From assembly GCA_030583665.1 (NCBI GenBank), contig CP129469.1, forward strand, positions 1,665,043 through 1,729,042: a stretch of 64,000 nt of DNA. Direction: 5' to 3'. This document shows, piece after piece, positions 1 to 64,000 of this stretch (the first letter of the stretch is position 1; each line of letters opens with the position of its first letter). The stretch is from Candidatus Jettenia sp. AMX2 (GTDB lineage: Bacteria; Planctomycetota; Brocadiia; Brocadiales; Brocadiaceae). The position numbers and the translations under genes were made by a program. The notes under the pieces were generated by a model. The model saw only the letters and a program-made list of their open reading frames with translations, made no database searches and was not told the DNA's origin.

Positions 1-1078
1 CTGCCTCCTCCTCCTTTCTGACCGCTTCCTGGAAAGCTTTTTCAGCCTCTGCCCTTGTTTTTTCGGCAATTTTCAAATGAACTTCCTCACTATTTCTGGC
101 AGCTTCCAGCTCTATTTGTTTTCTTTCCAGCTCTTCAGACTCTTTCTTCTTTTCCAAACGGTTTATCTTCTCCGCCAGAAAAGCGACATTAAGATCCGCA
201 TTTTTCAGTATCTGCAGTGCCTGATCATAGCGGATATGTGCTGTTTTTAACCGTGTCTGAAAAATGGTAACCCATTTTTCGTTTACCAATCTTCTCAGGT
301 GTAAAATTTTCTCAATCTTTTCCTCTGCCTTTTTTATCAGTTCCGGGTCATCAATCTCTGATTTCATCAGTTCTAATTCCCTTGCAAGGGATTGCTCCCT
401 CTCGGAGGTTCTCTGTTTAACGTCTTCCAGTTCCTGGGTAAAAAAGGATACAATAGCATCTCTTTCCTTAAGATTAGCCTGAGACGTTGCCGTGTAACCT
501 CTTGAAACATCAATCTCTTTTCTTATTGTTTGAATCTGTTCGTAAGGGACAGTCTTCAGTGCTTCATCTATTTTCTGAATAGATTCCAGCAATGCCACCT
601 GATCATCATAAGCCCTTAATTGCCTTCTCAGGGCTGCGATCTGATCCTCGTAAGTCTCAATCAATTCCTTATCGACATCGATCCTTTCTCTGAAAACGGA
701 AAGTTCCTTATTAAGGAATTCAAAAAATCCTGGGTCAATATCACTTGCCCTGTAATCCCTGCTCTCTTGCCGCAATGTTTCCAGTTCGGCATTTGCCGAC
801 TCAATATCCGTTTTTAAATCTGATATCAATAACTCTAATTCCCGGATAGTTTTTTCAGCATGTGACCTTGTTTCCTCCGTTTTTTCCCTTGCCTTCTCAA
901 CATCTTCCGCTCTTACTGTTATGCCCATTTCCGCAATTTTTATTTCTCCGGTTCTTCTCTCCGTAGCCTGAACCGTTGCAGACAGAGAGAAATTTACATA
1001 CCAAAAACAAATACCGAGATAGAGCAGAATAACAGGGAAAATATTCCTTTTTTTCTCTGGTATGTGATTCCAAAACAT
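1..1078 (-). CDS. Exported coiled-coil protein, 3' part missing (window edge)
   Basis: This reading frame is open from an ATG at 1078 down to the left edge, so about 359 N-terminal residues are visible and the stop lies outside. A good ribosome site (AGGAGA at 1085-1090) supports the start. The first ~38 residues (MFWNHIPEKK, then a hydrophobic stretch ending in a Ser/Ala-rich segment) look like a signal peptide or membrane anchor. The rest is almost entirely charged, Glu/Lys/Leu-rich heptad-like sequence typical of long coiled coils. Large MscS-type mechanosensitive channels (MscK/YbiO-like) often have such an exported coiled-coil N-terminus, and the neighbouring ion-transport genes would fit, but no channel domain is visible here. 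I do not claim a function. Confidence 0.75.
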   Translation of the reverse strand, partial: MFWNHIPEKKRNIFPVILLYLGICFWYVNFSLSATVQATERRTGEIKIAEMGITVRAEDVEKAREKTEETRSHAEKTIRELELLISDLKTDIESANAELETLRQESRDYRASDIDPGFFEFLNKELSVFRERIDVDKELIETYEDQIAALRRQLRAYDDQVALLESIQKIDEALKTVPYEQIQTIRKEIDVSRGYTATSQANLKERDAIVSFFTQELEDVKQRTSEREQSLARELELMKSEIDDPELIKKAEEKIEKILHLRRLVNEKWVTIFQTRLKTAHIRYDQALQILKNADLNVAFLAEKINRLEKKKESEELERKQIELEAARNSEEVHLKIAEKTRAEAEKAFQEAVRKEEEA

Positions 1079-1427
1079 TCCGGTTCTCCTAAAATGCATT
1101 ATCTTTTTCATAATACCCTGTATAATGGTAAAAATTATTGTTGTCTCTATTGTCTGTAACCAGTGAAGCTATTCTGTTCTGCGGAAAAAATGTACCTAAG
1201 CAGCAAGGCTTACGTGCGTAAGTTTAGCAGTAAATTTTCTCAAATTCTAGAATATTTTATACAGAATCTTTGAATGTTAAGCCTGAGTACTTATTAATCT
1301 AAAAAGGATAATTTATCGGATGGGAATTTATCTTGAACCAGGTATGATCGGGTGTTGTTAAAATACAAACGTTGTAAACAGGGAAAATAACGCCAAACAA
1401 TCCCTTCCCCGTTTTAATTTTGAAAAA
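1079..1427. other. Intergenic region with one short palindrome
   Basis: About 350 bases separate the coiled-coil gene from the stress-protein gene; both are on the minus strand. It is AT-rich, has no open frame of note, and must hold the promoter of the coiled-coil gene. The only structure I see is the palindrome CTTACGTGCGTAAG at 1209-1222, which could be an operator half-site pair. No transcription terminator is evident. Confidence 0.4.
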
Positions 1428-1865
1428 CTACATTTTTACCTGCTTTCTCACACATAACACCGGACAATGTGCCTTTTTTATTACATTCTCTGCTACGCTG
1501 CCAATAACCATATGTGCAATACCTGTACGGCCTTGAGTGCCCATGACTATAAGATCTATCTCTTTATCGAGCGCAGCCTTTATGATTTCATCGGCGGGGT
1601 TACCAGCCGTAATCAGGATTTCTGACTTTATACAATTTTTTGCATCTTCCGGAATCTCATCTATGAGTTTTTTGTTAAGCATCTCAACCGTTTCCGAATC
1701 AAGGCTATATTCGGTACCCAACCGGAGTCCTCCATAGTCAATTTTATCCTCTACGTATATAAGGTAAAGCCTGGCCGCATCCTTTACAGCCAGTTTTACA
1801 GCATATCTCAGCGCGTTAACTGAACTCTCTGAAAAATCAAGGGGACAAAGAATTTTCTTAAACAT
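1428..1865 (-). CDS. Universal stress protein, UspA family
   Basis: This is a 145-residue single-domain Usp protein, the usual family length. It begins FKKILCPLDFSESS, the typical first beta strand with its acidic residue. It ends with the ATP-binding signature G-x2-G-x9-G-S (GTQGRTG followed by VIGSVAENV), so it is probably of the ATP-binding type. Usp proteins are cytoplasmic and are induced by starvation, osmotic or ion stress. It sits beside two antiporter genes on the same strand, 115 bases downstream of the first one, which fits a stress or ion-homeostasis role. Ribosome site GGAGAAG lies 6 bases before the ATG. The family is secure; its specific partner is not known. Confidence 0.9.
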   Translation of the reverse strand: MFKKILCPLDFSESSVNALRYAVKLAVKDAARLYLIYVEDKIDYGGLRLGTEYSLDSETVEMLNKKLIDEIPEDAKNCIKSEILITAGNPADEIIKAALDKEIDLIVMGTQGRTGIAHMVIGSVAENVIKKAHCPVLCVRKQVKM

Positions 1866-1980
1866 TTTGGTCTTCTCCGTTTTGCATGGATAAAAAACAT
1901 AAACATTTTTTCGGGAAGTCTTATCACATAGTAAGGTATACTTTTACGATAAGATAAAAAAATAAAATATGAAAACCTCG

Positions 1981-4224
1981 TCAGTTTACCGCAACCTTTT
2001 CCGGTTCCGGCTCCTTTTTTTCTGCAACACAGGGAAGACTTTCAGGAGAAATATCTTTCTTTTCCAGTAATAACGCTCTCAAAAAAGAAGGACACACTAT
2101 GGAGGTAAAAACAATTACCATAATAAGGGAGGAAAATATAACGTCATCGAACACCCCTATATCCCTGCCAATCCCTGCTGTAATTAACACTCCTGCCAGT
2201 TTTATCGACATTCCCATACCTATGGCAAGGCGATTTACCTTTTTCTCAATCGGACAAAGACCGGAAAACATCTTTCCGGCAACAGCAACGGCCGTTAAGG
2301 CAAGCCCGAAGAGTATGGCATCTGCATTTAAAAGACTCTTCAATTCCACCTGTGCCCCCACCTGGACAAAGAGTATTGGCACAAGGATCTTATAAAATGG
2401 CCGTATAAACGATTCAACAGAGCGATACTCCCTGTCGTCAGAATCCCTTAATTTTACATTCCGCAGGAATAACCCTGCGGCAAATGCCCCAATTACCGTG
2501 TGAAGTCCGATTGATCCAAACATAAGGGCTAACAGGAGGGACAGCACTACCACGATAGGCAAGTTTAACCCTTCCGTTAACCTCCTTGTTAAGAAGTTTC
2601 CGAATCGTTCACCATACCGTAATATAGCTACTAAAACGACAGCCACGAAAATAAACGCAATACCAAATCTCATAAACATAACCGGCAGAGATATCCCTCC
2701 ACTAACAACAAACCCGGTTATTACACCAAACGTTAAGAGTACAACAACATCAGTAAGAATGGAAGCCCCCATCATAATCCTACCATCCCGGGTATCCACT
2801 ACTTTTAATTCGTTTAAGACCGCCTGTAATGATCCGGTACATGAATTACAAAGAACGATAGCCAGAAGAATTTTTGCACCACTTGAGGCATCCGGAAGGA
2901 GGAAATGGCCTAACATAAGACCTAACCCGACGGGTGCTATTATACCACCCATACATGTTAGAAAAGATGAGGTACCTACCTTCAATAAGAGTCTGAGATC
3001 CGTGCTAAGACCGGCTGCCAACAGAAGTAACAATGTCCCAAAGTAGGACAACATCTTTAAAAACGACGTTTCTCTCAGAAAATTGAAAAAATCATATCCG
3101 GTGATAAAATAGACATTGCCTAATAAAATCCCTATTATCACTTTTCCTACGACTGCAGGAAGCCCTACGATATTTGCAACCCAACCGCCTATCTTGGCAG
3201 CAATAAGGGTTATAATAACGGCAAGAATAACACCGTGGGTAGGATCTTCTTGCCATATATCCCAACTGCGTCTTACCTCTTTCCTCTCTTTTATTATTTC
3301 GGTGGAAGGTTCAGGAGGAATTACTTCTGTCACCGGAGGCTCTTCAATCTCTTCAACACGTACTTCAGCCGGTACTTCTTCAGGTTCTCCAGGCTCTGAA
3401 GGAACGACTTCTGCTATCGGAGGCTCTTCGATCTTTTCAATACGTACTTCAGCCGGTACTTCCTCAGGTTCTCCAGGCTCTGAAGGTGCTACTTCTGATA
3501 CCGGAGGTTTTCTATCCTCTTCAACACGGACTTCCTGTGGTACCTTTTCTGGTTCTACAGGCTCAGAGGAAACGGCTTCTGCTGCCGGAACCTCTTCAAC
3601 ACGTACCTCCTCTGGTATTTCTTCAGGCTCTGGGAGTTCTTCTGACCTTTTCTCTTCATCAAAGGAAGACGAAGGCTCTTCTCCTTCTTCTGTTTCTGTA
3701 GCAGTATAAAGGAATTTACTATCTTCTATCCTCGTCTGGATTTCTTTTTCTTCTATTGGTAGCTGACGATCGTCAACCAAATACTCTTTTCCGGTTGCTT
3801 CTCCAGATTGTGACCGGAAATCTCTATCGGATACTGTAGGAAATAAGAGGGGCGGATAGAGTTGTTGTCTAAGGTGGAGTGTGTCCACCGGTTCAGGAGC
3901 AGAATACAGCGATGGCGGGTGCGTAACCGGGATTTTATCTTTCTCCTTAGCCTCTGATGAAATATCCTCTTTACCGACGGTTATTGACCGATACTTTTTA
4001 TCAAGCGATTCCTTCTGAACATAGTCTTCTTTTTGAGCCTTTGCAGATTTCTCGCCTGAAGATTCTCTTGTGTCAACGAAATGCTCAATTTCCGTTTCAT
4101 CAGGGATATAAATTTGTTGAAAATCTTCCGGTATTATCTGATCTTCTGCATTTCCCGCAGGTAGCCATTGTATAAGAATGCAATAGAAAGAAATTATTAA
4201 TAAGATAAAAATCCGGTGTACCAT
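1981..4224 (-). CDS. Cation:proton antiporter (CPA2-like) with long Glu/Pro-rich N-terminus
   Basis: I place the start at 4224 (ATG after AAAGGA, spacing 6) rather than the upstream TTG; this gives 747 residues. Residues ~1-27 form a signal peptide ending near GNAED. Residues ~28-325 are an acidic, Glu/Pro/Val-rich low-complexity region with repeats such as EVPAEVRVEEIEEPP. A Na+/H+-exchanger membrane domain of about 12 helices follows (from ~340 to ~715), with family features such as GLPAVVGKVIIGILLGN and GLHTVIGAFAAGLFL. The tail is short and charged; there is no RCK/TrkA-N domain, unlike KefB/KefC. If the signal peptide is used, the repeat region faces outside the cytoplasm. The gene is a tandem paralogue of the next one. 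The ion (Na+ or K+) cannot be told from sequence. Confidence 0.85.
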   Translation of the reverse strand: MVHRIFILLIISFYCILIQWLPAGNAEDQIIPEDFQQIYIPDETEIEHFVDTRESSGEKSAKAQKEDYVQKESLDKKYRSITVGKEDISSEAKEKDKIPVTHPPSLYSAPEPVDTLHLRQQLYPPLLFPTVSDRDFRSQSGEATGKEYLVDDRQLPIEEKEIQTRIEDSKFLYTATETEEGEEPSSSFDEEKRSEELPEPEEIPEEVRVEEVPAAEAVSSEPVEPEKVPQEVRVEEDRKPPVSEVAPSEPGEPEEVPAEVRIEKIEEPPIAEVVPSEPGEPEEVPAEVRVEEIEEPPVTEVIPPEPSTEIIKERKEVRRSWDIWQEDPTHGVILAVIITLIAAKIGGWVANIVGLPAVVGKVIIGILLGNVYFITGYDFFNFLRETSFLKMLSYFGTLLLLLAAGLSTDLRLLLKVGTSSFLTCMGGIIAPVGLGLMLGHFLLPDASSGAKILLAIVLCNSCTGSLQAVLNELKVVDTRDGRIMMGASILTDVVVLLTFGVITGFVVSGGISLPVMFMRFGIAFIFVAVVLVAILRYGERFGNFLTRRLTEGLNLPIVVVLSLLLALMFGSIGLHTVIGAFAAGLFLRNVKLRDSDDREYRSVESFIRPFYKILVPILFVQVGAQVELKSLLNADAILFGLALTAVAVAGKMFSGLCPIEKKVNRLAIGMGMSIKLAGVLITAGIGRDIGVFDDVIFSSLIMVIVFTSIVCPSFLRALLLEKKDISPESLPCVAEKKEPEPEKVAVN

Positions 4225-4380
4225 TGACAATCCTTTACATTAGGGATGGTATTCCTATTTGATGATTATTCCCGTAAATTCTGATTTTATGTCAGGCTGC
4301 CTTTGGCAGCGACTTTTAGATATTCTGAGAGGCGAAACAATTTTAGTTTGTTTATTGTTCCTTATAAATCAAAATTACAG

Positions 4381-7038
4381 TTAATTTACCGCAACCTTTT
4401 CCGGCTTATTCTCCTTTTCTTCAGGAGGAGCGGGAAGGCTTTCCGGAGAACTCTCCTTCTTTTGTAAAAGTACTTTCAGAAGAGAAGGGCATACTATGGA
4501 GGTAATCACCATTACCATAATGAGAGAAGAAAATATAACTTCATCGAATATCCCAATATCTCTCCCAATTCCTGCAGTTATTAAGGTACCTGCCATTCTT
4601 GTTGACAACCCTACACCTATGGCAAGGCGATTTAGCCCTTTCTCAATTGGACAAAGACCGGAAAACATCTTTCCGGCAACAGCAACGGCCGTTAATGCAA
4701 ACCCGAAGAGTATGGCATCTGCATTTAAAAGGCTCTTCAATTCCACCTGCGCCCCTACCTTCACAAAGAGTATTGGTACAAGTATCTTATAAAATGGCCT
4801 TATAAACGATTCAACAGAACGATATTCCCTGTCGTCCAAATCCCTTAATTTCACATTCCGCAGAAATAAGCCCGCAACAAATGCCCCAATTACCGTGTGA
4901 AGTCCGATTGAACCAAACATTAAGGCTAATAAGAGAGACAAAACTACAACAATTGGCAGGTTTAATCCTTCCGTTAGCCTCCTGGTTAAAAAATTCCCGA
5001 ACCTTTCGCCATATCGTAATATCACAATTAAAACACTCGTTATAATAGCAATTGCAAGACCAAAGCTCGTTGACATGCTCAGGAGAGACATCCCCTCACC
5101 AACTACAAATCCGGTTATTACACCAAACGTTAAGAGCACAATAATATCGGTGAGGATGGTTGCGCCTGACATAATCCTACCGTCCAGGGTATTTAGTGAC
5201 TTTAATTCGCTTAAAACTGCTTGCAGCAATCCGGTACTCGAATTACAAAGAATAACAGCCAGAAGAATTTTTGTACCAGTTGAGGCATCCGGAAGCAAAA
5301 GATTACCCAACATTAATCCTAAACCGGCAGGGGCTATTATACCACCAATACATGCCAGTAAAGATGAGGTACCGACCTTTAATAACAACCTGAGATCCGT
5401 GCTAAGGCCGGCTGTTAAAAGAAGCAGTAATGTCCCAAAATAGGATAACATCTTTAAAAACGGGGTCTCTCTCAGAAAATCGAAAAAATCCCAACCTGTA
5501 ACAAAATAAATATTGCCCAATATCATCCCTATGATCAGTTTCCCTACAACCGCAGGAAGCCCTGCTATAGTTGCACCCCAACCGCCAAACTTGGCTGCAA
5601 TTAGGGTTATAACAACGGCAAGGATAATACCGTGGGTAGGATCATTTGGCCATATATCCCAACTACGTCTTACCTTTTTTCTGTCTTTTATTATTTCCGG
5701 AGGGGGTTCAGGAGGAACAATTTCTATTACCGGAGGCTCTTCAATACGTATCTCCTCAGGTATTTTTTCGGGTTTGACAGGTTCCGCAGGTACAATTTCT
5801 GTTACCGGCGGTTCTTCTGCTCTCTCCTCTTCAATACGCACTTCCTCCGGTATTTCCACAGGTTCCGGTGGAACGATTTCAGCCACCGGAGGTTCTTTTA
5901 CCTCTTCCGGTATTTTTTCGGGTTCAACAGGTTCTGCTGGAACAATTTCTGATACCGGTGGTTCTTCTGCTCTCTCCTCTTCGATCCGCACTTCCTCTGG
6001 TATTTCCACAGGTTCCGGTGGAACGATTTCAGCCACCGGAGGTTCTTTTACCTCTTCCGGTATTTTTTCGGGTTCAACAGGTTCTGCTGGAACAATTTCT
6101 GATATCGGTGGTTCTTCTGCTCTCTTCTCTTCGACCCGCATTTCCTCCGGTATTTCCACAGGTTCCGGCGGAACGATTTCAACTGCGGGAGGTTTTTTTA
6201 TCTCTTCAACAGGCTCCTCTTCCGGTATTTTTTCAGGCTCAACAGGTTTGGCTGGAAGAATTTCTGTTACCGGTGGTTCTTCTCCCCTTTTCTCTTCAAC
6301 AGATATTCCTTCCAATTTATCAGATCTTTCAGACTCTGAAGGAATGGTTTCGGCAATCGGCATCTTTCCGTCTTCTTTTTCATCTTCATCTTCATCTTCA
6401 TCTTCATCTTCATCTTCAGCAACCTGTGCAGGTTCCCCGGCTACGACCGCTTCAGGGATTTGATATGGTCTTGTTTCATCAGCAAGAATAAAAAAAAACT
6501 CTTCCTTCGTGATGGCATTATGGGATTTATTGTCTATTGGAAAGTCCGGGATCTCTTTTTCTTCAATAGATAGTTGATGACCTTCAGCCTGCCGTTCTTT
6601 TTCTCTTTTTGTTTCAGTTTGTGGCTGATTTTCTCTGACAGATATTTCGGGAAATAACAGGGGAGGATAGAGCTGATGTCCAAGGTGGAGTGGGTCTGGT
6701 GGTTCTTCAACAGATGGGGAAGAAGGTAACGGCAGCGGCTGTGTATGCGGGATTTTATCTTCAGGCCCTGATGAAACGCCCATTTCATCGGTGGTTATTG
6801 ACTGATGCTTTTTATCTGAGGACCCATTCTGAAAATGATCTTCCTTTCGGGTTTTTGCAGATTTTTCATCCAAAAATTCTTTTTTGCCAATAAGATATTC
6901 AATTTCTGTTTCATCAAGAAGAAAAAATTCCTGGAAATCCTTCTGTATTTTCCGGCCTTCTGCATTTCCCGGTGGTGTCCACGGTACAATAATGCAATAG
7001 AAAAAAATTGGCAACAGGAAAGGAATTCTTTTTATCAT
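4381..7038 (-). CDS. Cation:proton antiporter (CPA2-like), paralogue with expanded Glu/Pro repeats
   Basis: An 885-residue paralogue of the antiporter just downstream: the membrane domains are nearly colinear and share long identical stretches (for example GNFLTRRLTEGLNLPIVVV). The extra length is in the extracytoplasmic N-terminal region (about residues 28-470). It contains an alternating Asp-Glu run near residues 208-220 and several copies of a 50-residue unit with the theme EEPPVSEIVPAEPVEPEKIPEE. In DNA these units recur every 150 bases (5811, 5961, 6111). The first ~25 residues look like a signal peptide. No RCK domain follows the transporter domain. The pair arose by tandem duplication followed by repeat expansion. 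The gap between the two genes is 156 bases, so they may be cotranscribed. The transported ion is not determined. Confidence 0.85.
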   Translation of the reverse strand: MIKRIPFLLPIFFYCIIVPWTPPGNAEGRKIQKDFQEFFLLDETEIEYLIGKKEFLDEKSAKTRKEDHFQNGSSDKKHQSITTDEMGVSSGPEDKIPHTQPLPLPSSPSVEEPPDPLHLGHQLYPPLLFPEISVRENQPQTETKREKERQAEGHQLSIEEKEIPDFPIDNKSHNAITKEEFFFILADETRPYQIPEAVVAGEPAQVAEDEDEDEDEDEDEKEDGKMPIAETIPSESERSDKLEGISVEEKRGEEPPVTEILPAKPVEPEKIPEEEPVEEIKKPPAVEIVPPEPVEIPEEMRVEEKRAEEPPISEIVPAEPVEPEKIPEEVKEPPVAEIVPPEPVEIPEEVRIEEERAEEPPVSEIVPAEPVEPEKIPEEVKEPPVAEIVPPEPVEIPEEVRIEEERAEEPPVTEIVPAEPVKPEKIPEEIRIEEPPVIEIVPPEPPPEIIKDRKKVRRSWDIWPNDPTHGIILAVVITLIAAKFGGWGATIAGLPAVVGKLIIGMILGNIYFVTGWDFFDFLRETPFLKMLSYFGTLLLLLTAGLSTDLRLLLKVGTSSLLACIGGIIAPAGLGLMLGNLLLPDASTGTKILLAVILCNSSTGLLQAVLSELKSLNTLDGRIMSGATILTDIIVLLTFGVITGFVVGEGMSLLSMSTSFGLAIAIITSVLIVILRYGERFGNFLTRRLTEGLNLPIVVVLSLLLALMFGSIGLHTVIGAFVAGLFLRNVKLRDLDDREYRSVESFIRPFYKILVPILFVKVGAQVELKSLLNADAILFGFALTAVAVAGKMFSGLCPIEKGLNRLAIGVGLSTRMAGTLITAGIGRDIGIFDEVIFSSLIMVMVITSIVCPSLLKVLLQKKESSPESLPAPPEEKENKPEKVAVN
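5811..6260. repeat. Tandem 150-bp coding repeats (Glu/Pro-rich 50-residue units)
   Basis: Inside the longer antiporter gene the phrase GTTCTTCTGC recurs at 5811, 5961 and 6111, exactly 150 bases apart, with near-identical sequence between; a decayed unit follows to about 6260. The period is a multiple of three, so unit gain or loss keeps the reading frame. This is the likely source of the length difference between the two antiporters. Confidence 0.85.
6381..6416. repeat. Hexanucleotide microsatellite (CATCTT x6) coding for Asp-Glu
   Basis: Six perfect copies of CATCTT lie within the antiporter gene and encode an alternating Asp-Glu run on the minus strand. Slippage would change the length of the acidic run without a frameshift. 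Confidence 0.9.
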
Positions 7039-7321
7039 CTATCGTCGAAAACGGCTGGTATAATCTCATAACAAGAATTTTATTCAATGAATTTTATTAT
7101 AGTAACTTTTACCCGTTTATCAAGAATATAAGTTAAATACCAAATGTTTTTTCAACCTAAATTTTTTGTATACTTAATATCTTATATTTCTTATAGTTAA
7201 GGAATAAACAAGACATTAATTCTTTACTTGAATTTCCTGTGATAAATGTATTATCATGTAAACGGAAAAAGAACAGACAATTTTAATCCGGCAATAAGAC
7301 ACGAAATAATTATTACAAAAA

Positions 7322-8143
7322 ATGAGAATTTACAAAAAGATTTTATTCTATTTCCTGCTGACTGTTGCAATATCCTGGAGTATATTCCCTTTCCTCTGGA
7401 TTTTGTTAACATCCATCAAACCACCGCATCAGATTATGCAATTACCGCCTGTTTTTCCTGTCTCCATTACCTTTAACGCATATAAAAATGTCATTCTGGG
7501 AAGTTATTTTCCCCATTACCTCTTCAATAGTTTTATGGTATCGCTATCAACGGTGTTCATTATTATGCCAATTGCACTACTTGCGGCTTATAGTATCTCC
7601 CGTTTTTCATTCCGGGGAAAGAAACCTATCCTTTTTATGATTATTGTCTTATTCACCCTTCCTTCTATAAGCCTTGTGGCAGCTCTTTACAAACTGTTTT
7701 ATACATTAGGGTGGATTAATCTTCCGATATCCCTTATCGCTACCTACAGCACCCTCAATTTCCCTTTGGCCTTTTTTCTTTTGACGAAGTATCTTGATAA
7801 AATTCCGGTAGAAATGGATAGCGCTGCGCTCATAGATGGCTGTACCCATTTTCAGGCATTCCGGTATATTATTTCCCCTATAGCATTGCCCGGCACAATC
7901 TCTGCGGCAGTGCTAATCTTCATCTTTTGCTGGAATGAATTCCTTTTTGCCCTTACTTTTACCCTGGATGAATCGTCACGAATGGCAACGGTCGGGATAG
8001 CCTTGTTTCAGGGTACTTTTGAAATCCCCTGGGGGGATATTGCCGCTGCCTCTGTTATCGTCACGATTCCGCTTCTTGTCTTTTTAATGTTTTTCCAAAG
8101 ATACGTTGTGCAAGGTCTAACTGCCGGTGCATTAAAAGGATGA
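7322..8143 (+). CDS. ABC transporter permease, MalG/UgpE type
   Basis: This 273-residue inner-membrane permease belongs to the carbohydrate-uptake family CUT1. It has about six membrane helices, and the cytoplasmic EAA loop that docks the ATPase is clear from about residue 163 (EMDSAALIDG, then ISPIALPG). It overlaps the following ATPase gene by four bases (ATGA), so the two are translationally coupled. The matching MalF-type permease is not adjacent but 8 kb downstream at 16213, after two P-type ATPase genes. No strong ribosome site precedes the ATG. The substrate is unknown; the neighbouring glucosyl-3-phosphoglycerate pathway suggests a sugar-derived compatible solute. Confidence 0.88.
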   Translation: MRIYKKILFYFLLTVAISWSIFPFLWILLTSIKPPHQIMQLPPVFPVSITFNAYKNVILGSYFPHYLFNSFMVSLSTVFIIMPIALLAAYSISRFSFRGKKPILFMIIVLFTLPSISLVAALYKLFYTLGWINLPISLIATYSTLNFPLAFFLLTKYLDKIPVEMDSAALIDGCTHFQAFRYIISPIALPGTISAAVLIFIFCWNEFLFALTFTLDESSRMATVGIALFQGTFEIPWGDIAAASVIVTIPLLVFLMFFQRYVVQGLTAGALKG

Positions 8144-9192
8144 AAATAAAACTACAAAACATTACGAAACAGTATCATCATACCACCGCCGTTCATGGTC
8201 TGAATCTGGAGATACACGATGGTGAGTTTCTTGTTGTACTGGGGCCAAGCGGCAGCGGAAAATCGACAACATTAAATATGCTTGCAGGATTAGAGATTCC
8301 TACATCCGGAAAGATATTTTTTAATGATATCGTCGTTAATACCATCCCCCCGGGGAAAAGGGATATTGCATTGGTTTTTCAGAACTATGCCCTGTATCCG
8401 CATATGAAATGTTATGACAATATTGCCTTTCCCTTAAAAGTAAGAAAAGACAGGGACTTGCACCAGAAGGTTATTCAGTCGGCAAAGATGCTGGGATTAA
8501 GTGCTTTACTGAATAAATATCCGAAGGAGCTCTCAGGAGGTGAGAGGCAAAGGGTTGCATTGGCAAGGGCTCTTGTCAGAAATCCGCAGGTCTTTCTGAT
8601 GGATGAACCGTTGAGCAATCTGGATGCACGGCTCCGGCTTTCGGCGAGAGGTGAGCTAAAAAAATTACAAAGGGAACGTAATATAACAACCGTATATGTC
8701 ACCCATGATCAAACAGAGGCGCTTACTCTCGGAGACCGTATCGTGATAATGGATAAAGGAAGCCTGCAGCAGGCCGGCACACCGGTTGAAATATATCAAA
8801 AACCTCAAAATACCTTTATTGCAGGATTTATTGGAGCACCACCCATGAATCTGATACAGGTTAAAAAAGAAAGTACTTATTCTTTTCTTACAGGAGACAA
8901 CAGCGTTGAACTTTCTGTTCCTGTGCCAAACAAAAGCCACCTTATTCTTGGTATCCGGCCAGAACATTTAACTGTCGTTCCGGCAGAAAAGGATTACATT
9001 ATTTCCTGTCTTGTTGAAAACATAGAATATCTGGGAGATGAATCGATCGCCCATATAAAAATTAGCCCAACGGTAATGTGGTATGCCAAAAACATCACTG
9101 AAGGAATCAAAACAGGCAGCAAGGCTGGTTTGTTATTTTCACAACAGAATATCCATTGGTTTGATACAATAACAAAGGTAAGAATGAATTAG
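8140..9192 (+). CDS. ABC transporter ATPase, MalK/UgpC type
   Basis: This 350-residue ATPase energises a CUT1 sugar importer. Walker A GPSGSGKST is at residues 35-43, the ABC signature LSGGERQR near 131-138, and Walker B with D-loop (FLMDEPLSNLDARLR) near 152-166. The H-loop follows in YVTHDQTEA. The C-terminal ~110 residues form the MalK-type regulatory OB fold, with the typical IRPEHL segment. The start overlaps the stop of the MalG-type permease gene. It presumably works with that permease, the MalF-type permease at 16213 and the binding domain fused to the ATPase at 12201. Family assignment is secure; substrate is inferred only. Confidence 0.92.
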   Translation: MKIKLQNITKQYHHTTAVHGLNLEIHDGEFLVVLGPSGSGKSTTLNMLAGLEIPTSGKIFFNDIVVNTIPPGKRDIALVFQNYALYPHMKCYDNIAFPLKVRKDRDLHQKVIQSAKMLGLSALLNKYPKELSGGERQRVALARALVRNPQVFLMDEPLSNLDARLRLSARGELKKLQRERNITTVYVTHDQTEALTLGDRIVIMDKGSLQQAGTPVEIYQKPQNTFIAGFIGAPPMNLIQVKKESTYSFLTGDNSVELSVPVPNKSHLILGIRPEHLTVVPAEKDYIISCLVENIEYLGDESIAHIKISPTVMWYAKNITEGIKTGSKAGLLFSQQNIHWFDTITKVRMN

Positions 9193-9357
9193 GCTTCCGG
9201 CATCCTTAGCAACAGAAGAAGCACCGGCATTTTCCGGCAGAATTACAACTGCCCCCGGCTATCTTCCCGGGGATTCCTTATCTGTATCTGTAGTTCGTTT
9301 GTAACCACTTAATATTATAAATATACATTAAATTAAGAAAGGATGGAGCAAATCATC

Positions 9358-12138
9358 ATGAACTGGTATAAGCTCAACAAGAATGAACTCATCCAAAAAC
9401 TTGGGACTTCGGAAGAAGGGCTGTCCGGGGAGGAAGCAAAAGCACGTTTGCAGCAATACGGACCTAACAAGCTTGCCGAGGAAGAGGCTATAAGCAGGTT
9501 CAGGGTCTTTCTCCATCAGTTTACCAACCCGTTGATCTACATCCTTATTGTAGCCGCAGTAGTAACATCCCTGTTACAGGAATATATCGAAACCATCGTA
9601 ATCATGGCCGTGGTAATGATAAATGCCGTCATCGGTTATACCCAGGAGTTCAAGGCGGAACAAAGCGTAAAAGCACTCAAGAAGATGATGGTCTTGAAGG
9701 CAAGGGTGCTGAGGGATTCCAAAGAAAAGGAGATGTCGAGCGAAATGCTTGTACCCGGCGATGTGGTTCTCCTTGCATCGGGTACCAAGGTGCCGGCAGA
9801 TATACGGCTTATAAAAACGGTAGAATTAAGGGTAGAAGAGGCCATGCTTACCGGCGAATCAATCCCTGCTGAAAAGAACGCACAGCCTCTGAATGAGGAC
9901 AACCTGACCCCGGGGGACCAGCAGAACATGGCCTTTATGGGGACGATTGTCGTAAACGGAAGGGCAAAGGGTGTTGTTGTGGCAACCGGTTCCAAAACCA
10001 TCCTCGGCAATATTGCCCAGGAGGTAAAAGCCAAGGGTATTACCAAGACACCCATCCAGAAAAAAATTGAGCATTTTTCAAAGGCCATCGGGTTTGTCGT
10101 CCTTTCTTCTGCCGTACTGCTTTTCCTGCTCGGCATATTTATTGGTGTAGATATCAAGGATATGTTTATGACTGTGGTTGCAGCCTCCGTGGCAGCGATA
10201 CCGGAAGGGCTGCCTATCGTAGTAACGATAGCTATGGCAATCGGGGTTACCAGGATGGCAAGGCAGAATGCCATACTCAGAAAACTTCCTGCTGCTGAAA
10301 CCCTTGGCAGCGCTACGGTTATCTGTTCCGATAAGACCGGAACCCTTACCAAAAATGAGATGACGGTCAAGCTCGTCTACGACGGAAAACATACCTATGA
10401 AGTAGAAGGAAGCGGTTATGAACCGGAAGGCAAGATACTTTTAGAAGGGATGTCTGTAGAAAAGGCAGAAAAGAAGTCACTCTTTCAGGTTTTGCGGATA
10501 GGACTACTCTGCAATGAGTCCGATGTTTATGGAGAAGACGGAAGGTACAAGGTCGATGGTGATCCCACAGAGGCGGCCCTTATTGTCTCGGCAAGGAAGG
10601 CCGGTCTTGACCCGGAGGAAGAAAAAAACCATTATCCTGAAATGGCAATTGTACCGTTTGAATCCGAACGCCAATACATGGCAACCCTCCATAAGTACAG
10701 GGGAAAAAAGTCGGTATTCGTGACAGAAGAAGGGTCCGGTCAATATGCTGGATACATACCAGATATGCACCGGGACAGAAAACTCGTCTTTGTCAAGGGA
10801 GCACCCGAACGGGTGCTTGATATGTGCACCACCCTTATGTCAGGTGATACTCTTGATAAAAAAGCTATTCTCCATGTGGCCGATGCCTTTGCAAAGGAAG
10901 GGTTACGGGTCCTTGCCCTGGCCTACAAGGATGTCCCCCCCGATACGGACGAGATTACGCATCATGATGTAGAATCAAACCTTGTCTTTGCCGGATTACA
11001 GGGGATGATGGACCCTCCCCGGCAGGAGGTTCTGGAGGCTATCAAAGGGTGCCACAAGGCGGGTATACGGGTTAACATGATAACCGGGGACCATGCCGTT
11101 ACCGCAAAGGCCATTGCAAAAATGCTCAAAATCACCGGTGAAGGTGAAGAAATTATCACAGGCAAAGAACTTGACGGGATGGACGACGCAACACTTTTTG
11201 AGAAGGTTAAGACCGTCTCGGTATATGCAAGGGTTTCTCCGGAACATAAGTTGAGAATCGTGCAGCAGTTAAAAAAGCACGGCGAGATCGTGGCAGTAAC
11301 GGGTGATGGCGTCAACGACGCCCCTGCCCTCAAGGAGGCCCATCTGGGTATTGCTATGGGGAAGACAGGGACGGACGTAACCAGGGAAGCGGCAGATATG
11401 GTGCTTGCCGATGATAATTTTGCAAGCATATTTAATGCGGTAAGGGAAGGCAGGGTATTATTTGACAATATACGGAAGGTTACCTTTTTTCTTTTACCGA
11501 ACGGAGTCGCTGCAATCCTGGCGATCATTACCACCCTTTTTCTCGGTATACCAATACCGTATCTTCCCACGCAGTTGCTGTGGATAAACGTCGTCACAAA
11601 CGGCTTGCAGGATGTTGCGCTGGCCTTTGAACCTGAAGAAAAAGGGGTTATAGACCGGCCACCCAGGAATCCCAAAGAAGGTATTCTGTCCCGCCTTTTG
11701 ATAGAAAGAACTGTTCTGGTAGGTTTTGTTATCGCTATTGGCGTCATGTATAATTATATGTCTGCATTATTTCTTGAAGAGGTTTCACTGGAAAAAGCAA
11801 GAACGACTGCGATGACAACGGTAGTCTTTTTCCAGTTCTTTCAGGCATGGAATTCCCGGTCAGCACTTACCTCTATTTTCAGAATGAATCCTTTTGGTAA
11901 TTTGTTTCTCTTCTACAGTTTAATTGCAGCCCTTTTTGCCCAGATTGCGGTACTGTATGCACCTCCCCTCCAATTTGTCTTTCAAACAGAACCGCTTACC
12001 GCAAAGGAATGGATACATATATTAATAGCAAGTTCGACGATTGTTGCCATTATTGAGATCGATAAATGGATAAGAAGAATACAAAGAAGAAAAAAGGTTG
12101 CAAATCAGGTTTCTTCAATACCATCAACAGTAAGATAA
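9358..12138 (+). CDS. P2-type cation-transporting ATPase (SERCA/PMCA-like), copy 1
   Basis: This 926-residue P-type ATPase is full length. I choose the ATG at 9358 over the one at 9343: GGATGGAG lies 9 bases upstream, and the paralogue downstream starts at the equivalent residue (MHWYKL versus MNWYKL). It has an N-terminal cation-ATPase domain, the actuator TGES (~165-168), the helix-4 PEGLP (282-286), the phosphorylated Asp325 in DKTGT, and the hinge TGDGVNDAPAL (~648). About ten membrane helices are expected. PEGLP points to the P2A calcium-pump group, but helix 6 reads NVVTNGLQD where SERCA has Asp800 after Thr, so the ion is uncertain. It lies between ABC-transporter genes and is duplicated by the next gene. 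Confidence 0.92.
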   Translation: MNWYKLNKNELIQKLGTSEEGLSGEEAKARLQQYGPNKLAEEEAISRFRVFLHQFTNPLIYILIVAAVVTSLLQEYIETIVIMAVVMINAVIGYTQEFKAEQSVKALKKMMVLKARVLRDSKEKEMSSEMLVPGDVVLLASGTKVPADIRLIKTVELRVEEAMLTGESIPAEKNAQPLNEDNLTPGDQQNMAFMGTIVVNGRAKGVVVATGSKTILGNIAQEVKAKGITKTPIQKKIEHFSKAIGFVVLSSAVLLFLLGIFIGVDIKDMFMTVVAASVAAIPEGLPIVVTIAMAIGVTRMARQNAILRKLPAAETLGSATVICSDKTGTLTKNEMTVKLVYDGKHTYEVEGSGYEPEGKILLEGMSVEKAEKKSLFQVLRIGLLCNESDVYGEDGRYKVDGDPTEAALIVSARKAGLDPEEEKNHYPEMAIVPFESERQYMATLHKYRGKKSVFVTEEGSGQYAGYIPDMHRDRKLVFVKGAPERVLDMCTTLMSGDTLDKKAILHVADAFAKEGLRVLALAYKDVPPDTDEITHHDVESNLVFAGLQGMMDPPRQEVLEAIKGCHKAGIRVNMITGDHAVTAKAIAKMLKITGEGEEIITGKELDGMDDATLFEKVKTVSVYARVSPEHKLRIVQQLKKHGEIVAVTGDGVNDAPALKEAHLGIAMGKTGTDVTREAADMVLADDNFASIFNAVREGRVLFDNIRKVTFFLLPNGVAAILAIITTLFLGIPIPYLPTQLLWINVVTNGLQDVALAFEPEEKGVIDRPPRNPKEGILSRLLIERTVLVGFVIAIGVMYNYMSALFLEEVSLEKARTTAMTTVVFFQFFQAWNSRSALTSIFRMNPFGNLFLFYSLIAALFAQIAVLYAPPLQFVFQTEPLTAKEWIHILIASSTIVAIIEIDKWIRRIQRRKKVANQVSSIPSTVR

Positions 12139-12200
12139 ATAACAGGGAATTTTTCATTTAAGTTGTTACCACTACTGCATGAAAGGCCTGGAAAAATTAG

Positions 12201-15200
12201 ATGCACTGGTATAAGCTCCATAAGAATGAACTCATTCAAAAACTTGAAACTTCGGAAGAAGGGCTGTCCGAGGCAGAAGCAAGAGCACGTTTGCAGCAAT
12301 ACGGCCCCAACAAACTTGCCGAGGAAGAGGCTATAAGCAGGCTCAGGGTCTTTCTCCATCAGTTTACCAACCCCTTAATCTACATCCTTATTGTAGCTGC
12401 GGTTATAACGTTCCTGTTACAGGAATTTATCGACACCATCGTAATTATGGCTGTGGTAACGATAAATGCCGTCATCGGTTATACCCAGGAGTTCAAGGCG
12501 GAACAAAGCGTAAAAGCACTCAGGAAGATGATGGTCTTGAAGGCAAGGGTGCTGAGGGATTCCAAAGAAAAGGAGATATCCGGAGAAATGCTTGTACCCG
12601 GCGATGTGGTTCTCCTTGCATCGGGTACCAAGGTGCCGGCAGATATACGGCTTATAAAAACGGTAGAATTAAGGGTAGAAGAGGCCATGCTTACCGGTGA
12701 ATCGATCCCTGCTGAAAAGAACACATTGCCCATGAAAGATGAGAATTTAACCCCTGGAGACCAGCAGAACATGGCCTTTATGGGGACTATTGTCGTAAAC
12801 GGTAGGGCAAAAGGTGTTGTTGTGGCAACCGGTTCCAAAACCATCCTCGGCAATATTGCCCAGGAGGTGAAAGCCAAGGGTATTACCAAGACACCCATCC
12901 AGAGAAAAATAGAGCGTTTTTCGAAGGCCATCGGGTTTGTCGTCCTCTCGTCTGCCGTACTGCTTTTCCTGCTCGGCATATTTATTGGCGTGAGTATCAA
13001 GGATATGTTTCTGACTGTGGTTGCTGCCTCCGTGGCAGCGATACCGGAAGGGTTGCCTATCGTGGTAACGATAGCCATGGCAATCGGGGTTACGAGAATG
13101 GCAAGGCAGAATGCCATCATCAGAAAACTTCCCGCTGCTGAAACCCTTGGCAGCGCTACGGTTATCTGTTCCGATAAGACCGGAACCCTTACCAAAAATG
13201 AGATGACGGTCAAGCTCGTCTACGACGGAAAACATACCTATGAAGTAGAAGGAAGCGGTTATGAACCGGAAGGCAAGATACTTTTGGAAGGGATGCCCAT
13301 TGAGACTCCGGAAAAGAAGGCGCTACTTCAGGTCCTGCGGATAGGACTGCTCTGTAATGAGTCCGATGTTTATGAAGAAGACGGCCAGTATAAGGTCGAT
13401 GGCGACCCGACAGAGGCAGCCCTTATTGTCTCGGCAAGGAAGGCCGGTCTTGATCCGGAGGAAGAAGGCAACCATTATCAGGAAGTTGCAATCGTGCCGT
13501 TTGAATCCGAACGCCAATACATGGCAACCCTCCATAAGTACAGGGGAAAAAAGTCGGTATTCGTGACAGAAGAAGGGGCCAGTCAATATGCCGGATACAT
13601 TCCGGATATCCACAGAGAGAGAAAGATTGTCTTCGTCAAAGGTGCGCCCGAACGGGTACTTGATATGTGCACGACCCTTATATCAGGCGATACTCTTGAT
13701 AAAAAAGCTATTCTCCATGTGGCCGATGCCTTTGCAAAGGAAGGTTTACGGGTCCTTGCCCTGGCCTACAAGGATGTCCCCCCCGATACGGACGAGATTA
13801 CGCATCATGATGTAGAATCAAACCTTGTCTTTGCCGGATTACAGGGGATGATGGACCCTCCCCGGCAGGAGGTTCTGGAGGCTATCAAAGGGTGCCACAA
13901 GGCAGGTATACGGGTTAACATGATAACCGGGGACCATGCCGTTACCGCAAAGGCCATTGCAAAAATGCTCAATATCACCGGTGAAAGTGAAGAAATTATT
14001 ACCGGTAAGGAACTCGACGTAATGGACGACACAACACTTTTTGAGAAGGTTAAGACCGTCTCGGTGTATGCAAGGGTTTCTCCGGAACATAAGTTGAGAA
14101 TCGTGCAGCAGTTAAAAAAGCACGGCGAGATCGTGGCGGTAACGGGTGATGGCGTCAACGACGCCCCTGCCCTCAAGGAGGCGCATCTGGGTATTGCTAT
14201 GGGGAAGACAGGGACTGACGTAACCAGGGAAGCGGCTGATATGGTGCTTGCCGATGATAATTTTGCAAGTATATTTAATGCGGTAAGGGAAGGCAGGGTA
14301 TTATTTGACAATATACGGAAGGTCATCTTCTTCCTTTTACCGAACGGAGTCGCTGCAATCCTGGCGATCATTACCACCCTTTTCCTCGGTATACCAATAC
14401 CGTACCTGCCCACGCAGCTTCTGTGGATAAACGTCGTCACAAACGGCTTGCAGGATGTTGCGCTGGCCTTTGAGCCAGAGGAAAGAGGGGTTATTGATAA
14501 GCCACCACGTGATCCCAAAGAAGGTATTCTGTCCCGCCTTTTGATAGAAAGAACTATCCTGGTAGGTTTCGTTATCGCTACAGGCGCCATGTATAATTAT
14601 ATGTCTGCATTAAACGAAGGGGTATCGCTGGAAAAGGCAAGGACGACTGCGATGACAACGGTAGTCTTTTTCCAGTTCTTTCAGGCATGGAATGCCCGGT
14701 CTGAGCTTACCTCTGTCTTTAGAATTAATCCATTTAGCAATTTATTCCTGTTTTACAGCATAGTAGCAGCCTTTTTTGCCCAACTTGCAGTATTGTATGT
14801 GCCGTTTCTTCAATTTGTTTTTCAAACAGAGCCACTTACCACAACGGAATGGATGCATATTGGAATAGCAAGTTCGACAATTGTTGCTATTATCGAGACC
14901 GATAAATGGATAAGAAGAAGAACAAGAGAAAAAAGAAGAGAGGCATTCACGATAAATTTCAACGCAAGGAAAATGCTTCTGCCGGCAGTTTATACCTTTA
15001 TTGTGTTATGGATTGCTTATTCATTTATCAGAGCCAGAAAAACAGATGAGATTGTTTTCAGCATAGGTGCCGGTACCGAAGAGATTAACGTAATAAGAAA
15101 TCTTATCAGCAATTTTGAAAATGAAAATCCCGGGATAAAAGTCAAATTAAATGTCCTTCCGTCACCTACTGATCAGCAACATCATTATTACCTAACGACT

Positions 15201-16232
15201 TTGGGTGCAAAGACACGGGAAATCGACGTACTAAGAATCGATACGATCTGGATTGCAGAATTTGCATCGGCAGGATGGTTAGAACCACTCGATAATCTGA
15301 TACAGGCAAGAGAGCGTACTGCTTTTATTCCGATAACAAGGAAAACCAATACCTTTCGCAATAACCTTTATGCTATTCCCTGGAATGCCAATATCGGACT
15401 GCTTTATTACAGGAAAGATTTACTTGATAAACATAACCTTTCCCCGCCGGATACCTGGGAAGAGCTTATAGATACTCATAGAAAAATTGTTGCCGTTGAG
15501 TCCATATACGGTTATATCTGGCAGGGAAAACAGTATGAAGGACTGGTTTGTAATTTTATTGAGTTTATCGGAAGCAACAACGGGAAAATTATTGATGAGG
15601 AAGGAAGGATAGTCGTTAATTCACCACAAAATAAGGAAGCCATGGATCTCATGCACGACTTAATATGGAAGTATCAGATATCACCGCCCAATACCCACAG
15701 TGAACTTATGGAAGAACCTTCAAGACATCTCTTTCAGCAAGGAATGGGCCTTTTCCTGAGAAACTGGACTTATGTATGGGATTTGACCCAAAGAGACCCT
15801 TCCATGCGAGATAAGGTAGGGGTAACCCGGTTGCCAAGGTTCACGGATGCAAAATCAACATCAGTATATGCGGGCTGGCACCTTGCCATAAATACTCATT
15901 CAATCAAAAAAGAACAAGCCTGGCAGCTCATTCACTTCCTGACTTCACGCCGGGTGCAAAAGGAGCTTGCATCAGCATTATCATGGGCACCGACACGAAC
16001 CGCATTATACAAAAATCCAAGACTGCTCCGGAAACTACCTTTTCTACCTATCGTACACGAAGCGTTTGAAGATATTCAGATACGGCCTAACCTTCCTTAT
16101 TACCAATGGATCAGCGCTACCATACAAAGAAACGTAAACAGGGCATTATCTACCCGTCTAAGCAGCGGGGAAGCCTTACAGAATATTCAGACAGAATTAG
16201 AACGTATCCAGCATGAATTTACAAAAGAATAA
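12201..16232 (+). CDS. Fusion: P2-type cation ATPase + ABC solute-binding protein
   Basis: One open frame of 1343 residues joins two proteins. Residues 1 to ~910 are a complete P2-type ATPase closely similar to the preceding gene (TGES 165-168, PEGLP 282-286, Asp325 in DKTGT, TGDGVNDAPAL 648-658). After KWIRR the two paralogues diverge. A new hydrophobic helix follows at ~925-945 (MLLPAVYTFIVLWIAYSF), then a family-1 sugar-binding protein (~950-1343) with the typical start VFSIGAGTEEIN and the motif LEPLDNL. P2 ATPases end in the cytoplasm, so the added helix would place the binding domain outside, as required. An internal ATG at 14973 with AAGGA only two bases upstream could allow separate synthesis of the binding protein. 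The stop overlaps the MalF-type permease gene by 20 bases. Confidence 0.85.
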   Translation: MHWYKLHKNELIQKLETSEEGLSEAEARARLQQYGPNKLAEEEAISRLRVFLHQFTNPLIYILIVAAVITFLLQEFIDTIVIMAVVTINAVIGYTQEFKAEQSVKALRKMMVLKARVLRDSKEKEISGEMLVPGDVVLLASGTKVPADIRLIKTVELRVEEAMLTGESIPAEKNTLPMKDENLTPGDQQNMAFMGTIVVNGRAKGVVVATGSKTILGNIAQEVKAKGITKTPIQRKIERFSKAIGFVVLSSAVLLFLLGIFIGVSIKDMFLTVVAASVAAIPEGLPIVVTIAMAIGVTRMARQNAIIRKLPAAETLGSATVICSDKTGTLTKNEMTVKLVYDGKHTYEVEGSGYEPEGKILLEGMPIETPEKKALLQVLRIGLLCNESDVYEEDGQYKVDGDPTEAALIVSARKAGLDPEEEGNHYQEVAIVPFESERQYMATLHKYRGKKSVFVTEEGASQYAGYIPDIHRERKIVFVKGAPERVLDMCTTLISGDTLDKKAILHVADAFAKEGLRVLALAYKDVPPDTDEITHHDVESNLVFAGLQGMMDPPRQEVLEAIKGCHKAGIRVNMITGDHAVTAKAIAKMLNITGESEEIITGKELDVMDDTTLFEKVKTVSVYARVSPEHKLRIVQQLKKHGEIVAVTGDGVNDAPALKEAHLGIAMGKTGTDVTREAADMVLADDNFASIFNAVREGRVLFDNIRKVIFFLLPNGVAAILAIITTLFLGIPIPYLPTQLLWINVVTNGLQDVALAFEPEERGVIDKPPRDPKEGILSRLLIERTILVGFVIATGAMYNYMSALNEGVSLEKARTTAMTTVVFFQFFQAWNARSELTSVFRINPFSNLFLFYSIVAAFFAQLAVLYVPFLQFVFQTEPLTTTEWMHIGIASSTIVAIIETDKWIRRRTREKRREAFTINFNARKMLLPAVYTFIVLWIAYSFIRARKTDEIVFSIGAGTEEINVIRNLISNFENENPGIKVKLNVLPSPTDQQHHYYLTTLGAKTREIDVLRIDTIWIAEFASAGWLEPLDNLIQARERTAFIPITRKTNTFRNNLYAIPWNANIGLLYYRKDLLDKHNLSPPDTWEELIDTHRKIVAVESIYGYIWQGKQYEGLVCNFIEFIGSNNGKIIDEEGRIVVNSPQNKEAMDLMHDLIWKYQISPPNTHSELMEEPSRHLFQQGMGLFLRNWTYVWDLTQRDPSMRDKVGVTRLPRFTDAKSTSVYAGWHLAINTHSIKKEQAWQLIHFLTSRRVQKELASALSWAPTRTALYKNPRLLRKLPFLPIVHEAFEDIQIRPNLPYYQWISATIQRNVNRALSTRLSSGEALQNIQTELERIQHEFTKE

Positions 16233-17070
16233 ACTTCCTTACCTGTTCCTGTTGCCCGGCTTACTGCTTGTACTGGCGTTTAGTTTTATTCCTTTTCTCA
16301 CTACGGTGATAACTTCCTTTCAGGATGAAAAACTCATCCTTCCACAGGAAAGGTTTACAGGAATTCACAATTATCAGCAAATTCTGACCAATGTACATTT
16401 TTGGTACTCACTTGCAATTACTATCGTGTATGCCTGCGTCTCAATATTCTTCGAGGCTATTCTGGGGTTATGCCTGGGACTAACGATGAATCGCCTGACA
16501 CCCAAAAGCAGTTTTTTAAGGATACTTATTCTTATTCCATGGACAATCCCCACCGTAGTAACCGCCAAAATATGGCAGTGGATGTTTGATTATAATCTGG
16601 GCATTATCAATTATGTACTGGAAACCCTGATGATTGGAAGGGTAAACTGGCTCGGAGAACCTTTTCTTGCCCTTTTATCTATTGTGGTCGCCGACGTATG
16701 GAAAACATCGCCCTTTGTTGCAATTATCGTTTTAGCTGGCCTTTCTGCAATACCCCGGGATATTTACAAGGCTGCTACTGTTGACGGTGCGAACAGCTGG
16801 CAGCAATTCCGTTTTATGACATTTCCACTCCTGCTCCCAATATTAGGCGTTGCCATTCTCTTCAGAGCTATTGATGCCCTCAGGATATTTGACCTGGTTT
16901 ATGTACTTACCGGCGGTGGACCAGGAGGAGCAACAGAGACCCTGTCGGTTTATGCTTATAAATTGTTTTTTTACAAAGGTGATTTTGGACAAGGAGCAGC
17001 TACATCGGTAATCGTTTTGCTTCTGGTTGCAGGATTTGGCTATTTCTATACAAAAAAATCTTTTGCATAA
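16213..17070 (+). CDS. ABC transporter permease, MalF/UgpA type
   Basis: This 285-residue CUT1 permease has six predicted helices and starts with a typical MalF-family segment (LPYLFLLPGLLLVLAFSFIPF). The EAA loop is at about residues 180-210 (IPRDIYKAATVDGA, then TFPLLLPILG). LTGGGPGGATETL near the last helices is characteristic of UgpA-type permeases. It begins inside the end of the ATPase/binding-protein fusion gene, so the two are coupled. It is the partner of the MalG-type permease at 7322, and together with the MalK-type ATPase they form a complete importer, though in permuted gene order. Confidence 0.9.
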   Translation: MNLQKNKLPYLFLLPGLLLVLAFSFIPFLTTVITSFQDEKLILPQERFTGIHNYQQILTNVHFWYSLAITIVYACVSIFFEAILGLCLGLTMNRLTPKSSFLRILILIPWTIPTVVTAKIWQWMFDYNLGIINYVLETLMIGRVNWLGEPFLALLSIVVADVWKTSPFVAIIVLAGLSAIPRDIYKAATVDGANSWQQFRFMTFPLLLPILGVAILFRAIDALRIFDLVYVLTGGGPGGATETLSVYAYKLFFYKGDFGQGAATSVIVLLLVAGFGYFYTKKSFA

Positions 17071-17284
17071 CGATACATCAGAAAAATTATTTTAAATCTC
17101 TCTTGGAGAAAGAAAGAAACCCTTATATAATAAATCCGATTCTTTTCTTCGCTCAGAATCATTTGCCTGTTATGATTTTCGAGAATTTGCAGGCATGGAC
17201 AGACCGTTGTGTCAAGGCATCCACCGCTTTTTTCTCTTTGAACTTGTTTATGACTGAATACTACCATACTTAAAGGGTTGAATT

Positions 17285-18493
17285 ATGGGAGACTTTTTCC
17301 AAAACGGAGAGATTACCACTCTTCACAAATTTAATACTGCCTCTTTGGAAAAAATCGAACAGGAGATTGAACAGTATGCCAGGTTAAGACAAATAGCGCT
17401 TGTTTTGCCAACTACACCGGCGGAAATGAACGGGCCCGCCCTCCCCGGAATTATCAATAAATTAAAAGATGTTAAGTATCTTAACCAGATTGTCATTACT
17501 TTGGGCAAATTTACTGATGCCGATTTTTGTCAGGCGAAAGAATTCTTTTCAATACTTCCTCAGGAAACAAAATTAATCTGGAACGACGGGAAAAATATTC
17601 AAAACCTCTATAACCTCCTTACAGAAGAAAAGATATCGGCAGGTGCCGACGGTAAAGGACGATCCGCATGGCTTGCTTATGGGTATGTACTGGCTACCGA
17701 AAAATCTAAAATCATCGCCCTCCATGATTGTGACATCGTAAATTACGACCGGGAACTTTTAGCACGATTATGCTACCCTGTTGTTAATCCAAATCTGGAT
17801 TTCGAGTTTTGCAAGGGATATTACCAACGCATAACAGACCGCATGCACGGACGGGTAACAAGGCTTTTTGTAACTCCCTTTATCAGGTCACTGAGAAAAA
17901 CAATAGGACCTATTGACTTTATTGAATATCTGGACAGCTTCCGCTATGCCCTGTCAGGAGAATTCTCCATGGTAGCAGACCTCGCCAGGATTAACAGAAT
18001 TCCCGGTGATTGGGGGCTTGAGGTGGGCGTTTTGGCAGAAATATACAGAAATTGTTCAAAACGGCGGATATGTCAGGTCGATTTATGTGAAACGTATGAG
18101 CATAAACATCAGCCTTTATCTGATGAAGATCCTCGTACAGGGTTAACAAAAATGAGTATTGATATTGCCAAATCGATTTATAAAAATCTCGCAAGCATGG
18201 GTATTGTGTTCTCAAATGAATACTTTAAGACCCTCAAGGCAATTTACCAGAGGACAGCACATGAATTTATAGAAAAATATAATCACGACTCAACCATTAA
18301 CGGACTCTATTTCGACCGACACCAGGAAATGAAGGCCGTCGACGCCTTTACTAAAAGCATTGGTATCGCAGGAGAACAATTTCTGGAAGACCCATCCGGC
18401 ATCCCCTTTATCCCTAACTGGAACCGGATTACCTCTGCGATTCCTGATTTTTTCAATAAATTAATCGTAGCCGTTGAGGCAGATAATGTATAA
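17285..18493 (+). CDS. gpgS: Glucosyl-3-phosphoglycerate synthase (GT81-like)
   Basis: This 402-residue GT-A glycosyltransferase resembles the GpgS family, which transfers glucose from a nucleotide sugar to 3-phosphoglycerate. Visible features are the N-terminal nucleotide-binding part (IALVLPTTPAEM), GRSAWLAYGY near residue 125, and the metal-binding DCDIV motif near residue 148. The segment YALSGEFSM and a C-terminal His-rich acceptor region (YEHKHQPL) are also family-like, and the length fits. AAGGG lies 8 bases before the ATG. The product, glucosyl-3-phosphoglycerate, is the precursor of the compatible solutes glucosylglycerate and mannosylglucosylglycerate. The next two genes supply a second glycosyltransferase and a matching phosphatase. 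The family call is fairly firm; the exact sugar donor is inferred. Confidence 0.78.
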   Translation: MGDFFQNGEITTLHKFNTASLEKIEQEIEQYARLRQIALVLPTTPAEMNGPALPGIINKLKDVKYLNQIVITLGKFTDADFCQAKEFFSILPQETKLIWNDGKNIQNLYNLLTEEKISAGADGKGRSAWLAYGYVLATEKSKIIALHDCDIVNYDRELLARLCYPVVNPNLDFEFCKGYYQRITDRMHGRVTRLFVTPFIRSLRKTIGPIDFIEYLDSFRYALSGEFSMVADLARINRIPGDWGLEVGVLAEIYRNCSKRRICQVDLCETYEHKHQPLSDEDPRTGLTKMSIDIAKSIYKNLASMGIVFSNEYFKTLKAIYQRTAHEFIEKYNHDSTINGLYFDRHQEMKAVDAFTKSIGIAGEQFLEDPSGIPFIPNWNRITSAIPDFFNKLIVAVEADNV

Positions 18494-18564
18494 TCCCCGC
18501 TTCCGGATGTTGCCGGGAGAAACAAGGTAAATTCTAAATAACCAAGAACTAAATAACAAATAAT

Positions 18565-19818
18565 ATGGAAACCCTAACGAAGAAATATAACTCAGCGCTC
18601 CGTGAAAATGTCCACATGTGGATCAGGAAGATAAAGGACATCGATATACTGGTTGGCATTCCCTGTTATAATTGCGAGGATACCATTTCTTATGTAGTAT
18701 CAACATCCGCAGAAGGGCTAAAGAAATATTATCCGGATAAAAAAATTGCCGTATTTGTTTCGGATGGTGGTTCACTTGATGATACCCGTGAAAAGGCTTA
18801 CTCGACCAATATTCCAGAAGGTGTGGAACGCCGGGTAACTATCTACCGGGGCATACCTGGAAAAGGTACGGCGTTCCGGGCTATTTTTGAAGTTGCAAAA
18901 TTGCTGAAAGCAGATGCGACTATCGTGGTGGATGCAGACCTCAGAAGCATTACGCCGGAGTGGATTAAGCTGCTGGCCAACCCCATTATAAACAAACAAG
19001 CCGGCTATGTATCCCCCCTCTATCTTCGCCACAAATACGATGGAACCATTACGAATAACATCGTTTATCCGATGACCAGGGCTCTTTATGGATGCAAGGT
19101 ACGCCAGCCAATAGGCGGCGATTTTGGAATTTGTGGCGATCTGGCTGCTTATTATATCAAGGAAGATGTATGGGAAACAGATGTGGCACGGTTTGGAATT
19201 GACATCTGGACAACCACCACGGCGATAAATGAAGGATTTAAGATAGTACAGGCTCATTTGGGAACAAAAGTCCATAATGCAAAGGACCCTGCCCTTGATC
19301 TTGGTCCTATGTTTCGCCAGGTAGTCAGTACCCTGTTTTATCTTATGGGCAAATATGAAAGCTATTGGAAAAAACCAAGAGAAAGTACAACACCTGATAC
19401 GATTGGAACACCTCACGAAGTATCAAAGATTGAACCGGTATCAGTCAATTATACAAAATTATTGGCAGAGTTTTCCGAGGGATTTGAACAGTTTGACCCC
19501 CTTTATGAACAGGTCTTGGAAGCTGATAATTTTAATCGTTTATATGAGATTGTACAAATTTTTAAAAAGACGGGAGAAATACAGTTCCCTGCAGATTTAT
19601 GGGCAAAGGTACTTTACGATTTTGCCTTCACCTATTTGAAATGGCACCGGAACAGAAGGAGACTCGTCGATATTCTTACCCCTTTGTATTTTGGACGTAC
19701 CGCCGCTTATTGCCATGAAGTGATAGAAAAAGACTCGGCAGAGGCTGAAGCGGTTGTTGATATGCAAGCACAGGAGTTTGAAAAACAAAAAACCTATTTA
19801 TTACAAAAATTTTTGTAG
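18565..19818 (+). CDS. GT-A glycosyltransferase, candidate mannosylglucosyl-3-phosphoglycerate synthase
   Basis: This 417-residue protein has a family-2-like GT-A fold: the nucleotide-binding start DILVGIPCYN (~28-37), SDGGSLDD (~66-73) and the metal-binding VDADLRS (~122-128). An acceptor-side segment (QPIGGDFGI) and GIDIWTTTTA recall the GpgS/mannosylglycerate synthase group. The last ~150 residues are helical. It lies between a GpgS-like synthase and an MpgP-like phosphatase. In Petrotoga mobilis a trio GpgS-MggA-MggB makes mannosylglucosylglycerate, and this gene is in the MggA position. I infer that it adds a second sugar to glucosyl-3-phosphoglycerate, but a different acceptor is possible. 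Confidence 0.6.
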   Translation: METLTKKYNSALRENVHMWIRKIKDIDILVGIPCYNCEDTISYVVSTSAEGLKKYYPDKKIAVFVSDGGSLDDTREKAYSTNIPEGVERRVTIYRGIPGKGTAFRAIFEVAKLLKADATIVVDADLRSITPEWIKLLANPIINKQAGYVSPLYLRHKYDGTITNNIVYPMTRALYGCKVRQPIGGDFGICGDLAAYYIKEDVWETDVARFGIDIWTTTTAINEGFKIVQAHLGTKVHNAKDPALDLGPMFRQVVSTLFYLMGKYESYWKKPRESTTPDTIGTPHEVSKIEPVSVNYTKLLAEFSEGFEQFDPLYEQVLEADNFNRLYEIVQIFKKTGEIQFPADLWAKVLYDFAFTYLKWHRNRRRLVDILTPLYFGRTAAYCHEVIEKDSAEAEAVVDMQAQEFEKQKTYLLQKFL

Positions 19819-19829
19819 TTTTACAGGGA

Positions 19830-20639
19830 ATGAAATATATTATTTTTACAGACCTCGATGGTACGTTATTAGACCATCATACCTATTCTTTTGAGAAGGC
19901 AAAGGATGCTTTGCTCCAGACGAAAAAGCAGAATATACCTGTTATCTTTTGTACCAGCAAAACCCAGGCGGAAATTGAGGTATACAGGGAAAGAATGGGC
20001 AATGAAGATCCGTTTATTCCGGAAAATGGAGGAGCAATCATTATCCCAAAAGGTTATTTCAAATCAGTTTCCGGGAAAGCAGGAAATCGTTATATAAAAA
20101 TTGAACTCGGAATCCCTCACTCTCTAATCATCGATACCCTCGCAAAAATAAAACAATCCACCCGTGCGATTATAAAGGGGTTTTCAGATTTAACCCCGGA
20201 AGAAATTTCTTCCCTTACCGGTCTTGATCCCGTCACGGCTGAATTATCCAAAAAGCGTTATTATTCTGAACCAATAATTATTGAGGGTACTCCAGCCACA
20301 CTACAGGAAGTAAAAGAAAAAATACTTTCCGCAGGATTAAACTTTTTAGAAGGGAGGCGGTTTCATCATGTTTGCGGTTCAGGAACAGATAAAGGAAATG
20401 CCGTTCGCGCCCTTACTGATATTTACAAAGATACTATCTGTGACAGTATAAAAACTATCGGCATTGGAGACAGCCTCATTGATCTCCCCATGCTGGCATC
20501 AGTTGATATCCCCATCGTTGTCCAAAGAACACCAGGACATTACGATAGCAGGATTTCTCTCCCAAACCTTATATATGCAGATGACATAGGACCTGCCGGC
20601 TGGAATAAAGCCATATTAACCATAGTACAAAAACAATAG
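19830..20639 (+). CDS. HAD-IIB phosphatase, mannosyl-3-phosphoglycerate phosphatase family
   Basis: This 269-residue HAD-superfamily phosphatase starts with the catalytic DLDGTLLD motif (residues 8-15). It continues with the second HAD motif in VIFCTSKTQAEIEVYRERM and the family-typical PFIPENGGAI. Near the C-terminus, GIGDSLIDLPML gives the metal-binding Asp pair. These features match mannosyl-3-phosphoglycerate phosphatases (MpgP) and the related MggB. It would remove the phosphate from the product of the two preceding synthases to release the compatible solute. It lies 11 bases after the glycosyltransferase gene, so the trio is probably one transcript. The exact phosphorylated substrate is inferred from context. 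Confidence 0.8.
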   Translation: MKYIIFTDLDGTLLDHHTYSFEKAKDALLQTKKQNIPVIFCTSKTQAEIEVYRERMGNEDPFIPENGGAIIIPKGYFKSVSGKAGNRYIKIELGIPHSLIIDTLAKIKQSTRAIIKGFSDLTPEEISSLTGLDPVTAELSKKRYYSEPIIIEGTPATLQEVKEKILSAGLNFLEGRRFHHVCGSGTDKGNAVRALTDIYKDTICDSIKTIGIGDSLIDLPMLASVDIPIVVQRTPGHYDSRISLPNLIYADDIGPAGWNKAILTIVQKQ

Positions 20640-20665
20640 CATTCCGGGCCGTTTTCTTGACAAGG

Positions 20666-21433
20666 TCAGGTACTTCTTAAAGAATTAAGAGGCGGCTTTA
20701 ACTTTAACCTGCCATGCTCCATAATACTGGATACAGAATATAATATAATAAATGGCGATAAAACATCTAAAAAAGGAGCATAAATGTGGATATCATATTT
20801 GGAGCTTAATCCCAGCATATTTGTAGCAAAAAAATTTCTGATAAAAAAAAACAGATAAAGTATAATAGCAACAGCCCTGTTTGTTCCGAGATAGAGACAG
20901 TATGCATAGACAAAAATCGATGATGAACAGATTATAATAAGAGCATTCAGGGTACTCCATGTATCAGCCCGCTCTTCTGAAATCTCAAAAGAGACAATTG
21001 CCAATCCCACCGACAAAAAATATTGTGAAAAAAAATACAAACCAAAAGCTATAATTGTTGTAAAGAGGAACCTTCTTGACCATTCAAGAGAATCCCTTAA
21101 AAGCTGTGAAGCTTCTGAATTATACAGTTTTACCTCCTGCTCCGGATTAATGATTGTTTTTTTTATTTGGGCTGAGGTATGAAAAAAATATGCCGCCGTA
21201 AATACTAAGGCTGTTAATACATCCCCGCACATATCAGGCGGACTCGGAGTATGGATATCATATCTGTTATTGGGATTTGGAGACTGCACTATAGCAAAGA
21301 AAACAAGCGCATTAATGATATCTCCCGTAACAAATCTTAAATTAATACCTATGAATATTAATAAATTACTTAGCCTTACATCTCTTATCGCAGAAAGAAT
21401 GGTTACTGCATCCTGGTTGCTGGGATTTGTCAT
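20666..21433 (-). CDS. Membrane protein of unknown function
   Basis: I do not recognise this 255-residue protein. It has about six hydrophobic segments, for example LLIFIGINLRFVTGDIINALVF near the N-terminus and ALIIICSSSIFVYAYCLYL in the second half. A charged loop of ~40 residues lies in the middle (INPEQEVKLYNSEASQLLRDSLEW). I take the ATG at 21433 as start over an upstream TTG. It points toward the phosphatase gene, with only 26 bases between their ends. The 298 bases upstream, toward the DUF2062 gene, are AT-rich and must hold divergent promoters; I see no other structure there. Confidence 0.65.
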   Translation of the reverse strand: MTNPSNQDAVTILSAIRDVRLSNLLIFIGINLRFVTGDIINALVFFAIVQSPNPNNRYDIHTPSPPDMCGDVLTALVFTAAYFFHTSAQIKKTIINPEQEVKLYNSEASQLLRDSLEWSRRFLFTTIIAFGLYFFSQYFLSVGLAIVSFEISEERADTWSTLNALIIICSSSIFVYAYCLYLGTNRAVAIILYLFFFIRNFFATNMLGLSSKYDIHIYAPFLDVLSPFIILYSVSSIMEHGRLKLKPPLNSLRST

Positions 21434-21731
21434 ACTCAATGAATAATTCCGGATTTATATGTTCGATGAAATATGCACGCGCACCCTAAAGTCTTTAATT
21501 ATGCATCGTATATTGGGATTTAGAAAATAAATAACATAAAATGAAAATAAACTCAAACAAAATAACTGTATGAACAGGATAAATCTTCCCTTTATATATT
21601 TTTTAAATTTACTTTGGACAAATAAAAGTTCAGTATATAATACTTAATCGTCCAATAGTCCCTAACGCGAAATAGTAAACATCATGTTGGCGGCATGCAT
21701 CAGCGGAGGCAGGAGGGTTAAATAAACGCAT

Positions 21732-22406
21732 ATGGATGTAAAAGATTTGTTGAGTTTAGTATTAAAAAAGATTATAGTAGTAAGCCGTTGTGTGAGTGTA
21801 TTTAAGGAAATAGAATTTACACCGAGGCTTGAAAAATTCAAGCATATGCTAAATTGGGATAAAATATACTTATATTTTGCTCGTTTTGTTCCCCAACAGC
21901 ATCACTTAACAGATACACTACTCCATCGTGTTTTTGGAGAACGGCTTTTTGCTCCACATATTTGGAAACCAACAAGGGTAACTATTTCCGGAGGACTTGC
22001 GGTTGGTATTTTTATAGCGCTTACACCCACTATAGGGGTACAGATGATTCTGTCTATTATGGTTGCTTATTTTTTACGTGTTAATATTCCTTCTGCGATT
22101 GCAGCATGCTGGATAACAAATCCACTGACGGCCCCGGTCATTTACCCTTTACAATACAAATTGGGCATATGGCTAAGTGGCGTCCCGGAATCAAGTGAAT
22201 TATCCGGATATACAGGAATGCTCAGGCATTTCGTCCGGTATGCAAGGCCATTATGGGTTGGAAGTCTTCTTTCTGCGGTTTTATGTGCCGCAATTGTGTA
22301 TGCAGGGACTTTTTTTATATGGGGATTCATCTGTCTTAAATTAAAAAAAATGAACCTCCTGGCACAGAAAGCCACAACTAACACCCCCTTATCTAAGGAG
22401 GATTAA
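21732..22406 (+). CDS. DUF2062 membrane protein
   Basis: This 224-residue protein carries the DUF2062 domain over residues ~75-200. Characteristic are the RVTISGGLAVGIFIALTP segment, two further hydrophobic helices, and the NPLTAPVIY motif. The function of the family is not established; members often sit near lipid or cell-wall genes. The last codons (TPLSKED and the stop) are supplied by a C-rich intergenic hairpin repeat at 22384-22411, so the C-terminus may have been rewritten by repeat insertion. A frameshifted fragment of the 3' end is repeated at 24931 as part of a tandem duplication. Confidence 0.8.
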   Translation: MDVKDLLSLVLKKIIVVSRCVSVFKEIEFTPRLEKFKHMLNWDKIYLYFARFVPQQHHLTDTLLHRVFGERLFAPHIWKPTRVTISGGLAVGIFIALTPTIGVQMILSIMVAYFLRVNIPSAIAACWITNPLTAPVIYPLQYKLGIWLSGVPESSELSGYTGMLRHFVRYARPLWVGSLLSAVLCAAIVYAGTFFIWGFICLKLKKMNLLAQKATTNTPLSKED

Positions 22407-22411
22407 GGGGG
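22384..22411. repeat. C-rich intergenic hairpin repeat overlapping a gene end
   Basis: CCCCCTTA (22384-22391) pairs with TAAGGGGG (22404-22411). Inner bases can form an alternative hairpin (CCTTA/TAAGG). The element provides the stop codon of the DUF2062 gene and lies just before the CBS gene. Related elements lie at 23071, 25101, 48261, 52061 and 52214. Confidence 0.85.
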
Positions 22412-22445
22412 CTGTCAAAAAAACTAACAAAAAGGAGTATAATGT

Positions 22446-22952
22446 ATGAAAGTAAAAGATATTATGGATGTATCACCAGATGTCCTTAAGGTTAAAGATA
22501 TTATGGATACTTCGCCGGATGTCCTTCGCGTATCAGATACCTTTGAAAATCTTGTAAAGATACTGAATAAGGTTAAATACCATGCAGTTTTGGTGCTTGA
22601 TAAGGATGACAAACTGGCGGGGATACTGACGGAAGGGGATATTATAAAAGTTCTTATCCCTACCTATATAACCATTGATGAATCGTTAATAACCGTAATG
22701 GATGCAAATTATTTTGAGAATAAATGTAAAGAATCACGGAATTTAACACTTACCGAAATTATGACAAAAAACATCATAACCGTACGTGAGGGAGATTCGG
22801 TAATGAAAGCAGCTGCGCTTATGTTCACTCACAGGATACATTTTCTTCCTGTACTGAGAGGCGATAAAGTCGTTGGAATTGTACCACGTAAGACATTAAT
22901 AGAACTTGTAACAAGAACCCTTGCAGAAGATAAAACCGGTGGTATTGAATAA
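22446..22952 (+). CDS. CBS-domain protein, copy 1
   Basis: This 168-residue cytoplasmic protein has two CBS motifs: DIMDTSPDVLRV...DKLAGILTEGDI and EIMTKNIITVREGD...DKVVGIVPRKTL. CBS pairs bind adenine nucleotides and often regulate transporters, so it probably controls the ion transporter encoded next. The first 13 residues after Met are an imperfect direct repeat (VKDIMDVSPDVLK, then VKDIMDTSPDVLR), a 39-base internal duplication. AAGGAG stands 9 bases before the ATG. A second copy, almost identical except for one internal residue and the last few, is at 25163. The 415-base gap to the next gene holds several repeats. Confidence 0.9.
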   Translation: MKVKDIMDVSPDVLKVKDIMDTSPDVLRVSDTFENLVKILNKVKYHAVLVLDKDDKLAGILTEGDIIKVLIPTYITIDESLITVMDANYFENKCKESRNLTLTEIMTKNIITVREGDSVMKAAALMFTHRIHFLPVLRGDKVVGIVPRKTLIELVTRTLAEDKTGGIE

Positions 22953-23367
22953 AAGAATATTTTAATTTAATGTATAAGAATTTCAAACTGTTAGTTCCTC
23001 CCCCCAGTCTGCGTGCGGTGACGCACAGGCAGGGAGGTTTGGTGGGGGTGAAAGGAACAATCTGTGATCGCCCTCCCTTAATCCCTCCCGTCAAGGGAGG
23101 GAAAATGTTTTTTTTAGTCGCCGAAGGCCTAATTTATTACGATAAAAGGTAAACAATAACCTAGTACAACGTTTCATAAAAACCTATACAAAAATGAATT
23201 TCATTGTGAGGAGCGGAACGACGAAGCAAACTCTTGTTCTATAAAGCCTTAAGATTGCTTCGCTGTCGCTCGCAATGACAATAACATAGGTAAACATATT
23301 TGTAGAACGATACACTAGTAAAAAAACAATTTTATAGATCATAAAACAGAGGGGAGGAAATAAATTC
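22953..23367. repeat. Repeat-rich intergenic region in copy 1 (C-rich hairpin and REP-like element)
   Basis: This gap is about 300 bases longer than the matching gap in the second copy of the duplication (25670-25781). The extra sequence holds a C-rich hairpin (CCCTCCCTT at 23071-23079 with AAGGGAGGG at 23093-23101). It also holds a REP-like inverted repeat at 23201-23280, whose arms are TCATTGTGAGGAGCGGAA and GCTTCGCTGTCGCTCGCAAT. No gene is visible. GGGGAGG at the end serves the transporter gene. Confidence 0.8.
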
Positions 23368-24696
23368 ATGGTCTTTTGGATAGCCACGGCTATTTTTATC
23401 TTGTCTTACGCATTAATTGTTACAGAAAAGATCGACAAAACGAAAATTGCACTCATAGGTGCAGGTTCAATGATAATACTCAAGATTGTGGATCAATATG
23501 AGGCTTTTTATGAGGAAAAGTATGCTATTGATTATAACGTAATCTTTCTACTTATTGGGATGATGATTATTGTAAATATCCTGAGTAAAACAGGTATTTT
23601 TCAGTTTTTAGCAGTGAAATCTGCAAAAATAGCCAAGGGAGATCCATTTCTCATTCTTATCTTTTTTGCTTTAATAACTGCTTTTCTTTCCGCTATGCTT
23701 GACAATGTAACCACGGTATTACTTCTCGTACCTGTTACCCTTTATATTGCTGACGAACTGGGACTGGATCCGTTTCCATTCCTGATAACAGAAATTATGG
23801 CTTCCAATATTGGAGGGACAGCAACGCTTATTGGTGACCCCCCCAATATAATGATTGCCAGCAAGGTACAACTTACCTTTATGGACTTTATCTATCACAT
23901 AACTCCAGCCGTTTTTTTTGTTTTTTTCTTTTTCCTTTTAACCATAAAATTTCTCTTTGGCAAAAAACTTCACGTCAATGAAGAGGTAAAACAAAAACTA
24001 TTAGCAGTAGATGAATATTCCCTGATTAAAGATTATAGCCTTCTGAAAAAGTCCCTCGCTGTTCTGGGACTGGTAATTCTCGGTTTTATCACCCACGGAT
24101 CTCTCCACTACGAACCTGCAACAATTGCGATTTTTGGAGCCGCCGTTCTTCTCATTGTGTCAAAAGAAGACCCTCATCATGCGTTGAGGGATCTTGAGTG
24201 GCCAACCATTTTCTTTTTTATGGGTCTGTTTATTATTGTAGGAGGTGTTGTTAAGGTAGGTTTGATATCCAAATTATCTGAAGGCATGATTTTGTTGACC
24301 AAACCAAATACAGAGAGTATGTTTTTAACATCAATTGCAACCTTATGGTTTTCTGCCTTCAGCTCTGCCGTCGTTGATAATATCCCTTTCGTTGCCAGTA
24401 TGACCCCCCTTATTATGGATACAGCGCATACCGTATTCCCATGGGGATTGGATACTAAATCTGTTGTTCAGCACCCAACCCTTATGCCGGTATGGTGGTC
24501 ATTGGCACTGGGGGCGTGCCTTGGGGGAAATGCTTCTCCGGTCGGCGCATCTGCCAACGTTATCACCATAGGTCTCGCAGGCAGGGCAGGACATCCTATC
24601 ACTTTTAAAAAATTCCTTCTCTATGGGGTACCTATCACGATACAAACGATAGTGATCTCTACCATTTATATTTGGTTACGATACTACACTTTCTAA
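23368..24696 (+). CDS. NhaD/ArsB-type ion transporter, copy 1
   Basis: This 442-residue protein with about 11-12 helices belongs to the ion-transporter superfamily that includes NhaD Na+/H+ antiporters and ArsB. Typical are FLLIGMMIIVNILSKTG, the re-entrant segment LSAMLDNVTTVLLLVPVT, GGTATLIGDPPNIMIAS, and the second-half counterpart AFSSAVVDNIPFVASM. The conserved Asn-Pro/Asp pairs suggest Na+/H+ exchange, but other ions are possible. It follows a CBS protein that may regulate it. The pair is duplicated at 25163-27110 with only a handful of amino-acid changes, so the duplication is recent. Confidence 0.85.
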   Translation: MVFWIATAIFILSYALIVTEKIDKTKIALIGAGSMIILKIVDQYEAFYEEKYAIDYNVIFLLIGMMIIVNILSKTGIFQFLAVKSAKIAKGDPFLILIFFALITAFLSAMLDNVTTVLLLVPVTLYIADELGLDPFPFLITEIMASNIGGTATLIGDPPNIMIASKVQLTFMDFIYHITPAVFFVFFFFLLTIKFLFGKKLHVNEEVKQKLLAVDEYSLIKDYSLLKKSLAVLGLVILGFITHGSLHYEPATIAIFGAAVLLIVSKEDPHHALRDLEWPTIFFFMGLFIIVGGVVKVGLISKLSEGMILLTKPNTESMFLTSIATLWFSAFSSAVVDNIPFVASMTPLIMDTAHTVFPWGLDTKSVVQHPTLMPVWWSLALGACLGGNASPVGASANVITIGLAGRAGHPITFKKFLLYGVPITIQTIVISTIYIWLRYYTF

Positions 24697-24732
24697 TTTT
24701 ATCATATAGTATTCATATGATACTGAGATAAG

Positions 24733-24763
24733 GTAGCATGGACAAACAGTTTGTCCATGCTAC
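24733..24763. terminator. Perfect 15-bp-arm palindrome after transporter copy 1
   Basis: GTAGCATGGACAAAC and its exact complement flank one central base, 37 bases after the transporter stop. No T-run follows, so it may be an mRNA 3' end stabiliser or a protein site rather than an intrinsic terminator. The same palindrome follows copy 2 at 27147-27177. Confidence 0.6.
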
Positions 24764-24905
24764 TGTAATCATTCTGAACCGTTTTTTGGAAGGGTTATCT
24801 CAGGTCTGTTGATTGTAGCAGTAATAGAGGAATACCTAAATCTCGTCCCCTATATTCACGCATTTTTACTATTTCTTTGTTATGATCGGGAATCCAGTTT
24901 TTTTT

Positions 24906-24930
24906 CTCATTCGAAATCTTCGAAATCATA
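24906..24930 (-). pseudogene. 3' end remnant of the exported-protein gene at 27320
   Basis: These bases repeat the last codons and stop of the gene at 27320-27892 (coding for YDFEDFE and stop) and then break off at the junction with the DUF2062 fragment. They mark the right end of copy 1 of the tandem duplication. Confidence 0.8.
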
Positions 24931-25104
24931 TATCTGGATGTACAGGAATGCTCAGGCATTTCGTCCGGTATGCAAGGCCATTATAGGTTGGAAGTCTTCT
25001 TTCTGCGGTTTTATGTGCCGCAATTGTGTATGTAGGGACTTTTTTTTATATGGGGATTCATCGGTCTTAAATTAAAAAAAATGAACCTCCTGGCACAACT
25101 CCCC
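24931..25104 (+). pseudogene. Frameshifted 3' fragment of the DUF2062 gene
   Basis: This stretch matches 22202-22388, the last third of the DUF2062 gene. It has no start, carries an extra T in a T-run near 25043 that shifts the frame, and lacks a few bases near its end. It is the left end of the second copy of the 2.4-2.7 kb tandem duplication and cannot make a full protein. Confidence 0.88.
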
Positions 25105-25128
25105 CTTATCTAAGGAGGATTAAGGGGG
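25101..25128. repeat. C-rich hairpin repeat, second copy
   Basis: CCCCCTTA (25101-25108) pairs with TAAGGGGG (25121-25128). It is the duplicate of the element at 22384 and stands before the second CBS gene. Confidence 0.85.
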
Positions 25129-25162
25129 CTGTCAAAAAAACTAACAAAAAGGAGTATAATGT

Positions 25163-25669
25163 ATGAAAGTAAAAGATATTATGGATGTATCACCAGATGT
25201 CCTTAAGGTTAAAGATATTATGGATACTTCGCCGGATGTCCTTCGCGTATCAGATACCTTTGAAAATCTTGTAAAGATACTGAATAAGGTTAAATACCAT
25301 GCAGTTTTGGTGCTTGATAAGGATGACAAACTGGCGGGGATACTGACGGAAGGGGATATTATAAAAGTTCTTATCCCTACCTATATAACCATTGATGAAT
25401 CGTTAATAACCGTAATGGATGCAAATTATTTTGAGAATAAATGTAAAGAATCACGGAATTTAACACTTACCGAAATTATGACAAAAAACATCATAACCGT
25501 ACGTGAGGGAGATTCGGTAATGAAAGCAGCTGCGCTTATGTTCACTCACAGGATACATTTTCTTCCTGTACTGAGAGGCGATAAAATCGTTGGAATTGTA
25601 CCACGTAAGACATTAATAGAACTTGTAACAAGAACCCTTGCAGAAGATAAAACCAGCGGCCTTAAATGA
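25163..25669 (+). CDS. CBS-domain protein, copy 2
   Basis: A second copy of the 168-residue CBS-pair protein at 22446. The proteins are identical except for one internal change (DKIVGIV for DKVVGIV) and the C-terminal residues (SGLK for GGIE). The same ribosome site and upstream hairpin are present. It lies 112 bases before its own transporter gene, without the repeats that separate the first pair. It probably regulates the adjacent transporter by nucleotide binding. Confidence 0.9.
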   Translation: MKVKDIMDVSPDVLKVKDIMDTSPDVLRVSDTFENLVKILNKVKYHAVLVLDKDDKLAGILTEGDIIKVLIPTYITIDESLITVMDANYFENKCKESRNLTLTEIMTKNIITVREGDSVMKAAALMFTHRIHFLPVLRGDKIVGIVPRKTLIELVTRTLAEDKTSGLK

Positions 25670-25781
25670 AAGAGTATTTTAATTTATTATAATGAAAGGT
25701 AAGTAATTACCTTGTTTTACCTCTTTTGTAGAGTGATAAAACAATTTATAGATTATAAAACAGAAGGGAGGAAATAAATTC

Positions 25782-27110
25782 ATGGTCTTTTGGATGGCTA
25801 CGGCTATTTTTATCTTGTCTTACGCATTAATTGTTACAGAAAAGATCGACAAAACGAAAATTGCACTCATAGGTGCAGGTTCAATGATAATACTCAAGAT
25901 TGTGGATCAATATGAGGCTTTTTATGAGGAAAAGTATGCTATTGATTATAACGTAATCTTTCTACTTATTGGGATGATGATTATTGTAAATATCCTGAGT
26001 AAAACAGGTATTTTTCAGTTTTTAGCAGTGAAATCTGCAAAAATGGCCAAGGGAGATCCATTTCTCATTCTTATCTTTTTTGCTTTAATAACTGCTTTTC
26101 TTTCCGCTATGCTTGACAATGTAACCACGGTATTACTTCTCGTACCTGTTACCCTTTATATTGCTGACGAACTGGGACTGGATCCGTTTCCATTCCTGAT
26201 AACAGAAATTATGGCTTCCAATATTGGAGGGACAGCAACGCTTATTGGTGACCCCCCCAATATAATGATTGCCAGCAAGGTACAACTTACCTTTATGGAC
26301 TTTATCTATCATATGGCTCCAGCCGTTTTTTTTATTTTTTTCTTTTTCCTTTTAACCATAAAATTTATCTTTGGCAAAAAACTTCACGTCAATGAAGAGG
26401 TAAAACAAAAACTATTAGCGGTAGATGAATATTCCCTGATTAAAGATTATAGCCTTCTGAAAAAGTCCCTCGCTGTTCTGGGACTGGTAATTCTCGGTTT
26501 TATCACCCACGGATCTCTCCACTACGAACCTGCAACAATTGCGATTTTTGGAGCCGCCGTTCTTCTCATTGTGTCAAAAGAAGACCCTCATCATGCGTTG
26601 AGGGATCTTGAGTGGCCAACCATTTTCTTTTTTATGGGTCTGTTTATTATTGTAGGAGGTGTTGTTAAGGTAGGTTTGATATCCAAATTATCTGAAGGCA
26701 TGATTTTGTTGACCAAACCAAATACAGAGAGTATGTTTTTAACATCAATTGCAACCTTATGGTTTTCTGCCTTCAGCTCTGCCGTCGTTGATAATATCCC
26801 TTTTGTTGCCAGTATGACCCCCCTTATTATGGATACAGCGCATACCGTATTCCCATGGGGATTGGATACTAAATCTGTTGTTCAACACCCAACCCTTATG
26901 CCGGTATGGTGGTCATTGGCACTGGGGGCATGCCTTGGTGGAAATGGTTCTCCGGTCGGCGCATCTGCCAACGTTATCACCATAGGTCTCGCAGGCAGGG
27001 CAGGACATCCTATCACTTTTAAAAAATTCCTTCTCTATGGGGTACCTATCACGATACAAACGATAGTGATCTCTACCATTTATATTTGGTTACGATACTA
27101 CACTTTCTAA
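25782..27110 (+). CDS. NhaD/ArsB-type ion transporter, copy 2
   Basis: A 442-residue duplicate of the transporter at 23368. Changes are few and mild (for example FWMATA for FWIATA, MAPAVFFIF for ITPAVFFVF, NGSPVG for NASPVG). The last is in the conserved GGNxSPVGASAN segment close to the proposed ion path, so slight functional divergence is possible. The ribosome site GGGAGG precedes the ATG. Together with the CBS gene it forms the second unit of the tandem duplication. Confidence 0.85.
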   Translation: MVFWMATAIFILSYALIVTEKIDKTKIALIGAGSMIILKIVDQYEAFYEEKYAIDYNVIFLLIGMMIIVNILSKTGIFQFLAVKSAKMAKGDPFLILIFFALITAFLSAMLDNVTTVLLLVPVTLYIADELGLDPFPFLITEIMASNIGGTATLIGDPPNIMIASKVQLTFMDFIYHMAPAVFFIFFFFLLTIKFIFGKKLHVNEEVKQKLLAVDEYSLIKDYSLLKKSLAVLGLVILGFITHGSLHYEPATIAIFGAAVLLIVSKEDPHHALRDLEWPTIFFFMGLFIIVGGVVKVGLISKLSEGMILLTKPNTESMFLTSIATLWFSAFSSAVVDNIPFVASMTPLIMDTAHTVFPWGLDTKSVVQHPTLMPVWWSLALGACLGGNGSPVGASANVITIGLAGRAGHPITFKKFLLYGVPITIQTIVISTIYIWLRYYTF

Positions 27111-27146
27111 TTTTATCATATAGTACTCATATGATACTGAGATAAG

Positions 27147-27177
27147 GTAGCATGGACAAACAGTTTGTCCATGCTAC
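27147..27177. terminator. Perfect 15-bp-arm palindrome after transporter copy 2
   Basis: Identical to the palindrome at 24733-24763 and at the same distance from the transporter stop. No T-run follows. It lies between convergent genes and might act in both directions. Confidence 0.6.
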
Positions 27178-27319
27178 TGTAATCATTCTGAACCGTTTTT
27201 TGGAAGGGTTATCTCAGGTCTATTGATTGTAGCAGTAATAGAGGAATACCTAAATCTCGTCCCCTATATTCACGCATTTTTACTATTTCTTTGTTATGAT
27301 CGGGAATCCAGTTTTTTTC

Positions 27320-27892
27320 TCATTCGAAATCTTCGAAATCATATATGCGGTATGAGGTATCCTTTGATATGCCATGTTCAATTAGTTTCCATTTATCTTG
27401 CTCTTTTTCGTAGGTTATTTTATATGAATAATCTGCCTGCCTCCCTCTCCACAGAAAGAAATGTGATATGCCTGTCACAAATATATCAAGACGTTTAGCC
27501 TTTGTGTCCACATCCTCAAACATTGCTACGCAGTACTTGTGTGCTTTAGGGGCCATCTCTCCTTTGGCAATAAAGGCATACTGATATTTTTTATCTTCTC
27601 TGTAATCATCGTCTAATCCCGCTACATGTTTCATAATTTCCGGATAATAAACGTCTGGATATCCTTCTCCGGTATCTGCCACTAAAAATATTTTAATAGG
27701 TACTACTATTGGCTTTTCTGACTTATTTCCCAAGGTATAAAACCATATAATATATCTAACCTCCCCTCCGGTTCCTTTGTTATGAATATATGTTACCGGC
27801 GCAGACCATGAAAAATCAAGCGGAGAGGCGCTGGTAACGTGCGACATGCTTAAAAAAACGAATAATCCAACAAGAAGGATCTTTAATCTCAT
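27320..27892 (-). CDS. Exported protein of unknown function
   Basis: This 190-residue protein has a clear signal peptide (MRLKILLVGLFVFLSMSHVTSA, cleavage probably after TSA). The mature part is rich in aromatic and charged residues, with no motif I recognise; it may be a beta-rich periplasmic domain. GGGAG lies 7 bases before the ATG. It starts 4 bases after the stop of the choice-of-anchor-type gene upstream, so the two form an operon and may act together outside the cytoplasm. Its last codons are also found at 24906-24930 as a duplication remnant. Confidence 0.75.
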   Translation of the reverse strand: MRLKILLVGLFVFLSMSHVTSASPLDFSWSAPVTYIHNKGTGGEVRYIIWFYTLGNKSEKPIVVPIKIFLVADTGEGYPDVYYPEIMKHVAGLDDDYREDKKYQYAFIAKGEMAPKAHKYCVAMFEDVDTKAKRLDIFVTGISHFFLWRGRQADYSYKITYEKEQDKWKLIEHGISKDTSYRIYDFEDFE

Positions 27893-27896
27893 AAAA

Positions 27897-28583
27897 TTAC
27901 TCCCTTCTGGTTACCAGGGGTTGTTCTGCCGTTTCTTTTTTAGCTTTTACGATAATAAGCCTGGTTGCTGTATAAATATAATCACCCATAGCTGTACCAT
28001 CGTTATCTGCTTCAACCCCCATTGCATAAAACCTTACAGGATTGGCTACCCAAAAATCCTCGGGCGGAGCTTGCCATTTCACATGCCAGAACTTCTGTTC
28101 CGTTCCCTTCTTCGTGTGGGTTGCATAATGCCCTCCTGCTTCTACCTGTGTATCTTCATCATCTCCTACATCAATAAAGGTTCCTACGGTTCGGTTAAAA
28201 TATCGATCCTGTGCCGCAATCTGAAATCCGTGATAGGCCGTCGCTGTTTTTTTGAAAGAAACCAGGATATCCACAATCTCGCCCGGCTCACAGGTATCCA
28301 CCACAAACAACATAAACTTACCCTTACCGGAATTAATGGGGTATTGATAGTGACATCCTAAGTTACCACAAGTATAATTATCCGGGGCATAATACAGCCT
28401 ACCTTCAGTATCCGCCCCGCTGCCGAGACATCCTAATGGAGCACCATCAGAATTTGCATATAATGGCTGATAAAACATGCCCGATACAAATATACTGAAT
28501 ACACAAAGAATTCCTTTTAATTTTCTCTTTCCATTACAACAGGTTTCTCTCTTTTTTGAGAAAAATGCACATATATTTCTCAT
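27897..28583 (-). CDS. Exported Reeler-like / choice-of-anchor V-type domain protein
   Basis: This 228-residue protein has a long N-terminal signal (positively charged to ~22, hydrophobic ~23-40, ending PLYANS). The mature domain resembles the Reeler-like 'choice-of-anchor V' family: an early CGNLGCH motif, PGEIVDILVSF, YHGFQIAAQD, then WHVKWQAPPE, VRFYAMGVEA and GDYIYTATRLI. The CGNLGCH segment is a CX4CH pattern, common in this family, that could bind haem c in a cytochrome-rich organism. It is followed after 4 bases by the unknown exported protein. Family recognition is by pattern only. Confidence 0.6.
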   Translation of the reverse strand: MRNICAFFSKKRETCCNGKRKLKGILCVFSIFVSGMFYQPLYANSDGAPLGCLGSGADTEGRLYYAPDNYTCGNLGCHYQYPINSGKGKFMLFVVDTCEPGEIVDILVSFKKTATAYHGFQIAAQDRYFNRTVGTFIDVGDDEDTQVEAGGHYATHTKKGTEQKFWHVKWQAPPEDFWVANPVRFYAMGVEADNDGTAMGDYIYTATRLIIVKAKKETAEQPLVTRRE

Positions 28584-28638
28584 GTTTTAATCCTTTTATT
28601 GATCAATACTATATAACTATTGAGCATAATTAAATTTC

Positions 28639-29349
28639 TTACTTGTTTTGTATTCTTTGTATTATTTCGTAAGCCTCTGTTTTCCCAAGTTCCCCCGCCT
28701 TGCTTAAATCCTCTAATGCACTCCTTTCAGCTCCAAGTAAATATTTAGCAGCCCCTCTCCAGGCATACCCATCTGCATTTTTAGGATTAAACTCTATTAC
28801 TTTATTGAAATCCTGTATCGCTCCTGCATAGTCCTGCAAATCATATTTTGCAGACCCTCGCCAAAAGTAGATATCTGCATTTTCAGGTTCAAGTTCTATT
28901 GTTTTATTAAAATCCTGTATTGCTCCTTTGTAGTCAAGTAAAACACATTTAGCACGTCCCCGCCAGGAATATGCACTTGCATCCTTAGGGTCAAGTTCTA
29001 TTACTCTATTAAAATCCTGTATAGCTCCCGTATGGTCATGTAAAGCACCTTTAATGAGTCCTCGCCAGTAGTATGCATTTGCATCTTTAGGATCAAGCTC
29101 TATTGCTTTGTTATAATTCTTTATAGCTCTTGAATAGTCCTGTAAATCATACCTTGTAGACGCGCCTTGCCAGTAAAAGGACTCTGTATCTTTAGAATAA
29201 ATCTCCATAACTTTGCTGTAATTTTGTACTATTCCTGTTAAAGTTTCTTTTGCCTTTTTTAATTTTGTCTCCAGGGAAAATAACAAAAACCCTATAATTG
29301 CCATTAAACCCAAAAAAGCTAGGACTCGTTTTTTAGTTGGATTTTTCAC
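28639..29349 (-). CDS. TPR repeat protein with N-terminal membrane anchor
   Basis: This 236-residue protein has a hydrophobic N-terminal segment (VLAFLGLMAIIGFLLF) and then about five tandem TPR units of ~34 residues, with the theme DYxGAIQDFNKxIELDPKxAxxYxWRGxAK. TPR domains are protein-protein interaction scaffolds. The start is GTG, overlapping the stop of the upstream TPR lipoprotein gene (GTGA), so the two are coupled. The repeats probably face the periplasm. The partner is unknown. Confidence 0.85.
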   Translation of the reverse strand: MKNPTKKRVLAFLGLMAIIGFLLFSLETKLKKAKETLTGIVQNYSKVMEIYSKDTESFYWQGASTRYDLQDYSRAIKNYNKAIELDPKDANAYYWRGLIKGALHDHTGAIQDFNRVIELDPKDASAYSWRGRAKCVLLDYKGAIQDFNKTIELEPENADIYFWRGSAKYDLQDYAGAIQDFNKVIEFNPKNADGYAWRGAAKYLLGAERSALEDLSKAGELGKTEAYEIIQRIQNK

Positions 29350-30050
29350 CGTCTGTTTCCTTCCAATGCCAGTTCTCTTAATATACGATTTTCTTCCTTT
29401 GACTCTTCAGTTCTTCCAAGCACATCATAAATTAAAGAAAGAGCGCTCCGTGCCTTTTCTGATTTCGGGTTTAAACGAACTGCTTTTTTAAGCTCTGTAA
29501 CAGCCTCATCGAACATGCCTCTTTTGAAGTAGGATACACCCAGAAGATAATGTCCCTCTTCCAGATCAGGGTCAATCTCCACGGCCTTTTTACAGGCGGC
29601 AAAAGCCCCTTCATGGTTTTCGAGAAGACTGTAGGTGGCTGCCAGGTAAAGGTACCCCTCTGCCTCTTTCTTATCTTTTTTTGCAGCAAATAAATCTATT
29701 GCCTTTTTATATTCTGAAATTGCTTCCCCGAATCTATTTGTTGCTGCATAAAGAAATGCCAAATTATAGTATGCTTTTGGCTCATTCGGGTTTATTTCAA
29801 TTGCTTTCATGAGTGCTGCTTCAGAATCGTCGATCATACCTTTTCCGTAATAAGCAATCCCTAAATTGAAGCAGGCGTCATAAAGCTCAGGATTCAATTT
29901 TAATGCCTCATGAAATTCTGCAATTGATTCGTCGTATTTTCTTTGATTAAAAAGGAGAAGCCCTCTCCTGTTATGTGAACTTGCCTTATCCTCACATCCT
30001 ACCATAAAAAAACACATCAAGAGGATCAATAGTATTTTTTCTTTTCTCAT
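29346..30050 (-). CDS. TPR repeat lipoprotein
   Basis: I place the start at the ATG at 30050, not the longer frame to 30167, because AGGAAG precedes it and the protein then begins with a lipoprotein signal (MRKEKILLILLMCFFMVGC, Cys at ~19). The longer version would run into the agmatinase gene. The mature protein has about six TPR units (for example AIAEFHEALKLNPELYDACFNLG-type patterns). It is probably attached to the membrane facing the periplasm as an assembly scaffold. Its stop overlaps the start of the next TPR gene. Confidence 0.85.
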   Translation of the reverse strand: MRKEKILLILLMCFFMVGCEDKASSHNRRGLLLFNQRKYDESIAEFHEALKLNPELYDACFNLGIAYYGKGMIDDSEAALMKAIEINPNEPKAYYNLAFLYAATNRFGEAISEYKKAIDLFAAKKDKKEAEGYLYLAATYSLLENHEGAFAACKKAVEIDPDLEEGHYLLGVSYFKRGMFDEAVTELKKAVRLNPKSEKARSALSLIYDVLGRTEESKEENRILRELALEGNRR

Positions 30051-30087
30051 AAACGCTTCCTGTATGGTTGTATAGTTTACTATCGCA

Positions 30088-31014
30088 TTACAATGCAAGG
30101 GTATATTTTTTATAAAAACCGATATTCTTGTAAGCAAGATGAGCAACGAAAAAATTCGGTGCTTCATTTCCAGGATTAGGCTTTAATTCAACAATATCAA
30201 AACCTACAACCTTCCTCTCTTTATATACTTTGCGTAAAAAATCGATCGTCCGGTACCACTCCAAACCGCCAGGAACAGGCGTGCCCGTAGCTGGCATAAG
30301 AGAAACATCAAACCCATCTACATCAAGGGTAATATAAACGTGATCTTCCAGTGTTTCTATTGCCTTCTCATGCCAATCATCATTGTTATAAATATCCCTT
30401 GCATAGAATACAGACACAGTATCTTTGTTTTTTCTGAGAAATTCCTGTTCCTCCCCTGATACTACACGGACACCAAAACTTGTTACCTTACAGTTCAGGT
30501 CATCAACAACCCTCCTTGCTATACAGGCATGGCTATAGGGAGTACCTCCAAATTCCTCCATTAAATCAAGATGTGCATCCAGTTGAAGAATCGATAATTT
30601 TGGGTATTTCTCTTTGTAAGCCTTGATTGTACCGTGTGAAACAGAATGTTCACCACCAATTGTTACAAGAAATTTACCATCCTTCACAATTTCTTTACTC
30701 ACCCTGTAAATTGAGTCAATTACCTTTTTTGGGTCTGTATGAATTTCTTCTACATTCAAAGTCCCCAGGGTAAATATCCCAATTGTATAAATATTTCCCA
30801 ACTCTCCATCATAAGGTTCTACATTAACCGATGCATTAAATACGGCGCAGGGTCCCCATTTGGCCCCTGTCTGATAGGTAGCGGTGCCATCATAAGGCAC
30901 TCCAACAAGAATGACCTTGGAACGTTTATAAGCATCATGTTCATTTTTAAATTTATAGGGAAAAGCACCGAATTGTTGTGAACCCAGTATGTTTTTTTTT
31001 ATCTTATCCAGCAT
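30088..31014 (-). CDS. speB: Agmatinase-like ureohydrolase
   Basis: This 308-residue cytoplasmic enzyme belongs to the arginase/agmatinase family with a dinuclear Mn centre. The metal-binding motifs are all visible: GGEHS (~residue 117), DAHLD (~142-146), the nearby SHACI, and LDVDGFDVSLMPATGTPVPGG (long form starting ~225). The length and the absence of arginase-specific features favour agmatinase (agmatine to putrescine and urea), though other guanidino-hydrolases of the family are possible. GGAGAAGG precedes the ATG. It is separated from the multihaem operon upstream by a strong terminator and has its own leader. Confidence 0.82.
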   Translation of the reverse strand: MLDKIKKNILGSQQFGAFPYKFKNEHDAYKRSKVILVGVPYDGTATYQTGAKWGPCAVFNASVNVEPYDGELGNIYTIGIFTLGTLNVEEIHTDPKKVIDSIYRVSKEIVKDGKFLVTIGGEHSVSHGTIKAYKEKYPKLSILQLDAHLDLMEEFGGTPYSHACIARRVVDDLNCKVTSFGVRVVSGEEQEFLRKNKDTVSVFYARDIYNNDDWHEKAIETLEDHVYITLDVDGFDVSLMPATGTPVPGGLEWYRTIDFLRKVYKERKVVGFDIVELKPNPGNEAPNFFVAHLAYKNIGFYKKYTLAL

Positions 31015-31052
31015 GCCCTTCTCCGGAACCGGTAATGAAAAATTGATAAAAT

Positions 31053-31081
31053 AAAAAAGGCATCATGTCGATGCCTTTTTT
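31053..31081. terminator. Bidirectional-looking intrinsic terminator
   Basis: GGCATC (31059-31064) and GATGCC (31070-31075) form a stem with a 5-base loop, flanked by an A-run on the left and a T-run on the right. On the minus strand it follows the octahaem cytochrome gene by ~36 bases and ends the Rieske/cytochrome b operon. Confidence 0.9.
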
Positions 31082-31116
31082 ATTCTTCTATAATGCCGTA
31101 ATTTCATAACTTTTTA

Positions 31117-32865
31117 CTAATCATCCTGTTGCGACTCACGCCTCTTTTTCCATAAAGCAGCGCCAAACATAATCACGGCCACGATCCCAATAACGCTACC
31201 TACAATACCGGCAATACCTTTTCTCTTCTTTTCTTCAAGCAACTGATGCAGCCTTTGTCCGTGTATCAACGCTTCTGCCTGGCTCTCTAAAATATTAATC
31301 TTCTGATATACCTTTGCGGCACCGTACCACCAGGCAATATCCTGTTGACCATGGGCTACACCTTTGTAAGCGTGCGCCTTATCACCAAACCACATATCGG
31401 CATAGGTGATCTCAATTTCTGAAGGATTGTTCCTCCCTGTGGCAAACAGTCCATGGAGACCGAGGATTGGTCCAATAACCGGCACTCTTCCCGCGTTCGT
31501 TTTGAAGGCTTTATATACAGACTCTCCTAATAATCCAGGCCCAAGGGCATCGGCAAGTAAATCGCCCAGGGGAAAAATATCCCTTTCTTTGATAGGAACT
31601 TCAAATGCATCCCTTGCTACAATATCATCCAAAATCGCCTGTGCCCTGTCCTGCAATCTCCACATTTCAAACATAAAATCGTCTAAATTTTCACGGTACA
31701 ACCGGGCAAACCTTGGGCTATGACAGTTGCTGCATACGGCAATCCATTGTTCTGCCCTCTTTTTGTTTTCCGGAGAATATACATCAAGCCGGTAATTCAA
31801 CGGAGGCAGATTTATACCATGGGGATAATCTTTTAATGATGACTTATATTCTACCCCTTTTGGTGGCACGGTACCCATCCTCCAAACACCTTTTGTTACA
31901 GGATTATGGGCAAACGTCCCGTTACCCTGGTCAAAATGGCAAAACTGGCATGTTGGTGTCCGGTAATCCTTGCCGGGTACGATCTCCGCTAACGGCTTCT
32001 CCCAGTCCCAGTGTTCACCCTCCATATGGTAAATCATTCCCATCTTTGATTCACCGTAAGTTTCAGCATCCGGGTGATCAAAACCCATATGACAGCTCAT
32101 ACAGGCCTCGGGTCTTCTCCCCTCTGCGGCAGCAAACTTATGCCGGGTATGACAGATATTGCACCGGTCTGTTGCATGGCAGAGATCACAGCCAAACTGT
32201 GCTGCCGGATATCCCCTGCGGAACATTTCCGGATACCATGGTGGAATCACATTCGCTGCAAGACCCTCGATATGATTCGGACGGCCTCGTTCAGCTTCGC
32301 TCATGAATTCAACTACTTCTTTCGGATGACATTCTCCACACTTTGCCGGAGTAGGCATAACAAGCTCTTTGTGGTCCTGGCCATGGCAGTCCTGGCAAAG
32401 CACCTGTTTTAATTCTCTTCCAAGCAGCCGCTCTATTTGCTTCGTTTTTTCAGCAATTTTGGGGTTTTTTCTCAGGTTTGCATGGGTGGAATCCTCCCAG
32501 TCGTAAACAAAACCGGGGGTGACTTCTTTATGGCATTCCACGCAATCATTCGGTTTATATTTCTCCAGTAACTGGTCATAATATGTCCCTTCAGGTTTTA
32601 CATAATGCCTGATAGGAAACCAGTACATTTGCAACGGCACCGGTTTATAGATATTCTGCCATGGACCGGCCCCTTTCTCTAATCCGACATTGTCAACAAA
32701 CCAGTCTTTGAGTGTATCGTTCGGATACAGGATGTCATAATATTTTACTGCCTTTTGCTGCATTTCTTTTAATTGAGCATCTGTTTGTGCCTGGACGCTT
32801 CCGGTTTGCCAACACCAAACCAAAGGGGCGGCGAGTAACACCGCACCCACTTTTGACAATTTCAT
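31117..32865 (-). CDS. Octahaem c-type cytochrome, HAO-like, with C-terminal membrane anchor
   Basis: I take the ATG at 32865 (GGAGGAG 7 bases upstream), giving 582 residues with a signal peptide (MKLSKVGAVLLAAPLVWCW...). Eight CxxCH motifs lie between residues ~108 and ~382: CVECH, CQDCH, CGECH, CDLCH, CNICH, CMSCH, CQFCH, CSNCH. Their spacing and the helical C-terminal region (FGDKAHAYKGVAHGQQDIAWW) resemble hydroxylamine oxidoreductase-like proteins. A single helix near the C-terminus (IVGSVIGIVAVIMFGAALW) would anchor it. In anammox bacteria an HAO-like octahaem protein is part of a multi-subunit Rieske/cytochrome b complex, and this gene is the last of such an operon. Whether haem 4 is a P460-type catalytic haem cannot be judged here. 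Confidence 0.88.
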   Translation of the reverse strand: MKLSKVGAVLLAAPLVWCWQTGSVQAQTDAQLKEMQQKAVKYYDILYPNDTLKDWFVDNVGLEKGAGPWQNIYKPVPLQMYWFPIRHYVKPEGTYYDQLLEKYKPNDCVECHKEVTPGFVYDWEDSTHANLRKNPKIAEKTKQIERLLGRELKQVLCQDCHGQDHKELVMPTPAKCGECHPKEVVEFMSEAERGRPNHIEGLAANVIPPWYPEMFRRGYPAAQFGCDLCHATDRCNICHTRHKFAAAEGRRPEACMSCHMGFDHPDAETYGESKMGMIYHMEGEHWDWEKPLAEIVPGKDYRTPTCQFCHFDQGNGTFAHNPVTKGVWRMGTVPPKGVEYKSSLKDYPHGINLPPLNYRLDVYSPENKKRAEQWIAVCSNCHSPRFARLYRENLDDFMFEMWRLQDRAQAILDDIVARDAFEVPIKERDIFPLGDLLADALGPGLLGESVYKAFKTNAGRVPVIGPILGLHGLFATGRNNPSEIEITYADMWFGDKAHAYKGVAHGQQDIAWWYGAAKVYQKINILESQAEALIHGQRLHQLLEEKKRKGIAGIVGSVIGIVAVIMFGAALWKKRRESQQDD

Positions 32866-32953
32866 TATTTGTCTCCTCCCCATAAAGCCAGCGATGTTTG
32901 TTTTAATACCGATCTACTTTAGATAACAATTTCTCGAAAAAACATTTATATTT

Positions 32954-34051
32954 TTAGTGACTTTTTTGTGATAACTCAATTACTGATTCCTTCCCTTTTT
33001 CCACAAAACTGGTTTTATAAGGCGTGGTGTGTTCAGGGTAAAACCATTCATCGGGATCGCCCCTTTCCTTAAAAAACCTCAGCCGCATTTCATGGTTTCG
33101 GGTATGATGGCATGGCCCGCAAACGTTATATGGTGTTCCATATGTCCCGATTTTAGCAATTTTTTGACCTTCCTGCGCCTTCCCCAAATCCATAAAGTAG
33201 CTAAAAATTTCTCCTGCCCCATGGCATGCCTCACAGGTAACCCCTTCTTCCGAATATTTCCCGGTAGCCTCATCATAGCCTGTGGTATGGCATTTAAGGC
33301 AGGATCTCCGGTATTCATCATTTCCGGCAATGTAATCAGGAGCCGATTTTACATGATCAAAGGTCTTAAATTTAATTCTTTGCCACCGTTCAACATGCGG
33401 AGCTGTTAAACCGGTATGGCATTTAAGGCACTTTTTACTTCCGACATAAATAGCCTTATCTCCGGTAATGCTAAATTGCTTAAAATCACCCAATTCAATT
33501 CTTAGATTGGGATCGCCCTCTTCCGGTGTCAATGTTGCCAATTCTTCCCAGAAATCAAACATTACTTCGGCATTAACTATCCTTTGCTGCATTTGTCTCT
33601 TATGATAAAACATGTCTTCATGTGCCCATTCTTCGTCCAGCGCCCTTCCGTTACCTCCATGGCATACGGTGCAGCCATAGACATCAAACGGGAAATTTTT
33701 TACTATACCCGGGTGAGAAGCTTTTAGCTCTTCCTCATCAATATGACAGGTTATGCACCGGTCTACCTTAATACCATTTTGTTGTTTTTCCCAGCTATAT
33801 TCACCTTTCAGAAGGATCTGTTTAATCTCATACGTGGGGTTTCTCATCGCATCGAGCCGCTTCCCCAATATCTCTTTCTCTTTTACTGATTGTGCTGTCT
33901 GATATTCTTCTTCAATTTGTAATGCCTGTTTTTCATAATACTCTTTTTGATACTTTTTCCACTTTGGATTGAATTCGTCATTCATCCACTTTGCTGAGCT
34001 TATAAAAAACGAGGCGCTGAAAACAAAAAAAAGTAATCTTTGTAAACTCAT
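32954..34051 (-). CDS. Hexahaem c-type cytochrome of the Rieske/cytochrome b complex
   Basis: About 365 residues from the ATG at 34051, with an N-terminal hydrophobic segment (LQRLLFFVFSASFFISSA) that is a signal or anchor. Six CxxCH motifs are present: CITCH, CTVCH, CLKCH twice, CEACH and CGPCH. The region between residues ~20 and ~95 is charged and helical. It lies between the cytochrome b C-terminal subunit and the octahaem gene, and would pass electrons from the bc core to or from the octahaem partner outside the cytoplasm. The same set of hexahaem and octahaem subunits is known from anammox complexes. It has no close tie to standard cytochrome c1. Confidence 0.88.
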   Translation of the reverse strand: MSLQRLLFFVFSASFFISSAKWMNDEFNPKWKKYQKEYYEKQALQIEEEYQTAQSVKEKEILGKRLDAMRNPTYEIKQILLKGEYSWEKQQNGIKVDRCITCHIDEEELKASHPGIVKNFPFDVYGCTVCHGGNGRALDEEWAHEDMFYHKRQMQQRIVNAEVMFDFWEELATLTPEEGDPNLRIELGDFKQFSITGDKAIYVGSKKCLKCHTGLTAPHVERWQRIKFKTFDHVKSAPDYIAGNDEYRRSCLKCHTTGYDEATGKYSEEGVTCEACHGAGEIFSYFMDLGKAQEGQKIAKIGTYGTPYNVCGPCHHTRNHEMRLRFFKERGDPDEWFYPEHTTPYKTSFVEKGKESVIELSQKSH

Positions 34052-34114
34052 AATCCAATCCACCATTTAAAAAATACTCAGGGTTAAGTATCTTAAATTT
34101 AAAACTACGACGTT

Positions 34115-34837
34115 TCATATGTTAATCCAGGGTGTTGCAATGATATAACGGACATTAAATGCCAGTCTGAAAATCATTTTAACCACAGTACCTATCATGG
34201 TAAGAAGAAGCCCCATGGTAAGTACATAACGAATAAAACCTATTTTAAGAAAGAAATCTTTCTTTACAATCGCAGGAAGAACCAAGCCAAAAAAATAAAA
34301 ACCAACGATAAAAGCTATTCCTAACGGTAACGGCAGGTTATGTAATGGCGGCGGGGTGGGAAAATCATGCGTCCATACCTCCCAAGGCCAAAAGAATGAC
34401 CAAAAAGGTCCCCGAAGAGCAGTACCGATATAGATTAACACGTACCAGAATATATACCCGCCCACAAAGGTTGTTACCGCAAATTTTCTTTCTTTAAATG
34501 TATAATAACCGTTCCCTTTGGGATTGTTATCCAGATACGGAATAAGGATTAATCCAATGATAATAATGCTGGGAAGTACAACGCCTGCAAACCATGGATC
34601 AAAATAGACCAGCAGTTCCTGCAATCCCAGGAAATACCACGGGGCCTTCGCTGGATTTTCAGCTTCACCGGGATTCGATAATTCCCTCAGTGGAGCATCC
34701 ACAAAATACGAATACACCAATAATGCTACCGTAACAAAAATAGCAGCTAAAAACTCTTTTGCCACCAAGTTTGGCCATGTAAATACCTTGTCATCTTTCA
34801 GTTCCTCTAGTTTTTTGTTTTCCTCCATAACTGCCAT
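34115..34837 (-). CDS. Cytochrome b C-terminal subunit (subunit IV-like)
   Basis: This 240-residue membrane protein is the C-terminal half of a split cytochrome b, like PetD, but with more helices at the end (about five). The quinol-site motif, usually PEWY, reads APWY here within NPAKAPWYFLGLQELL, so the usual Glu is absent. GAGGAG stands 7 bases before the ATG. It follows the N-terminal cytochrome b gene by 58 bases. Together they form the membrane core that oxidises quinol. The motif variant is seen in some bacterial menaquinol-type cytochromes b and may reflect a low-potential quinone. Confidence 0.88.
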   Translation of the reverse strand: MAVMEENKKLEELKDDKVFTWPNLVAKEFLAAIFVTVALLVYSYFVDAPLRELSNPGEAENPAKAPWYFLGLQELLVYFDPWFAGVVLPSIIIIGLILIPYLDNNPKGNGYYTFKERKFAVTTFVGGYIFWYVLIYIGTALRGPFWSFFWPWEVWTHDFPTPPPLHNLPLPLGIAFIVGFYFFGLVLPAIVKKDFFLKIGFIRYVLTMGLLLTMIGTVVKMIFRLAFNVRYIIATPWINI

Positions 34838-34895
34838 GGAAGCACTCCTCAGAAATTTCTCTATGAAACGAAGAATTTACCTATACATTAAAACA

Positions 34896-35666
34896 TTAAA
34901 GCGGACCGGAAATACCGCCATCTTTACGTATTCTCCAAAAATGAACCATCATCAGGGCTGAAGCCATCAGAGGTATCGCTATACAATGCCATACATATGC
35001 CCGAAGCAAGGCAGGAGCCTCAATAACCGTTCCTCCCAGAAGGGCAAACCGGATATCGTTGTCAGGTCGCATGCCGAGAACATAGGCAAACGGTCCTTCA
35101 TGACCTAAAAACGGCGTTGCACGTGCCATATTCGTTCCTACCGTGATGGCCCAGTATCCAAGTTGATCCCAGGGTAACAAATAACCGGTGAAACTCAGCA
35201 GAAACGTAAGCACAAGCAAGATTACCCCGACAACCCAGTTAAATTGTCTTGGCGGCTTATACGAACCTGTCATAAATACCCGGAACATATGGATACTTAC
35301 CGTAATTACCATCGCATGGGCACCCCACCGGTGTGAGTTCCGCAAAAATCTGCCAAATGGTACAACATACATTAAATCTACAATATCCGCATATGCCCGG
35401 TTAACATCAGGTACATAATAGAACATCAGCAATATTCCTGTAATTGTCTCGAAAAGGAATATAAAAAATGTAATACCTCCCATACACCAGGTAAAACGGA
35501 TCTTCGTGGCATGACTTCTTACTTTCGCAGGATGCAGATGTAACCATATATTGCTAATTATCTGAAGAACTCTGTTCCTTGGAGTATCTGCATATCCATG
35601 ACGAAATATTGACCTCCAAATTTCATTTTCCGTAATCTTCTTTTTCAAATCAGACATTAATTTCAT
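34896..35666 (-). CDS. Cytochrome b N-terminal subunit (b6-like)
   Basis: I choose the ATG at 35666 (AAAGGG 7 bases upstream), giving 256 residues. The longer frame overlaps the preceding gene by about 50 bases without support. The protein has four haem-bearing helices. The haem b ligands are visible as two His pairs: one in [18 protein letters not shown] (helix B) and one in [21 protein letters not shown] (helix D). [16 protein letters not shown] is the typical helix C/Qo segment. It forms a split cytochrome b with the next gene, and pairs with the Rieske protein encoded two genes upstream. Confidence 0.92.
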
Positions 35667-35724
35667 GTGGGCATCCCTTTCTCCTTTTCTCCTTTTATTT
35701 GGTAATGTTCTTTCATAAATACAA

Positions 35725-37494
35725 TTATCTTTTCTCCTCCCTTCCTTCAAGCCATGTGTTAATCTCTTCATTGGGTTTCCAGATCACACGCTTTAATGAT
35801 ATTACACCAACAGGACAATCTTTACAATTTCCACACCTGATGCATACATCGGTATATTTCATCACGATACCATCCCTGCTGACAAATGGCTGGTATTCTT
35901 TGCTTTCGTCATATACGTCAACCTGTCTTAATGCACCCACCGGACACACCATACTGCACCGGCCACAAAGCACACATTCATTCACTTCAACATTGATACT
36001 CAGGTCACATTTTAAACAACGGGATGCTTCAATTTTAGCCTGTTCTTCCGTAAGGCCCAATTCAACAAGGTCAAAAGTTCCTTCCCTCTCAGGTACCGGC
36101 AGCATACCCATCTTTTGGCGGGACACTGCGTCATAATTTTCTTCGCGTTCCTCGATTTCCCTGTCTACAAGAGTAACCCAGACTTTTTTCTCAGGCTCCT
36201 TAATTTCCACGCCTCTTATATATGCATCTATTGTTTTCGCAGCGCGATGCCCCTGTGCAATGCATTCAATAACGGTACTTGGCCCCAGCGTTATATCACC
36301 TCCGGCGAAGACACCTTCTTTCGTTGTCTTAAGAGAATCATCTACTGCAAGCGTCCCCCACCTGGTAACTTCCAAGGTGATATCATTCTCAAGAAACTTC
36401 AAATCAGGTTCCTGACTGACCGCAGTAATGATACAGTCTGTCTCTATGCTGAATTCTGAGTTGGGAACCGGTTCCGGCCTTCTTCTTCCACTGCTATCAG
36501 GCTGGCCCAGCCGCATTTTAATACAATCCAAAGCTTTTACCCTGCCATTCTCAGTCTGTATTCTGATTGGTGCTGCCAGAAAATGGAATTTGATTCCTTC
36601 GTGTTCAGCCTCTTCGACCTCCCATGAAAGGGCAGGCATCTCTTCGCGTGTTCTCCTGTAAACAATAGAAACATCCGGACTCAAACGATATGATGTTCGT
36701 GCAGCATCTATAGCTGAATTTCCTCCACCGATCACTACCACTTTTTTGCCAGGACTCCTCATGTCACCGTCATTCACCCTTTTTAAAAACTCCAGGCAAT
36801 CCATAACTCCGGATGTCCCTTCTTCACCGGGAATCTCAAGCCTCTTCCCCTTCTGTGCGCCTACAGCGATAAATACAGCTTTATACCCTTCGGTAAACAA
36901 ATCAGAGATTTTTTTCCCTGGAGATCCAATAATGGTATTCGTCTTTATCTCTACTCCCCGCTCCACGATATCCCGTACATCAAACATAATTTGTTCCCGG
37001 GGAAGCCTGTATGAGGGAATTGCCCACATCATCATACCGCCTACCTGTGATTCTTTTTCAAAAACTGTTACCTTGTAACCCAATCCTGCAAGATCGTTGG
37101 CAGCGGTTAATCCTGCCGGACCTGCCCCAATAATAGCAACCTTGTCTTCCCTTTGTTTTATCTGCGGAAGCGGAAGTTTTATCTTGTTTTTATAGATATA
37201 ATCAGTGACGAATCTTTTTAGTGCATCTATCGCAACGGGTTTATCAAAATCACCGCGTTTACATTTACTTTCACAGGGATGCGGACATATATATCCGCAA
37301 ACGGCCGGAAAAGGATTCGTTTCCTTCATCAATTCGTAAGACTCAAGATATTTGCCTTCCTTAATGAGGCGAATATACCCTGGTGCATCCATATGAGCCG
37401 GACAACGATGCTGGCAACGAACGTTTTCCTTTAGCCAATCCAGGTCAACGCGTACCCGTATTCCCTGCTGTTTTGGTATTGTTGCTTGATTCAT
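35725..37494 (-). CDS. GltD-like NAD(P) oxidoreductase with C-terminal [4Fe-4S] ferredoxin domain
   Basis: This 589-residue flavoprotein has three parts. Residues ~20-110 hold N-terminal Cys clusters ([21 protein letters not shown]) for [4Fe-4S] centres, as in glutamate synthase small subunit. Residues ~125-440 hold FAD- and NAD(P)-binding folds ([30 protein letters not shown]). The C-terminus (~490-575) has two ferredoxin motifs: [12 protein letters not shown] and [11 protein letters not shown], the second one residue shorter than usual. It sits between the Rieske and cytochrome b genes, so it is probably a cytoplasmic subunit linking quinol oxidation to NAD(P) chemistry in the anammox bc-type complex. 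Ribosome site AAAAGG. Confidence 0.88.
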
Positions 37495-37537
37495 AACGAT
37501 AACCTTTTAAAAGATGCTGTTAAATTTTCAAATTACG

Positions 37538-38059
37538 TTAAACAATTAATTCTGTATTTACCGGTACTGTTTTGCTGGTATCTACAACCAGTTTTCCGTT
37601 CTCAGCGAGAATTACTTCATAATGGTCTAATGGTCTCGGAGCAGGTCCGGCAAAATTCACACCGTTCCGGTAATATTTGCTTCCATGACAGGGGCATTCA
37701 AAAATATTCTTTTCTTTGGAAAACTCTACAGCACACCCCAAATGCTGGCACACAACGGAAATTGCTTTGAAACTATTTCCGTCACGAACAACAAAAATCT
37801 TCCTTAGTTTTAATGTTGTTACGGAATTTTCCGGAAAATTACCCGGCTCTCCAACTGCAAATTTTGGCGAAGGTTCATAGAGCACTTTAGGATAAAAAAA
37901 CCCTTTATACCCCATTATCTGCAATAAATAGGTACCAATTGTTGCAAAGAACAACCCCCAGCCGGCCAATGTTAAAAAATTCCTTCTTGAGAAAGAAGGG
38001 AACCATATACTTTCACCACTTTCCGATGCATCGTATTTCGTTTTTTCTTTTGTCTTCAT
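37538..38059 (-). CDS. Rieske iron-sulfur protein
   Basis: This 173-residue protein has a twin-Arg-type N-terminus (SRRNFLTLAGWG followed by a hydrophobic helix) at residues ~24-50, then the Rieske domain. The [2Fe-2S] ligands are in CQHLGC (~104-109) and CPCHGS (~122-127). It would be exported folded and anchored by its N-terminal helix, with the cluster outside, moving electrons from cytochrome b to the multihaem subunits. AGGAGGT precedes the ATG at ideal distance. It is the first gene of the operon that ends at the terminator near 31.06 kb. Confidence 0.93.
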   Translation of the reverse strand: MKTKEKTKYDASESGESIWFPSFSRRNFLTLAGWGLFFATIGTYLLQIMGYKGFFYPKVLYEPSPKFAVGEPGNFPENSVTTLKLRKIFVVRDGNSFKAISVVCQHLGCAVEFSKEKNIFECPCHGSKYYRNGVNFAGPAPRPLDHYEVILAENGKLVVDTSKTVPVNTELIV

Positions 38060-38247
38060 GCCATAACCTCCTGCACTAAATACTTTATCAAATTTATAAA
38101 TTCATTGGTAATTTGTGTTACATTGCTTTGTCCGTATAAATATCTTTCTCCGCCAGTAGCAGGCTTTTGTAAATTCTCCTGAATGGCGCATCTTATCTCT
38201 ATCCTGAATAAATGTCAAATACATTTTGGAAACAGAAATTAAATATT

Positions 38248-38490
38248 TTATGCTTTCTTTACCAGCAAACGATACGCACCCTGGAGGTTCTCTACGGTAA
38301 TAATTTTATGCCCTTCTTCCTTTAAACTACGGGGAACACTTCTCATTGGTTCACCGTCATCCAAAATAATTTCCAGAATCTGACCGGAATCCATCATATC
38401 CAGTTTCAACTTTGTCTTCACAAAATTAATGGGGCAAAGTACCCCCCTTAAATCAATATGCTCATCAGGGTTTGTACTTCCTTCTTCCAT
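38248..38490 (-). CDS. TusA/SirA-like sulfur carrier
   Basis: This 80-residue protein (ATG at 38490 with GGAG 8 bases upstream; the longer frame needs a TTG) has the TusA signature IDLRGVLCPINFVKTKLKL near the N-terminus, with the sulfur-carrying Cys. TusA proteins carry persulfide sulfur in the cytoplasm. It is the last gene of a minus-strand set with a JAMM protease, a CysM-like synthase, a DsrE-like protein and a sulfite-reductase-like protein. It may be the sulfur carrier of that set, because no ThiS/CysO-type protein with a Gly-Gly end is visible. Confidence 0.85.
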   Translation of the reverse strand: MEEGSTNPDEHIDLRGVLCPINFVKTKLKLDMMDSGQILEIILDDGEPMRSVPRSLKEEGHKIITVENLQGAYRLLVKKA

Positions 38491-38595
38491 AGAGAAAACT
38501 CCAAACAAGATGCATTCTGTTTATTTTTGGTTGTAAGTTCCGGTTTTCAGCCTAGATTTTCCCTAAAACGCTACCGGAGACTTCTTTTTTTGTTG

Positions 38596-39009
38596 TTATA
38601 TCCGTATTTCTTCTTCTTCAAACTGTTTTTTTACTTCATCAAACACCCATGAACGTGCCTCAATTTTCCTGCCTTTTTCTATAGCGATAATAATATAGGA
38701 ATAACCAGGCCATGCACGCTCGGTATCAAACGCCGAAGGAACCGGCGGGTGATCAGGGTGTGAATGATAGATCCCTATAATCTGTAAACCTTTTTTCCCT
38801 GCTTCCCTGTCCATACTAGCAAATTCTTTGCCATCTATTTCATACCGGTCATGGGTTCTTTCTGTGTTCTTATTTTGTGCGGGGTAAATTTCGATAACCC
38901 TCTTTTCCGGAATGTATTTACCTAACAGCAACCCGCAACATTCCAAAGGATAATTTTTTTTAACCTGCTCCTCTATCTCATGAAACTCATTTTTATTTAT
39001 AAATAACAA
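38596..39009 (-). CDS. JAMM/MPN+ metalloprotease (Mec-like)
   Basis: This 137-residue protein is a single JAB1/MPN+ domain. The zinc-site motif H-x-H-x7-S-x2-D is intact (HSHPDHPPVPSAFD), and a Glu suited to catalysis lies upstream near the ECCGLLLG segment. Bacterial members such as Mycobacterium Mec+ cleave cysteine or other adducts from ThiS-like sulfur carriers, and are encoded with a CysM-type synthase, as here. The start appears to be TTG (no in-frame ATG near), with GGAG 10 bases upstream. The substrate is uncertain because the expected carrier gene is not next to it. Confidence 0.82.
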   Translation of the reverse strand: MLFINKNEFHEIEEQVKKNYPLECCGLLLGKYIPEKRVIEIYPAQNKNTERTHDRYEIDGKEFASMDREAGKKGLQIIGIYHSHPDHPPVPSAFDTERAWPGYSYIIIAIEKGRKIEARSWVFDEVKKQFEEEEIRI

Positions 39010-39051
39010 TGCCGGAAAACTCCAAAGTCTCAGGAATAAGCATTCTTTATT

Positions 39052-39996
39052 TTATATACCCGCCCAAAAACTGGTACTCAGATACCGATCTCCCCTGTCG
39101 GGAAAGACCGTAACAATTACCCCTTTCTCAACTTCATGCGCAACCCTCAAGGATGCTACCAGTGCAGCTCCGGATGAATATCCCACAAAAATCCCTTCTT
39201 CGGCTGCGAGCTTTCTGACAGCTGCATAAGCATCTTCTGTATCAACCGCAATCTTCCTGTCCGGGAAAGACTCCTCATAGATACCAGGAACAACTGAAGT
39301 TGTCATATGTTTCATGCCTTCCAGTCCATGAATGGAAGTCGATGGCTCAACAGATATTACCTGAATACCGGGATTATATTCTTTTAGCCTTCTCCCGGTA
39401 CCCATGAGGGTGCCGCTGGTACCAAGACATGCAATAAAGTGGGTTATTTCACCTGCAGTCTGGTTCCATATCTCAACCCCCGTTGTTTCGTAATGCATCT
39501 GCCAGTTTGCAGGATTATTGTACTGATCAGCATAAAAGTATTTTGAAGGATCTTCTTCTACAATCCGCTTTGCCTCAAACATAGCACCATCTGAACCAAG
39601 CAATGGATCGGTAAATAGAATCTTTGCCCCAAAGGCACGTACGATCCTCTTCCGTTCCTCACTCACATTTAATGGCATCACTAAGGCTACTTTATACCCC
39701 TTTGTTGCACCAATAAGAGCATAAGCAATGCCCGTATTTCCTGAAGTTGAATCTATAATTGTTCTATCGTAGCTTAATTTCCCGGATTTTTCTGCCTCTT
39801 CTATAATCCTCAGTGCCGGACGGTCTTTTACTGAACCTCCGGGATTAAACCACTCTGCTTTGACATAAACCTCTACGTCTTTGTTTTTTAATCCTTCTGC
39901 AACTCTGTGGATTCTCAGCAAGGGGGTATTCCCGATTTTATCTAATACTGAGTTATCAGAAATGATTCCTGACAGGCATTTTGCATTATTTAACAC
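39052..39996 (-). CDS. Cysteine synthase, CysM-like (PLP enzyme)
   Basis: This 314-residue fold-type II PLP enzyme has the Schiff-base Lys in GGSVKDRPA, the phosphate-binding substrate loop STSGNTG, and the PLP-phosphate loop GTSGTLMGTG. GIFVGYSSGAAL and RYLSTSFW near the end resemble the CysO-dependent CysM of Mycobacterium more than standard CysK. It would make cysteine from O-acetyl- or O-phosphoserine with carrier-bound or free sulfide. The start is GTG without a clear ribosome site, so it may be a few codons off. It is adjacent to a JAMM protease, as in the CysM-CysO-Mec system. Confidence 0.85.
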   Translation of the reverse strand: MLNNAKCLSGIISDNSVLDKIGNTPLLRIHRVAEGLKNKDVEVYVKAEWFNPGGSVKDRPALRIIEEAEKSGKLSYDRTIIDSTSGNTGIAYALIGATKGYKVALVMPLNVSEERKRIVRAFGAKILFTDPLLGSDGAMFEAKRIVEEDPSKYFYADQYNNPANWQMHYETTGVEIWNQTAGEITHFIACLGTSGTLMGTGRRLKEYNPGIQVISVEPSTSIHGLEGMKHMTTSVVPGIYEESFPDRKIAVDTEDAYAAVRKLAAEEGIFVGYSSGAALVASLRVAHEVEKGVIVTVFPDRGDRYLSTSFWAGI

Positions 39997-40022
39997 GGTA
40001 TATTAAGAATTACTACCTTTCT

Positions 40023-40442
40023 TTATATGAACAATTGTGTTTCTGCACCATCTGCAATTTCCAGCAGCGTGGTTAACCCAACAATATCATCAACCCTGGC
40101 CCTGACCACAGAATCATCTAGTCCCATAAGTTTCACAGCCGTAGTACATGCATAAATCTTCAGGTTTCCCATCATTCTTACATCGTAAAGTATCTCTTTC
40201 AGTGATACCGGATGGACTTCCTGAATCTGTTTTAATAAGTTTTCACCTTTTTCACCGAACTCGGCAGGCAGTTTCTCCGGGTCAAAATCCTCATTTACAA
40301 ACTTCTTTAGCGCCCAAAAGAAGAGAAAGATATAGGTTTCCCTCCCCATAGAGGCCGCTGTTATCGCTAGTGTTATGATTTGATAAAGTCTGTCATACGT
40401 GCCGCTATGAGCAAAGATAACGAATTTTTTCCTGTTTCCCAT
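40023..40442 (-). CDS. DsrE-family sulfur-relay-like protein
   Basis: About 139 residues from the ATG at 40442 (GAGAAG upstream); a TTG five codons earlier would overlap the sulfite-reductase gene by four bases. The fold pattern (KFVIFAHSGTYDRLYQIITLAITAASMG) is that of DsrE/TusD-like proteins. A single conserved-looking Cys lies in LKIYACTTAVKLMG, where DsrE proteins carry the active Cys. These small proteins pass persulfide sulfur between partners such as TusA. It directly follows the sulfite-reductase-like gene, which supports a sulfur-transfer role. Confidence 0.75.
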   Translation of the reverse strand: MGNRKKFVIFAHSGTYDRLYQIITLAITAASMGRETYIFLFFWALKKFVNEDFDPEKLPAEFGEKGENLLKQIQEVHPVSLKEILYDVRMMGNLKIYACTTAVKLMGLDDSVVRARVDDIVGLTTLLEIADGAETQLFI

Positions 40443-40453
40443 AAAAGCACTTC

Positions 40454-41344
40454 TCAATCTTTTATAAAGGCATTTGCAACATCTTTTCTGAATTTATCCA
40501 GACCTACCCGGTCTATAGAAACACCTATCCTCTCTTTTTTCCTGCCATTTTCTTTATACCATTGTAAGGTCGCGGTGATAAAATCGTCTACTTTGCTGTC
40601 TGGCAGGAAGTTAACCACTTGATCAGCTTCCCTCGGATGGCGGCCATGCTTTCCACCAACACGCACCAGCCAGCCCTTTTTCTTGTCCTTCCAGGCGTCT
40701 GTAGGGCATGCCCTTATACAATCACCACAATATACACATTTGGATTCGTCAAATACCGGACGGCCTTCTTTGTCTGAAACAATTGCCCCTTCCAGACATG
40801 CCTTTGCACATAAGGTGCATCCATTACATAAATCCTTATTCCATACCGGGTAAACTACACCCTGAAACCCCAAATCCATTCCTCTTGTTCTTGAACAATC
40901 GATAGGACATCCTGAAAAACTCATTTTAAATTTATGATGGCAGGGTGAGCCAAAAAACTTCTCGTCAACCTCCAGCGATTTGGCCTGTGTATCCATAATC
41001 CCGTTGGGATTATACTCGCATCCCCCGCATGCAGTCGGAACCCTCACCCTCGGACCACAGGAAGCAACCTTTTGCCCCACGGCCGCCAACTCCTTTATTA
41101 CCACATCAAAATCATCAATATGGACGCCAATTATCTCAACCGATTGCCTGAAACTCAGATGACAATAACCCAACCTGCTATATTTCTTTGCAACCTCTGC
41201 AATCTTTATGAGTTTTTCAGGAGTGATTCTCCCGCCCGGCACCTTTAATCTCACGGTGAACAGATCTTTTTGGGTTTGTTTTATAAAACCACCGGACTTT
41301 AACTCATTCATATCAACTTTTTGTTTTACAGTCTCCTGAACCAT
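40454..41344 (-). CDS. AsrC-like sulfite/nitrite reductase with ferredoxin insert
   Basis: This 296-residue protein has one sirohaem reductase domain: an N-terminal ferrodoxin-like half (FTVRLKVPGGRI, then LSFRQSVEIIGV) and the sirohaem/[4Fe-4S] ligands in CGGCEYNP and SGCPIDCSR. A two-cluster ferredoxin domain follows (CNGCTLCAKACLEGA and CVYCGDCIRACP). This layout is that of AsrC, the catalytic subunit of anaerobic sulfite reductase, and related to DsrA/B. It probably reduces sulfite to sulfide, but nitrite reduction cannot be excluded in a nitrogen-cycling organism. The sirohaem synthase gene lies upstream and sulfur-transfer genes downstream. Confidence 0.82.
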   Translation of the reverse strand: MVQETVKQKVDMNELKSGGFIKQTQKDLFTVRLKVPGGRITPEKLIKIAEVAKKYSRLGYCHLSFRQSVEIIGVHIDDFDVVIKELAAVGQKVASCGPRVRVPTACGGCEYNPNGIMDTQAKSLEVDEKFFGSPCHHKFKMSFSGCPIDCSRTRGMDLGFQGVVYPVWNKDLCNGCTLCAKACLEGAIVSDKEGRPVFDESKCVYCGDCIRACPTDAWKDKKKGWLVRVGGKHGRHPREADQVVNFLPDSKVDDFITATLQWYKENGRKKERIGVSIDRVGLDKFRKDVANAFIKD

Positions 41345-41486
41345 TTATACTCCTGATATTTTTAATGTATTCGTCATATTTACAAGCACTTAACAAAACA
41401 ATTTATGGAATAAACATACCCAAGAATAATCTTAGCACTTCCCTAAATATCTTGCAAGAAAAAAGAAGTCTATAGGATTTGTGAAC

Positions 41487-42131
41487 TTATTTCTGACTTT
41501 TTGAGGATTTTTCGGAAATAATCTCCTCTATTTTCTTTTCTACCGCAACCGGCCCTTCTTCTTTGAGAATTTCAAGCATATCGGGGCCTGCAATACGCTG
41601 TAAAATATCACGCCTTACTGACTCATCCTTAATTTCACTGAGTACCTTTCGGCGTGTTTCTGCCAGAATTTTTGTAAATCCACCATACTCATTTCCAAAT
41701 TGTGTTTCCAAACGCTCACGGATGTTGCGCGCTAATGCTGGACTTGCACCACCTGTCGATATACAAATTGAAAGATCCCCCCGCATAATGGAAGAAGGTA
41801 CAATAAAAGAACAAAATTCCGGCCTGTCAACAACATTTACCAGCTGACCATTTTCAAGGGCGTCGTAATAAATAGTTTTATTAACTTCTTCATCATCGGT
41901 AGACGCAATAACCACAAATGCCCCGTTCAGAAATATTTTGTTATATTTCTGTCTGATTCGCTCAATTCCTTCTTCTTTCTCCAGTTCGGGGCAAAACTCA
42001 GGGGATATTACCGTTACCTTTGCTCCTGCATCCTTTAAACTACAAACCTTACGCCATGCAATATTCCCTCCCCCCACCACGACACATTTTCTGTTCTGTA
42101 TGTTAAGAAACATCGGATAATATTTTGCCAT
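41487..42131 (-). CDS. Precorrin-2 dehydrogenase / sirohydrochlorin ferrochelatase
   Basis: This 214-residue enzyme corresponds to the N-terminal half of CysG or yeast Met8. It starts with a Rossmann motif (VVVGGGNIAWRKVCSL) and continues with the family segments VNVVDRPEFCSFIVPS and ISTGGASPALARNIRERLE. It oxidises precorrin-2 and can insert iron to give sirohaem, the cofactor of the sulfite-reductase-like protein encoded 143 bases downstream. No methyltransferase (SUMT) domain is attached. GAGGGAAG precedes the ATG. Confidence 0.9.
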   Translation of the reverse strand: MAKYYPMFLNIQNRKCVVVGGGNIAWRKVCSLKDAGAKVTVISPEFCPELEKEEGIERIRQKYNKIFLNGAFVVIASTDDEEVNKTIYYDALENGQLVNVVDRPEFCSFIVPSSIMRGDLSICISTGGASPALARNIRERLETQFGNEYGGFTKILAETRRKVLSEIKDESVRRDILQRIAGPDMLEILKEEGPVAVEKKIEEIISEKSSKSQK

Positions 42132-42276
42132 CTTCCCTCATCACTTCAAAAAATATTTTACTCTTTTCAAAAAATAGAATTACAGGATTAAAAATTCGGG
42201 CGTGACAGAATTACAGAATGGAAATAATCTTTCATTATGAAATTTTCATTTTGCATGACAACGTAATGCCATGTTT

Positions 42277-43587
42277 TTATGAAGCAAAAGTCCGTATTTC
42301 TTCACCCTTAATTAAATCTTCGTACGTCTCCCGCTCCCGGATGGTGTAGTACAGATCTCCATCGACCATTACTTCGCAGGGGCGGGGACGGGAATTGTAC
42401 GTAGAACTCATACTAAATCCGTATGCACCGGCGCTGAATATTGCCAGCAAATCTCCCTCTTTTACCTGCGGTAAAGCCCTGTTTGTGGCAAAGGTATCGC
42501 TTGTTTCACAAACCGGACCTACAATATCAACCAGCTTCAAACCAGTATCCGTCGTAACAGGCTCATTTTCATTCATTACTTCCGGCATCATTATGTCTGT
42601 ATTTACAGGCCATATTTTATGAAACGCATCATAAAGAGCCGGACGCAACAAGTCATTCATGGCGGCATCACAAATAACGAATTTCTTACCATGCAGGGTT
42701 TCTTTTGTATAAACAACACGGGTAACCAGAATACCTGAGTTCCCTACAATGAACCTTCCAGGTTCCATAATCAGATTGCACCGCATTTCCTTGACCAGAG
42801 GAAGAATTTTTGAAGCATAGTCCTGTGGCTGTATTACCTCCTTGCCGTTATAAGAGATACAGTAGCCACCACCAATATTCAGATATTCTATACCGATATC
42901 TTTTTTTGTATCCCTGCACCTCCCGGCAAATGCAATAATCCTCTCAAGGGCGTGCATATAAGGATCAACCGTATAAATGGGAGAACCAAGATGCACATGT
43001 AAACCACAGATTTTCACACCGGGATAATTTCCGGATTGCTTTAAAATCCTTTCTGCCTCTGTAAAATCTATACCAAATTTGTTTTCCCGCTTTCCGGTTG
43101 TTGTCTTTGTATGGGTTTTTGCATCGATATCAGGATTAATCCGCAAGGCCACTTTTGGCATCTTATTCATCTCCCTGGCTAGCTTATCAATGCATTCCAG
43201 TTCTGCTGTGGATTCCACATTAAACATAAAAACATCATTGATCAGGGCATACCTTAATTCTTTTTCTGTTTTTCCTACCCCTGCAAATACGATCTTCGAA
43301 GGGTCACCACCTGCCCTGATAACGCGAAATAACTCACCTCCGGAGACCACATCAAAACCTGACCCCTCTTCCATCAATACCCTGCATATTGAAAGATTTG
43401 AATTGGATTTTACTGAAAAACAGATCATGGGACCGACATCATGAAAAGCTGTTTTTAACTCGCGGTAGCGTGCTACAATTGCATTTTTACTATAAATATA
43501 GGCGGGGGTACCTACTTTTGAGACAATATCTCCAACCCTTACCTTTTCACAAAAAAGCGCCTTGTCCCTGTATTCAAAAAAATTCAT
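42277..43587 (-). CDS. lysA: Diaminopimelate decarboxylase
   Basis: This 436-residue PLP enzyme catalyses the last step of lysine synthesis. The alanine-racemase-like barrel has the PLP Lys in MICFSVKSNSN, the HVHLGS segment, and GGGYCISY. The C-terminal part has EPGRFIVGNSG, the catalytic Cys region VGPVCETSD, and the substrate Tyr segment GAYGFSMSSTYNSRPRP. These are all LysA hallmarks. AGGGGA lies 5 bases before the ATG, which starts 2 bases after the argH stop, so the two amino-acid genes are cotranscribed. Confidence 0.95.
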   Translation of the reverse strand: MNFFEYRDKALFCEKVRVGDIVSKVGTPAYIYSKNAIVARYRELKTAFHDVGPMICFSVKSNSNLSICRVLMEEGSGFDVVSGGELFRVIRAGGDPSKIVFAGVGKTEKELRYALINDVFMFNVESTAELECIDKLAREMNKMPKVALRINPDIDAKTHTKTTTGKRENKFGIDFTEAERILKQSGNYPGVKICGLHVHLGSPIYTVDPYMHALERIIAFAGRCRDTKKDIGIEYLNIGGGYCISYNGKEVIQPQDYASKILPLVKEMRCNLIMEPGRFIVGNSGILVTRVVYTKETLHGKKFVICDAAMNDLLRPALYDAFHKIWPVNTDIMMPEVMNENEPVTTDTGLKLVDIVGPVCETSDTFATNRALPQVKEGDLLAIFSAGAYGFSMSSTYNSRPRPCEVMVDGDLYYTIRERETYEDLIKGEEIRTFAS

Positions 43588-43589
43588 AA

Positions 43590-44987
43590 CTATTCCCCTG
43601 TTAATTCCCTACTCAGTTTCCTTTCCCAATACAAAATCCGTTTTTTTACAATCCCCGGCGCTGTAGAACCGTAACTTTTATAATTTTTGATGCAGTTTTC
43701 AACCCCGAGTACCCGATAAACATCTTTTTCGATCGCAGAAGAAAATGCCTTCAAACTTTCTAATTTTAAGTCTGCAAGATTGCAGTGTATCCTTATACAT
43801 TCACGTACAATGTTTCCTACGATCTCGTGGGCCTTCCGGAATGGCAATCCCTTTTCCACAAGATATTCTGCCAAAGCAGTGGCATCTATAAATCCTTTTT
43901 TACAGGCAGACATCATGCGCTCTTCATGAAAATGAATATTTGCCACGAGTTCTGCAAGAACAGACAATGAGGCCTGAACAGTATCTGATGCATCAAATAC
44001 CGCTACTTTGTCTTCCTGCATATCACGATTATAGGTCAATGGTAATCCCTTAAGCAAAGCAAGCAGTGATGATAAATGCCCAAATACACGCCCGCTTTTC
44101 CCACGTATCAACTCTAACACATCCGGGTTCTTTTTTTGAGGCATGATACTGGAACCTGTACAGTAATTGTCACTTATCTCAACAAACATAAATTCATCAT
44201 TGCACCAGATAATCCATTCTTCACATAATCTCGAGAGATGTATAGCAATCAAAGACAGGCAAAGTAAATATTCAACACAAAAATCCCTGTCGCTTACGGC
44301 ATCCATACTGTTTTCACAAATTCCGTTGAAATTAAGCAATTTTGCCGTGAAACGGGCATCCGTCCGGAGTGTTGTGCCTGCGAGAGCACATGCCCCCAGA
44401 GGTGATTTATTGAGCCGGACAAAACAATCTTCGAGGCGTGTTTTATCACGTTCAAACATCTCTACATATGCCAATAAATAATGTGAGAGTAATACAGGCT
44501 GGGCATGCTGGAGATGGGTAAAACCCGGCATGATCCGGTTGAAATACTCTTTCCCCTTCCTTACTAATGCTTTCTGTAATACTGTCAGATACTTTATCGT
44601 TTGCTTCATCTGGTCACGGGCCCAGAGACGTAAATCAAGGGCAACCTGGTCGTTTCTGCTTCTTGCAGTATGGAGTTTCCTCCCAGGTTCCCCAATCCGC
44701 TCAATCAGGGCAGATTCAATATTCATATGAATATCTTCGTGAGACTTTTTGAATTCAAATTTGCCGGCAATAATATCAGACAGAATCCCCCTGAGACCCT
44801 TAACAATTGCATCTTTCTCTTTTTCCGTAATAAGCTTACATTTTGCAAGCATCGTTGCATGCGCAATGCTTCCTTCGATATCGTACTGATAAAGTCTCCA
44901 GTCAAACGAAACTGACTCTGTAAACGCTTCAACCGAAGGCGCCGTCTGTTTTACGAATCTTCCTCCCCACAATTTCTTTTGTTTCAT
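43590..44987 (-). CDS. argH: Argininosuccinate lyase
   Basis: This 465-residue enzyme splits argininosuccinate into arginine and fumarate. It has the fumarase-superfamily signature GSSIMPQKKNPD with the catalytic Ser, the TARSRNDQVALDLRLW segment, and the typical start KLWGGRF. The length is normal. It heads a two-gene operon with lysA. The upstream gap (~300 bases to the CPBP gene on the other strand) holds divergent promoters; no terminator or other gene is visible there. Confidence 0.96.
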   Translation of the reverse strand: MKQKKLWGGRFVKQTAPSVEAFTESVSFDWRLYQYDIEGSIAHATMLAKCKLITEKEKDAIVKGLRGILSDIIAGKFEFKKSHEDIHMNIESALIERIGEPGRKLHTARSRNDQVALDLRLWARDQMKQTIKYLTVLQKALVRKGKEYFNRIMPGFTHLQHAQPVLLSHYLLAYVEMFERDKTRLEDCFVRLNKSPLGACALAGTTLRTDARFTAKLLNFNGICENSMDAVSDRDFCVEYLLCLSLIAIHLSRLCEEWIIWCNDEFMFVEISDNYCTGSSIMPQKKNPDVLELIRGKSGRVFGHLSSLLALLKGLPLTYNRDMQEDKVAVFDASDTVQASLSVLAELVANIHFHEERMMSACKKGFIDATALAEYLVEKGLPFRKAHEIVGNIVRECIRIHCNLADLKLESLKAFSSAIEKDVYRVLGVENCIKNYKSYGSTAPGIVKKRILYWERKLSRELTGE

Positions 44988-45271
44988 AAATCTTTGCCAG
45001 TCTTCTGTAAAGTATATACCCTGCCTTTTCTCAACCTCATAACCTCCCGTCTTCTCATTCTTTTGAATTCACACCCTTTTTACCGGTATTTCTTACAAGA
45101 GTAAGAGCTTAAATATAGCCAAATACTTTACTCTAGTCAACATAATTCATTAAATTGCAAAACCTTGTGATTTTGCAGGGAAACAGCTTTCAGAGAGGTA
45201 TTTGCAGTGCATATTTTCTCCGGTGCAGACGTCTGTTATGGTAATCCCGGATACCCGGAAATTATTTTAAG

Positions 45272-45300
45272 TTGACAACATCTTTTTGCGTGACTATTAT
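45272..45300 (+). promoter_or_regulatory. Consensus sigma-70 promoter with predicted start at the ATG
   Basis: TTGACA (45272-45277) and TATTAT (45295-45300) are spaced by exactly 17 bases. Transcription would begin about 7 bases after the -10 box, at or next to the ATG at 45307. This predicts a leaderless mRNA, and there is no ribosome site before that ATG. It also rules against the TTG start at 45286, which lies inside the promoter. Confidence 0.7.
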
Positions 45301-45306
45301 TTTAGC

Positions 45307-46263
45307 ATGAATTCTTTAAAGCATATGAAGCAATATAAAAAAATCTTTTTGCTATTCCTGTTCATAGTATGCCTGAGTATCCTTATTGCACCCATGGTCA
45401 AGGCACTTCTTGATACTTTCGTAGTTTCCAGCCCCTTTATAACAAATTTACTGCGCTATCAGGAGGGAAGTTACGATTTTGGAAAAGTTATGCGGCGGAT
45501 CATGATGGCGGTGGCTATTATCACTATTTTCGTTTTCCGGAAATCACTTATGATCGGTTCTTTGTCTACCATGAATCTCAGACGCACTCAGGACTGGTGG
45601 AAACAATTGCAAACAGGGTTTTTTCTGGGGGCGGGCATATTCTGTTTCTATATCGCTTTCCTGTATGCTGCTGAAGCCAGAATAATCCATACAGAAACGA
45701 GATCATGGAATGACATTCTTCTCAAGATTACCGGAGCATTGTTTGTTGCCCTTCTCGTCGCATGCATTGAGGAAATATTTTTCAGGGGATTTCTATTTCA
45801 AAGCCTTTTAAAGGACATGCCGGCTGTGCTCGCCGTCTGCATCACGAGTACGTTTTATTCTTTATTGCACTTTCTTAAGATAAAACTCGCTGTGACACCA
45901 GGCATTCAGCCTTTTGTAGGGTTCATGGTGTTTTACGAGTTCCTGAAAAATCTCATTATAAACTTTCCTGTTCTTTACCCTTCAATAATTGGTCTCTTCC
46001 TCGTAGGAGTTGTATTATCATATGCCTGCTTAAGAACAAATTCATTATACCTTGCCATAGGACTTCACGCAGGATGGGTCTTTCTTATAAAAGCAGACCG
46101 TTTGTTTTTTGAACGTGTAAAGGGAAACAACGAATGGCTGTTCGGTGACAATGATGTCGTTACCGGCATGCTTGCATGGTTATTTATGATTATCACACTC
46201 ATTATTATACGGTATATTACCGTACCAATACCCGGAAAGACGGTACCTCCGGTTAAATATTAG
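45307..46263 (+). CDS. CPBP-family intramembrane metalloprotease
   Basis: About 318 residues with roughly eight helices. The CPBP (CAAX protease/bacteriocin-processing, 'Abi') motifs are present: EEIFFRGFLFQSLL, FYSLLHFLK, and the third His in LHAGWVFLI. These are metal ligands of Rce1-like proteases in the membrane. The start is either 45307 or the in-frame ATG at 45325; the promoter makes the upstream TTG unlikely. It stands before lpxD but with its own promoter and a ~98-base gap. The substrate is unknown. Confidence 0.85.
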   Translation: MNSLKHMKQYKKIFLLFLFIVCLSILIAPMVKALLDTFVVSSPFITNLLRYQEGSYDFGKVMRRIMMAVAIITIFVFRKSLMIGSLSTMNLRRTQDWWKQLQTGFFLGAGIFCFYIAFLYAAEARIIHTETRSWNDILLKITGALFVALLVACIEEIFFRGFLFQSLLKDMPAVLAVCITSTFYSLLHFLKIKLAVTPGIQPFVGFMVFYEFLKNLIINFPVLYPSIIGLFLVGVVLSYACLRTNSLYLAIGLHAGWVFLIKADRLFFERVKGNNEWLFGDNDVVTGMLAWLFMIITLIIIRYITVPIPGKTVPPVKY

Positions 46264-46361
46264 ATATGGGACAAATTTCTTCCGTTACATTCGTTTTCTA
46301 ATCTGCTGTTGCTTTCATGTTTGATTCATCCGTAATCAGGAATAATGTGAAAAAGGTTTCT

Positions 46362-47405
46362 ATGGAAAAAACGTTGCAGGAACTTGCTGAATATGTTGGA
46401 GGGACAGTAATCGGCGATCCTTCCATAAAGATACGGGGAATTATGGGTATTGATGATGCCTTGGAGGGCTATATCACTTTCATATCCAACGATAAATATA
46501 TCCAAAAGATTCACAAAACCAGGGCCTCCGCTATTATCGTTTCTCCAAGGTTACAAGAAACGAAAAAAAATCTCCTGGTATGCAATAACCCCTATCTCGC
46601 ATATGCAAAGGTAGTTGAGTTGATGATGTATAAAAAACCAGAGTACCTGAAAGGAACCGATAGTTCTGCCAGGATTGCCAAAACCGCTGTCATTGGCCAA
46701 GGTGTCTCTGTATACTCCTTTGTCTCTATAGGTGAAAACACCCGCATCGGAGACCGCGTGGTTTTGTATCCCGGTGTGTATATAGGAGACAATTGTACCA
46801 TCGGTGATGATACCGTTATCCACCCAAACGCTGTGATTTATCATGATACGGTTATTGGCAGGCGTGTTACCATTCACAGCAATACTGTTATTGGCAGCAG
46901 TGGATTTGGATACGCACCCGATGGTGAGGGTTATTATAAAATACCTCAAATTGGCATTACTATCATAGAGGATGATGTAGACATCGGTGCAAATACAACG
47001 ATCAACCGGGCTGCATTAGGGGAAACTATTATCCGGAAAGGTACAAAGATCGATAGCCAGGTTGTTATTGCACATAATGTGGAAGTAGGTGAAAATTCCC
47101 TGATTGTATCTCAGGCAGGCATTGCGGGAACTGCCAAGGTTGGAAAACGCCTCACCCTTGCCGGCGGAGCAGGCATTAATGGACATGTCAAAGTAGGAAA
47201 TAATGTCACCATTGGCGGACGTTCAGGGGTAATAAGCGATATTCCGGATAATGAAACGTATCTGGGAGCGCCAGCGATTCCTATCCGGCGCATGCGCCGC
47301 TGTTATATAATCTTTGAAAAGTTACCGGAAATGAAGGAATACGTGAAAACCCTGGAAAAACGGATAAAAAAATTAGAGGATTCATGGAAAAGCTCGGACT
47401 TATAG
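46362..47405 (+). CDS. lpxD: UDP-3-O-acylglucosamine N-acyltransferase
   Basis: About 347 residues from the ATG at 46362, chosen because AAGG precedes it and LpxD proteins begin with the MxKTLxELAEYVGG pattern found here. The N-terminal uridine-binding domain is followed by many hexapeptide repeats forming a left-handed beta helix (~105-310). The catalytic His lies in VVIAHNVEVG. The C-terminus is a charged helix. The enzyme adds the second acyl chain in lipid A synthesis. The 3' end overlaps lpxI by 22 bases. Confidence 0.95.
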   Translation: MEKTLQELAEYVGGTVIGDPSIKIRGIMGIDDALEGYITFISNDKYIQKIHKTRASAIIVSPRLQETKKNLLVCNNPYLAYAKVVELMMYKKPEYLKGTDSSARIAKTAVIGQGVSVYSFVSIGENTRIGDRVVLYPGVYIGDNCTIGDDTVIHPNAVIYHDTVIGRRVTIHSNTVIGSSGFGYAPDGEGYYKIPQIGITIIEDDVDIGANTTINRAALGETIIRKGTKIDSQVVIAHNVEVGENSLIVSQAGIAGTAKVGKRLTLAGGAGINGHVKVGNNVTIGGRSGVISDIPDNETYLGAPAIPIRRMRRCYIIFEKLPEMKEYVKTLEKRIKKLEDSWKSSDL

Positions 47406-48202
47406 CAGGAAATGGCAGATTCCCGATATTATTTGCCAAAGGGGCACAGGAGAATAAAGTATCAATAATAGCCGTTGGGATTGAGGGAGAAACTTCTCCT
47501 GAAATTGAACAGTATGTTGAAAAGCTTTACTGGATAGGCGTAGCACAAATAGGTAAATTAATCAAAATATTTAAAAGTGAGCAGATATCCAAAGCCGTTA
47601 TGGCGGGTGGAATCACAAAAACAAAGATGTTCTCTTCGTGGAGAAATCTCAGACTTATGCCGGATATCAGGACTATTAATCTCTGGTACCGGCATTTGAA
47701 AAAGCGTGACGATCATTCCCTGCTCGGAGCCGTTGCTGAGGAGTTGCGAAAAGACGGAATTGAATTACAAAATTCAACACTCTTTGTTCCCCAATTACTC
47801 GCACAAAAAGGTATCTTAACAAAAAAACAACCTACCGAAAAGGAGTTGGAAGATGTCCTTTTTGGATGGCCTATTGCCAAAGAAATTTCAAGACTCGGGA
47901 TAGGACAGTGTCTGGTGATAAAAGAAAAGGTGGTTTTAGCTGTGGAGGCACTTGAAGGCACTGATGAAGCCATACTTCGGGGTGGAATACTGGGGAAAGG
48001 AGATATTATCGTCATTAAGGTCAGCAAACAGGATTTCGATCCGCGATTCGATATCCCTACCGTGGGAACAGAAACCATAAAATCCCTAAAAGAATCCTCT
48101 GCTTCCGTCCTTGCACTTGAAGCCGGAAAAACACTTATTCTTGATATTGAAGAAACCATTAAGGCTGCCGATAATGCACGGATAGCCATTGTTGGATTGT
48201 AG
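47384..48202 (+). CDS. lpxI: UDP-2,3-diacylglucosamine pyrophosphatase LpxI
   Basis: This 272-residue protein is an LpxI (former DUF1009) enzyme, which hydrolyses UDP-2,3-diacylglucosamine to lipid X in lipid A synthesis. It replaces LpxH in many bacteria. Family features are the start KLGLIAGNGRFPILFAKGA, KRDDHSLLGAVAEELRKDG, and AVEALEGTDEAILRGG in the C-terminal half. The overlap with lpxD shows coupled expression. Together they indicate that the organism makes lipid A, as expected for a planctomycete with an outer membrane. Confidence 0.93.
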   Translation: MEKLGLIAGNGRFPILFAKGAQENKVSIIAVGIEGETSPEIEQYVEKLYWIGVAQIGKLIKIFKSEQISKAVMAGGITKTKMFSSWRNLRLMPDIRTINLWYRHLKKRDDHSLLGAVAEELRKDGIELQNSTLFVPQLLAQKGILTKKQPTEKELEDVLFGWPIAKEISRLGIGQCLVIKEKVVLAVEALEGTDEAILRGGILGKGDIIVIKVSKQDFDPRFDIPTVGTETIKSLKESSASVLALEAGKTLILDIEETIKAADNARIAIVGL

Positions 48203-48219
48203 CAAATGAAAGCCGGCAT

Positions 48220-48286
48220 TTGTTGTATGAAAGAGGTTTTTGAAGACAACCCCCTAAAATCCCCCTTTGCTAAGGGGGACTTAGCA
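48220..48286. repeat. Dispersed intergenic repeat with C-rich hairpin, copy A
   Basis: From TTGTTGTATGAAAGAGG onward this ~67-base stretch is repeated at 52175-52241. It includes a 7-bp stem (CCCCCTT at 48261-48267 with AAGGGGG at 48272-48278, loop TGCT) placed just after lpxI, where it may act as an mRNA 3' structure. Confidence 0.85.
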
Positions 48287-48321
48287 GGTACAAAATCATT
48301 TTGGAGTAAATCCTTAATTTT

Positions 48322-48945
48322 ATGCAGGATACCACATTTAGCCTTGTTGCAGCAACCTTTTTTATTGCTCTAACCCACTCCATAATGCCGACGCATTGGA
48401 TGCCCTTTGCATTGATTGGCAGGGAACAAAAGTGGAGTTTGACAAAGGTCGTCTTTGTTACAACGATTTCAGGTTTAGGTCATTCAGCAATAACAAGTAT
48501 TTTGGGCTCTGTCATTGCACTTTTCGGATTTCACATAGCAGAATATGCAGAAATACTTGCCGAACCTGTATCCGGCGCCGTTTTAATTACCATTGGAATC
48601 GTATTTATTGCTATGGGAAGATTAAAGCAAAAAGACCATAATCACAACCACTCAAAACTTTCGGATAAGGCTATTATTGTTTCGCTGTTTTTGATGTTAA
48701 GCTGCTCACCCTGTGTTGCGCTCTTGCCGATATTCTTTGCAGCAGGTACGTTTAACTGGAGTATATTTTTATTGCTGGCACTCATTTTATCAGGGACAAC
48801 CGTTTTTGTAATGTTAGGATTAACAATTCTTACCTTTAAAGGGGTACAAAAAATAAATATTTGTAAAATCGAACCTTACGAGAAAGAAATTGTCGGCGGT
48901 ATATTAACCATGGTAGGAATACTGTTCCTTGTATTGCATCATTAA
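48322..48945 (+). CDS. Membrane transport protein, LysE/NicO-like (possible metal efflux)
   Basis: This 207-residue protein has about six helices. Features reminiscent of the NicO/RcnA, UreH and DsbD-like transport superfamily are HSIMPTHWMPFALIG in helix 1, GLGHSAITSILG in helix 2, a His-rich loop (KDHNHNHSK), and SCSPCVALLPIFFAAG. The His-rich loop suggests a divalent metal such as nickel or cobalt. No ribosome site is close to the ATG. It stands alone between a repeat and the convergent disulfide-reductase gene. The family is tentative and the substrate unknown. Confidence 0.6.
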   Translation: MQDTTFSLVAATFFIALTHSIMPTHWMPFALIGREQKWSLTKVVFVTTISGLGHSAITSILGSVIALFGFHIAEYAEILAEPVSGAVLITIGIVFIAMGRLKQKDHNHNHSKLSDKAIIVSLFLMLSCSPCVALLPIFFAAGTFNWSIFLLLALILSGTTVFVMLGLTILTFKGVQKINICKIEPYEKEIVGGILTMVGILFLVLHH

Positions 48946-49068
48946 ATATCAGCAACAATAAGCAGGCCATCCGGGAATCTACTTTTTGTGTTTTCTGAGG
49001 TAATGAATCCTTGTAGATAGTCCTCCGAATCTTCATGAATTTGTTTTCCCTGAAGACCAGTAAAGACC

Positions 49069-50748
49069 TTATCCCATTTTCTCCAACCCAAATGGCCATG
49101 CAGAAATACTGCCATCCATATATCTGGCTTTTGCAAACCCTGCATTTTTTAAAATACGGTATGCCTGCGCAGCCCGTAAACCAGCACGGCAATACGTAAT
49201 AATCTCTTTAGTTCTGTCAAGTTCGCAAGCACGGGAGGCGAGTTTATCCAGGGGAATATGTTGACATCCCGCAATATGACCATTCTTGTATTCCATTGAT
49301 GTTCTTACATCCAATAGCACAAAATCCTTACCTTGTTTATATTTTTCCATTACTTCAAGGGGGAGAATTCCATCCGTCTTTCCCGATAATTTGTTATCCA
49401 GGACATTGGCAGCAACAATGATAGCATCCATGGACATAGCATACGGAGGAGCATATGCCAAATCAAGTTTGGAAACCTGATGGACCGTTGCACCAAAAGT
49501 CAGTGCCGTAACAATAACATCAATACGTTTATCAACATCACCTGTCCCGATAATTTCTGCACCTAAAATTCTTTGGCTGGGTGCATCTGCAATAAGTTTG
49601 ATAAGAATATCTTTTGCTTCAGGATAGTAGTGAGCCTTGTCCGATGCGGGGACTATCGTTGACATCACTTGAAATCCCTCTTTAACAGCCTCCCGTTCGG
49701 AAAGCCCTGCCTTTCCGGCATGCATATCAAATATCTTCACGATGAGCGTCCCCAAAACACCCTGGAATGTATCAAATCCTCCCGTAGCATTGATAGCTGC
49801 AACCCGTCCCATTTTAGCCGCGGTAGAACCAAGGGGAATCCATACAGGTTTTCCCGTCACCAGATGTTTACTCTCAGCGCAATCTCCTATGGCATATATG
49901 CCGGGAATATTTGTCTCCATCCGTTCATTAACCTCAATGGCACGTGTAGCACCTAATTTTATACCAGCTTCCTGAGCCAGTCTGGTATTTGGCTTGACGC
50001 CTACGGAAAGAATAACCATATCTGCCGGTAATTGCCGTTTGCCGGTCACTACCTTTGTTACACAATTATTATGATCGCCTTCAAAAGATGATACTCCCTC
50101 CGAGGTAATAACTTCTACCCCCTTTTCTTTTAGGTGATTCTGGACAAGCAATGCCATATCCTTATCAAGAACCGGCAGAATGTGATCAAAAAGCTCCACG
50201 ATCGTTACCTTAATGCCTCTTAAAACTAAATTTTCAGCTACTTCCAAACCAATCAATCCACCACCTGCAATTACAGCATTTTTCACCTTTCCACCCGTAA
50301 CAAGTGACTTGATCTTCACTGCATCGGGAACGGTTCTGAGGGAGAAGATATTGTTTAATGAAATGCCGGGTAAGGGAGGAATAACAGGCTCGGCACCGGT
50401 AGCGATAATAAGCTTATCATAGGCAAAGGTAATCTCCTGCATCTGCTCAAGATTCATCACAATAACCCGTTTCGATTTTGTGTCGATACCGGTAACACGG
50501 TGACGGGTAAAAACATTGATATCGTGCATGTTCTTAAAATACCCTGGCTCCCGGACAATAAGACTTTGAGGGTTTTTTATAATGTCACCGATAAAATAAG
50601 GCATACCGCAACCGGCATAGGAAATATACTCTTCATCCGTCAGAACAGTAATTTTTACGTTACGTGATTCACGGCGTGCCTTTGCCGCAGCCTTCATTCC
50701 GGCTGCAACGCCACCGATTATTACTAAATGGTTCGTTTCATTTGTCAT
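49069..50748 (-). CDS. CoA-disulfide reductase-like FAD enzyme with C-terminal rhodanese domain
   Basis: This 559-residue protein joins a pyridine-nucleotide disulfide oxidoreductase (residues ~1-450) to a rhodanese domain (~465-555). The first part has the FAD motif VIIGGVAAGMKAAAKAR, the single redox Cys in YAGCGMPY typical of CoA-disulfide reductase, the NAD(P) motif AVIAGGGLIGLEVAENL, and AIGDCAES. The rhodanese domain has LLDVRTSMEYKNGHI and an active-site Cys in YCRAGLRAAQ. Such fusions (CoADR-RHD) reduce CoA disulfides, polysulfides or persulfides in the cytoplasm, which may serve redox or sulfur handling. The Rossmann start and ribosome site (GGGGGATAG) support the ATG at 50748. Confidence 0.9.
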   Translation of the reverse strand: MTNETNHLVIIGGVAAGMKAAAKARRESRNVKITVLTDEEYISYAGCGMPYFIGDIIKNPQSLIVREPGYFKNMHDINVFTRHRVTGIDTKSKRVIVMNLEQMQEITFAYDKLIIATGAEPVIPPLPGISLNNIFSLRTVPDAVKIKSLVTGGKVKNAVIAGGGLIGLEVAENLVLRGIKVTIVELFDHILPVLDKDMALLVQNHLKEKGVEVITSEGVSSFEGDHNNCVTKVVTGKRQLPADMVILSVGVKPNTRLAQEAGIKLGATRAIEVNERMETNIPGIYAIGDCAESKHLVTGKPVWIPLGSTAAKMGRVAAINATGGFDTFQGVLGTLIVKIFDMHAGKAGLSEREAVKEGFQVMSTIVPASDKAHYYPEAKDILIKLIADAPSQRILGAEIIGTGDVDKRIDVIVTALTFGATVHQVSKLDLAYAPPYAMSMDAIIVAANVLDNKLSGKTDGILPLEVMEKYKQGKDFVLLDVRTSMEYKNGHIAGCQHIPLDKLASRACELDRTKEIITYCRAGLRAAQAYRILKNAGFAKARYMDGSISAWPFGLEKMG

Positions 50749-50877
50749 AACAATCTATCCCCCTTTTTTATGCAAGCTAAACAGAAAAATATCCTAACTT
50801 ATTTTCCTTGACAATTCAATTGTGAATACTACAATTCTGTAAAATGAATAATTTTATGAAAAGGGGTTAGAGAAAAC

Positions 50878-51843
50878 ATGAAAAATCCATCTCTCTTTGA
50901 ATCTTTGCGCTCTTTAAGACTGGTAAGCAGTGTTATCGTATTGATAACTGGCATTGTTACCCTTTTTATTAGTTGCGATTATAAAAAGGATGAAGAAACC
51001 GTTGAAGAGGCTATCGAATTCAAACAAATTATTCCGGTTCAAAGGGAAGACAGGCAACCGCAGGAAGTTCAGGACACCCCGCCCGTTCATACAAAACCAG
51101 TTCAACCTGAAGTACCGGTAATAACGGCAGAAGACTTTTTTGCAGAAGGATTGGAATATTTTCATAAAAACCGGTTTGAAGACGCTATTGCCTCATTTAA
51201 TAAGGCGATTAGAATGGATGCCGCAATGACTGAGGCATACAAAATGAGGGCCATGGCCTATACAAATCTCGGTATGATAAACGAGGCAGCAGCGTCTTTC
51301 GTAAAGGTTACGGAACTTGACCGGAACAATCACGAAGCTTATTTTAACCTGGGAACCTTGTATCATAAGAAGGGAATGATTGATGACGCTATACGGGCGT
51401 TCGAAAGATATGTATCATTGAGACCCGACGATGCAAAAATTCACTATAACCTTGGATATCTCTATGATAAAAAGAATTCTACAGATAAGGCAATAGGATC
51501 TTACCAAAAGGCAATAAAGAGTAATCCGAAGCATGTAGATGCACATTATAATCTTGGAGTTATTTACACGAACAAAGGAATGTTTGATGATGCCATTGAA
51601 ATCTTTCAGAAGGTTTTAAGCCTGGATAGTCAAAACCATGCTGCACACTATAATCTTGGTTTTGTATATCATCAGAAAGGATTGTATCATGATGCCATAG
51701 TTATTTGTGAAAAACTCCTGGAATTAAGTCCGGGAAATGCAAAGGCATATCTTCTGCTGGGTGATACCTATCGTAAACTAGGCATGTCTAAAGAAGCCAG
51801 GGAGGCTTACGACATGTACAGACAGTTGCTGTTTATTCGTTAA
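50878..51843 (+). CDS. TPR repeat lipoprotein
   Basis: This 321-residue protein begins with a hydrophobic segment ending in LFISC (lipobox-like, Cys at ~residue 37), followed by a Pro/Glu/Gln-rich linker (~40-85). At least six TPR units of 34 residues follow (themes HYNLGxxYxxKGMFDDAIEIFQKVL). It is likely a lipid-anchored periplasmic scaffold like the one at 29346, but with its own promoter. Partners are unknown. AGGGG lies before the ATG. Confidence 0.85.
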   Translation: MKNPSLFESLRSLRLVSSVIVLITGIVTLFISCDYKKDEETVEEAIEFKQIIPVQREDRQPQEVQDTPPVHTKPVQPEVPVITAEDFFAEGLEYFHKNRFEDAIASFNKAIRMDAAMTEAYKMRAMAYTNLGMINEAAASFVKVTELDRNNHEAYFNLGTLYHKKGMIDDAIRAFERYVSLRPDDAKIHYNLGYLYDKKNSTDKAIGSYQKAIKSNPKHVDAHYNLGVIYTNKGMFDDAIEIFQKVLSLDSQNHAAHYNLGFVYHQKGLYHDAIVICEKLLELSPGNAKAYLLLGDTYRKLGMSKEAREAYDMYRQLLFIR

Positions 51844-51869
51844 AAGAGATAAAATTCCGAACTTGTCTA

Positions 51870-51961
51870 TGTAGGGCAGGCACTGCCTGCCAATTAATGT
51901 TGCCAAGTACCGCTTCGCTCGTTTATGGCGTTTATTTTTTGGTGGGCGGTGCCAACCCTAC
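51870..51961. mobile_element. MITE-like 92-bp palindromic repeat, copy A
   Basis: The ends are imperfect inverted repeats: GTAGGGCAGGCACTGCC at the left and the complement of GTAGGGTGGGCACCGCC at the right (3 mismatches in 17). The interior reads through ACCGCTTCGCTCGTTTATGG. A copy with only a few differences is at 62421-62512. It codes for nothing and may be a non-autonomous mobile element. Confidence 0.85.
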
Positions 51962-52174
51962 TCCTTGCAATGACGTTTTTTTCATAGCAGACGTATTTTG
52001 TAACATGCAGGCAATTCCTCACCTCTGTTCCCTGATTAATAGTATTTGGTAGTCATAATTCCCCCTTAACAAAGGGGGTAAGGAGGTTGTTGAAACGCGT
52101 GAGTAAACACAACTTGCAAAATTCCCCATTATCAGTGGAGATTTAACAGGGGCAGTTTGATAGCATAGAGATTT

Positions 52175-52241
52175 TTGTTGTATGAAAGAGGTTTTTGAAG
52201 ACAACCCCTAAATCCCCCTTTTGCTAACGGGGACTTGTCAA
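52175..52241. repeat. Dispersed intergenic repeat with C-rich hairpin, copy B
   Basis: Near-identical to 48220-48286 through TTGTTGTATGAAAGAGG and the following bases. Its hairpin (CCCCCTT from 52214) is partly decayed (AACGGGG instead of AAGGGGG). Confidence 0.85.
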
Positions 52242-52345
52242 GCAAGAATAACACCCCTTCTTTATATTAGGGCGGAATTCCTCAAGCTTCCCTTAACAAT
52301 GGTAGAAAAAAGGTTGAATTTCCTTAACATAAACAAAATTTAGCG

Positions 52346-53347
52346 TCATACCTCTTTTGCGTTAATCCATTTCATCATCCTTCGCAATTCCCTGCCGACT
52401 TTCTCAATTTGATGATCCTTGTCTTTCTTTTCCAGGGCATTGAAGACCGGCCGGCCAGCCTGATTTTCCAATATCCATTCCTTTGCAAACTGCCCGCTCT
52501 GTATCTCTGATAGTATCCGCTTCATTTCCTTCCTGGTTTCTTCGGTAATAATACGCGGACCGCGGGTCAGATCTCCGTATTCAGCGGTATTACTAATTGA
52601 GTATCTCATATAACTCAAACCACCCTGATAAAACAAATCCACAATGAGTTTTAACTCGTGCATACACTCAAAATAAGCAAGCTCAGGTTGATAACCCGCC
52701 TCAACAAGGGTCTCAAACCCAGCCTTAACAAGGGCTGCCGCCCCCCCGCAGAGCACCGCCTGTTCACCAAAAAGATCCGTTTCGGTCTCTTCTGCAAAAG
52801 TGGTTTCAATCACGCCAGCCCGTGTACCTCCAATCCCATGTGCGTAAGCCAGCGACTTTTCCCTTGCCTTTCCGCTGGCATCCTGGTGAATTGCCATAAG
52901 GCATGGAACTCCGCCGCCTTTTTCAAACTCGCTGCGTACAATATGTCCGGGACCTTTTGGTGCCACCATAATTACATCTACATTGTCAGGAGGTACGATT
53001 TGTCCAAAATGTATATTAAATCCATGAGAAAAACACAATGTTTTCCCTTCTTTTAAATGCGGCCTGATATTTGCTTCATAAACCGCTTTCTGTGTTTCGT
53101 CAGGGATAAGGATTTGAATAACGTCTCCTTCCTGTGAAGCTTCATCAGCAGTAACAGGTTTAAATCCATGTTTTACCGCTAATTGATAATTAGGGGTACC
53201 GGTTCTGGTGGATACAATGACATCCATCCCTGAGTCTCTCAGGTTCTGTGCCTGAGCATGCCCCTGGCTGCCATATCCAATCACTGCAATCTTTTTTCCC
53301 TGCAGAAGAGTAATATCCGCATCGTTTTCATAATGAATTTTTAGCAT
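52346..53347 (-). CDS. ilvC: Ketol-acid reductoisomerase
   Basis: This 333-residue class I enzyme performs the second step of valine and isoleucine synthesis. The NADPH site is [14 protein letters not shown] (~24-37), followed by a phosphate-binding region STRTGTPN. Catalytic metal ligands are in the C-terminal helical domain ([17 protein letters not shown] and [12 protein letters not shown]). Its length is normal. AAAGG lies 9 bases before the ATG. It follows ilvH by 34 bases and ends the rnfE-rnfA-ilvH-ilvC operon. Confidence 0.96.
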
Positions 53348-53380
53348 ATGCTTTTGCCTTTCAAAACACTAAGGTTTTTA

Positions 53381-53860
53381 TTATTTCGTACCGCGCGCGA
53401 TAGCAATACTTCCCGTGCGCACCAATTCTTTAATCCCATGCGGCCTGAGTAAGCTTATCATAGCTTCGAGTTTATCCTCGGTACCGGCAATCTCGATAAT
53501 GATATCCTTCTGACCGACATCAACAATCCTTCCCCTGAAAATATTTACAATCTCAACAACTTCACCGCGTTTTCCCGGTAAGGTGTTGACCCTTAGTAAC
53601 ATAAGATCGCGTTCAATAAACTCCTCCGTAGTAAAATCAATCACCTTGACGACATCGATGACTTTGCCAATTTGTTTTCTGACCTGCTCCAGAATCGCAT
53701 CATCACCCCTGACAACTATCGTGATCCTTGAAAAAGCAGGGCTTTCTGTTTCGCCAACAGCAAGGCTATCAATATTAAAACCCCGCCCACTAATCAGGCC
53801 GGTAATACGGGCTAAAATGCCAACCTTGTTTTCCACCAGTACAGAAATGACGTGTCGCAT
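53381..53860 (-). CDS. ilvH: Acetolactate synthase small (regulatory) subunit
   Basis: About 159 residues from the ATG at 53860, one base after the rnfA stop; the longer TTG frame would overlap rnfA. The N-terminal ACT domain starts RHVISVLVENKVGILARITGL, with the GRGFNIDSL effector-site segment. The second half (LDVGQKDIIIEIAG-type pattern) matches the IlvH C-terminal domain. It activates the catalytic subunit and confers valine feedback inhibition. The catalytic subunit gene (ilvB) is not in this window. Confidence 0.95.
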   Translation of the reverse strand: MRHVISVLVENKVGILARITGLISGRGFNIDSLAVGETESPAFSRITIVVRGDDAILEQVRKQIGKVIDVVKVIDFTTEEFIERDLMLLRVNTLPGKRGEVVEIVNIFRGRIVDVGQKDIIIEIAGTEDKLEAMISLLRPHGIKELVRTGSIAIARGTK

Positions 53861-53861
53861 A

Positions 53862-54500
53862 TTACTGAACCATCCCTGAAAATCCAAAAAAGGCCAGAGC
53901 CATAAGCCCCGTACAGATAAAAGCTATCGGAATGCCGCGTAAGGACTGCGGCACATTAACCAAAGCCAAACGTTCCCGGATACCTGACATCAGAAGCATT
54001 GCCACCGTAAAACCAATTCCGGCACCAAACCCTTGTACATTTGCCTGTAAAAAACCCATATGTTTTGGGGAGTTCGTTGTGTTTAACAACGCAACGCCCA
54101 AAACTGCACAATTAGTAGTAATCAACGGCAGATAAATCCCCAAACTTTCATAAAGAGCAGGCGCCATCTTTCTGAGCATAACCTCAACCAATTGCACCAG
54201 TGTTGCTATAACAAGAATATAACTTATCGTCTTCAGTACCTCAATAAGACCAGATTCGCCTACCGAAGGAAAAATATATGCAACAACATTTGCATCTCCG
54301 GGCAGGAGAATATAATTATACACGACCCAGGTAATTGCAGAAGAAAGTGTCATGACAAATGTTACTGCCACACCCATACCCATTGCCGCTGAGGTTTTTT
54401 GGGAAACCCCGAGAAAAGGACAAAGCCCCAGAAATTTCGCCAGTACAAAATTATTAACAAAAACCACACTTACAATAATTAATGCAATTTCTTTAATCAT
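53862..54500 (-). CDS. rnfA: Rnf electron-transport complex subunit A
   Basis: This 212-residue, six-helix protein is RnfA. It has the start ALIIVSVVFVNNFVLAKFLGLCPFLGVS, the matching half-helix motif ITTNCAVLGVALLN, and FTVAMLLMSGIRERL. The two symmetric Cys (GLCP and TNC) can hold a [2Fe-2S] centre in the membrane between the A and E subunits. The Rnf complex couples ferredoxin and NAD to an ion gradient. It overlaps rnfE by 8 bases. The B, C, D and G subunits are not in this window. Confidence 0.95.
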   Translation of the reverse strand: MIKEIALIIVSVVFVNNFVLAKFLGLCPFLGVSQKTSAAMGMGVAVTFVMTLSSAITWVVYNYILLPGDANVVAYIFPSVGESGLIEVLKTISYILVIATLVQLVEVMLRKMAPALYESLGIYLPLITTNCAVLGVALLNTTNSPKHMGFLQANVQGFGAGIGFTVAMLLMSGIRERLALVNVPQSLRGIPIAFICTGLMALAFFGFSGMVQ

Positions 54501-55128
54501 TTTCCCTATATTCCTTCATAACCTGTTCGGCCCTTCTCAGCTTTCGCCAGTTAAAAAATCCCAATAACAATCCAAGCACAATAAATGCGCCTGGTGCCAT
54601 AATCATTGCAGAAGCTGGATTATACGACTCCGACACTTTTACTCCAAAAAACGTTCCGGCCCCCAGAACTTCCCTTATGGCTGAAACAATCACCAGTGAA
54701 AATGTCCATCCCAAACCCATACCCGCACCATCTAACACGGAAACTACTGGTCCATTCTTATAGGCAAACGATTCTGCACGGTAGAGAATAATACAGTTCG
54801 CTACAATTAAGGGGATAAAGATACCAAGGGAGGTACTTAGCTCCGATGGAAGATATGCTTTCATGAGCAGTTCCACCATGGTTACAAAAGCAGCAATAAT
54901 AATAATAAAACAAGGAATACGGATTTCACGGGGGATATACGACCGTATTATAGAAATGATAAGATTCGAGCAAACAAGCACGAAAGTTGCAGCAATACCC
55001 ATCGCCAGCCCGTTTTTTACCGAGGTTGTAACTGCAAGGCTGGGGCATAATCCCAATACCAAAACAAACAGCGGATTATACTGGGATATCCCCTTAGTAA
55101 ATTCTTTAAGATTGTTCTGTTCTGTCAT
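54493..55128 (-). CDS. rnfE: Rnf electron-transport complex subunit E
   Basis: This 211-residue membrane protein is RnfE (homologue of NqrD). It has PLFVLVLGLCPSLAVTTSVKNG near the N-terminus, IFIPLIVANCIILYRAESFAYKN in the middle, and GWTFSLVIVSAIREVLGAG. The Cys in GLCPSL and ANC face those of RnfA. It is the first gene of the operon rnfE-rnfA-ilvH-ilvC. The 146-base upstream gap to purH on the other strand must hold divergent promoters. The rest of the complex must be encoded elsewhere. Confidence 0.94.
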   Translation of the reverse strand: MTEQNNLKEFTKGISQYNPLFVLVLGLCPSLAVTTSVKNGLAMGIAATFVLVCSNLIISIIRSYIPREIRIPCFIIIIAAFVTMVELLMKAYLPSELSTSLGIFIPLIVANCIILYRAESFAYKNGPVVSVLDGAGMGLGWTFSLVIVSAIREVLGAGTFFGVKVSESYNPASAMIMAPGAFIVLGLLLGFFNWRKLRRAEQVMKEYREND

Positions 55129-55313
55129 AGTATTCTGCGCTCCAAAATGGTAGAATGCTATACACTTTAGGGAAAAAAGTCAAGGAGAAATTTATTTCCC
55201 CGGCAAACCTGGTTATTCTTTTGACTTGATTTTTTCGTTCTGCTAAAATCTCAAAACAAAATTATGGGAAGACAATGAAAATATCTTTATTCAAGAGAAA
55301 AAGAGGAGAAAAG

Positions 55314-56891
55314 ATGGCAGGAATAGAAAGAGCGCTTATTAGCGTTTCAGATAAAACAGGCATTGTAGAATTTGCCAGGGAACTGCAACATCTGGGAGTC
55401 GAAATAATCTCAACAGGCGGCACCGCTAAGCTGCTAAAAGAAAATACTATAGATGTTATTGAAATATCGGAATATACAGGATTTCCGGAGATTATGGATG
55501 GTCGTGTAAAAACCCTCCACCCTCTGGTACATGGCGGATTACTTGCCTTAAGGGATAATGAAACCCACAAAAAGCAAATGAAGGAACTGCGTATTAAACC
55601 TATCGATATGGTGGTAGTAAACCTCTATCCTTTTGAGAAAACAATTGCAAAAAATGGAGTAAGTCTCGAAGAGGCCATTGAGAATATTGATATTGGTGGT
55701 CCTTCAATGATCAGGTCTGCTTCCAAGAATTACCGGGATGTGATTGTTATTGTGAACCCAAAACACTATGAATTTATCATTGAAGAACTAAAAGCCGGAC
55801 ATAACAATATTTCCGAAAGAATGCGCTTTGAACTTGCTGTTGAAGCGTTCAGAACAACGGGCCGCTACGACAGGATTATTGCTCATTACCTCGACAGTCT
55901 GGACTCAGCGAAAGAAGGCTACCCGTCTGCCCTTTCACTCGATTATGTGAAACGCCAGCCATTACGCTATGGGGAAAATCCACACCAAACTGCCGCATTT
56001 TATGTAGAGGAAAATATTCAGGAACCGTGTGTTTCCAATGCCCAGCAGATATTCGGGAAAGAACTCTCATTTAATAATATCATTGATCTCAATGCAGCCC
56101 TGGAGCTCGTAAAAGAATTTGAGCGCCCCTCGGCTATTGTAATAAAGCATACAAATCCCTGCGGTGCTGCATCGGCAGACACCCTGGCAGAGGCATTTGA
56201 AAAGGCATACAGTAGTGATCCGGTATCGGCGTTCGGATGTATCCTCGGGTTGAATATGACTGTAGACATAAAAACGGCTGAAGCGATTACGGAACCGGGG
56301 CACTTTGTAGAGGCAATTATTGCACCGGAATTCGAAGAAGAGGCAATAAAGATATTGACAACAAAACGTAAATGGGGAAGCAGCTTAAGGCTTTTAAAGA
56401 CAGGAACATTATCTGCATGCCCTGCAGACACTTCCGCTCACGATATGAAAAGGGTAACAGGCGGCATGCTCCTGCAAACAAGGGATTTAACGGTATATGA
56501 TCCTGCCAGTATAAAATTTGTCACCAGGAAAAAACCCTCTGAAAAAGAAATGACTGACCTCCGGTTTGCCTTTATCGTCTGCAAACATGTAAAGTCCAAC
56601 AGCATTGTACTTGTCCAAAATGAGGCTGTAGTAGGTATTGGTGCCGGTCAGATGAGCCGTATCGACTCCACTGAAATTGCCATAAAGAAGGCAGGTGAGC
56701 GGGTAAAAGGCGCAGTGATGGCTTCTGATGCCTTTTTCCCTTTCCGGGATAATGTTGATACAGCTGCAAAAGCCGGTGTTGCTGCAATCATTCAACCCGG
56801 AGGTTCCAACAGGGATGAGGAATCAATCGCTGCAGCCGACGAACAGGAAATAGCCATGGTATTTACCGGCCAGCGGCATTTCAGGCATTAA
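55314..56891 (+). CDS. purH: Bifunctional AICAR formyltransferase/IMP cyclohydrolase
   Basis: I place the start at 55314 because GAGGAG lies 5 bases upstream and PurH proteins begin with the [12 protein letters not shown] pattern; a longer frame opens at 55275. The 525-residue protein catalyses the last two steps of IMP synthesis. The N-terminal cyclohydrolase domain has STGGTAKLL and [15 protein letters not shown]. The C-terminal transformylase has the catalytic KHTNPCGAA and [12 protein letters not shown]. The following trpF starts 2 bases after its stop. Confidence 0.96.
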
Positions 56892-56893
56892 TT

Positions 56894-57520
56894 ATGAGAG
56901 TTAAAATTTGCGGAATTACCAATAGCGAAGATGCACGGAATGCTGTGGAGTTGAGTGCTGACGCCTTGGGATTTGTCTTTGCAAAAAGCCCTCGCCGGAT
57001 AACGAAGGAGCAAGTGAGGGATATTGTTAAATGGTTGCCCCCTTTTATTACACCGGTAGGGGTTTTTGTCGACGAGCAGGTTAACACTCTTAAAGAAATT
57101 TGTGAATTTTGTAATATCCATACCGTTCAGCTTCACGGTAATGAACCGCCTTCCTATCTAAAGGAACTTAACGGATTTATCATAATAAAAGCCTTCCGGA
57201 TTAAGGATGAAGACGATCTGAAACCTATGGCTGTATACAAATCCCACGCCTTCTTACTGGATAGTTATGTTAAAGGGGCAATGGGTGGAACAGGGGTTTC
57301 TTTTAATTGGGATATTGCAAAACAGGCACGTAAATACGGAACCATCATTCTATCGGGCGGTTTAACCCCTGAAAATGTTAAAGAAGCGATTCATCGGGCA
57401 AAACCTTATGCAATAGATGTGTCCTCAGGCGTGGAATCCTCTCCCGGCAGGAAAGACAGAGCGTTGATAAAACGTTTTATCAAAAATGCAAAGGAAGAAT
57501 CAGAGGTTCTTAAGATCTGA
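56894..57520 (+). CDS. trpF: Phosphoribosylanthranilate isomerase
   Basis: This 208-residue TIM-barrel enzyme acts in tryptophan synthesis. The catalytic Cys is in RVKICGIT at the first strand, and the general-acid Asp lies in FLLDSYVKGAMGGTG. The phosphate-binding segments LSGGLTPENV and DVSSGVESSPGRKD are present. Length is typical. It is cotranscribed with purH (2-base gap). The following 235 bases, up to the convergent exported-protein gene, hold no gene or clear terminator. Confidence 0.95.
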   Translation: MRVKICGITNSEDARNAVELSADALGFVFAKSPRRITKEQVRDIVKWLPPFITPVGVFVDEQVNTLKEICEFCNIHTVQLHGNEPPSYLKELNGFIIIKAFRIKDEDDLKPMAVYKSHAFLLDSYVKGAMGGTGVSFNWDIAKQARKYGTIILSGGLTPENVKEAIHRAKPYAIDVSSGVESSPGRKDRALIKRFIKNAKEESEVLKI

Positions 57521-57755
57521 TACCTCAGACATTACAGATTTTGGAAGAATCTGGTTGTTTTAAAATCCTGACAGAGTGGGATTCATTGGAAGGGGCATGT
57601 TTAAAACCTGCCCCGCGCAGCATACAACACGTAATTATTGCCGTACTCTTCATAAAATTAAATATAGCCAAAAGCTCCTGTTTCTCGAAAAATACCGGCT
57701 AAATCTCTGCTGTTTATTGGATTAAGCACCGAAAACCTGACTTGTTTGGCTATAC

Positions 57756-58184
57756 TTACCTGCTTTTGTTTTTTGAGCATACAATTTCATAAAGTGTTTC
57801 CAGCCATGAATTCGGTGTAATATCCAACCACTTGGGGTCAGGATAGGATTTTTCCTGTTCGCTTCCGTCTCTGTATTCTATATGCATTTCAAGTGTACGG
57901 TATACTTTTCTAAAGCAATCTATTTCTCTCAAGGCCCTTATTTCTTTTGTCAGATAAGCAGAGGTTTCAGAGACTATTACCTTCTCCCATACCCTGCCAA
58001 CATGAGCGGAGGTAAATACTATGCTTTGGGGGTCGTAATAGTGTTTCGTATAATCCCCGCCGGTAGCATAGTATTTCCATTTCACATTTTCAGCTTTTAT
58101 GGTGGAACCGGAATATACTACCATACATGTGAATAGTAAGAAAGGGGGGAGGATTTTAACAAAAATTTTCATAATTGATTTCAT
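57756..58184 (-). CDS. Exported protein, surface-adhesin-E-like
   Basis: I take the start at 58184 (ATG; 142 residues) because the protein then begins with a signal peptide (MKIFVKILPPFLLFTCMVVYSGST within the first ~30 residues). The longer frame to 58325 adds implausible sequence. The mature part (WKYYATGGDYTKHYYDPQSIV, then VWEKVIVSE) resembles small secreted 'surface-adhesin protein E'-like domains, in which a stress-response role is not established. No ribosome site is convincing. Two Cys near the end may form a disulfide. Confidence 0.6.
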   Translation of the reverse strand: MKSIMKIFVKILPPFLLFTCMVVYSGSTIKAENVKWKYYATGGDYTKHYYDPQSIVFTSAHVGRVWEKVIVSETSAYLTKEIRALREIDCFRKVYRTLEMHIEYRDGSEQEKSYPDPKWLDITPNSWLETLYEIVCSKNKSR

Positions 58185-58439
58185 AATTGAATCGGTAGCT
58201 TTATGTTGTATTGTGTTATGAATATCCTGGAATAAATTGTAATTATTATACATCCATTGTAGAATATAGGAAAGTATTAAATGAAAAAATACTTGCAATC
58301 TTCTTCTTTTTTGATTTAATGCCATTTTGGTATTGTGCAGTTTTCGTTCATCAACTTTTTATGTAATCTTTCCTGACAGAATTGTTTTTTAAGCGATTGA
58401 AAACGGGAAAGATAACTCTTGGGAAAAGGAGGATGGTTT

Positions 58440-59447
58440 ATGGATCAATGGCAACATGGCCGGGAGGGAAACAACCCTCAACCTTGGAAAGACGCAGAAG
58501 AAATATTCCGGCGCTTCCTGCAGCAGCCGAAACGGTGGATGTTTGTTTTTCTTGCGGTAATTATTGCAGTGTGGCTTGTTTTTGGCATTTACACGGTGGG
58601 ACCTGGTGAAGTAGGCGTTGTACGTCTGTTCGGCAGGGAAGTAACGCAAACGAGCTCAGGCCTGCGTTATCGCCTGCCCTGGCCTATACAATCAGTATCG
58701 ATAGTGGATGTTTCAACCATCCGGTCAGCCGAGATTGGTTACCGTACCGTTCGGGCAGGCAAGAGGAGTGTTCCCAACGAAGCACTCATGCTTACTGGTG
58801 ATGAAAACATTGTCGAAATCAATCTCTTTGTACAATATCTGGTAAAGGACCCTTCCCAGTTTCTCTTTCGCGCCCGTGATCCTGAAGAAATTTTGAAAAC
58901 GGCTGCCGAGATATCTTTACGCGGTGTGGTGGGACAGCACCCAATAGACTACACGATGACGGAAGGGCGCGCTGATGTGGAACTAGCAGTACATTCCACC
59001 CTTCAGCAACTGCTGGACTGGTATGAAACGGGACTGCTGGTACGTGAAGCACGCTTACTGGTTGTTGATCCGCCACAACAGGTAATTGACGCATTCCACG
59101 AAGTAGTCCGGGCCCTTGAGGACAGGGAACGGCTGGTGCAGGAAGCCCGTGCTTACGAGGCAGATATAGTGCCGCGCGCCCGCGGCGAGGCCGCGCGGAT
59201 GCTGGCATCAGCAGAGGCTTACAGGGAACGGCGTACACTGGAAGCCGCCGGTGATGTTGCAGAATTCTCCCAGGTATTTAAAGAATATGACAAGGCCCGT
59301 AACGTAACCAGGGAAAGGCTTTATCTGGAAATGATTGACCGGACGCTATCCGGACTGAACATGATGGTCATTGATGAAGAATTGGGGGGACAAACCCTGC
59401 CCCTGCTCCCCCTTGACCAGTTATTAGGCAAGGGAGGTTCGTTATGA
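58440..59447 (+). CDS. hflK: HflK, band-7/SPFH membrane protein
   Basis: About 335 residues from the ATG at 58440, with AGGAGG 7 bases upstream. The N-terminus is hydrophilic and Gln/Asn-rich, followed by one helix (WMFVFLAVIIAVWLVFGIYTV). The SPFH/band-7 domain follows from GPGEVGVVRLFG. The C-terminal part is a coiled coil. HflK and HflC form a large ring-like complex in the membrane that controls the FtsH protease. The gene overlaps hflC by four bases (ATGA). Confidence 0.93.
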   Translation: MDQWQHGREGNNPQPWKDAEEIFRRFLQQPKRWMFVFLAVIIAVWLVFGIYTVGPGEVGVVRLFGREVTQTSSGLRYRLPWPIQSVSIVDVSTIRSAEIGYRTVRAGKRSVPNEALMLTGDENIVEINLFVQYLVKDPSQFLFRARDPEEILKTAAEISLRGVVGQHPIDYTMTEGRADVELAVHSTLQQLLDWYETGLLVREARLLVVDPPQQVIDAFHEVVRALEDRERLVQEARAYEADIVPRARGEAARMLASAEAYRERRTLEAAGDVAEFSQVFKEYDKARNVTRERLYLEMIDRTLSGLNMMVIDEELGGQTLPLLPLDQLLGKGGSL

Positions 59448-60349
59448 ACACCAAAACAATCTCTCCCATCCCAATTATTTTGGTAATTGCGGCTGTATTG
59501 ATTCTTGTGGCCAGTTCCCTGTTCACTGTCGATGAAAGGGAACAGGCTATCATTACCCAATTTGGCGAGTATGTTCGTACCGTGGACCAACCGGGCCTTC
59601 ATGCCAAAATGCCATGGATACAAACCGTTCACCGTTATGAACGGCGCATACTTCAGGTAGACCTGAGCGCAACAGAGTATCTGACAGCAGACCGCAAACG
59701 GGTGCTTCTCGATCACGTCTCTTTCTGGCGCATCAGCGACCCGCTTACTTTCTATCGTGCGGTGCGGACAGAGGCATCTGCACGCCTGCGTTTGGATGAA
59801 ATAGTCACAGGCAGGCTGAGACGCGAAGTTGCAGCGCACAAGTTTTTGGATCTGATCCGTGTCGAACGTGAAGAAATAATGAACATCGTTTCCCAGGAAG
59901 TACACAATCAGGCAAAAGACCTCGGCATCGAGGTTGTTCACACCCGCATCAAGCGGGTCGACCTGCCACGGGAGGTTCAGGCAAGTGTATTTGCTCGCAT
60001 GGATGCCGAACGGGCCCGAGTCGCTTCCCTGTACCGTGCCGAAGGGGCAGAACGGGCACAAATAATACGCGCAACGGCTGACCGGGAGAGGGAAATTATC
60101 ATCGCACGGGCTTACGAAACAAGCCAAACCATACGGGGTGAAGGCGATGCCGCGGCAACGGCAATCTATGCTGAAGCATATCAGGTTGATGAAGATTTTT
60201 TTGCTTTCTGGCGAAGGTTGCAAACCTATGAAAGGATTCTGGGAAAGAATAATACCACCCTGGTAATAAGTTCCGGCGCAGACCTGCTGCGTTATCTGAG
60301 AGGCAGTACCATAACGCCCCGGACCGGCAGTCAACCAACGGTAAAATAG
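59444..60349 (+). CDS. hflC: HflC, band-7/SPFH membrane protein
   Basis: This 301-residue partner of HflK starts with a single helix (IPIILVIAAVLILVASSLFTV) and the SPFH domain (VDEREQAIITQFGEYVRT). It contains the typical coiled-coil C-terminal region (RVASLYRAEGAERAQIIRA, then EGDAAATAIYAEAY). Length and ordering are as in other bacteria. It is translated through a four-base overlap with hflK. No ftsH gene is in the window. Confidence 0.94.
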   Translation: MNTKTISPIPIILVIAAVLILVASSLFTVDEREQAIITQFGEYVRTVDQPGLHAKMPWIQTVHRYERRILQVDLSATEYLTADRKRVLLDHVSFWRISDPLTFYRAVRTEASARLRLDEIVTGRLRREVAAHKFLDLIRVEREEIMNIVSQEVHNQAKDLGIEVVHTRIKRVDLPREVQASVFARMDAERARVASLYRAEGAERAQIIRATADREREIIIARAYETSQTIRGEGDAAATAIYAEAYQVDEDFFAFWRRLQTYERILGKNNTTLVISSGADLLRYLRGSTITPRTGSQPTVK

Positions 60350-60479
60350 AGAAAATCCTGGAGGTGCAGGGAGCAAGAGAGCCAAGAGAGAGAATGTGTC
60401 ATTCTGGCCTTTTTTTCTCATTCCACAGAGACGTTTCTCTTCTCCCTGTATGGTAAACTTTCTTTTACGCGTACCTGTT

Positions 60480-61694
60480 ATGAAAGATATCATTGGTTTT
60501 ATTCTGGTAATCGTTATCATTTTGCTTCTTTTGCTCCTGGCGTTTGGACTTTTCAAGGTTGCATTGGTTACGCTGCCAGCCTGCGGTATTGCCATCGGGA
60601 TAATGTTTTTAACCCTCTATGGATTTCGTGCCATGAAAACCCACTTTCTCAACTCTCGCGGAACCCTAGCAAGGGTGGTTATCGTTCAGTTTAACGGACA
60701 CCATTTGCAATGGGGACTGGAAGAATCTCAAATTGAACTGTATGCAAATGCCAGACTGGCAACCTTCTTCAGTATTCTATCGGGAGTAATGTCTGTCTGG
60801 TTAATGCTGAATATCCTGTATAAAAGAGGGGTGTTTTATGATCTGACAGAGTTTTCTTCTGAAGCCAATCTGATAGTAGGATATATTATAGCCGGAATTG
60901 TCCTTACCGGGACAATCTTCAGGGCAAAACCTGCCGAAATAATAAAAGACGGAATATGGGAACAGGCAAGTTGCCTGGTTAACCGGACAAATATCCATCT
61001 TGAAAGATTAAAAGAATTGTTTTCGCTGGAAGCTTCGATTGCATTACTTGCCCGGCAATTAAAAATATCCCCCCCTATTGATTTTAAAAAAGAGATTCAG
61101 GAATTTGTTAACACACATAAAAATAAACTCCTCACGGATACAACAAAACTCAATGCCATGATTGAAGAAAGTATCAGACGGACAGAAGAATACAAAATCC
61201 ACTTAGAAAATATAAACAATCATTACCGTGCCGCAATGAAACTTTATACCGTGGTCGCTATTGAAGTAAACTGGACTGGCAGTATACCAATGATAAAGGA
61301 AATGGAATATGACTATGAAGGCTTAACCTCAGAAAATCTGCAATCCCTTCTGTTACAAAGAAAATGGGATGATTTTCACGATATCGTAAATGAAATCATG
61401 AGAGACCTTCAGCAATTGAGAGAACTAGCCATAAAGTATCAGGAAGAGACCGGGAAAGAAGGAGAAAATGGTAACCGGAAGGAAACGGATGAAGAAAAGG
61501 CATATCGTATTATGGAAATTTCACCTGCAGTATCAGATGAAGAAATAAAAAAAACCTATAAAGAACTGGCACGCAACTACCACCCGGACAATGCAGAACA
61601 AACTACCCTTGGCATTAAAAAGCTGGCAGAGGAGCGCTTTAAGGAGATCAACTGGGCATACGATTTTCTGAAAGAAATCCGTAATATCCGTTAA
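60480..61694 (+). CDS. Membrane protein with C-terminal J-domain
   Basis: About 404 residues if the ATG at 60480 is used; the open frame extends to 60396 (GTG) and neither start has a clear ribosome site. A strongly hydrophobic N-terminal segment (IIGFILVIVIILLLLLLAFGLF) is followed by three more helices to ~170. A coiled-coil cytoplasmic part follows (~200-330), then a J-domain at the C-terminus (AYRIMEISPAVSDEEIKKTYKELA, with the key HPD in NYHPDN). The HPD motif indicates stimulation of an Hsp70 partner. It lies between hflC and a VWA gene, which suggests a proteostasis role at the membrane. The N-terminal region is unfamiliar. Confidence 0.75.
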   Translation: MKDIIGFILVIVIILLLLLLAFGLFKVALVTLPACGIAIGIMFLTLYGFRAMKTHFLNSRGTLARVVIVQFNGHHLQWGLEESQIELYANARLATFFSILSGVMSVWLMLNILYKRGVFYDLTEFSSEANLIVGYIIAGIVLTGTIFRAKPAEIIKDGIWEQASCLVNRTNIHLERLKELFSLEASIALLARQLKISPPIDFKKEIQEFVNTHKNKLLTDTTKLNAMIEESIRRTEEYKIHLENINNHYRAAMKLYTVVAIEVNWTGSIPMIKEMEYDYEGLTSENLQSLLLQRKWDDFHDIVNEIMRDLQQLRELAIKYQEETGKEGENGNRKETDEEKAYRIMEISPAVSDEEIKKTYKELARNYHPDNAEQTTLGIKKLAEERFKEINWAYDFLKEIRNIR

Positions 61695-61707
61695 GGAAAG
61701 TGGAGCG

Positions 61708-62358
61708 ATGGAGAATAACAAAGACTCGTTAACTGACAAAAAGACTACAGATGGCATGATCGGGAAATTCCGGCAAAAAAATTGGGTCAAAAAACTTGAG
61801 GTGGCTTCGGGAATGCCAGTCGTGGCAAGGGTATCCCGTAAGAAAATTGTATATCTTCTTATGGACTGTTCAGGCAGTATGGCTGAAAATGACAAGCTGT
61901 TGCAGGCCAAAAAAGGCGCTATCGGATTTGCAGATGAAGCACAAAAAAAAGAATACGCTGTGGGATTTATTGCATTTGCGTCACATGCAGAACATATACT
62001 TGAACCGCAGAATGAACTTGCCGGTCTTCATGCCGGAATTGAAAAACTCTCCGCCAATGGTTCAACAAACATGACAGAAGCTATCCAAATAGCAAGAAAC
62101 AATCTGTTACAGAAAGCCGGTGAGAAAGTCATCTGTATCGTGACCGATGGCATGCCGGATGATAAAAAAGCCACCCTGGAAGCAGCAAACGAATTAAGAA
62201 CGCAGGGTATCGAAATAATGACGATAGGAACAGACGATGCTGACAAAGAATTTCTGGAAGAACTTGCGACCAGTAAGAAACTTTCACGGAAGGTCTTAAG
62301 AGACCAGCTTGAACAGGGTATTATTTCAATGGCAAAGATGTTGTCACGGGAAAACTGA
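61708..62358 (+). CDS. VWA-domain protein
   Basis: This 216-residue cytoplasmic protein is one von Willebrand factor A domain with an intact metal-ion-dependent adhesion site: DCSGSM (~53-58), the Thr in STNMTEA, and the Asp in VTDGMPDD. It has no signal peptide. GTGGAG lies just before the ATG, 13 bases after the J-domain gene. VWA proteins usually act in multiprotein assembly, often with chaperone-like ATPases; no ATPase of that kind is adjacent. I infer action with the J-domain neighbour. Confidence 0.88.
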   Translation: MENNKDSLTDKKTTDGMIGKFRQKNWVKKLEVASGMPVVARVSRKKIVYLLMDCSGSMAENDKLLQAKKGAIGFADEAQKKEYAVGFIAFASHAEHILEPQNELAGLHAGIEKLSANGSTNMTEAIQIARNNLLQKAGEKVICIVTDGMPDDKKATLEAANELRTQGIEIMTIGTDDADKEFLEELATSKKLSRKVLRDQLEQGIISMAKMLSREN

Positions 62359-62719
62359 AACCACAGATTACACAGATTTTAAAGAAAAAGTGATTGCGCT
62401 GAATAAATATGTAATTTCAATGTAGGGCAGGCACTGCCTGCCAATTCATGTTGTCAAGTACCGCTTCGCTCGTTTATGGCGTTTATTTTTTGGTGGGCGG
62501 TGCCCACCCTACCCAACTGTTCCCTGAATTTGCGTTTGACACCCATAATTCCCCTTTGTTATTGGGAATACGAAAACTTGCTTTAGTTGTTTTGGGCGTT
62601 TATCTTTTTATCCGGTCAATTGTTCGAATACGGCACTGTGATAATCTTATCCACAGAATCAAGCAAATGCATAGTGTGATCAGGGAATTTATTGAGTAAA
62701 TTGTTTAAAAAGTGTAAAA
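62359..62719. other. Intergenic region with MITE-like repeat and decayed C-rich hairpin
   Basis: About 360 bases. The left part holds copy B of the 92-bp repeat. Further right a decayed version of the C-rich element appears (near 62550). An 83-codon frame (62448-62699) crosses the repeat; the part after the repeat (LALVVLGVYLFIRSIVRI) looks helix-like but I do not count it as a gene. Confidence 0.75.
62421..62512. mobile_element. MITE-like 92-bp palindromic repeat, copy B
   Basis: Near-identical to 51870-51961, with ends GTAGGGCAGGCACTGCC and the complement of GTAGGGTGGGCACCGCC. It lies after the VWA gene and shows the same interior. No target duplication could be confirmed by eye. Confidence 0.85.
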
Positions 62720-63751
62720 ATGAAACTTAAGAAAAACACGATTACCAATCGCAGGGATTTTTTGAAAGGCACGTTCGCTTTTGCTGCAGGTCTTGGTCTT
62801 ACAAAGGGTCTGCATTCCGGTTTTGCGGGAGAACCTTTTTCTTTCACTCAATCAGATGAAAAAGACAAAGGCATACCGGAACGCCGGCTTGGCAAAACAA
62901 ACAAAATGGTTTCCATGCTTTGCGCAGGAGGCTATCACATTGGCCGGATGAAAGACGAAGGTTACGCCATCCGGATGATCCATACGGCCCTTGATGAAGG
63001 GGTAAATTTTTTTGATTCTGCCTGGAGCTATAACAGCGGTGACAGTGAGAGGCGCCTCGGAAAAGCGCTGGAAGGCCGGCGAAATAAGGCATTTATCATG
63101 ACCAAAACCCGTGGACGGGATAAGGACACTGCAACAAATGAATTGCATGAGAGTCTCAAACGGCTGAAAACCGGCTATCTCGATCTCTGGCAGTTCCATG
63201 ATGTGCAGACAATAAAGGAGGTAGATACTATTTTTGGGGAAGGAGGAGCCGTTGAGGCAGCCCTTCAGGCGCTGAAAGAGGGGAAGATCCTGCATGTGGG
63301 GATTACGGGACACCGGAACCCGGAAGCAATCAATGCAGCCATTCAAAAATACCATTCCCTTATTGAAACAATACAGATACCTGTGAATCTTGCAGATCCG
63401 CATTATCTGAGTTTTGTCCGACAAGTAATCCCGGAAGCCGTGAAGCATGCCATTGGGATTCTTGCAATGAAAACAACAGCAAACGGGGTATTCCAGGAAG
63501 ACAACATAGCAACGGTAAAGGAGTCTCTCTATTTTGCCTGGAGTCAACCGGTCACTACCTTGGTTTCAGGCATGGACAGCATTGAACAACTGAAAGAGAA
63601 CGTTTCCCTTGCACGCCGGTTTGAAAAGCTTTCAGAAAAAAACCAGTCCCAACTCCTTGCCAGGACAGAGCCATTTGGCGGGACGAAAACAGAATTTTAC
63701 AAGCATCCCTCCACAAATTGGCGTGTTTTTCCTTCCCGGCCTCTGCATTAA
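62720..63751 (+). CDS. Tat-exported aldo/keto reductase
   Basis: This 343-residue protein has a twin-arginine signal (TNRRDFLKGTFAFAAGLGL, residues ~10-28), so it is exported folded, unusual for this mostly cytoplasmic family. The aldo/keto-reductase barrel follows: start RRLGKTNKMVSMLCAGG, catalytic Asp and Tyr in FFDSAWSYN, catalytic Lys in FIMTKTRG, and the His in WQFHDVQ. It presumably uses NADPH-type cofactors, whose supply outside the cytoplasm is an open question. No clear ribosome site precedes the ATG. Its stop overlaps the stop of the convergent DUF488 gene. Confidence 0.88.
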   Translation: MKLKKNTITNRRDFLKGTFAFAAGLGLTKGLHSGFAGEPFSFTQSDEKDKGIPERRLGKTNKMVSMLCAGGYHIGRMKDEGYAIRMIHTALDEGVNFFDSAWSYNSGDSERRLGKALEGRRNKAFIMTKTRGRDKDTATNELHESLKRLKTGYLDLWQFHDVQTIKEVDTIFGEGGAVEAALQALKEGKILHVGITGHRNPEAINAAIQKYHSLIETIQIPVNLADPHYLSFVRQVIPEAVKHAIGILAMKTTANGVFQEDNIATVKESLYFAWSQPVTTLVSGMDSIEQLKENVSLARRFEKLSEKNQSQLLARTEPFGGTKTEFYKHPSTNWRVFPSRPLH

Positions 63752-64000
63752 ATACTGCATTGCGAAAGCAGATATTCTCTCAGCGCAACCGCCTGATTGC
63801 ATTCCTCATCGCGAGCCGAGAATAACAACGTCAGCCGCCCTTCCCTGGCTTCAGCAAGGAGCCTCTTCACGGCTTGTGGTTTAGCATCAAGCTCCATAAA
63901 ATAACGGTTCCTGAACGTATCCCATTTTGATCTGTCGTGATGAAACCAGTTTCGCAAAGCCGTGCTCGGCGCCACGTCTTTTAACCACAAATCAGCATGC
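63748..64000 (-). CDS. DUF488-family protein, C-terminal part only (window edge)
   Basis: The frame is open to the right edge, so only ~83 C-terminal residues are visible. They match DUF488: LWLKDVAPS, ALRNWFHHD, the FRNRYFMELDA segment, and LTLLFSARDEECNQAVAL. The function of the family is not established. The start lies outside the window. The last codons overlap the end of the aldo/keto reductase gene by four bases. Confidence 0.85.
   Translation of the reverse strand, partial: HADLWLKDVAPSTALRNWFHHDRSKWDTFRNRYFMELDAKPQAVKRLLAEAREGRLTLLFSARDEECNQAVALREYLLSQCSI

Follow-up and report, generated by a model that had tools for sequence, protein, structure and literature searches.

A single open reading frame in Candidatus Jettenia sp. 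AMX2 runs through a complete P-type cation pump and continues into the solute-binding protein (SBP) of an ABC importer, which raises the question of whether the two halves form one genuine protein and, if so, whether ion pumping and solute uptake are joined in it. The locus was analyzed in a window of 64,000 nucleotides (contig CP129469.1, positions 1,665,043 to 1,729,042), taken from a genome represented by a single contig of 3.46 Mb. The window genome (G000) was treated as a congener of Ca. Loosdrechtia aerotolerans (G001), in a genus separate from Jettenia, a name used below for the genomes G005, G012 and G017 of genus g5, G017 being taken as Ca. Jettenia ecosi. Fused genes found once in each of these three genomes are called copies A, and the second one of G005 is called copy B.

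The fusion gene comprises 1343 codons with no internal stop and, as the preliminary description had proposed, joins a full P2-type ATPase to a family-1 SBP (Table 1). The Pfam domains Cation_ATPase_N (residues 3-69), E1-E2_ATPase (113-303), HAD/Hydrolase (321-662) and Cation_ATPase_C (732-904) cover the first part, and SBP_bac_1 (965-1254, E = 7.9e-36) lies in the C-terminal part. Between them, the basic linker RRRTREKRREAF precedes a hydrophobic helix, and a stretch across the junction reads REAFTINFNARKMLLPAVYTF. The ATPase encoded immediately upstream carries no binding domain, also in agreement with the earlier account. The two tandem ATPase copies (9343-12138 and 12201-14940) share 91.5% DNA identity over 2739 nt; they diverge in the basic tail of the C-terminus, the point from which the fusion starts.

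Table 1. Features of the fusion locus and its surroundings, numbered from the first nucleotide of the window.
Feature	Position	Strand	Evidence
MalG-type permease subunit, opening the importer operon	7322..8143	+	PF00528; 83-84% identity to MalG of Jettenia, which there directly precedes MalK and the fusion
MalK-type ABC ATPase subunit	8140..9192	+	PF00005, OB_MalK, TOBE_2; closest NCBIfam UgpC/MalK-type; position shared with Jettenia and Brocadia
Unfused paralogue of the P2-type cation ATPase (ATG at 9358 the more likely start)	9343..12138	+	Same Pfam domains as the fusion, minus the SBP; sequence before the ATG
Fusion gene: P2-type ATPase, linker, membrane helix and SBP, 1343 aa	12201..16232	+	Open frame, domains, four fused homologues
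ATPase half, residues 1-905	12201..14915	+	Pfam; DKTGT at residue 325, TGE and TGDGVND present
Basic linker, residues 906-924, joining ATPase helix 10 to the SBP anchor	14916..14972	+	Stop-free junction codons
Hydrophobic helix, residues 925-943, ancestral SBP anchor	14973..15029	+	Kyte-Doolittle mean 1.99; same segment in unfused SBPs; helix in the model
Trehalose/maltose-type solute-binding domain, residues 949-1343	15045..16229	+	SBP_bac_1; 1EU8 best by sequence and fold; pLDDT mostly >90
MalF-type permease subunit, sharing 20 nt with the end of the fusion	16213..17070	+	PF00528; conserved overlap
Glucosyl-3-phosphoglycerate synthase (GpgS)-like glycosyltransferase	17285..18493	+	NF040724 GpgS, 364.6 bits, below the cut-off of 700
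Second glycosyltransferase, GT2 type	18565..19818	+	PF00535; conserved neighbor
Mannosyl-3-phosphoglycerate phosphatase (MPGP) family protein	19830..20639	+	TIGR01486, 239 bits, above the cut-off of 164.75

The helix at the junction had first been taken for an extra element, a view that did not survive comparison with unfused SBPs: since these bear an equivalent N-terminal hydrophobic segment, the fusion helix is the inherited signal anchor of the SBP and not an addition. Unlike family-1 SBPs made as separate proteins with an N-terminal export signal or lipobox of their own, the SBP part follows the ATPase with no stop in between and has no lipobox; the hydrophobic anchor is kept. P2 ATPases have a cytoplasmic C-terminus, which is consistent with the anchor preserving its orientation in the fusion, with its start in the cytoplasm and its end outside. 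The topology suggested earlier, in which the ATPase ends inside, the helix runs outward and the SBP lies outside, also agrees with the basic linker, the hydrophobic helix and the positive-inside rule.

The same fusion was searched for in 62 genomes of the order, as the preliminary description had recommended, and it was found again. The fused form was present in five genes from four genomes and two genera, namely the window gene, a pair in G005, and single genes in G012 and G017. The four Jettenia homologues share 64-73% identity with the window fusion, span its residues 1-1343 and contain no internal stops. In a 392-genome sample of the phylum Planctomycetota, no further match covering both halves occurred among the matches listed. 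Phyla outside the Planctomycetota were sampled solely through the SBP relatives that ranked highest in the genome collection (the best 80), and of these J. ecosi alone was fused. Eight other long ATPase frames (G282, G332, G392, G358, G287, G376, G190 and G202) were rejected as further fusions, as the position of the DKTGT motif placed their extra length upstream, in a chance open frame, and not at the C-terminus. Long frames also precede the SBPs of L077 and L102; these two loci were likewise discarded, their SBPs having lipobox-like N-termini and the preceding frames reading as non-coding. Copy B of G005 (L032, 12645-16610) lies about 2.5 kb downstream of copy A, behind a Na_H_Exchanger-family gene and without a MalF of its own; it is 73% identical to the window fusion, compared with 64% for copy A of the same genome.

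Near-identical tandem ATPase copies such as those of the window are able to mislead an assembly, and an assembly or frame error could be imagined as the origin of the join. This origin was considered negligible, since the same join occurs in independent genomes with differing linkers and lengths and the window genome is a single contig. The preliminary description had stated that two separate genes with a stop between them in a relative would refute the fusion. Such an arrangement does exist: in Ca. Loosdrechtia aerotolerans, the SBP follows the end of the ATPase in an unchanged frame, with a gap of 36 nt and five in-frame stops separating the two. Because the genes are fused in Jettenia, this pair shows an ancestral or split state and not an artefact. 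The upstream side of this unfused operon is a contig edge, and MalG is absent from the assembly, probably lost at a repeat. Two near-identical lineage-A ATPases (see below) were found on contigs C54 and C17 of the same assembly (L035 and L036; 96% identity over the 136 residues available).

The long frame might also be translated alongside a separate SBP, released by proteolytic cleavage in the stretch from helix 10 to the SBP or made by internal initiation, for which the window offers an ATG at 14973 that is in frame, immediately precedes the hydrophobic helix and has AAGGA two bases upstream. Two products of this kind were judged improbable, as the Shine-Dalgarno-like spacing at this ATG is too short to be good and the codon occurs in the window only. 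In the Jettenia copies A, the only candidates are a TTG where helix 10 ends and, in G012, another TTG within helix 11; in copy B, the segment from helix 10 to helix 11 contains no ATG, GTG or TTG. As the ATG at 14973 is poorly spaced and not conserved, the fused chain is the product expected from the gene sequences.

The ATPase half possesses the actuator TGE, the phosphorylation motif DKTGT, the hinge motif TGDGVND and both the N- and C-terminal Cation_ATPase domains of the P2 group, and its catalytic motifs are intact and invariant across the alignment of the fused proteins (A3). Its nearest solved structure was SPCA1, followed by LMCA1, and it shares the full P2 architecture and catalytic motifs with the PMR1/SPCA and bacterial LMCA1-type P2A Ca2+ ATPases. 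It differs from these pumps in the attached SBP, in a score of 728.8 bits against the PMR1-type Ca2+ ATPase model (TIGR01522; cut-off 798.3), and in M6, which reads TNGLQD and lacks the acidic residue of Ca2+ pumps. We take the Ca2+-site residues of P2A pumps to be the M4 Glu (PEGL), the M6 Asn and the M6 Asp (SERCA D800/SPCA D742). The Glu and Asn are present, but the M6 Asp is replaced by Asn748 in all five fusions. The label of P2A Ca2+ ATPase was therefore ruled out by Asn748, which does not remove the pump function itself.

Concerning the SBP half, the trehalose/maltose-binding protein of Thermococcus litoralis (1EU8) was the best match by both sequence (40% identity) and predicted fold (Foldseek TM 0.88 by target). 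The AlphaFold2 model of residues 700-1343 was confident for the SBP, with the two-lobed fold of family-1 carbohydrate SBPs; the ATPase helices were of low confidence, and the arrangement of the domains is not readable from this model. Cognate MalF, MalG and MalK genes flank the fusion in the window. The SBP thus resembles the T. litoralis protein and its MalFGK partners in fold and closest solved sequence, and in Jettenia also in having TreT beside the fusion, whereas it is anchored through a P-type ATPase and, in the window, has N in place of D in the stretch P-W-N-A-[N/D]-I-G. This position presumably contacts the ligand in 1EU8. It is D in the Jettenia SBPs and in 1EU8, whereas the window and most of the relatives read have N, a difference suggestive of differing ligands in Jettenia and the window species.

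The surroundings of the fusions bear on the same question. Four of the five fusions lie inside a MalGK-MalF operon and overlap MalF by 20 nt, the exception being copy B, which has no adjoining MalF. Relatives show this overlap, already pointed out for the window, whether they are fused or not. Brocadia, Kuenenia and others encode the SBP in a gene of its own with no ATPase gene beside it, and the MalF overlap is usually 20 nt; these MalG-MalK-SBP-MalF operons have orthologous permeases and SBPs (62-69% identity for the SBP), but no ATPase follows MalK. The order in Jettenia is TreT, MalG, MalK, fusion and MalF, followed in G012 by OtsA and OtsB. Neither TreT nor OtsA/GT20 was found by a search of the window genome, where the GpgS-like and MPGP-family genes follow MalF; a GpgS-like gene also adjoins the SBP operon in the L. 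aerotolerans, Kuenenia-genus and G008 genomes. These neighbors, TreT/OtsAB in Jettenia and the GpgS-like and MPGP-family genes in the window, point to a putative recapture of compatible solutes and strengthen the compatible-solute idea of the preliminary description. We propose trehalose as the candidate ligand in Jettenia, a glucosylglycerate-type or other small glycoside appearing more likely in the window species.

A Na_H_Exchanger-family antiporter flanks the fusion loci in both the window and Jettenia, which fits a role in ion and osmotic homeostasis. The window gene (4381-7038, minus strand) encodes a long acidic, proline-rich and repetitive N-terminal extension, with the transporter domain at residues 481-860. 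Further downstream, a near-identical tandem duplicate (22446-24696 and 25163-27110) encodes a CBS-domain protein and a CitMHS/ArsB-type ion transporter.

The two halves of the fusions have different histories. All five SBP halves group in a single clade (91/88) whose neighbor is the SBP of L. aerotolerans; the branching inside this clade is uncertain, the alternatives having AU p = 0.15 and 0.06. The ATPase halves fall into two lineages, one (A) with the Jettenia copies A and an L. aerotolerans ATPase, and the other (B) with the window fusion, its unfused paralogue and copy B of G005. Forcing the fused ATPase halves into a single clade costs 211 log-likelihood units (AU p = 2.5e-60), and this topology was rejected. 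By comparison with the A3 consensus, the copies of lineage A carry a Glu in M5 that is absent from lineage B. As the SBP halves form one clade and the ATPase halves two lineages, the pairing was formed or re-formed at least twice, either by two fusions or by a single fusion whose ATPase half was later replaced. In either history, the pairing was kept or regained with a different pump.

A genome profile search of the four fused genomes (G000, G005, G012 and G017) detected no free SBP of this family. The fused copies are the only such SBPs there, and the MalFGK importer is therefore left without a free partner of that family.

The reading that we moderately favor is that the SBP of a compatible-solute importer is tethered to a P2 cation pump in one membrane assembly. 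It builds on the fusion and its recurrence, the identity of the SBP and the integrity of the domains, the lack of free copies and the operon shared with the permeases; from these we infer the assembly, its osmotic role and direction, the stability of the single chain and contact of the tethered SBP with MalFG. One polypeptide would comprise a P2-type pump that carries, beyond its tenth helix, the SBP of a MalFGK-type importer, whose ancestral helix would follow the cytoplasmic C-terminus of the pump and place the binding domain outside. As the SBP of the four fused genomes occurs in fused form only, the importer would have to take its ligand from the pump-tethered SBP. The likely outcome would be a fixed pump-importer assembly sharing one membrane patch, and under osmotic stress the means for osmolyte recapture and cation pumping would be made together, with pump and SBP in a one-to-one ratio. 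Against this reading, the congener L. aerotolerans keeps the ATPase and SBP genes apart, so the fusion is not essential. The weak conservation of the linker, the missing MalF beside copy B and the lack of TreT and OtsA in the window genome also count against it.

The main rival is an accidental fusion, in which the ATPase lost its stop codon and the pump became a tolerated N-terminal carrier and membrane anchor of the SBP, with no functional coupling. Little change would have been needed, given the in-frame ATPase 36 nt upstream of the SBP in L. aerotolerans; the ancestral SBPs already had a membrane helix, leaving the topology unchanged, and the linker is poorly conserved (35-40% identical to Jettenia, compared with 62-75% for the domains on either side). 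An accident was nevertheless considered rather unlikely, as the fusion was kept in two genera, five genes and two ATPase lineages, and none of the four fused genomes retained a free SBP of that kind. With one SBP clade and two ATPase lineages, the combination thus outlasted the change of ATPase lineage or arose again after it.

Two regulatory schemes can be set beside the tethered assembly. Import and pumping might be allosterically coupled within one assembly as a hybrid primary transporter, the conformational change of the SBP upon osmolyte binding or MalFGK docking regulating the pump, or the pump regulating delivery; we hold this to be a doubtful extension. Alternatively, the SBP might act chiefly as a sensor, the ligand-loaded protein regulating cation transport with the ABC permease as a secondary partner. 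Binding-protein domains serve as sensor modules in some other proteins, and copy B is fused with no MalF beside it. A sensor was still thought very improbable, as the operon position and 20-nt overlap of the other four fusions are those expected for a working importer component.

Covalently tethered binding domains are known from OpuA and GlnPQ, type I ABC importers whose binding domains are fused to the transporter (PMC11065425, PMC8025302). OpuA, an osmoregulatory compatible-solute importer, provides a precedent for anchored binding domains (PMC11065425). The likeness lies in the tethering of a substrate-binding domain to a membrane transporter, but in OpuA and GlnPQ the domain sits on the importer's own permease, whereas here it sits on an unrelated P-type cation pump and the permeases are encoded by separate genes. 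No description of an ATPase-SBP fusion was found in the open-access literature, in line with the earlier statement that no such system was known, this absence being weak given that scope. For J. ecosi, the passages searched in the genome paper name a maltose/maltodextrin ABC transporter and no fusion (PMC6828613). The parts are thus known, and their combination appears undescribed.

Overall, the suggestion that a pump is tied to a sugar or compatible-solute importer held for its physical side, the tethering being encoded by the gene itself and recurring in Jettenia. As to its functional side, we infer that the fusion probably ties sugar uptake to ion pumping in the control of salt stress. P-type ATPases are treated as one class of transporters and ABC importers as another, and the fusion chain would link them directly and physically. 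As it was built or rebuilt with two ATPase lineages, the function of this link is directly testable. Wastewater treatment, also in saline and alkaline reactors, makes use of anammox bacteria, and the fusion would offer a handle on the coupling of ion balance and compatible solutes in these organisms.

What the first reader, a model, noticed from the sequence alone, without database searches (positions are those of the whole stretch)
38248..42131. Possible sulfite-to-cysteine relay: JAMM protease and CysM without a CysO-type carrier
One strand carries sirohaem synthase, AsrC-like reductase, DsrE-like, CysM-like, JAMM protease and TusA-like genes. JAMM next to CysM recalls the Mycobacterium CysM-CysO-Mec route, which needs a ThiS-like carrier with a Gly-Gly end. 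None is visible; TusA and DsrE are the only carriers. Either the carrier is elsewhere, or TusA replaces it and the protease has a new target.
Basis: partly seen in the sequence, partly recalled or inferred. Interest (0 to 1): 0.6.

Follow-up and report, generated by a model that had tools for sequence, protein, structure and literature searches.

The report
Split CysO–CysM–JAMM cysteine route
The sulfur-handling gene cluster in this anammox-type bacterium is not missing its ubiquitin-like carrier: the carrier gene sits elsewhere on the chromosome, with a variable tail that the cluster's JAMM protease probably cuts off.

Summary
The six genes are real and intact. The puzzle "JAMM and CysM but no carrier" has a plain answer. 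The same chromosome, 1.3 Mb away, encodes a close relative of M. tuberculosis CysO beside threonine synthase. Its conserved end, PAIAGG, is followed by seven extra residues. In 50 CysO genes of the order, PAIAGG never varies, but 42 carry tails of 1-24 residues in 33 different sequences. In the same set of genomes the thiamine carrier ThiS has no tail in 55 of 55. That is expected if a protease cuts CysO after Gly-Gly, and this JAMM is the genome's only clear candidate. In six other bacterial loci the sulfite reductase, TusA, CysO, CysM, JAMM and E1 genes lie in one run, and the window's CysM resembles those CysMs far more than its own CysK. So TusA and CysO are partners, not substitutes. Most likely route: sulfite, sulfide/persulfide, TusA, CysO thiocarboxylate, CysM, CysO-cysteine, JAMM, cysteine. 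Tail trimming and cysteine release are inferred, not measured. This is a new variant of a known kind: split genes, no rhodanese on the E1, drifting carrier tails.

The parts
41487..42131 (-). Sirohaem enzyme, CysG N-terminal type (precorrin-2 dehydrogenase/ferrochelatase part), 214 aa
   Evidence: TIGR01470 158 bits over its cut-off; PF13241, PF14824
40454..41344 (-). Small sirohaem sulfite reductase with two 4Fe-4S ferredoxin motifs, AsrC-like, 296 aa
   Evidence: PF01077, PF03460, Fer4; TIGR02912 128 bits, below cut-off 324
40023..40457 (-). DsrE2-like sulfur carrier/transferase, 144 aa, Cys104 invariant; overlaps the reductase gene by 4 bases
   Evidence: PF13686; C104 33 of 33 rows
39052..39996 (-). 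CysM-type cysteine synthase of the CysO-linked subgroup, 314 aa
   Evidence: TIGR01138 390.6 bits; 59-61% identity to its five best hits, CysMs of CysO loci, and 44% to own CysK
38596..39009 (-). JAMM (Prok-JAB) metalloprotease, 137 aa; proposed CysO tail-trimmer and CysO-cysteine hydrolase
   Evidence: PF14464 88.9 bits; E23/H82/H84/S92/D95 invariant in 40 of 40 rows; only strong Prok-JAB in the genome
38248..38508 (-). TusA, 86 aa, Cys25 in a CPxN motif; proposed persulfide donor
   Evidence: PF01206 75.6 bits; C25, P26, N28 invariant in 37 of 37 rows

Best explanation
The cluster is the larger part of a CysO-type (protein-thiocarboxylate) cysteine pathway whose carrier and E1 genes lie elsewhere on the chromosome. 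The sirohaem enzyme equips the small reductase, which reduces sulfite. The reduced sulfur passes via DsrE/TusA as persulfide. The MoeB-like E1 (C1:1436478-1437299) adenylates the C-terminal glycine of CysO (C1:407949-408242) and the sulfur is loaded as thiocarboxylate. CysM uses it on an activated serine to give CysO-cysteine. The JAMM then hydrolyses the Gly-Cys peptide bond, freeing cysteine and CysO. Cutting after Gly-Gly is also how the JAMM removes the encoded tail (KLMLKEF here) to mature CysO, which would explain why that tail is free to drift. Shown by sequence: the genes, their residues, co-occurrence, the bridging clusters, the tail drift. Inferred: every chemical step, TusA as donor, and cysteine as product.
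For: CysO: best solved-structure hit is M. tuberculosis CysO 3dwg_C, E 4.6e-24, aligned over CysO's full length to Gly-Gly. Tails: 42 of 50 CysO in the order tailed, 33 distinct tails, PAIAGG 50 of 50; ThiS 0 of 55 tailed. One tail appears to come from a single stop-codon change: TGT in G031 where G029 and G030 have TGA. The JAMM is the only strong Prok-JAB in the genome; the second hit, at cut-off, is a 236-aa ORF that I read as RadC by eye and recall. Bridging: Asr, TusA, CysO, CysM, JAMM and E1 in one locus in 6 of 80; five of the six also hold ThrC, the neighbour of anammox CysO. In the 80 genomes, 76 have a strong JAMM, 50 bits or more. CysM subgroup: top 15 hits all lie in CysO loci, the first five at 59-61%. 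E1: 50 of 50 E1-like ORFs in the 67 CysO loci searched are nearer to E1a than to E1b. Outside the order, G066 has carrier (GGG then RGSN), E1, JAMM and a reductase-TusA fusion in a row. CysO also occurs with a NIL-sized extension directly after PAIAGG in 13 of 80 loci, Pfam-confirmed as NIL in the two tested; such a fusion needs a cut.
Against: No biochemistry. Tails of similar kind occur in three genomes where no JAMM was found (L169, L191, L203); how complete these genomes are was not told. Four order genomes have JAMM without a full CysO hit: G007, G036 (99% complete), G041, and G039 (weak hit only). Family f3 has tailed CysO in only 1 of 6, although JAMM is present in 7 of 8 f3 genomes. 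In family f4 the cluster lacks CysM in 12 of 12 loci; a CysM-like gene of about 50% identity is elsewhere in most of them. The genome also holds a cysK gene next to a hexapeptide transferase that looks like serine acetyltransferase, so the CysO route is not the only possible source of cysteine. Relatedness of the genomes inflates all counts.
Confidence: 0.76

Rival explanations
1. TusA (with DsrE) replaces the carrier, handing persulfide sulfur directly to CysM, and the JAMM has an unrelated target.
For: TusA and DsrE are the only carriers in the cluster. In family f4 the JAMM stays beside TusA although CysM is not in the cluster.
Against: A CysO gene is present in the genome. TusA and CysO are adjacent in intact clusters. 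TusA has no Gly-Gly end and no similarity to CysO. The CysM belongs with CysMs of CysO loci.
Confidence: 0.07
2. The JAMM is a deconjugating enzyme (desampylase-like) that removes CysO from modified proteins, and cysteine synthesis is secondary.
For: NCBIfam desampylase matches (76 bits, below its cut-off 130). CysO matches SAMP1 (52.8 against cut-off 60) and moaD_arch. In f4, 12 of 14 JAMM ORFs are 222-240 aa; the six that I read carry a hydrophobic C-terminal extension, and CysM is not in those clusters.
Against: Below the desampylase cut-off; tight linkage to sulfite reductase, TusA and sirohaem genes. No E2-like gene was looked for.
Confidence: 0.12
3. The ThrC-linked carrier is really a MoaD for molybdopterin, unrelated to this cluster.
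For: It scores over the moaD_arch cut-off (52 against 49.5).
Against: No MoaE, the partner of MoaD, in this genome or in 67 of 68 genomes of the class. The best structural match is CysO, far ahead of MoaD-type entries.
Confidence: 0.05

Closest known systems
Mycobacterium tuberculosis CysM-CysO-Mec route with MoeZR (PMC3227635, passages read)
   Same: CysO relative with Gly-Gly, CysM-type synthase, JAMM hydrolase, MoeB/MoeZ-like E1
   Different: Genes split over three places; E1 without rhodanese domain, with TusA in the cluster instead; CysO has a tail after Gly-Gly; linked to its own sulfite reductase and sirohaem gene
Iyer, Burroughs and Aravind 2006 operon class, Table 1 row 4e (PMC1779556, section 12 and passages read)
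   Same: ThiS/MoaD-like protein, JAB, E1 lacking rhodanese, SirA/TusA and sulfite reductase for sulfur assimilation
   Different: In the window the carrier and E1 are absent from the cluster; a CysM is present (their cysteine synthase rows are 4c and 4d)
JAMM trimming of carrier tails or fusions: DRJAMM cutting MoaD-MoaE (PMC8832034, passages read); QbsD/QbsE and HcyD/HcyS (recalled, not read)
   Same: A JAMM exposes the C-terminal glycine of a ubiquitin-like carrier
   Different: Here the tail has no fixed length or sequence across species; the carrier is CysO; the cut itself is inferred

Membership tests
CysO-CysM-Mec cysteine route | CysO-type carrier with C-terminal Gly-Gly core | tested here: met
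   3dwg_C E 4.6e-24 to Gly-Gly; PAIAGG in 50 of 50 in the order
CysO-CysM-Mec cysteine route | Gly-Gly is the encoded C-terminus | tested here: not met
   KLMLKEF follows it in this genome; the gene product would need trimming
CysO-CysM-Mec cysteine route | JAMM hydrolase with intact metal site | tested here: met
   E23, H82, H84, S92, D95 invariant in 40 of 40 rows
CysO-CysM-Mec cysteine route | CysM-type synthase with the PLP lysine | tested here: met
   PALP, K57 25 of 25 rows; TIGR01138 390.6 against 394.2, marginally below
CysO-CysM-Mec cysteine route | CysM uses CysO thiocarboxylate (and O-phosphoserine) | not testable with these tools
   needs enzymology; only subgroup resemblance shown
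CysO-CysM-Mec cysteine route | cysO, cysM and mec gene linkage | tested here: not met
   cysO 1.3 Mb away; 30 of 80 other CysO loci hold both CysM and JAMM
CysO-CysM-Mec cysteine route | E1 with fused rhodanese (MoeZR) | tested here: not met
   E1a has ThiF domain only, 274 aa
Iyer row 4e sulfur-assimilation operon | Carrier, JAB, E1 without rhodanese, SirA/TusA and sulfite reductase in one neighbourhood | tested here: not met
   JAB, TusA and reductase in the cluster; carrier and E1 elsewhere; met in 6 of 80 relatives
AsrC (TIGR02912) | score above equivalog cut-off | tested here: not met
   128.3 against 324.1
Desampylase (NF041370) | score above equivalog cut-off | tested here: not met
   76.3 against 130

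The most novel reading that the evidence does not exclude
In anammox-type bacteria CysO with its E1 and its lone JAMM is a shared thiocarboxylate or protein-modifier hub, not only a cysteine carrier. The hints: the genome keeps a separate cysK with a cysE-like gene, the Scalindua-type family drops CysM from the cluster while most of its JAMMs gain a hydrophobic (possibly membrane-anchoring) extension, and no MoaE is found in 56 of 57 genomes of the order, so another user of CysO thiocarboxylate is conceivable.
Probability: 0.12. Interest if true: 0.7.

Novelty: new variant of a known kind. Interest (0 to 1): 0.36.

Why it matters
It resolves an apparent exception to a known pathway and gives a concrete assignment of six window genes plus two distant ones in a group with little genetics. 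The comparison of CysO tails with ThiS ends in the same genomes is a natural experiment on JAMM processing: presence of a protease seems to free a carrier's C-terminus from selection. If it holds, a variable tail after Gly-Gly can be used to predict JAMM-dependent carriers from sequence alone.

Tried and rejected
Rejected: an apparent TusA-JAMM fusion in L078 is a run of N. The long JAMM ORFs of family f4 are not carrier fusions but hydrophobic C-terminal extensions (six read; no transmembrane predictor was run). A second CysO hit in G029 (L128) is a fragment inside a longer ORF and was not counted. The second Prok-JAB in the genome (L006) I read as RadC by eye and recall. A MoaD role for the carrier is unlikely without MoaE. 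No Rfam family in the window; no informative inverted repeat in 37-44 kb. Literature: the searches listed no paper whose title or shown abstract treats CysO or JAMM in anammox bacteria; nothing beyond these searches is claimed. The library held neither Burns 2005 nor Krishnamoorthy and Begley 2011.

Dropped rows: the tail count uses 50 of 53 CysO loci fetched; L124 (G059, outside the order, tailless, no JAMM found), L128 (fragment) and L129 (cut at contig end) were left out. The JAMM neighbourhoods use 40 loci, against 57 genomes with a match. Only the best 80 of 569 CysO-like stretches were kept by the scan, so all counts on 80 concern the closest relatives. Loci L126, L127 and L276-L285 were fetched but not analysed.
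Full report
OBSERVATION. The spacing is short: 142 bases between the sirohaem gene and the reductase, a 4-base overlap of reductase and DsrE, then 26, 42 and 87 bases, so one operon is plausible. lysA lies upstream (TIGR01048) and argH beyond it (named from its sequence, not scanned); a Rieske gene lies downstream. The whole-genome search places the window at C1:1665043-1729042 of a single 3.46 Mb contig and finds no ThiS-family gene in the window.

THE CARRIER. That search gives two ThiS-family genes. One, C1:371168-371365, ends FVGGG and lies next to an ORF that I read as thiG: the thiamine carrier. The other, C1:407949-408242, lies behind a threonine synthase gene (TIGR00260 over cut-off). 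Its best match among solved structures is M. tuberculosis CysO, 3dwg_C, 87.8 bits, over its full length to the Gly-Gly; the next is a ThiS/MoaD protein, 4n6e_B (I recall it as the Amycolatopsis carrier). So a CysO-type carrier exists, about 1.3 Mb from the cluster. Two E1-like genes exist. E1a, C1:1436478-1437299, has only a ThiF domain; E1b lies beside a cysteine desulfurase gene. All 50 E1-like ORFs found in the 67 CysO loci searched in other bacteria are nearer to E1a.

THE TAIL. The encoded carrier does not end at Gly-Gly but goes on with KLMLKEF. In 50 CysO genes from the order (28 f1, 2 f2, 6 f3, 14 f4), PAIAGG is invariant, and 42 have a tail of 1 to 24 residues, with 33 different tails; by family the tailed fraction is 26/28, 1/2, 1/6 and 14/14. 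The nucleotides past Gly-Gly look like drifting sequence: in one genus one species has TGT where two have the stop TGA, giving a three-residue tail. The control is the thiamine carrier ThiS in the same set of genomes: 55 of 55 end at FVGGG with nothing after (two order genomes had no ThiS hit). Carriers that are used as encoded keep their end; CysO does not need to. The simplest reason is that something cuts it after Gly-Gly, and the window's JAMM is the only strong Prok-JAB protein in the genome. Its glutamate, HxH, serine and aspartate of the JAMM motif are invariant in 40 of 40 rows. Outside this order, one CysO-like gene in a genome with no JAMM hit ends exactly at Gly-Gly (G059). JAMM cutting of a MoaD-MoaE fusion to expose a C-terminal glycine is published (PMC8832034, passages).

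LINKAGE IN RELATIVES. In 68 genomes of the class, JAMM is found in 57 and CysO in 53, the latter with two weak, partial hits among them. Within the order of 57, no genome has CysO without JAMM; G010 and G046 lack both; G007, G036 and G041 have JAMM without CysO, and G039 has only a weak CysO hit. In the order, beside the window, the cluster keeps TusA near JAMM in 37 of 38 loci and the reductase in 35 of 38; CysM is in 24, absent from all 12 f4 loci and from L059 and L082 (my count). CysO remains beside threonine synthase in all but a few. A scan of GTDB genomes with the CysO alignment kept the best 80 of 569 relatives. In six of them reductase, TusA, CysO, CysM, JAMM and E1 lie in one locus, and in five of these threonine synthase leads the row (L154, L164, L167, L187, L204; L177 begins inside the reductase gene). 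This arrangement joins both anammox loci and the lone E1, so the three places in our genome are most simply a split version. Over all 80, JAMM is in the locus in 31, CysM in 58 (this label includes CysK-like ORFs), E1 in 51 and TusA in 26; a strong JAMM is somewhere in 76 of 80 genomes. Of 69 CysM/K-like ORFs in 67 CysO loci, 35 are nearer to the window's CysM and 34 to the genome's CysK, so CysO is not always paired with a CysM of this subgroup; but the window's CysM is 59-61% identical to its five best hits, all in CysO loci, and 44% to its own CysK.

Outside the order but in the same class, G066 has carrier, E1, JAMM and a sulfite reductase fused to TusA in a row, and its carrier too has a tail (GGG then RGSN); G067 shows part of the same row. 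In 13 of 80 loci CysO has a C-terminal extension of NIL size directly after PAIAGG; Pfam confirms NIL in the two tested. In L154, L164 and L204 a separate ORF of similar sequence follows cysO. A fused carrier cannot work without a cut.

MECHANISM. Best reading: sulfite is reduced by the sirohaem reductase; sulfur moves through DsrE/TusA; E1a activates the trimmed CysO and the sulfur is loaded as thiocarboxylate; CysM makes CysO-cysteine; the JAMM hydrolyses it. TusA in place of a rhodanese domain agrees with Iyer et al. 2006, who noted that such gene groups have an E1 without rhodanese but always a SirA protein (PMC1779556, section 12). The M. tuberculosis steps are as summarised in PMC3227635 (passages). 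Trimming and cysteine release would be the same reaction, hydrolysis after Gly-Gly. The genome also has a cysK gene next to a hexapeptide-transferase gene that looks like cysE, so the CysO route is probably parallel; when it is used is unknown.

AGAINST. Three tailed CysO genes lie in genomes without a detected JAMM (L169, L191, L203). Family f3 has mostly tailless CysO with JAMM present, so a JAMM does not force a tail. Some order genomes have JAMM and no CysO. Many genomes are incomplete, and the counts are not corrected for relatedness.

VERDICT. It is a new variant of the CysO-type route. What is worth keeping is the tail comparison and the split gene set.

Noticed in passing
whole genome G000 and class genomes: No MoaE (PF02391) in this genome nor in 67 of 68 class genomes, 56 of 57 in the order, while 11 of 14 control genomes have it. 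Anammox nitrite oxidoreductase is, from recall, a molybdopterin enzyme, so how its cofactor is made is open. Other Moco genes were not searched.
   Followed up: partly
L060-L063, L066-L071: In the Scalindua-type family 12 of 14 JAMM ORFs are 222-240 aa; the six read have a hydrophobic C-terminal extension that may anchor the protease to a membrane.
   Followed up: partly
L155, L156, L168, L172, L175, L176, L179, L183, L194, L200, L208, L210, L216: CysO with a NIL-sized C-terminal extension right after PAIAGG (13 of 80 by size; NIL confirmed in L155 and L200); a separate NIL-like ORF follows cysO in L154, L164 and L204. NIL/ferredoxin proteins are needed for homocysteine synthesis in Desulfovibrio (PMC5764234, passages).
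   Followed up: partly
L004 (C1:1536365-1537099 and flanks): A second E1-like gene lies beside a cysteine desulfurase gene and a CGCAxxGCC-like ORF (named by eye), possibly a separate sulfur-transfer unit.
   Followed up: no
window 38248-38508: TusA of this cluster has CPxN instead of the usual CPxP (CPxP recalled); C25, P26 and N28 are invariant in 37 of 37 rows.
   Followed up: no
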